Assembly (NCBI GenBank): GCA_030616165.1
Contig: JAUWXV010000020.1
Location: forward strand, 1-28,710
DNA length: 28,710 nucleotides
Source of the DNA: a bacterium
GTDB lineage: Bacteria > SM23-31 > JAUVVT01
Direction: 5' to 3'
The position numbers and the translations under genes are program-made. Each line of letters starts with the position of its first letter. Position 1 is the first letter of the stretch. Below the pieces are notes generated by a model. That model saw only the letters and a list, made by a program, of their open reading frames with translations. It ran no database searches and was not told the DNA's origin. Below, piece after piece: positions 1 to 28,710 of the stretch.

Positions 1-32
1 ATATAATTATTATTTTTCTAATTTATTTATTT

Positions 33-60
33 TTGCCCAAGCTTTGTAATTTTATATAAA
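33..60 (+). promoter_or_regulatory. Candidate sigma70-type promoter ahead of the transglycosylase gene
   Basis: A TTGCCC hexamer (33-38, four of six matches to TTGACA) lies 16 bases before TATAAA (55-60, five of six matches to TATAAT). The -10 overlaps a perfect 18-bp palindrome, TAATTTTATATAAAATTA (47-64). The region is very AT-rich, so chance matches are easy. Seen by eye only. Confidence 0.3.
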
Positions 61-77
61 ATTATAAGGAGAGAATA

Positions 78-92
78 ATGTTCTGTCCCTAA
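78..92 (+). other. Four-codon mini-ORF with a strong ribosome site
   Basis: AAGGAGAG (66-73) is the best ribosome site in this region, but it precedes the ATG at 78, which encodes only Met-Phe-Cys-Pro before TAA (90-92). The ATG of the long downstream ORF at 110 has no such site. Either this is a tiny leader peptide coupled to the next gene, or the transglycosylase once began here and a one-base indel moved it out of frame. The two readings cannot be separated from one sequence. Confidence 0.25.
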
Positions 93-109
93 ATTATGAT
101 ATTAGTAAT

Positions 110-1153
110 ATGCCAAATGAGAAAAATTGCATTCTTTATACAAGTCAAAGTATTTTTAATATGAAATTCAATAAAGGGAAATTATTAGTTATAACTACGA
201 AAAAATTATTAGAGATAAATAACATCCATAAAAGGATTTTGTTTTATTTAGGTTTACTTGTTGCGTTTATTTTACTTACAAGTATGTTATTAAGTTCGAT
301 CCTTGTGCATTATAGAAAGAAGAAGATTGAAAATGAAATATCAGCTTTAAAAAGACAAAAAGAGATTATTTATTTACAATACAATAATTTAAAAGAGGAA
401 GTCTCAAATATTATTATCGAGAAAAAAGAAAAGAATAATTTAAGGAATATAGTTAAAAAATTAAATCCTAATATAGACCAGGAATTCCTGAATTTATGGC
501 TTGAGACTATTTATGAAAATCAAAACAGTATAGAGGAATCTTTAAATATCTGGTCAAAAATCAAATTATCTAAAACAGAATCCTCTTTTTCACTTAAATC
601 CGGTTCGGCAATTGCTCTTGCAGTGACGGCTATTGAGAGTAATTTTCATCCAGGCGCGAAAAGCAAAAAAGGAGCTATTGGTGCTTTTCAGATAATTAAT
701 AATACTGCCTACGAACTGGGTCTAAAAGACCCGTCGAATCCTGTTGAAAACACTCTTGGAGGAATTAAGTATTTGACATATCTTTTTAAGACTTTTAAGG
801 ATTATAAAGACCAGATACATCTTGCATTGGCAGCATACAATGCAGGACCTTCAAGAGTAATCAATGAATGGATGCCGACATGGGGTGATTCATGGAGTTC
901 TATATATGAGGGGTTAAGTTTATCCGAGAAATCTTATCGCGAGACAAGAGAATATTCAGTTCTTACATATCACTTAATAAAGTTATTTTCTTCCGGAAAC
1001 TGGGTCAATAAAAATGATCATTTCTGGATTAACTATAGAAACGAAATACTTGCCAAATGCGGAGAAAATTCTTCTCTGCTGTTTTCTGAACTTACTTTTT
1101 TTAAAAAAAGTAAGTTCAGAAAAGGTAATAAAAGTAAACTTTATACTGTTTGA
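110..1153 (+). CDS. Membrane-anchored SLT-family lytic transglycosylase
   Basis: Predicted to cleave the MurNAc-GlcNAc bond of peptidoglycan in the periplasm. Residues 43-67 form one transmembrane segment, 70-112 are charged and probably coiled coil, and the SLT (Slt70/MltC-like) domain spans about 163-300. Family motifs are visible: the catalytic Glu in AIESNFHP (E176), GAIGAFQI (188-195), NPVENTLGGIKYL (210-222) and ALAAYNAGP (239-247). This start is the first in-frame ATG but has no ribosome site. Met18 (position 161) also fits and would place the membrane anchor nearer the N-terminus. The last codons lie inside a perfect 42-bp palindrome, so the C-terminus may not be ancestral. It is followed by the FapA-like gene; a role in opening the wall for an export or surface machine is inference. 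The family is certain, the substrate partner is not. Confidence 0.9.
   Translation: MPNEKNCILYTSQSIFNMKFNKGKLLVITTKKLLEINNIHKRILFYLGLLVAFILLTSMLLSSILVHYRKKKIENEISALKRQKEIIYLQYNNLKEEVSNIIIEKKEKNNLRNIVKKLNPNIDQEFLNLWLETIYENQNSIEESLNIWSKIKLSKTESSFSLKSGSAIALAVTAIESNFHPGAKSKKGAIGAFQIINNTAYELGLKDPSNPVENTLGGIKYLTYLFKTFKDYKDQIHLALAAYNAGPSRVINEWMPTWGDSWSSIYEGLSLSEKSYRETREYSVLTYHLIKLFSSGNWVNKNDHFWINYRNEILAKCGENSSLLFSELTFFKKSKFRKGNKSKLYTV
1082..1123. repeat. Perfect 42-bp palindrome inside the 3' end of the transglycosylase gene
   Basis: Positions 1082-1102 are the exact reverse complement of 1103-1123, a 21-bp arm with no spacer and TTTAAA at the centre. The arms carry CTGAACTTAC followed by a T7 run on the left, mirrored on the right. 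It codes for the last part of the transglycosylase and no T-run follows the right arm, so it is not a textbook Rho-independent terminator, though the transcript could fold into a long hairpin. The symmetry stops exactly at 1081/1124 (G and G). Confidence 0.95.
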
Positions 1154-1197
1154 AATAAAATTTTGTCAGAAGTTAAATTATAGTTATTTTTTTACTT

Positions 1198-1215
1198 TTT
1201 CAGCGGTCTCTGAAA
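1198..1215 (+). other. Small stem-loop before the FapA-like gene
   Basis: TTTCAG (1198-1203) and CTGAAA (1210-1215) can pair around the loop CGGTCT. It lies 27 bases upstream of the ATG at 1243, which itself lacks a clear ribosome site. There is no downstream T-run, so a terminator role is weak. Confidence 0.3.
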
Positions 1216-1242
1216 TAATAGTTTTATGTAAATTGTTAATCA

Positions 1243-2724
1243 ATGAAAGTTGAAGTTAAGATAGCAGAAGATTATATGACAGTTCACCTCTTGGTCAGGT
1301 TGAATAAAGAAGAGTCGGTTTCAAATTTAACAGAGGAAAAGATTTATAGTGAAATCTCTAATAAAGAGGTAAACACTGGACTTGATTCAAATGCAATAAG
1401 GCAAATTATATCAAATAAAATTTATAATCAGGCTGTTTGTGTCGCAAAGGGAATTCTCCCGGATGTGGGAGAAAATGCGTGGGTAGAGATTTTAAAAAAG
1501 CCAAAGAAAAAGAAGGATATAATTCTTCCAAAGATTATTGATGGAGAAACAGATTATTATTCTCCACGGGAAGGTTTTCTGGTTTATGCTCGAAAAGGTG
1601 ATGTACTTGCGTTAAAACATCCCCCGACAATTGGGAAAGCTGGTAAAAATGTTTTTGGAAAAGCAGTCCCAGGACTTTCAGGAGAAGAAATATCCTTAGA
1701 ATTGTTTAAAGGCGAGAATACAGTTATTGTAAATAATAAAATTATTGCAGAAACAGATGGTATCCTGGAATTTGAAGGTCTTCAGATAAAGGTATTGAAT
1801 GTATATGAGATTAAAGAAAATATTGGAAGAAACACTGGTTCTATTGATCTTCCTCTCGACCTGGATTGTAAATTGGTGATAAGAGGGGATATTCAACGGG
1901 ATTATAAAGTTTCTTGTTCTGAACTTTACGTACAAGGGTGCATTGAAGATGCCTCAGTAACTGTTAACAAATTAGAGGTAAAAAGAGGTATAATAGGAGT
2001 TAGTGAACAGAAGGTAAGGGCTGACAACATCAATATTGGATATATTATCGGCTCAATGGAAATTTTTTCAAATAGGATTATTGTATTAAGAGAAATCAGC
2101 AATGGGGCTAAAGTTTATTCTAATGTGGTAAAAGCCTATGCAATTCAAGGTAGTACTGTTATAGCAAGGGATGCAATTTGGGCGAATCACATTAATGGCA
2201 ATAATTCTATTACAGTGGGTGTTGATTACCAGGCTAAATTGAAACATGCTGAATTTTCTAAGAAGATTTTGGCTTTGGATGATACAATTGAGGAGCTAAA
2301 GACCAGGGATTTCCTCAATACCAGACGATTGAAAAAACTGACTGAATTAGCACGTTTAAATCCTAAAAATACTGTACTTAGAAAGGAACTTCCTAAAATA
2401 AAAGAAGCTAAAACAATGCTTAATAATTTATTTAAAATACGGTCAGAGTTGATAAAAAAGAAAGAAAAAGTAGGTGAGAAAATATATTCTAAAAATAAAT
2501 TCTTTTTGTTATCTCGTTCAAATTTTGAGAAAGATAATTATTCTATCAATGTGATAGAACCAAATATAACGATATATCAGAAGGATGAATCTCAAAAAAT
2601 AACAATGAATATTACACTTGGAGGATTATTCACAATCGGTCCTTATAGAATTAATCATTCTTCTAAATATAATATTAAAGAAATAAAAAGACAATTTGAT
2701 AATTATTTTAACGAATCTAAATAA
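1243..2724 (+). CDS. DUF342/FapA-family protein
   Basis: A FapA (flagellar assembly protein A, DUF342) family protein of 493 residues, close to the usual family length. An N-terminal region (1-95) is followed by the conserved part, about 100-330: GFLVYARKGDVLA (111-123), TIGKAGKNVFGKAVPG (129-144), a dehydrated beta-helix-like stretch with GDI (215-217) and QGCIEDASV (231-239), then VKRGIIGV (246-253). Residues 335-415 are Lys/Glu-rich and probably coiled coil. No signal peptide or membrane segment is seen, so it is likely cytoplasmic. No flagellar gene is in the window. The family is also found outside flagellar loci, and its molecular function is poorly known. The ATG has no evident ribosome site. 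It sits 89 bases after the transglycosylase, in the same direction, possibly co-transcribed. Confidence 0.85.
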   Translation: MKVEVKIAEDYMTVHLLVRLNKEESVSNLTEEKIYSEISNKEVNTGLDSNAIRQIISNKIYNQAVCVAKGILPDVGENAWVEILKKPKKKKDIILPKIIDGETDYYSPREGFLVYARKGDVLALKHPPTIGKAGKNVFGKAVPGLSGEEISLELFKGENTVIVNNKIIAETDGILEFEGLQIKVLNVYEIKENIGRNTGSIDLPLDLDCKLVIRGDIQRDYKVSCSELYVQGCIEDASVTVNKLEVKRGIIGVSEQKVRADNINIGYIIGSMEIFSNRIIVLREISNGAKVYSNVVKAYAIQGSTVIARDAIWANHINGNNSITVGVDYQAKLKHAEFSKKILALDDTIEELKTRDFLNTRRLKKLTELARLNPKNTVLRKELPKIKEAKTMLNNLFKIRSELIKKKEKVGEKIYSKNKFFLLSRSNFEKDNYSINVIEPNITIYQKDESQKITMNITLGGLFTIGPYRINHSSKYNIKEIKRQFDNYFNESK

Positions 2725-2892
2725 TTATAAACTTTAAAAATAGTGAGAAGTAGTATCATATTAATAATCAGAACATTAACATTTATTTATTGATTTTGCG
2801 AGGGAAATGGGAAGCTAATTATTAACACAGCTATTTTAGCCATCACTTGAAGGTTAGTCATTTAAAGGATATGTGAAATAGTTTGAAACGCA

Positions 2893-2924
2893 TTGACATA
2901 AATTCGTATTTAGATATGTATACG
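2893..2924 (+). promoter_or_regulatory. Candidate promoter with overlapping inverted repeat before the export core
   Basis: A perfect TTGACA (2893-2898) lies 16 bases before TATGTA (2915-2920), a poor -10. CGTAT (2905-2909) and ATACG (2920-2924) form an inverted repeat that overlaps the spacer and -10, as an operator would. The 253-base gap 2725-2977 is the longest gap before the assembly core and the natural place for its promoter. I see no riboswitch consensus or JUMPstart/ops element in it. Confidence 0.4.
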
Positions 2925-2966
2925 ATATTCGTAAACAATAAAAGTCAAATTTTTCAGATGTGAAGA

Positions 2967-2972
2967 AGGAGG
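2967..2972 (+). promoter_or_regulatory. Ribosome site that sets the Wza-like start at 2978
   Basis: AGGAGG ends five bases before the ATG at 2978. It lies downstream of the in-frame GTG at 2960, so the GTG cannot be the start this site serves. The shorter protein also has a well-formed lipoprotein signal. Confidence 0.85.
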
Positions 2973-2977
2973 GGAAA

Positions 2978-3673
2978 ATGAAGTTTTTTTATAATACAAG
3001 TATAGTACAATTAACGAGTTTAATGATTGTGTTATTTTTTTTAACTGCAATTATTGGTTGCACTGGTAAGCCTGCTGTAAAACAGGAAACGAAGTATATT
3101 CCCAAGTTTAGTCTTGCTCCTGGGGATGTTATTGATGTCAAGTTTTTTTACACCCCCGAACTAAATGAGGCTCAGATAGTCCGTCCTGATGGGATGATTA
3201 CACTTCAACTTGTTGGAGATATCAATGTTCAGGGAAAGACTATCACAGGACTGGAGGAACACTTGATAGAACTTTACAAATTTCATCTCAAGAATCCTGA
3301 GATCTCAGTTATTCCACGTTCGCTTTATAGCAATAGGGTATATGTTGAGGGCGAGGTCAGCACACCCGGATATGTGGATATGCCGGGTCGATTGACAGCG
3401 ATGGAAGCAGTCATCAGGGCTGGCGGATTCGATTCGCGAACTGCAAAGTTGCAAAATGTGGTGATTATTCGACACAGGAATGGAAAACGACATGTGTACA
3501 AACTTAATCTCAAACGCGCCCTTGAAGGCAAGGATGTTCAACCGTTTTATCTGGAACAGTTCGATATTGTATATGTGCCTCGAACCAGGATTGCTAATGC
3601 CAATCAGTGGGTTGATCAGCATATCAATAATTTGATACCTAAAATTGGACTTATTACCATCCCACTCCGTTAA
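2978..3673 (+). CDS. Wza-type polysaccharide export lipoprotein (Poly_export plus SLBB)
   Basis: Outer-membrane export channel component for surface polysaccharide. From the ATG at 2978 the protein has 231 residues: a lipoprotein signal with lipobox AIIGC and lipidation Cys at residue 28, a Poly_export (PF02563) domain at about 44-116 beginning SLAPGDVIDVKF, and a single SLBB domain at about 119-200 (VYVEGEVSTPGYVDMPG, then AVIRAGGF). Escherichia coli Wza has about 379 residues with more than one SLBB-like domain and a C-terminal membrane helix. This one is short, with one SLBB and no obvious long C-terminal helix, like the small Wza-like proteins of GumB type. The Wzz-like gene follows after 62 bases with its own AGGAGG, giving the classical export pair. 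An alternative GTG start at 2960 would add six residues before the signal and is disfavoured. Confidence 0.92.
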   Translation: MKFFYNTSIVQLTSLMIVLFFLTAIIGCTGKPAVKQETKYIPKFSLAPGDVIDVKFFYTPELNEAQIVRPDGMITLQLVGDINVQGKTITGLEEHLIELYKFHLKNPEISVIPRSLYSNRVYVEGEVSTPGYVDMPGRLTAMEAVIRAGGFDSRTAKLQNVVIIRHRNGKRHVYKLNLKRALEGKDVQPFYLEQFDIVYVPRTRIANANQWVDQHINNLIPKIGLITIPLR

Positions 3674-3735
3674 TGTAGAATGTTAGTATTAATAAATTTA
3701 CAATAAGATTAATTTTAAAATAGGAGGACACAGTT

Positions 3736-5376
3736 ATGAAAGTAGAAGATTTATATGAAAATGGCAGAGTTCCACAAAGTTCTTTAAGAGACGTCTATTA
3801 TGTCCTTTTTCGACATAAGAAGAAGGCGCTTATCTTTTTCTTTATCGTTGCTTTAACTGTAACGCTTGGTACTTTTCTCGCCCCAGACTTCTATGAGTCC
3901 GATGCCAAGTTGCTGGTAAAGGTCGGTAGGGAGAGTGTGGCGTTGGATCCTACGGTAACAACCGGTCAGATTATTACTGTAAGTCAGCCTCGTGAATACG
4001 AAATCAACTCGGAACTGGAGATTCTCATGAGTCGAGAAGTAGCCGAAAGGGTTGTGGAAGCTATTGGAGCGTGTGTAATTTTGAAACGCAACAACAAGGA
4101 TACTTTGGATAATACTTCTTCCATTGGTGTAGCCTGGGACGTTATCAGTAAGACTGGGCAGAAAGTCCGTTTTGCATTAGTGAAAGTCGACCAGTACGTC
4201 CCCGCAAGAAAAGAAAGTAATAAAGCCACCCTGAAGTTTATGAAAAACCTTGACATTAATGTCAAGAAAAACAGCAATATTATTTCTCTTTCTTATAAAG
4301 CAGAGGATCCGAAACTGGCTCAAGATGTGCTTACCAAAACAATTGATTTTTATCTTGAAAAGCACATTGCGGTCCACCGCACGACCGGGTCGTACAAGTT
4401 TTTTATCGAGCAATCAAACCAGTTGCGCGACAAACTTGCTCAGAGTGAGGAGACACTCCGGAAAGTGAAAAACAGGACAGGCATATCCTCACTGAACGAA
4501 CAAAGGACTATCCTTTTGGAACGAATTGGCGGCTTGCAGCAAGAGATAGGAGTGACGGAGGCTGATTTAGCCACTTCAAAATCCAAAGCACGGGAGCTGC
4601 AAAGGATGCTAGTCAATTTGCCTGAGAGAGTGGAGATTGAAAGAACAGCGGGTGTTGACAACATGGCTTACGGTTACATGAGAAATGCGTTATTCGGTCT
4701 GCAACTCAGGGAGCAGGAGCTTCTTTCAAAGTATACCGAAGAAAACCAGCTGACAAAGGAGGTTCGCAGGCAAATTGCCGAAGCCCAGACTCTCCTGAAT
4801 AAGGAGGAGCCGACTCATACACAAGTAACACAGAGTCTAAATGCTGAATACCAACAGGTGAAGTTGAACTTGCTTGCCGAAAAGGCGACATTCTCATCAT
4901 TTGAAGGTAAAATCAAAGCACTAAAAAAACTGCTGGCTGATAGTCGAGACGAACTCAAAGCTTTTAATAACAGCGAGACTCAAATTGTGAGGTTACAGCG
5001 GGAGATGGCAATACAGGAGAACAATTACCAGAAGTACGTTGACAACTTAGAGCAAGCGCGTATCGACCAGGCTCTCCAGATGCAAAAGATCTCGAACATA
5101 GGTGTTGTGCAGCAGGCAAGTTTTCCTATGAATCCGAGTAGTCCTAACAAGATGCTGAACTTGATGTTAGGGCTTTTCTTCGGGATTTTTGGTGGTATCG
5201 GGCTTGCGTTTTTCTCAGAGTACATAGATCACTCTTTAAAGACACAGGAGGATATGGAGAAAAAGCTGAATCTGCAAACACTGGTTGTAATTCCAAAACG
5301 TCCGGAAAAAACAAATGGTAGATTTAATGGTAAATTTGAAGACATAAGAGAAGGCATAAAAGAGAGAGTATTTTGA
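3736..5376 (+). CDS. Wzz/GumC-like polysaccharide co-polymerase (chain-length determinant)
   Basis: Inner-membrane co-polymerase thought to set chain length and bridge Wzy and Wza across the periplasm. The 546-residue protein has a cytoplasmic N-terminus (1-29), a first membrane helix at about 30-48, a Wzz domain just after it (FYESDAKLLVKVG), a long periplasmic coiled-coil region at about 210-460 with the GNVR-type segment, a proline motif (NPSSPNKM), a second helix at about 473-493 and a short cytoplasmic tail. That tail has no P-loop, so the kinase partner is separate and encoded by the next gene. AGGAGG (3722-3727) lies 8 bases before the ATG. The stop at 5374-5376 nearly touches the next start, suggesting translational coupling. 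Confidence 0.92.
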   Translation: MKVEDLYENGRVPQSSLRDVYYVLFRHKKKALIFFFIVALTVTLGTFLAPDFYESDAKLLVKVGRESVALDPTVTTGQIITVSQPREYEINSELEILMSREVAERVVEAIGACVILKRNNKDTLDNTSSIGVAWDVISKTGQKVRFALVKVDQYVPARKESNKATLKFMKNLDINVKKNSNIISLSYKAEDPKLAQDVLTKTIDFYLEKHIAVHRTTGSYKFFIEQSNQLRDKLAQSEETLRKVKNRTGISSLNEQRTILLERIGGLQQEIGVTEADLATSKSKARELQRMLVNLPERVEIERTAGVDNMAYGYMRNALFGLQLREQELLSKYTEENQLTKEVRRQIAEAQTLLNKEEPTHTQVTQSLNAEYQQVKLNLLAEKATFSSFEGKIKALKKLLADSRDELKAFNNSETQIVRLQREMAIQENNYQKYVDNLEQARIDQALQMQKISNIGVVQQASFPMNPSSPNKMLNLMLGLFFGIFGGIGLAFFSEYIDHSLKTQEDMEKKLNLQTLVVIPKRPEKTNGRFNGKFEDIREGIKERVF

Positions 5377-5378
5377 CG

Positions 5379-6098
5379 ATGAATATTTTTAAAAGGATAT
5401 TTTGCAAGCTTGCTAAACTTAATAGCAAATGTGACAATGAAGATCACCCAAGTTTGGATATCTGTGGGAAGGGTAGGGAATACTACGAGACTTTGCGTTA
5501 CAATTTGCTCAAGTCTAAAGACAGTTCCCTTGATATGCCACGCCTCATTGCGATAACCAGTTGCAGCGAAGGTGAAGGTGTCAGCACAGTAGCATCAAGT
5601 TTTGCTGTGACGCTGGCACTCCATGGCGATAGGGTCTTGCTTGTGGATGCAAACTTTCGCCATCCGTCAGTGCATAAAATTTTCAAGGTGAATCTCTCTC
5701 CCGGGTTGGGAGAAGTCCTCTGGAATGGAATGGATGGTACGGGAGCCATCCAGCCCTCGGACATCCAGAACCTCTTTGTTCTTTCTGCTGGCGAGATGAA
5801 AGATGATCCCGCATCGGGGTATGAGTCGCAGGAGTTTGCCGAACTGTTAAATATCTTAAAACGGGAATATAGCTTTGTAGTGTTCGACATGCTACCTATG
5901 CAGCGTTCGGTAAATTATGTTGTTCGTCTGGCAAGCCTTTTAGATGGTGTTATTCTCGTGGTTGAGACCGAGCGGGTACGCTGGCAGGTAGTACAGTGGG
6001 CAAATGAACGGCTGGTCAAAGCCAAGGCAAATGTGCTTGGAGCTGTTCTCAACAAGAGAGAATTCCACGTCCCAAGATGGTTGTATGATACACTTTGA
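5379..6098 (+). CDS. BY-kinase-like P-loop protein with a degenerate Walker A
   Basis: Resembles CpsD/CapB-type bacterial tyrosine kinases that pair with a Wzz-like activator. From the ATG at 5379 it has 239 residues. Seen: an ExYxxLRxNL motif (REYYETLRYNLL, about 33-44), a Walker A-like TSCSEGEGVST (60-70) in which the usual GKS/GKST lysine is Val68, a Walker A'-like VLLVDANFRHP with Asn where the second Asp is usual, and a Walker B-like FVVFDMLPM. There is no Tyr-rich C-terminal tail. Family knowledge says the Walker A lysine is needed for ATP hydrolysis and phosphotransfer, so catalysis is doubtful; a structural or nucleotide-sensing role is inferred. It starts 2 bases after the Wzz-like stop. 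A TTG at 5373 is an alternative start adding two residues. Confidence 0.85.
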   Translation: MNIFKRIFCKLAKLNSKCDNEDHPSLDICGKGREYYETLRYNLLKSKDSSLDMPRLIAITSCSEGEGVSTVASSFAVTLALHGDRVLLVDANFRHPSVHKIFKVNLSPGLGEVLWNGMDGTGAIQPSDIQNLFVLSAGEMKDDPASGYESQEFAELLNILKREYSFVVFDMLPMQRSVNYVVRLASLLDGVILVVETERVRWQVVQWANERLVKAKANVLGAVLNKREFHVPRWLYDTL

Positions 6099-6148
6099 TA
6101 TAAGACTTAATATTAAATAAATTGCCGAAAGTTAAAAAGGTGAAAATT

Positions 6149-6559
6149 ATGAAGAAAATATTGAGTAATGTAAACTTGCCTTCACGAATGCGACGTCAGC
6201 AGGGATTGTATGTAATTTATTCTGTCGAGGATTTTTATGAGATTATCGAGCGTGAACGCGCCCGTGCTGACCGTAGCAACCAATGCTTTTCGCTCGTAGT
6301 TTTTGATGTTGATTTACCGGACATGGACAGCACAAAACCTGAGCGTGTAGTATCAGTTCTTGCTTCCCGGATGCGTATTTCAGACGAAATAGGTTGGTTT
6401 GATAAGCGGCGTATAGGAATGATTCTGCCTGATACCTTAGAAGAGGGAGCATGGAAGCTGGCAGATGAGGTTTGTCAGGAGATTAACGGGAAATCACCGA
6501 CTTCTTTTTGCACTGTTTATGCATATCCCTCCGAAAAATGGCCTGTTGAATCTGGTTAA
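6149..6559 (+). CDS. Small GGDEF-derived protein lacking the GGDEF signature
   Basis: A 136-residue protein with the outline of a diguanylate cyclase domain: FSLVVFDVDLPD (47-58) corresponds to the metal-binding strand of GGDEF proteins, then ASRMRISDEIGWFD (72-85) and GMILPDTLEEGAWKLADEVC (90-109) fit the helix and strand around the active site. Where the catalytic Gly-Gly-Asp-Glu-Phe should be, the sequence reads GWFDKR, so cyclase activity is not expected. There is no membrane segment or receiver domain. It lies between the kinase-like gene and the initiating transferase, so it is probably a structural or regulatory part of the assembly core. Whether it still binds a nucleotide is unknown. 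The ATG has AAAAGG (6135-6140) 8 bases upstream. A TTG at 6122 would add nine residues. Confidence 0.75.
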   Translation: MKKILSNVNLPSRMRRQQGLYVIYSVEDFYEIIERERARADRSNQCFSLVVFDVDLPDMDSTKPERVVSVLASRMRISDEIGWFDKRRIGMILPDTLEEGAWKLADEVCQEINGKSPTSFCTVYAYPSEKWPVESG

Positions 6560-6587
6560 CCGGAATTTCTCTTAAACAGAGGTAACG

Positions 6588-7319
6588 ATGTTTCAAAAAT
6601 TTATTAAGTTAACAAAAATCGTTACAGGAAACCATAATACAATTGCCATGCAAACTATCGAAATACCAAATCAGTCTTTCAATAGGCCAGTGATAGGGCT
6701 CGAGCAACTCTTTATCCGAAGAATACCCTATTGGAAGCGCGGGATGGATATCGTCGGGGCGATCGTGGGTTTAGTTTTGTTCATGCCAGTAATGCTTGCT
6801 GTCGTGATTGCAATAAAACTAACCTCAAAAGGAGCTGCTATTTTTAAACAAAAGCGTGTTGGTCAAGAAGGCAAACCATTCATTTTATATAAATTTCGCT
6901 CTATGTTCCTGGGCGCAGAAGACAAAAAGAAGGAATTGATGAAATTCAATGAAAGGACGGGACCGGCATTCAAGATGACTGCTGATCCCCGTGTTACGCC
7001 TATAGGGAAGTTAATCCGTAAATGGAGCCTGGATGAGCTGCCTCAGTTCTATAATGTGCTCAAGGGTGATATGAGTCTCGTGGGGCCACGCCCCCCTACA
7101 ACCGATGAAGTGCCAAAGTACGATAATTGGCAAAATAGGCGGCTGGAAGTCAAGCCAGGTATAACATGTATATGGCAGATTAGCGCCCGACATAAAAGTA
7201 GCTTTGAGGAATGGATTAGACTTGATATCGATTATGTCCGGAGACAGTCATTTCTGCTTGATCTAAAGATTCTATTTTTGACACTGCCTGCCGTACTTTC
7301 AAAAAAAGGTGCGCATTGA
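6588..7319 (+). CDS. Initiating polyprenyl-phosphate sugar-1-phosphate transferase (WbaP/ExoY family)
   Basis: Transfers a sugar 1-phosphate from a nucleotide sugar to undecaprenyl phosphate at the inner membrane, the first step of repeat-unit assembly. The bacterial sugar transferase domain covers about 48-240. A re-entrant membrane helix lies at about 52-78, followed by KFRSM (102-106), the DE pair in LDELPQFYNVLKGDMSLVGP (D149/E150, the catalytic dyad position of the family), the PRP-type GPRPP (166-170) and KPGITCIWQIS (189-199). The multi-helix N-terminal domain of full-length WbaP is missing, so it is the short ExoY/PglC-like form. The sugar cannot be read from sequence. AGAGGT precedes the ATG. 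Confidence 0.93.
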   Translation: MFQKFIKLTKIVTGNHNTIAMQTIEIPNQSFNRPVIGLEQLFIRRIPYWKRGMDIVGAIVGLVLFMPVMLAVVIAIKLTSKGAAIFKQKRVGQEGKPFILYKFRSMFLGAEDKKKELMKFNERTGPAFKMTADPRVTPIGKLIRKWSLDELPQFYNVLKGDMSLVGPRPPTTDEVPKYDNWQNRRLEVKPGITCIWQISARHKSSFEEWIRLDIDYVRRQSFLLDLKILFLTLPAVLSKKGAH

Positions 7320-7404
7320 GATATAATAATTTTGAATGAGAAATCCTTGAACTATGGGATGGTAAAACAGCAGAGAGAATTGTCAAAGTTTTAGTGGAAA
7401 ATAA

Positions 7405-9357
7405 ATGAATATTTTAATATTTATTTTAATAAAAATCCCACGCAAAATATTTCGTGTTATTTTTTATAAATATGAATATTTCTACTACCGGTTTTTATAT
7501 CCGAAGGTAAAATTAAAAAAAAGTTTTACTCCTAAACAATATTTAATCTATGGAGGTGATGACTTAGACAATTTAGAAAACTTTTATCATCATCTATTTC
7601 CCGATAAAGTACGTACAAAGATTGCACAAGCCGATTTGATTTGTGAACATATTTTTGATCTTCTCGGTAGTGGGCCAAAAAAATTAAGTCTTAACGGAGA
7701 GGACTATCAACCTATAGATTGGCATAGTGATTTCAAAAGTGGTTATAAATGGGACCCAAAAATATTTTTTCGTAATATTAAATTCAGTTATGTAGAGGGT
7801 GTTGACAAAAAAGTACCGTGGGAACTTTCCCGATTTCAGCATTTAAATATATTAGGTCAGGCGTATCTAATAACTAATGATAAAAAATATCTTGAAGAAT
7901 TTGTAAATCAAATCAACGATTGGATAGAAAATAATCCAGTCGGGTTCGGGATTAACTGGAAGTGCACAATGGATGTTGCTATACGAGCTACTAATTGGTT
8001 AGTTGCATTAGAGTATTTCGTGAGAGAAGACAATTTATCAAAAGAATTCTTATATAAATTTTATTCAAGTATTTACGAGCATGGTAAATTTATTCGGAGT
8101 CATTTAGAATATTATTGGGAATTTACTAAAATTGCAGCAAACCATTATCTTTCAGATATTGTTGGTTTGTTTTTCATTTCGGTATATTGCCCGTTTTTTA
8201 AAGAGAGTAAAAGATGGCTGGACTTTTGTGTAAAAGAATTGACAAAAGAAATTAATAAACAGATTTATGAGGATGGTTGTGATTTTGAAGCATCTACTTC
8301 ATATCATCGATTGGTACTTGAAATGTTTTTTTACTGTAATTTATTAGCAGACCGAGCAGATATATCTTTGCCTAAAAATTTTAAAGACAAACTAAAAAAG
8401 ATGTTCGATGTATCACTTTATTGTATTAAACCTGATGGTATGGTCCCCCAGGTTGGAGATAATGATAGTGGACGGTTCCTTGTATTCGCTAATAGACCAA
8501 TTTTAGAGCATAAATACCTTTCAATATTTGCTTCTATTTATTATACAGATTTTAGCTTTAAACTTCCCTCCTTTAACTTTGATGAAGAGGCGTTTTGGGC
8601 TTTTGGAAAGAGAGGAAAGAAAGTTTATTACAAACTTCCATCAAGAACAAAATGCCTTGCTTCCAAGGCATTTCCTGATGCAGGGTGGTATATTATTCAT
8701 CATGATAACGATTATTGTTTTATTTCCTGTGGCTCAAACGGTCAGAATGGTATTGGCGGCCACGCTCATAATGACAAGCTCAGTTTCGAACTTATGTTTG
8801 AGGGGAAGGACGTTATCGTTGATCCTGGAACGTATGTATATGCGTCATATCCAAAGGATAGAAACAAATTTCGTTCAACAGAATATCATAATACTGTTAA
8901 ATTTGATGGCTATGAACAGAATGAGATTTCCGAAAAATATATGTTCAGTTTGCCTGATAAGGTTAAGATTAAAGATGCAGATTTAAAAGTAACAGATTAT
9001 AAAATTATTTTCCAAGGAGAAATTCAATATTTAGATTTTACACATAAAAGAATAATAACTTTGGATAAAAAATCTGGGGGATGGCAAATAACAGATAGTA
9101 TTTTTTCTCTAAAACCAATAAATGCAAAATTAATAATTCATTTATCCCCCGGAGTATTTTATGACAATGGTTTCATTTTATCAAAAAAAGCAAATAAGAA
9201 AATAGTCTCGATTGAAGTAGAGGAATCCAGTTTGAAAAAAAACGAATACGATTATTCTATAGAATATGGAACAAAGATGAAAGCAGAGTATTTGGTTGCC
9301 AATATTTATGCTGCTAAAGGTATTAAAGCCATAAATACCTATATTTATAAAGCATAA
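7405..9357 (+). CDS. Heparinase II/III-family protein
   Basis: A polysaccharide lyase-like protein of 650 residues. The N-terminal half (about 100-390) is the alpha/alpha-toroid with WELSRFQHL and an Asn-His-Tyr group (N246-H247-Y248) at a position where the family has active-site residues. The C-terminal half (about 430-640) is the heparinase II/III beta-sandwich, with GGHAHNDKLSFEL (His453 and His455) and VDPGTYVY. The family cleaves uronic-acid polymers by beta-elimination. No cleavable signal peptide is visible; the N-terminus (1-30) is hydrophobic and basic and might sit at a membrane. Proteins of this kind occur in biosynthetic loci with unclear roles. It is one base from the CapK-like gene, so the two are surely co-translated. 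Activity and substrate are not established; uronic-acid genes nearby fit the family. Confidence 0.88.
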   Translation: MNILIFILIKIPRKIFRVIFYKYEYFYYRFLYPKVKLKKSFTPKQYLIYGGDDLDNLENFYHHLFPDKVRTKIAQADLICEHIFDLLGSGPKKLSLNGEDYQPIDWHSDFKSGYKWDPKIFFRNIKFSYVEGVDKKVPWELSRFQHLNILGQAYLITNDKKYLEEFVNQINDWIENNPVGFGINWKCTMDVAIRATNWLVALEYFVREDNLSKEFLYKFYSSIYEHGKFIRSHLEYYWEFTKIAANHYLSDIVGLFFISVYCPFFKESKRWLDFCVKELTKEINKQIYEDGCDFEASTSYHRLVLEMFFYCNLLADRADISLPKNFKDKLKKMFDVSLYCIKPDGMVPQVGDNDSGRFLVFANRPILEHKYLSIFASIYYTDFSFKLPSFNFDEEAFWAFGKRGKKVYYKLPSRTKCLASKAFPDAGWYIIHHDNDYCFISCGSNGQNGIGGHAHNDKLSFELMFEGKDVIVDPGTYVYASYPKDRNKFRSTEYHNTVKFDGYEQNEISEKYMFSLPDKVKIKDADLKVTDYKIIFQGEIQYLDFTHKRIITLDKKSGGWQITDSIFSLKPINAKLIIHLSPGVFYDNGFILSKKANKKIVSIEVEESSLKKNEYDYSIEYGTKMKAEYLVANIYAAKGIKAINTYIYKA

Positions 9358-9358
9358 G

Positions 9359-10762
9359 ATGAGCATACGAAATTTAACAAATAAACTTCCTTATCCAATA
9401 GTACAGGGTCTTAAATATATTCACGGTGCAATCCCGCTTCCTATTCGTTATGGCAAGATATTTAGAAATACATATAAATTTCTTCAAGAATCCCAATGGT
9501 GGGATAGAGACAAATTGGAAGAACACCAGTTTCGGCAGTTAGAGAAACTTTTACATCATGCTTATGCGAATGTGCCTTATTATAAAAGAATATTTGATGA
9601 AAGAGATTTAAAGCCAAAAGATATAAAAAGTATTGATGATTTGAGAAAATTACCGTATTTGACAAAGGATATTATTAGAGAAAATTTTTCTGATTTAATG
9701 ACAAAAAATTACCCAAAGTCTAAATTGGTCTATGCAACCACAGGGGGCACGACTGGTATCCAGTTGGGATTTTACCTGGAAAGAGGAGTTACTAATTCAA
9801 AAGAGTGGGCATTCATTTGTAGACTACAGAATTGGGCGGGGCTTAGATTTGGAGATAAAAAAGTTATATTAAGAGGAAATGTTATAAATAGAATTAAAAA
9901 TGGTAAGAGACAATTGTGGGAGTATAAACCAAATGATAATGCTTTAATTTTGTCTTCATATGATATGACAGATGAAAATATGATTAAATATATTGAAAAG
10001 ATAAATAAATTTAAACCGGTGGCATTTTTAGGATATCCTTCAAGTTTATATACTCTTGCTACTTTTATGAAGGATAGGAGTTTGAGAATAAATAATCCCA
10101 AATGTATTATTACTTCTTCAGAAATATTATATCCTCATCAGAGAGAAATAATAGAGAAACATTTGGGAGTTAAAATTTTTGATTATTATGGAAATGCAGA
10201 GAGAAATGTTCTGGTGATGCAATGTGAGAAAGGAAGTTATCATATTATTTCGGAATATGGCGTTATGGAATTGATTGATGAAATTCAGAATTCGGTGCAA
10301 AAAGATGGTGAAATTGGAGAAATCATCGTTACTGGATTCAATAACTTTGCGATGCCTTTTATTAGATATAAAACAGGAGACCTTGCAATTTATAGTAAAG
10401 ACAAATGTACTTGTGGTAGGATTTATTCCAGAATAAGGAAAATTGAGGGTAGGCTTCAGGAGTTAATCGTGAGCAAGAGAGGTAACTATATTAGCATGAC
10501 AGCGATTAACATGCACTCAGACATTTTCGATAATGTAAAGCAGTTTCAATTCTATCAGGATATACCTGGCAAGGTTACTTTTAACATTGTCAAGAAAGAT
10601 ACATATACTATAAAAGATACTGCTAAAATCTATAATGAGTTAATGAGAAAACTTGGAGATAATATGGAACTTGAGATAGCATTTATAAACAATATTCCCA
10701 AAACTCCGAGGGGGAAACATAGATTTTTAATTCAGAAGTTGGAGATTAAATATGGTGAATAA
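9359..10762 (+). CDS. CapK/PaaK-like adenylate-forming enzyme
   Basis: Phenylacetate-CoA-ligase-like member of the adenylate-forming superfamily, the type called CapK in polysaccharide loci. The 467-residue protein shows the phosphate-binding loop YATTGGTTGIQLG (125-137), GYPSSLYTLA (225-234), DYYGNAE (275-281, the adenine-binding strand), RYKTGDLAIY (336-345, the ribose-binding Asp341) and a CTCGR turn (350-354). Established chemistry of the superfamily is ATP-dependent activation of a carboxylate. Which carboxylate is used here, and whether CoA is the acceptor, is unknown; an acyl group or a uronic acid of the repeat unit are possible. There is no signal peptide, so it is cytoplasmic. It begins 1 base after the heparinase-like gene and overlaps the DUF362 gene by 11 bases. 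Confidence 0.85.
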   Translation: MSIRNLTNKLPYPIVQGLKYIHGAIPLPIRYGKIFRNTYKFLQESQWWDRDKLEEHQFRQLEKLLHHAYANVPYYKRIFDERDLKPKDIKSIDDLRKLPYLTKDIIRENFSDLMTKNYPKSKLVYATTGGTTGIQLGFYLERGVTNSKEWAFICRLQNWAGLRFGDKKVILRGNVINRIKNGKRQLWEYKPNDNALILSSYDMTDENMIKYIEKINKFKPVAFLGYPSSLYTLATFMKDRSLRINNPKCIITSSEILYPHQREIIEKHLGVKIFDYYGNAERNVLVMQCEKGSYHIISEYGVMELIDEIQNSVQKDGEIGEIIVTGFNNFAMPFIRYKTGDLAIYSKDKCTCGRIYSRIRKIEGRLQELIVSKRGNYISMTAINMHSDIFDNVKQFQFYQDIPGKVTFNIVKKDTYTIKDTAKIYNELMRKLGDNMELEIAFINNIPKTPRGKHRFLIQKLEIKYGE

Positions 10763-12284
10763 TGACAACGTTATTATTGATTATTATAGGGATTTGCGTG
10801 TTGCTGTTTATAAGGGAGAGCCTTTTTATCAAATTTTGCCTCCCTTTAATTCTCATTTCCCTTATCCAGAATACATTTTTAAAGATGAAATAAGCTCTAT
10901 ACTTAATCCAGCGTATGATGCAGTGAGAAATTGTTTTCTTCTACTTAAATTAGATAAAGAAAATTTCAGTTCATCTAAATGGAATCCTCTCCGAGTATTT
11001 ATAAAGCCAGGAGATAAGGTTGTTATTAAACCTAACTTTGTTGTTAGTTCGCATAACAAGGGAGGGAATTTATTTTCTATAATTACCCATCCTTCCGTAC
11101 TAAGAGTCATTGTTGATTATGTTTATATGGCCCTCAATGGCGAAGGTGATATCACAATAGCTGACGCCCCCCAAAAGGAATGCAATTTTAAGGAACTTTT
11201 AGAAAATACTAATCTACCTTCCATTCAAGAGCTTTACTGGAAAAAGCGAAAATTCGAAATCAAGATTTTGGATTTAAGAAATTATTGGCTGGATAAAAAG
11301 CCCAATGACGTTGCATCTTTTGTTGGTCGGATAAAAAAATTACCTGGAGATCCTCTTGGCAGCGCTGTTATTAATCTTGGTGAAAAGAGTGAATTCTACA
11401 ATTTCAAAAACTATAATCGCATTTATGGTGCAGATTACAATAGGGATGAAACCATCCGACACCATAGAGGTGAAATTCAAGAATATATGATATCAAAAGC
11501 CGTTTTGAGTGCGGATGTTTTAATTTCTGTCCCAAAGTTAAAAGTTCATAGAAAAGTGGGCGTAACTTTGAACACTAAAGGATTGGTAGGGATTAATACC
11601 AATAAAAATTATTTAGTCCATTATACTCTGGGTACACCAGAAGAAGGTGGAGATCAATTCCCGCCAAAATTTTTAAAAGGAAGAACTAAAATTAAAATAA
11701 AAACTCAGCGACTTCTTTATGACTTACTTCTTTCCAAAAAGAGCCCTATACTGGATAAATTTTACGAAACTTTATATAAAAAAGCTCGTTGGATTTCGAA
11801 GCCATTTTTCAAGGATATTAATAACGGAGAGATAGCGTTGTATGATGGAGGAAACTGGTATGGGAACGACAGCACCTGGCGTATGATTTCCGACCTTATA
11901 AAAATTGCTCTTTATGTAGATAAGGATCAAAAATTGAGAGATATCCCTCAAAGGAAAATATTTTCGATAGTCGATGGGATTATAGGTGGAGAAAATGAAG
12001 GTCCACTAACCCCTGATGAAAAAAGAACTGGTGTGATTATCGCAGGTTTTAATCCCTTAGCAGTGGACATAGTTGGGTCTCGGCTTATGGGATTTAATTG
12101 GCGAAAAATAAAATGGATCGTGAAACTTCTTAATAACGAATATTTCGAGTTTTACGTTGATGATGTTAAAAATATTGAGATTATGACTAACATTTCTGAG
12201 TTTCAGGCTATGTTTAATACAAATGATAAATATCTCAGATTTAAACCCTTCCCCGGATGGAGAAATTACGTTGAGCTTATATAA
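10752..12284 (+). CDS. DUF362-family protein of unknown function
   Basis: A 510-residue protein with DUF362 features: VKPNFVV-like KPGDKVVIKPNFVVSS early on, THPSVLRVIVDYV, GDITIADAP, then DVLISVPKLKVHRKVGVTLNTKG and a late VDGIIGGENEGPL and NPLAVDIVGSRLMG. These match the core pattern of that family. It has few cysteines and no ferredoxin-type CxxCxxC motif, unlike DUF362 members with a fused iron-sulfur domain. No signal peptide or membrane helix is apparent. GGAG (10741-10744) lies 7 bases before the ATG, inside the end of the CapK-like gene, so translation is coupled. The gene neighbourhood implies a joint task with the CapK-like enzyme in making or attaching a modification; this is inference, as no activity is known for this subtype. 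Confidence 0.82.
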   Translation: MVNNDNVIIDYYRDLRVAVYKGEPFYQILPPFNSHFPYPEYIFKDEISSILNPAYDAVRNCFLLLKLDKENFSSSKWNPLRVFIKPGDKVVIKPNFVVSSHNKGGNLFSIITHPSVLRVIVDYVYMALNGEGDITIADAPQKECNFKELLENTNLPSIQELYWKKRKFEIKILDLRNYWLDKKPNDVASFVGRIKKLPGDPLGSAVINLGEKSEFYNFKNYNRIYGADYNRDETIRHHRGEIQEYMISKAVLSADVLISVPKLKVHRKVGVTLNTKGLVGINTNKNYLVHYTLGTPEEGGDQFPPKFLKGRTKIKIKTQRLLYDLLLSKKSPILDKFYETLYKKARWISKPFFKDINNGEIALYDGGNWYGNDSTWRMISDLIKIALYVDKDQKLRDIPQRKIFSIVDGIIGGENEGPLTPDEKRTGVIIAGFNPLAVDIVGSRLMGFNWRKIKWIVKLLNNEYFEFYVDDVKNIEIMTNISEFQAMFNTNDKYLRFKPFPGWRNYVELI

Positions 12285-13620
12285 AAATAACATATTTAAA
12301 ACTCCCTATTCCTATCTTAAAACTTTAATGTCGTCTATATTAGTCAGGAATATATCCAAAGTTTACAGTGGGGATATGTTAACTAAAATCATCGGAATTG
12401 GAACGGCGCTTTTTCTTATAAGGGGATTATCTATAAATGATTATGCTGCTTACACAGCATTTTTCGTCATTCTAACATTAATCCCCGGGTTTATAAATAA
12501 TGGAATAAATCCGGCTTTAGTCAGGTTTTCTGCAGAGCATATTTCAAGCACAGGAAAGAGACCATATGAGTTATATTTTATTAGTTTAATTTTTCAGATT
12601 ATCTTATATAGTTCATTTTGTATTTTATTAATTATAATTGCCGATAGGGTAGCCCTTCTACTTTTTGGTCAGAAGGGTTTTGGTCCTTCTTTGCGTTATG
12701 GATTGATAGCAGGTCTGGGTTTATTGGTCACCCAAGCTTGCAGAGGCATTTACCAGGCGGAGGAGAGGTTCGGACACTACATCAAGACACTGTGGTTAAG
12801 ACAGATTTTATCTTTTGTAATTATCTTTCTTTTATTTTTGTTAAAGCAAATGAATTTTCGAAGTGTGGCTAAATCTATAATAGTTGTAGAGCTCAGTGTA
12901 GGAGCCATTATTTCGTTCTTTATTTTCAAAGATTTTAACCTTAAGCAATTTGGTGTTATCTTTGGTAAGCAACTTAATTTCATCAAGGATTTCATCTATT
13001 CAACTGGATGGCTCATGGCCTATTTCTTAACAGTCACTATATTTCAGAGGTTAGCCATCTTCATGCTTTCGCATTTATCAACTGAAACTGAACTTGCCAA
13101 TTATGGTGTTGCTTCCAAGTATTATTCTTCAATTTCACTTTTGCTTGCTTCAATAAATGCTGTTTTGCTTCCCAGGCTTTCCAAAGTAGATATGCAGGAA
13201 CCAACAAGACAACGTCAATTTGTATTTAAGTGGCTTAAAACCATGGGATGGTTAATAATTCCTATTGCAGTTTCCGATATTTTTGGAAAATCTTTGTTTA
13301 TATGGATAAACGGCATACAATATGAAAGAGCCTTTTATATCTTTGTAATTTTTTCGATTGGAATCTGGTTAAACTTACTATTCAGTCCTCCAGTAATTAT
13401 TTTAATGGCTCGTAAAGAGTTTAAGTTTCTTCTAATGTTAGCATTGGGAGCTTTAACATTGAATTTTATTGGAAATTATCTACTAATCCCCCACTGGGCT
13501 GGTTTAGCCGCGGCGATGATGCTTATAATTTCGAATAGTCTTATTAATATAATTGCTGTAATAAAAATTTTATTTCCAAAAGAACAGAATCTGGACATCC
13601 TTCAATCAAGAAAGTATTAA
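12271..13620 (+). CDS. wzx: Wzx-type oligosaccharide flippase (MATE/MOP superfamily)
   Basis: Moves the lipid-linked repeat unit across the inner membrane. The protein is made of about twelve hydrophobic segments with short charged loops. Typical features are SGDMLTKIIGIGTALFL near the N-terminus, a Gln-Ala-Cys-Arg-Gly segment followed by YQAEERFG in the middle, YGVASKYYS in the second half and a C-terminal run of helices. Start: a TTG at 12271 has GGAGA (12259-12263) 7 bases upstream and overlaps the DUF362 gene by 14 bases. An ATG at 12223 overlaps more and has no ribosome site, and an ATG at 12328 also lacks one. The TTG is my preference, with moderate confidence. Identity rests on topology and position in the operon. 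Confidence 0.85.
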   Translation: MSLYKNNIFKTPYSYLKTLMSSILVRNISKVYSGDMLTKIIGIGTALFLIRGLSINDYAAYTAFFVILTLIPGFINNGINPALVRFSAEHISSTGKRPYELYFISLIFQIILYSSFCILLIIIADRVALLLFGQKGFGPSLRYGLIAGLGLLVTQACRGIYQAEERFGHYIKTLWLRQILSFVIIFLLFLLKQMNFRSVAKSIIVVELSVGAIISFFIFKDFNLKQFGVIFGKQLNFIKDFIYSTGWLMAYFLTVTIFQRLAIFMLSHLSTETELANYGVASKYYSSISLLLASINAVLLPRLSKVDMQEPTRQRQFVFKWLKTMGWLIIPIAVSDIFGKSLFIWINGIQYERAFYIFVIFSIGIWLNLLFSPPVIILMARKEFKFLLMLALGALTLNFIGNYLLIPHWAGLAAAMMLIISNSLINIIAVIKILFPKEQNLDILQSRKY

Positions 13621-13689
13621 GAGTGCGTAATTTAAAGATAGATATGATAAATAATAAAGTGAGTTAGAAATTAGAATAGTTTTGTATCG

Positions 13690-15102
13690 ATGAATGTTTC
13701 ACTACATCATACAAGTTTGAAGAACTTGTTCAATGTTTCCGTGATAATCTTTTTAAGTTTACTCACAGGAATCTTAATTGTTTATGGGTTTGGATTTTTC
13801 ATCGCTGGCCTGGGTATATTTATTTTATTGTGCTTATATTTGAAAAAAGTAGAAAATATTTTTTTAATATGGTTGTTAGTTTTTCCATTATTTAATGTTG
13901 ATTCATTATCTTTTTTAATTATAGATAATCATCCTATTTTAACTTTTGACAGAATCGTTATTGGGGCATTATTTTTATTTGTTTTGATACAAGTAGTAAT
14001 GGGAAGAAGAAGATTACTGCCCTTGAATAAACTTGAAATAGCAATGATATTATTTTCTTTAGTTATTATATATTCAGTAATCAGTTTAAGTGTTGATAAG
14101 ATAAGCGGAGCAAGAGTATTTATCGATTCTTTTTTATTTCCCTTCATAATTTATTTTTTAGCGAGGAACTTAATTTCGGATGAGAAAAATTTTAATAAAT
14201 TTATTAATGTTATAGTAATTGTAGGAATTTATTTGTCCTTTATGGGCATATATGAATTTTTTACGGGAATAGATATTTTTCCTTTCCGAGAGGGCATTAT
14301 TGAAAGATCAGGTTATTCAAGAGTTAATGGTCCCTATAAATTTGATACTGCTTTTGGAGTTAATGTTGCTATTTGTTTTTTTATTGTTCTGTATAAATAT
14401 ATCACTTATAACAAAAATAATGGAATTATGAATATACGTAGGAATTATTATATATTGATATTGGGTTTGTTGATATTTGCACTATTCGTTAATTATTATC
14501 GAGGTATTTGGTTAGCTTTAATAGTAGGATTGTTAGCTTGGATTTTTATTAGGAGAAAAGGATTATACAAACTGGCGTTTTCCATTATTATTCTATCAAT
14601 AATTGTAATATCAAATTTTGAAACGATAAAATCTACAAAGCTTTTCCAGGAAAGGGTTTCTAATACTGAAACTTTACAGAGTCGGTTTGATAAATTTGAT
14701 CTTTCCATAAATTTATTTAAAAAGAATCCAATTAAAGGTATAGGTTTCAACAATTATCGGCCCATTGGAGGAAGCCAACACAATACATTTCTGGGATTTC
14801 TTTCTGAAACAGGCATTATGGGAGTTAGTGTATTAATGATATTAATTTGGTTTCTTTCTTACTATGGCTTAAGAAATTTCAGATTATCAAGAGTTTATTT
14901 AAACAAAGAATTCTCACTAATATTCCTTTGCATTTCAATAACTTTTTTGGTCACTTGGATGGGACTAAATTCTGGCTTTGTGCCAAGTATTAATAAACTA
15001 TATTTTGCTATTGCAGGAGTATCTTACTGCTCCCCATTAATCGAGAGGATTTTTAAAAAAGAATCCGACTCTGGAAAGGAAAAAGAAGAGAATTTAATAT
15101 GA
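13690..15102 (+). CDS. wzy: O-antigen polymerase/ligase-like membrane protein (Wzy candidate)
   Basis: A 470-residue protein with about ten to twelve membrane segments. It shows the Wzy_C/WaaL-type layout: YYRGIWLALIVGL in the middle (Arg271) and, after a large loop, NPIKGIGFNNYRP and GSQHNTFLGFLSETGIMG (His364), motifs shared by Wzy and WaaL proteins. With a flippase before it and glycosyltransferases after it, Wzy is the likely role, joining repeat units in the periplasm. It overlaps the next gene by 4 bases (ATGA). The ATG has no clear ribosome site. A role as ligase cannot be excluded, but no lipid A core gene is nearby. Confidence 0.82.
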   Translation: MNVSLHHTSLKNLFNVSVIIFLSLLTGILIVYGFGFFIAGLGIFILLCLYLKKVENIFLIWLLVFPLFNVDSLSFLIIDNHPILTFDRIVIGALFLFVLIQVVMGRRRLLPLNKLEIAMILFSLVIIYSVISLSVDKISGARVFIDSFLFPFIIYFLARNLISDEKNFNKFINVIVIVGIYLSFMGIYEFFTGIDIFPFREGIIERSGYSRVNGPYKFDTAFGVNVAICFFIVLYKYITYNKNNGIMNIRRNYYILILGLLIFALFVNYYRGIWLALIVGLLAWIFIRRKGLYKLAFSIIILSIIVISNFETIKSTKLFQERVSNTETLQSRFDKFDLSINLFKKNPIKGIGFNNYRPIGGSQHNTFLGFLSETGIMGVSVLMILIWFLSYYGLRNFRLSRVYLNKEFSLIFLCISITFLVTWMGLNSGFVPSINKLYFAIAGVSYCSPLIERIFKKESDSGKEKEENLI

Positions 15103-16271
15103 AAGTTTCATTATTGACTGGTGGTAGTGGTTTGCATTATAATATTGGATTGTTGAGTGGATTACTCCATGTCAATGTAAAGGTTGACGTTATTGGCGGT
15201 GATGACTTAAGTGGGGCAAAAATTTTGAATGATAAAAGAATCATATATTATAATTTTAGAGGCTCTCAAAATCATTATTCACCCTTAAAGGAAAAAGTCG
15301 CTCGCATCCTGAAGTATTATTATAAGTTGATTATATATACTGCCTCAACAGATTCAAAAATATTTCATATTCAATGGCTAAATAAATTTATTCTTATCGA
15401 TAGGACTTTATTGAATATTTACTATAAATTAATTGGTAAGAAATTAGTTTTTACAGCACATAATATTGATGCTCGTGATAGAGATGGCCACAGTTATTTG
15501 ATAAATAGATTATCATTAAAATTCATGTATCTATTAACAGATCATATTATTGTTCATACAAATCAAATGAAAACAGAGTTGATTAACAATTTTCGTATTA
15601 GGGGTGAAAAAATTTCAGTCATTTACCATGGTATCAACATGGGAGTAAAAAATACGGATATGACAAAAATTGAGGCAAGAGATAAAATTGGAATTGATAT
15701 GCAGAAAAAGGTTTTGTTGTTTTTGGGTAGGATTCATCCATATAAGGGTCTTGAATATTTAATAGAAGCATTTTCGAAATTACGTAAATTGGATAAAAAC
15801 TATAGATTACTTATTACTGGAAATGTAAAAAAGGGCGGTGAGAAGTATTGGGAAAATGTCCAAAATTTAATAAAAGAATGTGAATTGGCAGATTATGTAA
15901 TAATAAGAGATGAGTATATACCAGATAGTGAAATGGAATCATATTTTAAAGCAGCAGACGTTTTGATTTTACCGTATAAAGCTATCTTTCAATCAGGTTT
16001 AATATTTTTATCATACAAATTCGGATTGCCGATTATAGCTTCAAATATAGGCTCTTTTAGAGATTTTATTATAGAAAATAAAACAGGGTTAATTTTTCGT
16101 CCTGAAGATTCGAATGATTTAGTTGATAAAATTGAATTGTATTTTCAAAGTGACCTCTATAAATATTTAGACAAAAATAGAGAAGAAATAATAAAGTTTT
16201 CTAATGAGAAATATTCCTGGGATAAAGCAGGGGAAAAAACTTTAAAAGTGTATAAAAAGTTATTTGTTTGA
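15099..16271 (+). CDS. GT4-family glycosyltransferase
   Basis: A cytoplasmic glycosyltransferase of GT-B fold, family GT4, 390 residues. The N-terminal domain begins MKVSLLTGGSG, with TAHNID in the middle; the C-terminal domain has FLGRIHPYKGLEYLIEAF, LLITGNV and PYKAIFQSGLIFLSYKFGLP, where the donor-binding region carries Gln-Ser in place of the usual Glu-Gly, as in the SGLL-type GT4 subgroup. The start overlaps the polymerase stop as ATGA. Donor and acceptor sugars cannot be told. It adds one residue of the repeat unit. Confidence 0.88.
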   Translation: MKVSLLTGGSGLHYNIGLLSGLLHVNVKVDVIGGDDLSGAKILNDKRIIYYNFRGSQNHYSPLKEKVARILKYYYKLIIYTASTDSKIFHIQWLNKFILIDRTLLNIYYKLIGKKLVFTAHNIDARDRDGHSYLINRLSLKFMYLLTDHIIVHTNQMKTELINNFRIRGEKISVIYHGINMGVKNTDMTKIEARDKIGIDMQKKVLLFLGRIHPYKGLEYLIEAFSKLRKLDKNYRLLITGNVKKGGEKYWENVQNLIKECELADYVIIRDEYIPDSEMESYFKAADVLILPYKAIFQSGLIFLSYKFGLPIIASNIGSFRDFIIENKTGLIFRPEDSNDLVDKIELYFQSDLYKYLDKNREEIIKFSNEKYSWDKAGEKTLKVYKKLFV

Positions 16272-16311
16272 CCTAAACCTTTTAAAATACATATTCAATT
16301 CATTAATTGGT

Positions 16312-16626
16312 CTGGATATGATATGCGTCCCTGTCATAACTGCTCGAAATGAAGAAGCACATATTGAAAAACAATACAATCTGTTATCTTGCAGACTATC
16401 TTAACAAATAAGTGGATTATTGTCAGTTATGATTGGACTGATTGAACTGATGAGATAGTGAGTCAATAAACAGCAAGATATAACTGGATGGAGTTTATAG
16501 GAATTTACGAACATCAGAAGTTACAATTTGGTTCGAAGGTGAGTGGTATTAATAACAGGTATGAAAAAATTAACCATGAATGTTATGAACAATGGACAAA
16601 AAAGGCAAATCAGCTAATAAATCAAT
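16312..16626 (+). pseudogene. Decayed GT2-family glycosyltransferase (N-terminal remnant)
   Basis: This 364-base gap (16272-16635) between two intact glycosyltransferase genes holds remains of a GT2 gene. From 16312 one frame reads LDMICVPVITARNEEAHIEK, a standard GT2 start. At 16366-16371 the frame slips by one base in a run of A, and the other frame continues TIQSVILQTILTNKWIIVS, the usual strand. Then come an in-frame TGA where the family has Arg in DRTDEIV, TDEIVSQ, a TAA where a Tyr would fit, and YNWMEFI, EHQKLQFGSKVSGINNRYEKI, matching the segment after it. Past that the resemblance ends in an unrelated tail to a TAA at 16624-16626. The donor-binding and catalytic parts are missing, so it cannot encode a working enzyme. 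Confidence 0.85.
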
Positions 16627-16635
16627 AATCTCATT

Positions 16636-17712
16636 ATGAAAAAGTTGTTACTTATATCAAACAAGGTTTTTCACTATAGAGTGTCAATTTATAATTATTT
16701 TGCTCGTAATTTTAAAGAATATGGATGGGAGTTCATTGTACGAAGCAATGAACTTCAAAAGGACAATCCATATCATATCCAATTTGATTTTAAAGAAATT
16801 CCCTTTAATTTCTTTATTTACAAAAAAGAAATTGAAGATATTAATCCAGATGTCGTGATAATCTTTTTACATCTTAAAGACATTATTATGTGGTCTTTAA
16901 TTCATTGGCTAAAGATAAAAAAAATTCCAATAGTTTACTGGAATCATGGTATTAATCTTCAAGATCCACAGAATAAACTTAAATACTTCTTATTTAATTA
17001 TTTACATACTTTATCGAATGCCATTATTTTGTATTCAGAAAATGAGATGAAATATATTAAAAAGAAAAATAGACATAAAGTGTCAATTGCAAATAATGCA
17101 ATAAATTTTGAAGATATTCCGGAAATAAAAGAAAGTAAAGAACAAATAAAGAAAGAGTTGGATATTCAATTCGAGAAAGTTGTGCTGTTTGTTGGAAGAA
17201 TTCAAGAATATAAAAAACTACACCATTTAATAGAGATTTTTAATGAAAAAAATACTAAAGGAATTGGGCTTGTTATTGTTGGACAATGTCTTTATAAAGG
17301 TACATTGGAGAAAATGAATAAAGATAATACAATGTATCTTGGAGAAATATATGATCAGGTGAAAATAAATAAAATCTATAAAATGGCTGATGTATTTTCG
17401 ATGCCAGGTGTTATCGGTTTGAGTTTGAATCATGCTTTTTATTGGGGGTTACCTGTCGTAACTGAGAATGGGATCAATAGTCCAGAAATTTGCTATCTGA
17501 AAAATGGATATAATGGTTTTATTGTTCAAAATAATGATGTAATTGAACTCAAAAATAAGATTTCGCTTTTATTAGAAAATGATGCCAAGAGATTGGAATT
17601 TTCTAATAATGCAAGGAAAGAGATTTTTAGCAATGGTTCGATTATTAATATGTTTAATGGGTTCATAAATTGTTTAAATACTCTAACAGAGTTCAGGAAT
17701 AAAACTCAATAA
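16636..17712 (+). CDS. GT4-family glycosyltransferase
   Basis: A GT-B fold enzyme of 358 residues. N-terminal domain MKKLLLISNKVFHYRVSIY, with YWNHGINL midway and SIANNAI before the linker; C-terminal domain VVLFVGRIQEYKKLHHLIEIF, GLVIVGQ and FSMPGVIGLSLNHAFYWGLPVV, the nucleotide-sugar-binding part of GT4. It starts right after the dead GT2 gene; no ribosome site precedes the ATG. The sugar donor is unknown. Very AT-rich like its neighbours. Confidence 0.87.
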   Translation: MKKLLLISNKVFHYRVSIYNYFARNFKEYGWEFIVRSNELQKDNPYHIQFDFKEIPFNFFIYKKEIEDINPDVVIIFLHLKDIIMWSLIHWLKIKKIPIVYWNHGINLQDPQNKLKYFLFNYLHTLSNAIILYSENEMKYIKKKNRHKVSIANNAINFEDIPEIKESKEQIKKELDIQFEKVVLFVGRIQEYKKLHHLIEIFNEKNTKGIGLVIVGQCLYKGTLEKMNKDNTMYLGEIYDQVKINKIYKMADVFSMPGVIGLSLNHAFYWGLPVVTENGINSPEICYLKNGYNGFIVQNNDVIELKNKISLLLENDAKRLEFSNNARKEIFSNGSIINMFNGFINCLNTLTEFRNKTQ

Positions 17713-17985
17713 TATGTTGGTTAAAAAATAATGTAAATACCAGAAACAAATAAAGTAACTATTATTGAAAAAATGTAATTCAACTTACTTGTTTTTAACG
17801 ACTCGAAAGCAAAAACACTCTTGCATAGTTGGCAAGTTGCTGACGTTTGAATACACTTGGGCATTGTTAAGCCGTTTGGAGAGTCTGATTTCCCAGGAGT
17901 TTGCGAGTTTTTAGAAACGAGAACAAATGTGAAAAATAGAGTCAATATTTTAAAATATGTAAATATTTTAGATTTGGATTAAAAA

Positions 17986-18831
17986 ATGAGTGGGAGCATC
18001 AACGATGTGAAAACTTTTTGGGATGCCAATCCGTGTCAAAGTACACTTTCTGACCAGCAAGACCGAAAGAAATATTTTGAGGAAATCACTATTCATAGGT
18101 GTAATGGATTTGATAGGTATGTGCCTATAATAGCGAAATTCGAAAATTTCAAAGACTATGATATTTTGGAAATTGGCTGCGGGATTGGAACTGACGGACA
18201 GGAATTTTCGAAAAACGGAGCACGATACGTTGGCATCGATTTGGCGCCGAGTTCAATTAAGATAGCAAAAGAGAGATTTGAGTTGTTTAATATTAAAGGA
18301 AAGTTTGTGATTGCAAATGCCGAAAAATCTTTACCTTTTCCAGACAATCTTTTTGATCACATTTACAGCTTTGGGGTCATTCACCATTCTCCAAATACTG
18401 AGGCTATTGTAGAAGAGATGTATCGTGTTTTAAAGCCTGGTGGTACTTTTTGTGTGATGATTTATAACAAATCATCGATCAATTATTATATTGAGATAAT
18501 GTTTTTGAGAAAATTGTTATGCCGAGTTATTTACCCGAAATTTATGCTATCCGTAGTATCCAAAATCACTGGATTCGCTGAATGGAAGTTAAGGGGACAT
18601 CGGGAAATTATAATAAAGAAAGGTAACATGAGCAAAGAAGAGTGGATAAGTATCAACACGGATGGGCCCTATTGTCCACTTGCAAAAGTATATGATAAAA
18701 AGGAAGCATTTGAGCTTTTTAAAATATTTGAAGACTTAAGGATGGATGTCTGGGGATTCGATACTTCTCGTTGGTCGTTTATTGGTAAACTTATTCCAAA
18801 AAGTATATCGCATCGGCTCGGTCGTATATAG
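17986..18831 (+). CDS. Class I SAM-dependent methyltransferase
   Basis: A 281-residue methyltransferase of the Methyltransf_11 type. The SAM-binding motif I is LEIGCGIGTD (61-70), with an acidic strand-2 end at GIDLAP, motif AEKSLPFPDNLFDHIYSFGVIHH and RVLKPGG. The N-terminus carries VKTFWDANPC, a segment seen in small-molecule and sugar methyltransferases. Likely target is a sugar of the repeat unit or its precursor, inferred from position. The 273-base gap before it (17713-17985) has no gene I can support; its middle part looks richer in GC than the surrounding DNA. Confidence 0.85.
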   Translation: MSGSINDVKTFWDANPCQSTLSDQQDRKKYFEEITIHRCNGFDRYVPIIAKFENFKDYDILEIGCGIGTDGQEFSKNGARYVGIDLAPSSIKIAKERFELFNIKGKFVIANAEKSLPFPDNLFDHIYSFGVIHHSPNTEAIVEEMYRVLKPGGTFCVMIYNKSSINYYIEIMFLRKLLCRVIYPKFMLSVVSKITGFAEWKLRGHREIIIKKGNMSKEEWISINTDGPYCPLAKVYDKKEAFELFKIFEDLRMDVWGFDTSRWSFIGKLIPKSISHRLGRI

Positions 18832-18880
18832 GGCTGGCATAGGATTGTTTATGGCAGAAAACCATTGTAAGGTCATCGCT

Positions 18881-18917
18881 TTGGTAAATGTAAAGTATTA
18901 TGAGATATAATATATCT
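18881..18917 (+). promoter_or_regulatory. Candidate internal promoter with palindromic -10
   Basis: A perfect TATAAT (18906-18911) sits inside the palindrome AGATATA-A-TATATCT (18903-18917). A weak -35, TTGGTA (18881-18886), is 19 bases away, longer than ideal. The 225-base gap 18832-19056 separates the AT-rich variable block from a GC-richer block, so a separate promoter is sensible. Confidence 0.3.
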
Positions 18918-19056
18918 TAGTGAAAATCTAAAAATGTTATAATTATCCCAGTACATCAGTTTAAAGTTATAAAGGGAAAATAATAATCATGTTTTTATAA
19001 GTAAGTAAGTAACGATATTGAGTATACATAATTTATAATACAAGTTTTGCAATTTT

Positions 19057-20268
19057 ATGAAAGAACAACTTAGAGATAGGCTCAATTTTTCCCTAAATCG
19101 ATTCATTGATTGGTTCGAAAATTATGGTGAGTTATCTCAAGATCAGCACGATTTTTGGGCATCTTCTCTTGGACGGCGAGCAAAGTCGTTTTATTACAGA
19201 GCTCCGTTTATAGGAAATGCTGTTGTGGCGCCTTTTGTACTGTTTGAAGCATTTGTTCCTTCTGTACGGCAATGGTTTTCTCCGCCTCGACGTTTCCCTA
19301 TTGCCGACGCACACTATGCTATGGGATTCTCCCATATATACAAATCTACCAAAAAGCGGCAATATTTGGAGAAAGGGAAAAATTTTCTTTCATCTCTTAA
19401 AAGAACACGATGTCCAGGTTATCAATATTACTGCTGGGGATACCCGTTTGATTGGGAAACATGTCGTGGTACGTTTAAGGCGGGAACTCCATTAATAACT
19501 TCTACACCTTATGTTTATGAAGCCTTCAAAGCTTTGTACGAGATTGATCATGATAATCAATGGTTAGAAATCATGAATTCAATTGCAGATCATGCGCTCC
19601 ATGAAATTAGAGATGTAGAGATTGCTCCCGGAATTCGAGCATGTTCATATTCCCCTATAGACCAACGACGTGTAGTTAATGCAAATGCTTATCGTGCATT
19701 TTTGCTTGCTGAAGCAGCACAACAGTTTTCCAAGGATGAGTATTGGAACATCGGCGAAAAAAATCTCAATTTTGTATTACAATCTCAGCAGCCAGATGGT
19801 TCATGGCTTTATGCAATGGAGGATGGTAGGGACTGCTTTATAGATCATTTTCACACCTGTTTTGTACTTAAGAATTTGGTAAAAGTTGAGCGAATAACAA
19901 ATTGCCCAAAGTGTAAGAGAGCAATAGAACGAGGAGTGGAATTTTATCTAAATCGTCTAATAGATAAGGAGGGACTTCCAAAGCCATTTGCAAAAACTCA
20001 ACGTTTAACATTATACAGACGCGAACTTTATGATTATGCAGAAAGCATTAATCTCGCATTAATACTGCAGGAACGGTTTGGTAATTTCAATAAAATTATA
20101 GAATCTCAATTATTAGATTTGTTATCCCGTTGGCAAAAATCAGATGGCTCATTTCGTACTCGCGAACTCTTGTTTGGATGGAACAATGTACCTTATCATC
20201 GTTGGGCCCAATCGCAAATATTCAGAAGTTTGAGTTTTTGGTTCTGGTTAGAACACCGGGACAAGTGA
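19057..20268 (+). CDS. Conserved-type protein of unknown function, alpha/alpha-barrel-like
   Basis: I do not recognise a precise family. The 403-residue protein is aromatic-rich and has repeated helix pairs with motifs of six-hairpin or cyclase-like barrels: CPGYQYYCWGYPFDWE (about 127-142), STPYVYEAFKALYEI, a QQPDGSWLYAM turn, and again KSDGSFRTRELLFGWNNVPYHRW near the end. The two QxxDGS turns, which are typical of terpene-cyclase, prenyltransferase and glycosidase barrels, suggest an alpha/alpha-toroid. No signal peptide is seen. It is 29 bases before asparagine synthase in the same direction. A carbohydrate-active or scaffold role in polymer synthesis is a guess from context and fold pattern. 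Confidence 0.7.
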   Translation: MKEQLRDRLNFSLNRFIDWFENYGELSQDQHDFWASSLGRRAKSFYYRAPFIGNAVVAPFVLFEAFVPSVRQWFSPPRRFPIADAHYAMGFSHIYKSTKKRQYLEKGKNFLSSLKRTRCPGYQYYCWGYPFDWETCRGTFKAGTPLITSTPYVYEAFKALYEIDHDNQWLEIMNSIADHALHEIRDVEIAPGIRACSYSPIDQRRVVNANAYRAFLLAEAAQQFSKDEYWNIGEKNLNFVLQSQQPDGSWLYAMEDGRDCFIDHFHTCFVLKNLVKVERITNCPKCKRAIERGVEFYLNRLIDKEGLPKPFAKTQRLTLYRRELYDYAESINLALILQERFGNFNKIIESQLLDLLSRWQKSDGSFRTRELLFGWNNVPYHRWAQSQIFRSLSFWFWLEHRDK

Positions 20269-20297
20269 AGATTTTTTAATAAAAGAGGTTAAATTTA

Positions 20298-22202
20298 ATG
20301 TGTGGAATTAACGGAGTATATAACTATCGTGATCTGAAGCCAGTACAAAAGTCTTTATTTATGCGCATGCGAGATACTCTTGCCCATCGAGGTCCCGACG
20401 ATCGGGGACTCTATGTTTATGATAAAGCAGGCATTGCTTTGGGACATCGGCGTCTGTCCATTATTGACCTCGAAACAGGTCATCAGCCGATGAGCAATGA
20501 AGACGGTACAATTTGGCTTGTGTTCAACGGTGAAATTTACAATTTTCTTGATTTGCGAAGAGAATTGTTGTCTTTAGGACATCTTTTCAAAACTAATTCA
20601 GATACCGAAACTATTATTCACTCTTATGAAGAATGGGGAGTTAATTCTTTCTCACGGTTTAATGGGATGTATGCATTTGCACTCTGGGATGAGCGAAATC
20701 ACACACTAACATTGGCGCGTGATCCGTTTGGTATTAAACCTTTGTATTACTGGGATAATGGCCATTCACTCATATTTGGCTCTGAAATAAAATCAATTTT
20801 GTACCATCCAAAAGTTAAACGTGAAGTTGATTTGAAAGCATTAGATGAATTTTTAACACTAACATTTGTTCCATCACCCCGCACGGCGTTTTCAGGGATT
20901 AATAAATTATTACCGGGACATGCTTTGATTTGTAATCGACACGGTAATAGTCTCAGGTACTTTTATCGAAAAATACCTGAGCTTTTATCAAATTGTTCAG
21001 AAAATGATATTGTGGAAGAACTTCGTGAAAAGATTTTTACAGCAATCAATCGGCAAATGGTGGCTGATGTTCCAGTGGGTGCTATGCTCAGCGGAGGTGT
21101 AGATTCCTATACAGTTGCAGAGATTATGACCAGGATTACTGGTGGACCAATACAAACTTTTACTGTGGGCTTTTCAGAAAATTTTGCTGATAATGAATTG
21201 AATGCTGCTCGCGCCACATCATCACGTATCGGTAGTCAACATCACGAAATTGTCATTTCTGCAGACGAATATGCCGAATTATTGCCTCAATCAATCTTGT
21301 ATCTTGAAGAACCAATAGCAACAGCTTCAACACTTGCATTTTATAAGGTGAGCCAATTAGCAAGTAAGCAGGTAAAGGTAGTTTTAACAGGCCAGGGTGC
21401 CGATGAACCATTTGCCGGGTACCAACGTCACTTTGGAGAAAGGTATGGGTCATTGTACCGGGCATTGCCGTCACTCTTACGGGATAGAATGATTGTCCCC
21501 TTGGTAGAGCATTTACCCCGTAACGAACGTCTTAAAAGAGCAGTGCGTTCATTAAATGTAAATGACCCCTTAAAACGAATGTTTCAAGTATATACTATTT
21601 TTGATTCATCTCTCAAGAAACGCCTATACCGTGATGGTCTATTCCAAAAATTTGAAAATCAGCCCTGCGATACCTTACAATTATGGCAGGCAGACGTGTC
21701 TGGTTTGGATGGTTTGAGTCAGATGCTATATGTAGATTCGCGACTTTCATTAGCCGATAATTTATTAATTTATGGTGATAAATCATCTATGGCAGTATCA
21801 CTTGAGGCTCGGGTTCCATTTTTAGATTTAGAACTCATGGAGTTCGTCGAGAGTATACCATCAAACTTAAAAATTAAAGGTAGAACACAAAAGTATATTT
21901 TTAAAAAAGCTGTTTCAAAGTGGATTCCTAATGAAGTTATCAGCAGAAAAAAGATTGGATTTACGACTCCTGTGGATGGCTGGTTCCGAAAAGAACTGCG
22001 GCAATTTATTGAAGACAGTTTGCTTTATCCAGGTTCAGCCTGTAATATATTTTTTGAGCCGAAAACAATTCGATCGATGATAGATAATCATCAAAGTGGA
22101 CGTCAGGATTATAAGAGGGCTTTATTTTGTTTGTTAACTTTTGAAATCTGGTATGACCAGTTTATTAAATTTAACAATTGGAGAATAGGTAGTGAATCTT
22201 AG
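20298..22202 (+). CDS. asnB: Glutamine-hydrolysing asparagine synthase (AsnB-type amidotransferase)
   Basis: Two-domain amidotransferase: the N-terminal class II glutaminase uses Cys2 (MCGINGVYN), with RGPDDRG, GHRRLSIIDL, FNGEIYNF and SDTETIIHSYEEWG; the C-terminal ATP-pyrophosphatase-type synthetase domain has LSGGVDS (265-270 for SGGVDS), TGQGADEPFAGY and SLEARVPFLD. It has 634 residues, usual for bacterial AsnB. In polysaccharide loci such enzymes amidate carboxyl groups of uronic acids, the established case being WbpS-type proteins of Pseudomonas O-antigen loci. With two uronate-forming dehydrogenases nearby this is the likely role, but ordinary asparagine synthesis is not excluded. AGAGG precedes the ATG. 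The stop overlaps the next gene by 11 bases. Confidence 0.92.
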   Translation: MCGINGVYNYRDLKPVQKSLFMRMRDTLAHRGPDDRGLYVYDKAGIALGHRRLSIIDLETGHQPMSNEDGTIWLVFNGEIYNFLDLRRELLSLGHLFKTNSDTETIIHSYEEWGVNSFSRFNGMYAFALWDERNHTLTLARDPFGIKPLYYWDNGHSLIFGSEIKSILYHPKVKREVDLKALDEFLTLTFVPSPRTAFSGINKLLPGHALICNRHGNSLRYFYRKIPELLSNCSENDIVEELREKIFTAINRQMVADVPVGAMLSGGVDSYTVAEIMTRITGGPIQTFTVGFSENFADNELNAARATSSRIGSQHHEIVISADEYAELLPQSILYLEEPIATASTLAFYKVSQLASKQVKVVLTGQGADEPFAGYQRHFGERYGSLYRALPSLLRDRMIVPLVEHLPRNERLKRAVRSLNVNDPLKRMFQVYTIFDSSLKKRLYRDGLFQKFENQPCDTLQLWQADVSGLDGLSQMLYVDSRLSLADNLLIYGDKSSMAVSLEARVPFLDLELMEFVESIPSNLKIKGRTQKYIFKKAVSKWIPNEVISRKKIGFTTPVDGWFRKELRQFIEDSLLYPGSACNIFFEPKTIRSMIDNHQSGRQDYKRALFCLLTFEIWYDQFIKFNNWRIGSES

Positions 22203-23508
22203 TATTTTTGGTCTTGGCTATGTTGGTTGTGTTTCCGGAGCATGCCTTGCTGAAATCGGTCATAAGGTTGTTGGTGTAGACCATAATAAAACTAAAGTGA
22301 ACATGATAAATCAAGGAAGAAGTCCCATCATAGAAAAAGAGATAGATGAAATTATAAAAAAAGTCGTTAAGAGCAAAAGATTTATTGCTACCTCGAATTG
22401 GTATAAAGCAGTCGATGAAACAGACCTTGCATTAGTTTGTGTAGGTACGCCGTATAGCCCCAATGGTAATATTAACTTGAATTTTATAAAAATTGTTTCT
22501 AAGCATATAGGAACGGCTTTGAGAAATAAGAAGAATTATTTTGTGGTTGTAGTACGGAGTACAGTTTTACCCAAAACGGTTGAGAAAACTGTAATACCAC
22601 TATTAGAGAAATATTCAGGAAAAAGTGTTGGGATAGATTTTGGAGTGTGTATGAATCCTGAGTTTTTACGTGAGGGGAGTTCAGTGCATGATTTTTATCA
22701 TCCGCCTAAGATTGTTATTGGAGAATATGATAAAAGATCAGGAGATGTAGTTGTTGAATTATATAAACAAATTGATGTTCCTCTTATAAGGACACAAATA
22801 AAAATTGCAGAGATGATTAAGTATGCAGATAATTCATTCCATGCTTTAAAGGTTACTTTCGCTAATGAAATAGGTAATATTTGCAAGGAACTTACAATAG
22901 ACAGTCATAAGGTTATGGATATTTTTTGTATTGATGATAAATTAAATCTTTCACCTTACTATCTTAAACCGGGATTTGCATTTGGGGGATCATGTCTTCC
23001 TAAAGATTTAAGGGCAATTACTTATAAATCTAAAACTCTGGATATTGATACTCTTGTCTTGAATTCAATCTTAGATAGCAACAAAAAACAAATTCAAAAA
23101 GTAGTAAATAAGCTTCTTGAATATAAAGGACGAAAATTGGGATTTCTGGGATTAAGTTTTAAAGGTGGGACAGATGATTTGCGAGAAAGCCCTATTGTTG
23201 AGGTTATTGAGACAATGTTAGGAAAAGGGTTTAATATAAAAATCTATGATAGATACGTTTTAATTGCAAGATTAATGGGCGCTAATAAAGTTTATATTGA
23301 AAAAGAAATACCTCATATTTCTTCTTTAATGTGTTCTAACATAGAGTATTTAATACATAATTCCGACGTGATAATAGTGGGCAATAAAGTAGATGAATTT
23401 AAGAAAGCATTAAAAATGGTAAAAGAAAATCAGGTAATTATTGACCTTGTGAGGATTGTCAATGATAGTTCTAATATAAAGGGAGAATATTATGGCATCT
23501 GTTGGTAA
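22192..23508 (+). CDS. algD: GDP-mannose 6-dehydrogenase-like (AlgD-type) nucleotide-sugar dehydrogenase
   Basis: Oxidises an NDP-hexose to the NDP-uronic acid in two NAD-dependent steps. It has 438 residues: NAD-binding SIFGLGYVGCVSGACLAEIGH (broken by residue 20 for brevity), NQGRSPIIE, VRSTVLPKTV, NPEFLREGS, AEMIKYADNSFHALKVTFANE and GFAFGGSCLPKD with the catalytic Cys at residue 268, the same number as in Pseudomonas AlgD as I recall it. The C-terminal part has FLGLSFKGGTDDLRESP, and the protein ends in GICW as AlgD does. This strongly favours GDP-mannuronate over UDP-glucuronate as product. GTG start, with GGAG about 9 bases upstream. It overlaps AsnB by 11 bases and the following GT4 gene by 17 bases, so the three form one translational unit. 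Confidence 0.85.
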   Translation: MNLSIFGLGYVGCVSGACLAEIGHKVVGVDHNKTKVNMINQGRSPIIEKEIDEIIKKVVKSKRFIATSNWYKAVDETDLALVCVGTPYSPNGNINLNFIKIVSKHIGTALRNKKNYFVVVVRSTVLPKTVEKTVIPLLEKYSGKSVGIDFGVCMNPEFLREGSSVHDFYHPPKIVIGEYDKRSGDVVVELYKQIDVPLIRTQIKIAEMIKYADNSFHALKVTFANEIGNICKELTIDSHKVMDIFCIDDKLNLSPYYLKPGFAFGGSCLPKDLRAITYKSKTLDIDTLVLNSILDSNKKQIQKVVNKLLEYKGRKLGFLGLSFKGGTDDLRESPIVEVIETMLGKGFNIKIYDRYVLIARLMGANKVYIEKEIPHISSLMCSNIEYLIHNSDVIIVGNKVDEFKKALKMVKENQVIIDLVRIVNDSSNIKGEYYGICW

Positions 23509-24694
23509 GATACTCATTATCGTGGAAAATTTACCTGTTCCTTTTGATAGGAGAGTTTGGCAAGAAGCAAATTCCTTGAAAAATGAAGGTTACGAGATTT
23601 CTGTAATTTGTCCTAAAGGGAAAGGATATGAAAAAAAGTTTGAAATTATAGATGATATTTATATCTATAGGCATTCTCTGCCCTTTGAGGCTAAGCGAGC
23701 TCTGGGTTATTTTTTGGAATATACTTGCGCCCTTTTTTGGGAATTCGTTTTATCTTTAAAAGTATATTTTGAAAGAGGATTTGATGTCATTCATGCCTGC
23801 AATCCTCCCGATCTAATTTTCTTGATAGCCCTATTTTATAAAATACTTTTAAAAAAGAAATTTATTTTTGACCATCATGATTTAAATCCTGAATTGTGGT
23901 TAGCTAAAGGCGGTAAGAAAGATATTTTTTACAAATTATTGCTATTAGTAGAGAAATTTACATTCATGACAGCTGATATATCTATTGCAACGAATGAATC
24001 TTACAAAGACATTGCGGTTCTGAGAGGAGGAATGAAAGAAGAAGATGTGTTCATAGTGCGCAGTTCTCCTATAATAAGCAAATTTGAAAGTCTCATTCCC
24101 GAATCGCCGGATGAATCCATAAAAAATGGTAAAGAATATATGGTGGGCTATGTAGGGGTTATGGGGAAGCAGGATGGTGTTGATTATCTGCTACGCGCAA
24201 TCGACTTTATTGTCAATCGAAGAAAAAGAGAAAATGTTTTTTTCGTAATTATTGGCAATGGACCAGAATGGAACTATTCAGTAAATTTATCCAAGGAATT
24301 GAGAATAGATAATTTTGTCTTTTTTACTGGAAGGATTCCCGATAAAGAGATGATTGAATATCTATGTGCTTGTGATATATGTGTGAATCCAGATGTTGTA
24401 AATGATTTCAATGATAAATCAACAATGAATAAGATAATAGAATACATGATACTTGGAAAGCCAATTGTGCAGTTCAATATGCGGGAGGGCAGGTATTCAG
24501 CAGATGCCGCTTCGCTATATGCCAAAGCAAATGATGAGATAGATTTTGCAAAAAAAATTTTAATACTGCTTGATAACGAGCCATTAGGGAAAAGCATGGG
24601 AGAAATTGGGAAAAAAAGAGTTAAAGATAAATTTTCATGGAAAAATTCGGAAAAAGTTCTTTTAAAAGCTTACAATTATTTATTTAACTCTTAA
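23492..24694 (+). CDS. GT4-family glycosyltransferase (WcaI/WbuB-like)
   Basis: A 400-residue GT-B fold transferase. The N-terminal domain has IVENLPVPFDRRVWQEANSL, a motif of WbuB/WcaI-type enzymes, DVIHACNPPDLIF and FDHHDLNPELW; the C-terminal domain has MVGYVGVMGKQDGVDYLLRAI, FVIIGNGPEW and DKSTMNKIIEYMILGKPIVQ, whose Glu fits the donor-binding EX7E region. GGGAG lies 7 bases upstream of the ATG within the dehydrogenase gene. Tight linkage to the AlgD-like enzyme suggests that it may use the uronic acid donor, but this is inference. Confidence 0.87.
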   Translation: MASVGKILIIVENLPVPFDRRVWQEANSLKNEGYEISVICPKGKGYEKKFEIIDDIYIYRHSLPFEAKRALGYFLEYTCALFWEFVLSLKVYFERGFDVIHACNPPDLIFLIALFYKILLKKKFIFDHHDLNPELWLAKGGKKDIFYKLLLLVEKFTFMTADISIATNESYKDIAVLRGGMKEEDVFIVRSSPIISKFESLIPESPDESIKNGKEYMVGYVGVMGKQDGVDYLLRAIDFIVNRRKRENVFFVIIGNGPEWNYSVNLSKELRIDNFVFFTGRIPDKEMIEYLCACDICVNPDVVNDFNDKSTMNKIIEYMILGKPIVQFNMREGRYSADAASLYAKANDEIDFAKKILILLDNEPLGKSMGEIGKKRVKDKFSWKNSEKVLLKAYNYLFNS

Positions 24695-24711
24695 TTTTTC
24701 TTTTGCTTTAT

Positions 24712-24758
24712 AAAAAAATCACTTTTTACTTTTACTTGAAAGGTGAAGCGATTTTAAA
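24712..24758 (+). terminator. Possible weak hairpin after the glycosyltransferase operon
   Basis: AAAATCACTT and AAGCGATTTT can pair with one mismatch around a loop containing CTTTTACTTGAAAG. No T-run follows, so termination is doubtful. It lies in the 115-base gap 24695-24809, where one operon could end. Confidence 0.2.
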
Positions 24759-24796
24759 ACAGCAGTAATTTTATAGTTTAATCCATAGATTTGACC

Positions 24797-24802
24797 AAAG
24801 GA
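24797..24802 (+). promoter_or_regulatory. Ribosome site supporting a TTG start at 24810
   Basis: AAAGGA is spaced 7 bases from the TTG at 24810. No ATG fits near this site and the protein's zinc ribbon begins five residues in, so the TTG is needed. Confidence 0.7.
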
Positions 24803-24809
24803 ACGCATC

Positions 24810-25757
24810 TTGGAAGATATTAAATGTATTTTTTGTAAGAAATTTAGTAATCAAATTGTTATAGAAGAAAATGGATTTAAAGGAAGAAAATGTTCATTGT
24901 GTGGTTTAATATTTATTTCACCCAGACCAAGTTATTCCGAAACACTAAAATTATATACCTCTGACCACACCCATAAATATGCTGAATCACATATAGGTTT
25001 CAAGAAAAGTAAAATAATTCATGCAAAACACACTTTGGCAATAATTAAAAGGTTTAAAGAAAGAGAGTCTATTTTGGAATTAGGAGCAGGAGCAGGATAT
25101 TTTTTATTAGAAGCCAAAAAAGAAGGATTCGAAGTGTTTGGTATCGAGCCTGATCAGATTCAAGCTAGTTTTATTAATAACACACTGGAAATACCTTGTG
25201 AAGTTGTTCCGTTAAATGAAAATTCTTTTGACGGGAAAAAATTTGATATTATTTATCACCATAACGTTCTTAGTCATTTTCATGACCCAATAAATGAATT
25301 CAAAAAAATCAATAATAAATTAAGAAATAATGGTATTTTAGTGTTTGAAACTGGTAATATAGCGGATGTAAAAGAGAAATATTATAAATACTTTGCAGAA
25401 TTTTGTTATCCAGATCATTTGTTTTTTTTCGGTGAAAATACTCTAAAGAAATTACTTGAACAAACTGGATTTAAATTTCTCAATACACATAAATATTCAA
25501 TGATTTTTAATTTGCTTATCCAAAAACTATTCCGGAGTTTAAAAGATTCTCTTAAAGACAAAACAGAATTAAGCGAATCAATTGAGAACACTGTTACAGG
25601 GGAACCATATTTTAATATAAAGAAGTTTAGTATCAAGCGATTGATAAGGAGTTTTTATCGTTGTTTCTCATATTTTCTTATATATAAAGTAGGATCTTTA
25701 ATTCCTAAAAAAGGGCAGCCACAAACAGCTATTATTGTTGCAAGAAAAAGTCAATAA
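24810..25757 (+). CDS. Zinc-ribbon class I SAM-dependent methyltransferase
   Basis: A 315-residue protein beginning with a four-cysteine ribbon, C6xxC9 and C28xxC31, then a Methyltransf_23-type domain: SAM-binding LELGAGAGYFL (89-99), GIEPDQIQ, and HHNVLSHFHDPINEF. It belongs to the type with N-terminal ribbon often found in sugar methyltransferase loci. The C-terminal third (about 225-300) is basic and has no clear domain. It stands alone between gaps of 115 and 266 bases. The TTG start is supported by AAAGGA. Target sugar unknown. The following gap holds no further gene that I can support. Confidence 0.85.
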   Translation: MEDIKCIFCKKFSNQIVIEENGFKGRKCSLCGLIFISPRPSYSETLKLYTSDHTHKYAESHIGFKKSKIIHAKHTLAIIKRFKERESILELGAGAGYFLLEAKKEGFEVFGIEPDQIQASFINNTLEIPCEVVPLNENSFDGKKFDIIYHHNVLSHFHDPINEFKKINNKLRNNGILVFETGNIADVKEKYYKYFAEFCYPDHLFFFGENTLKKLLEQTGFKFLNTHKYSMIFNLLIQKLFRSLKDSLKDKTELSESIENTVTGEPYFNIKKFSIKRLIRSFYRCFSYFLIYKVGSLIPKKGQPQTAIIVARKSQ

Positions 25758-26023
25758 TTCTATATGTTTAGTGAAGTTTTAACGATTCTTGTAGCTTTAT
25801 TTAGAGTTTTTGAAGTATAAAATTTAATTCTATTATTTGTTAATAAAACTATTTTATATCATCATGGTTAGTGATATAAATTTGTTACTTTCATTGATGT
25901 CGCATATCCAAAGTAACTAAAGAGGAAGGTAAATTACAGAGAGCAAGAGTTTGGATTTATGTATCCACTTTTGCGAAAAATTGATAAAGAAAATAATTAT
26001 TTTTTACACTTTAAGAGGTTTTT

Positions 26024-27346
26024 ATGAATGCAGAATTTCAAAGAAAGGTTGATCATCGGCGAATAACTATGGGCATAATTGGTTTGGGTTATATAGGTCT
26101 TCCACTTGTACTTAAATTTGTCGCCAATGGCTTTCACACGGTCGGGTTTGACATTGATAAGTCGAAAGTGAATTTGCTGATGGCGGGGAAAACGTATATT
26201 AATCATATCTCAGACAATGCTATTGCCGAAATGAATAAGACCGAAAAATTTGATGCAACGTCAGATTTTCGCCGGATCAGTGAGGTCGATGTTATTTCAA
26301 TATGCGTTCCTACTCCGCTTACTATTCAACGTGAACCTAACTTGTCCTATATAAAATCCACAGCGGAAATGATACATCCTTATTTACTAAAGGGACAGCT
26401 TATAATCCTTGAATCTACGACCTATCCAGGTACGACAAATGAGATACTTCTCCCAATTCTGGAAAAAAGCAGATTAAAGGCTGGGAAAGATTTTTATCTT
26501 GCTTTTTCTCCTGAACGTGAGGATCCAGGAAATAAGACATTCACCAGCGACACAATTCCAAAAGTAATCGGTGGACACACCCCGGAAGCACTTGAGAGAA
26601 CTTCTTATCTCTATAGTCAGACTGTTGCGGAAACTGTTTCTGTTTCTTCTACACGCGTAGCGGAGGCAGTGAAGATACTTGAGAATATCTTTCGCAGCGT
26701 CAATATTGCATTGGTGAATGAACTGAAAATTATTTATTCGAAAATGGGTATTGATATCTGGGAAGTGATTGATGCAGCGAAAACAAAGCCTTTTGGATTT
26801 ATGGCCTTTTATCCTGGACCAGGTTTAGGTGGGCATTGTATCCCCATCGATCCTTTCTACCTAACATGGAAAGCTCGTGAATATGGATATTCAACCAGGT
26901 TCATTGAACTCGCAGGTGAAATCAATACAGCTATGCCCATGCATGTTATTCAGGAGTTGATGGATGCGCTCAATAAAAGGGGAAAAGCGCTTAAGAATTC
27001 ATCAATATTGGTTATTGGTCTCTCTTATAAGAAAGATATTGACGATATAAGGGAGAGCCCATCATTGAAATTGCTGGAAATTCTTAAAACAAAGGAAGCC
27101 AAAATTGCCTATTATGATCCCTATGTTCCACGCATGAAGAAAACACGCGATTATCAAATGCTGGAAGAATTGGAAAGTATCGAACTGATACCTGAAACAA
27201 TAAGAAAATTTGATGCTGTTCTCATTTCAACCGCTCATTCTTCAATCGATTACGATGAACTGGTGCAGCATGCGCAACTGGTCATCGATACACGTAATGC
27301 GACCAAAAATGTAAAAGAAGGAAGGGAGAAAATCAAAAAGGCTTAA
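26024..27346 (+). CDS. WbpA-type UDP-N-acetylhexosamine/UDP-glucose 6-dehydrogenase
   Basis: A 440-residue nucleotide-sugar dehydrogenase: NAD-binding MGIIGLGYIGLPLVLKF, PTPLTIQREPNLSYI, LESTTYPGTTNE, FSPEREDPGN, AEAVKILENIFRSVNIALVNE, PGPGLGGHCIPIDPFYLTWK with catalytic Cys272, and VIGLSYKKDIDDIRESPSLKLL. The SPEREDPGN and PGPGLGGHC motifs match the WbpA/TviB/WecC side of the family (UDP-GlcNAc or UDP-ManNAc oxidation) and differ from the AlgD-like enzyme upstream. The product would be UDP-GlcNAcA, UDP-ManNAcA or UDP-glucuronate; sequence alone does not decide. AAGAGGT (26013-26019) is well placed before the ATG. Its composition looks GC-richer than the genes on either side, hinting at a separate origin. 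Confidence 0.9.
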   Translation: MNAEFQRKVDHRRITMGIIGLGYIGLPLVLKFVANGFHTVGFDIDKSKVNLLMAGKTYINHISDNAIAEMNKTEKFDATSDFRRISEVDVISICVPTPLTIQREPNLSYIKSTAEMIHPYLLKGQLIILESTTYPGTTNEILLPILEKSRLKAGKDFYLAFSPEREDPGNKTFTSDTIPKVIGGHTPEALERTSYLYSQTVAETVSVSSTRVAEAVKILENIFRSVNIALVNELKIIYSKMGIDIWEVIDAAKTKPFGFMAFYPGPGLGGHCIPIDPFYLTWKAREYGYSTRFIELAGEINTAMPMHVIQELMDALNKRGKALKNSSILVIGLSYKKDIDDIRESPSLKLLEILKTKEAKIAYYDPYVPRMKKTRDYQMLEELESIELIPETIRKFDAVLISTAHSSIDYDELVQHAQLVIDTRNATKNVKEGREKIKKA

Positions 27347-27400
27347 TTTCGAAAAATGATTCTTTCAAGCAATTAAGAATTTATAATATTGATTTATAAT

Positions 27401-28204
27401 ATGAATCGATTTATTAAAACAAAAGTTTGTTTTCGCAACGATGATGTAAACATTTTAACTCCAGAATTAGTAAGTTTAACAAATATATTAATAAATAGAG
27501 GTATATCAATAACACACGCAGTAGAGCCTTGTAATATTACTGTAGAAACCATCGATTGGCTGAAGAAAATGAAGGAGGATTTGCCGAATCTAATTGAGAT
27601 AGTTCAGCATGGCTGGGATCATTCATGGCATGATAAAGGAGAATTTGGGGGCAAAAGATTATATGAAGAGCAGTACATTGATTTAAAATGCGGGAAAGAA
27701 ATAATGGAGGAAACTTTTGGAATTGATTTTTTCCCAATGTTAGTTGTACCTTGTGATTGTTATAATAAGGATACTATAAAAGCTGTCAGTTTATTACAAT
27801 ATAAAGTTTTTTCTGTGCATTACAATTACCGAACTTCCCGAAGAATTTTTTACAATATTGGGCATCTATTGGGAAAAGGGCAATTATTTGGTCGACATAT
27901 TTCAAATCATTTGAATTATTATCCAGGGACTCAAATGTTTGAAATTGATACTTCAATTTCTTTTATAAAGAAATATTTGGGTTATAATGAGTGTGAAATG
28001 AATTCGGTTAAAGAGATAACCAGAGCTTTCAATGTGTTAAAAAAACAAATTCCAGTGGTAAGTTTTTCGCTTCATCATAGATTACACAATAAAAAGATAC
28101 ACATTGATTTATTCACAAGTGTTTTAGATGAATTACAAATGATGAATAATGTCACATTTGTTAACTATGAAAAAATTTATCAAGAATATACAAAATCTCA
28201 CTAA
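27401..28204 (+). CDS. NodB-like polysaccharide deacetylase-family protein
   Basis: A 267-residue protein of carbohydrate esterase/NodB type. FRNDDVN (Asp14/Asp15) fits the first motif, and HGWDH (His70, His74) fits the H-x3-H metal-binding motif; together they would give the Asp-His-His metal site. A final SFSLHHRLH has a further His in a suitable place. No signal peptide is seen, so it probably acts in the cytoplasm on a lipid-linked or nucleotide-bound sugar, consistent with N-deacetylation of an N-acetyl sugar made by the preceding dehydrogenase, though this is inference. The ATG at 27401 has no clear ribosome site; a TTG at 27389 would add four residues. Confidence 0.8.
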   Translation: MNRFIKTKVCFRNDDVNILTPELVSLTNILINRGISITHAVEPCNITVETIDWLKKMKEDLPNLIEIVQHGWDHSWHDKGEFGGKRLYEEQYIDLKCGKEIMEETFGIDFFPMLVVPCDCYNKDTIKAVSLLQYKVFSVHYNYRTSRRIFYNIGHLLGKGQLFGRHISNHLNYYPGTQMFEIDTSISFIKKYLGYNECEMNSVKEITRAFNVLKKQIPVVSFSLHHRLHNKKIHIDLFTSVLDELQMMNNVTFVNYEKIYQEYTKSH

Positions 28205-28415
28205 GGAAGAGAAATCTCTTTAGGTCCAGTTCGTCTAATTTATATTTCGTCAAATATCACGATTGGTTATGCAACCAGCCTAAATAATTCATTCTTGAGA
28301 TTCTTAGTTATAATAAAGGTTTAATTTAGAGTCAAGACAACTTTAGTGGCAAATTAAGAAGGTCATTGCTGATGTATATATGTATCTGACTATTTAACAA
28401 TAAATAATATAATTC

Positions 28416-28422
28416 AGGAGGT
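28416..28422 (+). promoter_or_regulatory. Consensus ribosome site fixing a GTG start at 28430
   Basis: AGGAGGT is 7 bases before the GTG at 28430, the strongest ribosome site in the window. Confidence 0.85.
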
Positions 28423-28429
28423 AAAAACC

Positions 28430-28710
28430 GTGAGTCCAGATTATACAGTTGAAGTTGATAATGTTGATAAAGATATATGGTTAGGTATTTTACAAAAGTT
28501 TGATGATGCAAGTCTTTATCAAACATGGTCTTATGGCACAATCAGATGGGGTAAAAATAATTTAAGTCACTTAGTTCTAAAGAAGAATGGAGATGTTGTC
28601 GCTGCAGCTCAGGTTATAATTATTAAAATACCACTAATTAATAGGGGAATGGCATTTGTAAAGCATGGGCCGTTGTGGCAATTACATAACAAGGAAGAAA
28701 ACACAAAAAT
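28430..28710 (+). CDS. FemAB/GNAT-like protein, cut by the window end
   Basis: The first 93 residues of an ORF that stays open to the end of the window. It reads YQTWSYGTIRWG, then SHLVLKKNGDVVAAAQVIIIKIP and FVKHGPLW, the beginning of FemAB-like proteins (a GNAT-fold group related to peptidoglycan bridge aminoacyltransferases and found in exopolysaccharide loci). Function here could be aminoacylation or acylation of a sugar or peptide; not decidable from the fragment. The 225-base gap before it (28205-28429) has only a small hairpin at the stop of the deacetylase-like gene and no gene I can support. Confidence 0.75.
   Translation, partial: MSPDYTVEVDNVDKDIWLGILQKFDDASLYQTWSYGTIRWGKNNLSHLVLKKNGDVVAAAQVIIIKIPLINRGMAFVKHGPLWQLHNKEENTK

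Follow-up and report, generated by a model that had tools for sequence, protein, structure and literature searches.

What polymer might be made with three overlapping genes of a bacterial contig, an amidotransferase (AsnB), a dehydrogenase and a GT4 glycosyltransferase? The genes lie at positions 20298-24694 of the window, which is the whole stretch of DNA analysed (28,710 nucleotides). A preliminary description of this DNA predicted an amidated mannuronate, and considered the pairing of an AsnB with a GDP-mannuronate route in a Wzy-type locus to be unusual. In the reading favoured here, held with moderate confidence from sequence comparisons, the three genes form the mannuronate part of an exopolysaccharide locus of the Wzx/Wzy-dependent type, and mannuronamide is an optional modification. 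Of the earlier interpretation, three elements are thus retained, namely an AlgD-type GDP-mannose 6-dehydrogenase (GMD), a uronamide-type AsnB and a locus of the Wzy type. The rarity of the pairing is not. The genes are as follows:

20298-22202, + strand: AsnB-type glutamine-dependent amidotransferase (TIGR03108/WbpS-like), predicted to be uronamide-forming; 634 aa
22192-23508, + strand: GDP-mannose 6-dehydrogenase (GMD, AlgD family), predicted to make GDP-mannuronate; 438 aa, GTG start
23492-24694, + strand: GT4 glycosyltransferase (Glycos_transf_1/Glyco_transf_4), predicted mannuronosyltransferase; 400 aa

The open reading frame coordinates agree with the overlaps described previously, 11 bases for AsnB/GMD and 17 bases for GMD/GT4. 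A similar GMD/GT4 overlap (estimated at ~17-20 bases) is found with orthologous GT4 in Planctomycetota and in Alpha-, Beta- and Gammaproteobacteria, and is thus not due to chance. The 11-base overlap of AsnB and GMD is, among the loci seen, peculiar to the window locus; the immediate gene order AsnB, GMD, GT4 is also seen in Zixibacteria (L035). GC content is 0.385-0.388 in AsnB and the gene upstream of it (19057-20268), and 0.317-0.331 in GMD and GT4. This step suggests that two blocks, meeting at the 11-base overlap, may have been recently joined. Promoter and terminator scans of the window performed no better than on shuffled sequences, so the transcription unit is proposed from gene spacing alone.

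Identity of the dehydrogenase

The product of 22192-23508 is 50% identical to Pseudomonas aeruginosa AlgD over its full length, with a score of 493 bits, compared to 251 bits for the highest-scoring UDP-glucose dehydrogenase of the PDB. Residue 1 pairs with residue 1 of AlgD, and the GTG start is therefore credible. The catalytic set is complete (Cys268 in FGGSCLPKD, Lys210, Asn214 and Asp272), and Cys268 and the C-terminal GICW are both present, as noted previously. A scan of genomes with a GMD alignment returned 80 related loci, all of which encode the C-terminal Trp (80/80), a GICW-like end being characteristic of the entire family. The positions most specific to GDP-mannose dehydrogenases are His217, Leu126, Ala263 and Arg122 (Freas et al., PMC4794789). 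All four are found in the window GMD and in 80/80 related loci, and are absent from the UDP-glucose dehydrogenases (UGDs) and HexNAc dehydrogenases compared. Phylogeny, which had been suggested as a check, places all GMDs in one clade with AlgD and the window GMD (SH-aLRT 97), apart from UDP-sugar dehydrogenases, in what is a quick tree with long outgroup branches. Thus, every available sequence test gives very strong evidence that 22192-23508 encodes a GDP-mannose 6-dehydrogenase. A mannose-1-phosphate guanylyltransferase-like gene elsewhere in the assembly (340 bits, under the 373-bit cut-off of TIGR01479) could supply the GDP-mannose.

Identity as a UDP-glucose dehydrogenase was rejected on the bit scores (251 vs 493), the AlgD clade and the group-specific residues. 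Near the active site, the window GMD differs from AlgD in having Asp for Cys213 and Lys for Arg259. These were rejected as signs of altered specificity, being frequent in the family (27/80 and 33/80, respectively). At E 1e-90, no GMD relatives were found in five sister genomes from the window's own small phylum. In Methylibium sp. NZG (L006, 10001-12636), a GMD and a UGD-type dehydrogenase are found in tandem with ~250 bases between them.

The glycosyltransferase and the surrounding locus

Many of the 80 GMD loci carry, directly after GMD, a GT4 that is 53-59% identical to that of the window. The Pseudomonas loci in the set of 80 lack all other genes of the window and, judged by species, are presumably alginate operons. 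Pairing was counted for the GT4 relatives with at least 48% identity (48-59%, n=21) in 37 GMD-bearing genomes: 19/21 follow a GMD on the same strand at a distance of at most 1.5 kb, which for 15/21 is no more than 50 bases. The hosts of the GMD-GT4 pair include Pseudomonadota, Planctomycetota, Spirochaetota, Acidobacteriota and Myxococcota, and more diverged GT4s (38-43%) occupy the same position in Zixibacteria, Ignavibacteria and one acidobacterium. Given this near-exclusive pairing, it is a natural inference that the GT4 (23492-24694) uses GDP-mannuronate. As this GT4 subfamily is almost always paired with GMD, its sequence would serve to mark exopolysaccharides that contain mannuronate in different phyla.

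The neighbouring genes that bear on the type of locus are:

2960-7319, + strand: Wza-like protein, Wzz-like chain-length protein, BY-kinase-like ATPase, ORF 6122-6559 and polyprenyl-P sugar-1-P transferase
7405-9357, + strand: heparinase II/III-type (alginate-lyase-like) polysaccharide lyase
12223-13620, + strand: Wzx flippase (Polysacc_synt)
13690-15102, + strand: Wzy polymerase/O-antigen-ligase-type protein
19057-20268, + strand: (alpha/alpha)6-toroid carbohydrate-active protein (predicted fold), 29 bases upstream of AsnB
26024-27346, + strand: UDP-HexNAc 6-dehydrogenase-type enzyme with a GGHC motif and Arg at the AlgD His217 position

The Wzy-type setting is borne out by the presence in the window of Wza, Wzz, an initiating sugar transferase (PssA-type), Wzx and Wzy, and glycosyltransferases and methyltransferases are found after Wzx/Wzy. 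Neither the Alg8/Alg44 synthase nor AlgK/AlgE is found among the annotated window genes. Relatives of the heparinase II/III-type lyase often adjoin GMD, and relatives of the toroid protein flank GMD in four loci (L021, L025, L026 and L038). An AlphaFold2 model of the toroid protein (pLDDT 72, pTM 0.77) has a GH76/epimerase/GH88-type fold (Z at most 29), a predicted fold that is compatible with a hydrolase or an epimerase alike.

Straight after the heparinase-like gene, at 9359-12284, are genes for a PaaK-like AMP-ligase and a DUF362 protein, which overlap by 11 bases. PaaK-like genes are also found near GMD in L009, L011, L012, L019, L024, L029 and L037, together with DUF362 in L029. The gene at 1243-2724, directly upstream of the export genes and in the same orientation, encodes a FapA N-terminal domain protein.

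AsnB and its probable substrate

AsnB carries GATase_7 and Asn_synthase domains, and its class II glutaminase residues (Cys1, Arg49, Asn74-Gly75-Glu76 and Asp98) and ATP-pyrophosphatase motif (SGGxDS) are intact. Its top NCBI specific family is TIGR03108, at 563.7 bits. As this is below the curated cut-off of 816.9, AsnB is related by sequence to the TIGR03108 equivalog and is not filed as a member. In this family, deletion of WbpS in Porphyromonas gingivalis abolishes a uronamide, and a step of this kind in E. coli O121 was shown to depend on WbqG (PMC7468200). Thus, AsnB is predicted to be a uronamide-type amidotransferase. The window asnB, searched directly as DNA against E. coli genomes with WbqG in view, gave no match.

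AsnB could instead be the cell's asparagine synthetase, its position here being incidental. It is the sole Asn_synthase gene found in the 90%-complete assembly, from which AsnA is absent and in which AsnRS is present, and its score exceeds the threshold of TIGR01536, a broad model for asparagine synthases. However, the TYDVTTIRAS loop of E. coli AsnB, which we take to be the aspartate pocket of that enzyme, is missing and is replaced by EEPIATAS, and the top-scoring family is an EPS amidotransferase. In three sister genomes (63-83% complete), AsnB gave either no hit at all (one genome) or hits that were no more than weak and partial (two genomes). GatB and a single AspRS with the RDHGG motif, which is presumably linked to relaxed tRNA specificity, are compatible with tRNA-dependent asparagine synthesis, although GatB would be needed anyway, as no GlnRS in the window's own genome passes the cut-off. 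The tRNA-dependent route has been shown in Bdellovibrio (PMC4206432). Thus, a housekeeping role for AsnB is weakened by these comparisons and we consider it improbable. AsnRS, GatB and the lone RDHGG AspRS are found on contigs C50, C167 and C221 of the window's genome, and tRNA-dependent asparagine synthesis is possible in this rare phylum.

The proximity of AsnB to dehydrogenases was counted in 37 genomes that are not fully independent of each other; as they were picked by GMD alone, AsnB proximity is unselected. Within 10 kb, and always on the strand of the dehydrogenase, AsnB-type genes accompany 11/39 GMD, 0/34 UDP-glucose-type and 5/42 UDP-HexNAc-type dehydrogenases. At 10 kb, GMD differs from the UDP-glucose type (Fisher p 0.0006), a control weakened by the many UGD genes that are probably outside polysaccharide loci, but not significantly from the UDP-HexNAc type (p 0.09). 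As 28/39 GMD loci are without a nearby AsnB, amidation is not obligatory for mannuronate. The proposal that the three genes act as one unit therefore holds for GMD and GT4, which are tightly coupled, and not for AsnB, which is an optional companion. In the AsnB tree, which was made without WbqG and WbpS, GMD-linked AsnBs cluster (3 label changes; mean after shuffling 9.0, with 0/2000 shuffles as low), and the window AsnB falls within the group holding most of them, with moderate support (SH-aLRT 86). Common inheritance of whole clusters accounts for part of this.

Far from being unusual, AsnB and GMD genes are found together in many genomes from several phyla. Deinococcus aetherius has a contiguous run of asnB, alginate lyase family gene, GMD and GT4, and Streptomyces sp. 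KN37 has GMD, GT4, two Wzz genes, asnB, an oxidoreductase gene, an alginate lyase family gene, a beta-helix gene and a Wzy-type gene, in that order. The cassette is widespread across many phyla and apparently undescribed: nothing relevant to a GMD-AsnB cassette or to polymer mannuronamide was found in the literature searched, which excludes most subscription papers.

A different target for AsnB would be a HexNAc uronate made by the enzyme at 26024-27346, as with WbpS and WbqG, in which case GMD and GT4 would add unamidated mannuronate. This UDP-HexNAc-type dehydrogenase is only 1.3 kb downstream of GT4, some of its type do have a nearby AsnB (the 5/42 above), and those amidotransferases of the family whose function has been demonstrated work on HexNAc-derived uronates (PMC7468200). 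However, it is GMD that AsnB directly overlaps, and GMD-linked AsnBs cluster in the tree. In addition, no HexNAc dehydrogenase is within reach in several AsnB-GMD loci; for instance, the annotated Deinococcus stretch has none, and the sole dehydrogenase found in the L027 genome is GMD. We therefore regard a HexNAc target as unlikely. Less likely still, and very doubtful, is amidation of a different carboxylate, unrelated to either dehydrogenase, on the glycan or lipid intermediate or in the cell wall. Numerous AsnB-like genes in these genomes do lack a nearby dehydrogenase, and in a relative from the phylum (G004) AsnB lies beside an epimerase and a GT2 gene and the surrounding genes that were scanned include no dehydrogenase, but the association and tree clustering of AsnB with GMD argue against this.

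Proposed pathway and related systems

With mannuronate as the most likely substrate of AsnB, the following pathway is proposed. GMD would oxidise GDP-mannose to GDP-mannuronate, a step for which the sequence evidence is very strong, and the overlapping GT4, given its near-exclusive pairing with GMD, would add mannuronate to a lipid-linked oligosaccharide repeat. With glutamine and ATP, AsnB would turn a uronate into its uronamide by amidating the C6 carboxylate, and this uronate is most likely the mannuronate of the GMD-GT4 route. The repeat would be flipped by Wzx and polymerised by Wzy, and the lyase and toroid proteins may trim or clear the polymer. From the gene content, mannuronamide is a plausible product.

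The window GMD shares with AlgD of the alginate system 50% identity, the catalytic and GDP-mannose-group residues and the GICW end, but its neighbours are a GT4 and Wzx/Wzy functions, where those of AlgD are the Alg8/Alg44 synthase. The window AsnB resembles WbpS, WbqG and PGN_1234 (TIGR03108) in architecture and in its position in a polysaccharide locus; however, the known members act on HexNAc-derived uronates, whereas the neighbour of AsnB is predicted to make mannuronate, without N-acetyl groups. The locus as a whole is like the XrtA/EPS-type Wzx/Wzy loci in its Wza, Wzz, BY-kinase, PssA-type initiator, Wzx and Wzy, and in its heparinase II/III-like and AsnB-like genes, but no exosortase was identified within the window, and the GMD-GT4 pair is carried. 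Loci on Deinococcus aetherius pDAETH-1 and on a Streptomyces sp. KN37 plasmid also combine asnB, an alginate-lyase-family gene, GMD and GT4 in a Wzy-type locus. They differ from the window in having the lyase between AsnB and GMD (Deinococcus) or the Wzz genes between GT4 and AsnB (Streptomyces), and no studies of either locus were found in the literature searched.

To our knowledge, GDP-mannuronate is usually associated with alginate synthesis only. The balance is about even as to whether the cross-phylum combination of GMD and a GT4 dedicated to GDP-mannuronate, with a lyase and, optionally, AsnB, represents a second route to polymeric mannuronate outside alginate, leading to Wzy-type polysaccharides that contain mannuronate and mannuronamide. 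The interest of the locus is moderate and comes chiefly from this cross-phylum GMD-GT4 pair. Where AsnB accompanies it, charge-neutral mannuronamide residues are predicted, and this is open to testing in culturable hosts, among them Duganella, Nitrosomonas and Deinococcus.

On the KN37 plasmid (L131), the gene following the alginate-lyase-family gene, at 23057-24580, encodes a right-handed beta-helix protein that could be an epimerase or a lyase. The genome of the window has a second polysaccharide locus fragment on contig C164 (L097, 7233 bases). It carries the end of a Wza gene, Wzz, an acetyltransferase, a UDP-HexNAc-type dehydrogenase, a GT4, a small holo-ACP-synthase-like ORF and a flippase-like protein, all except the dehydrogenase being named by eye from translations, and may be part of the same locus or of another.
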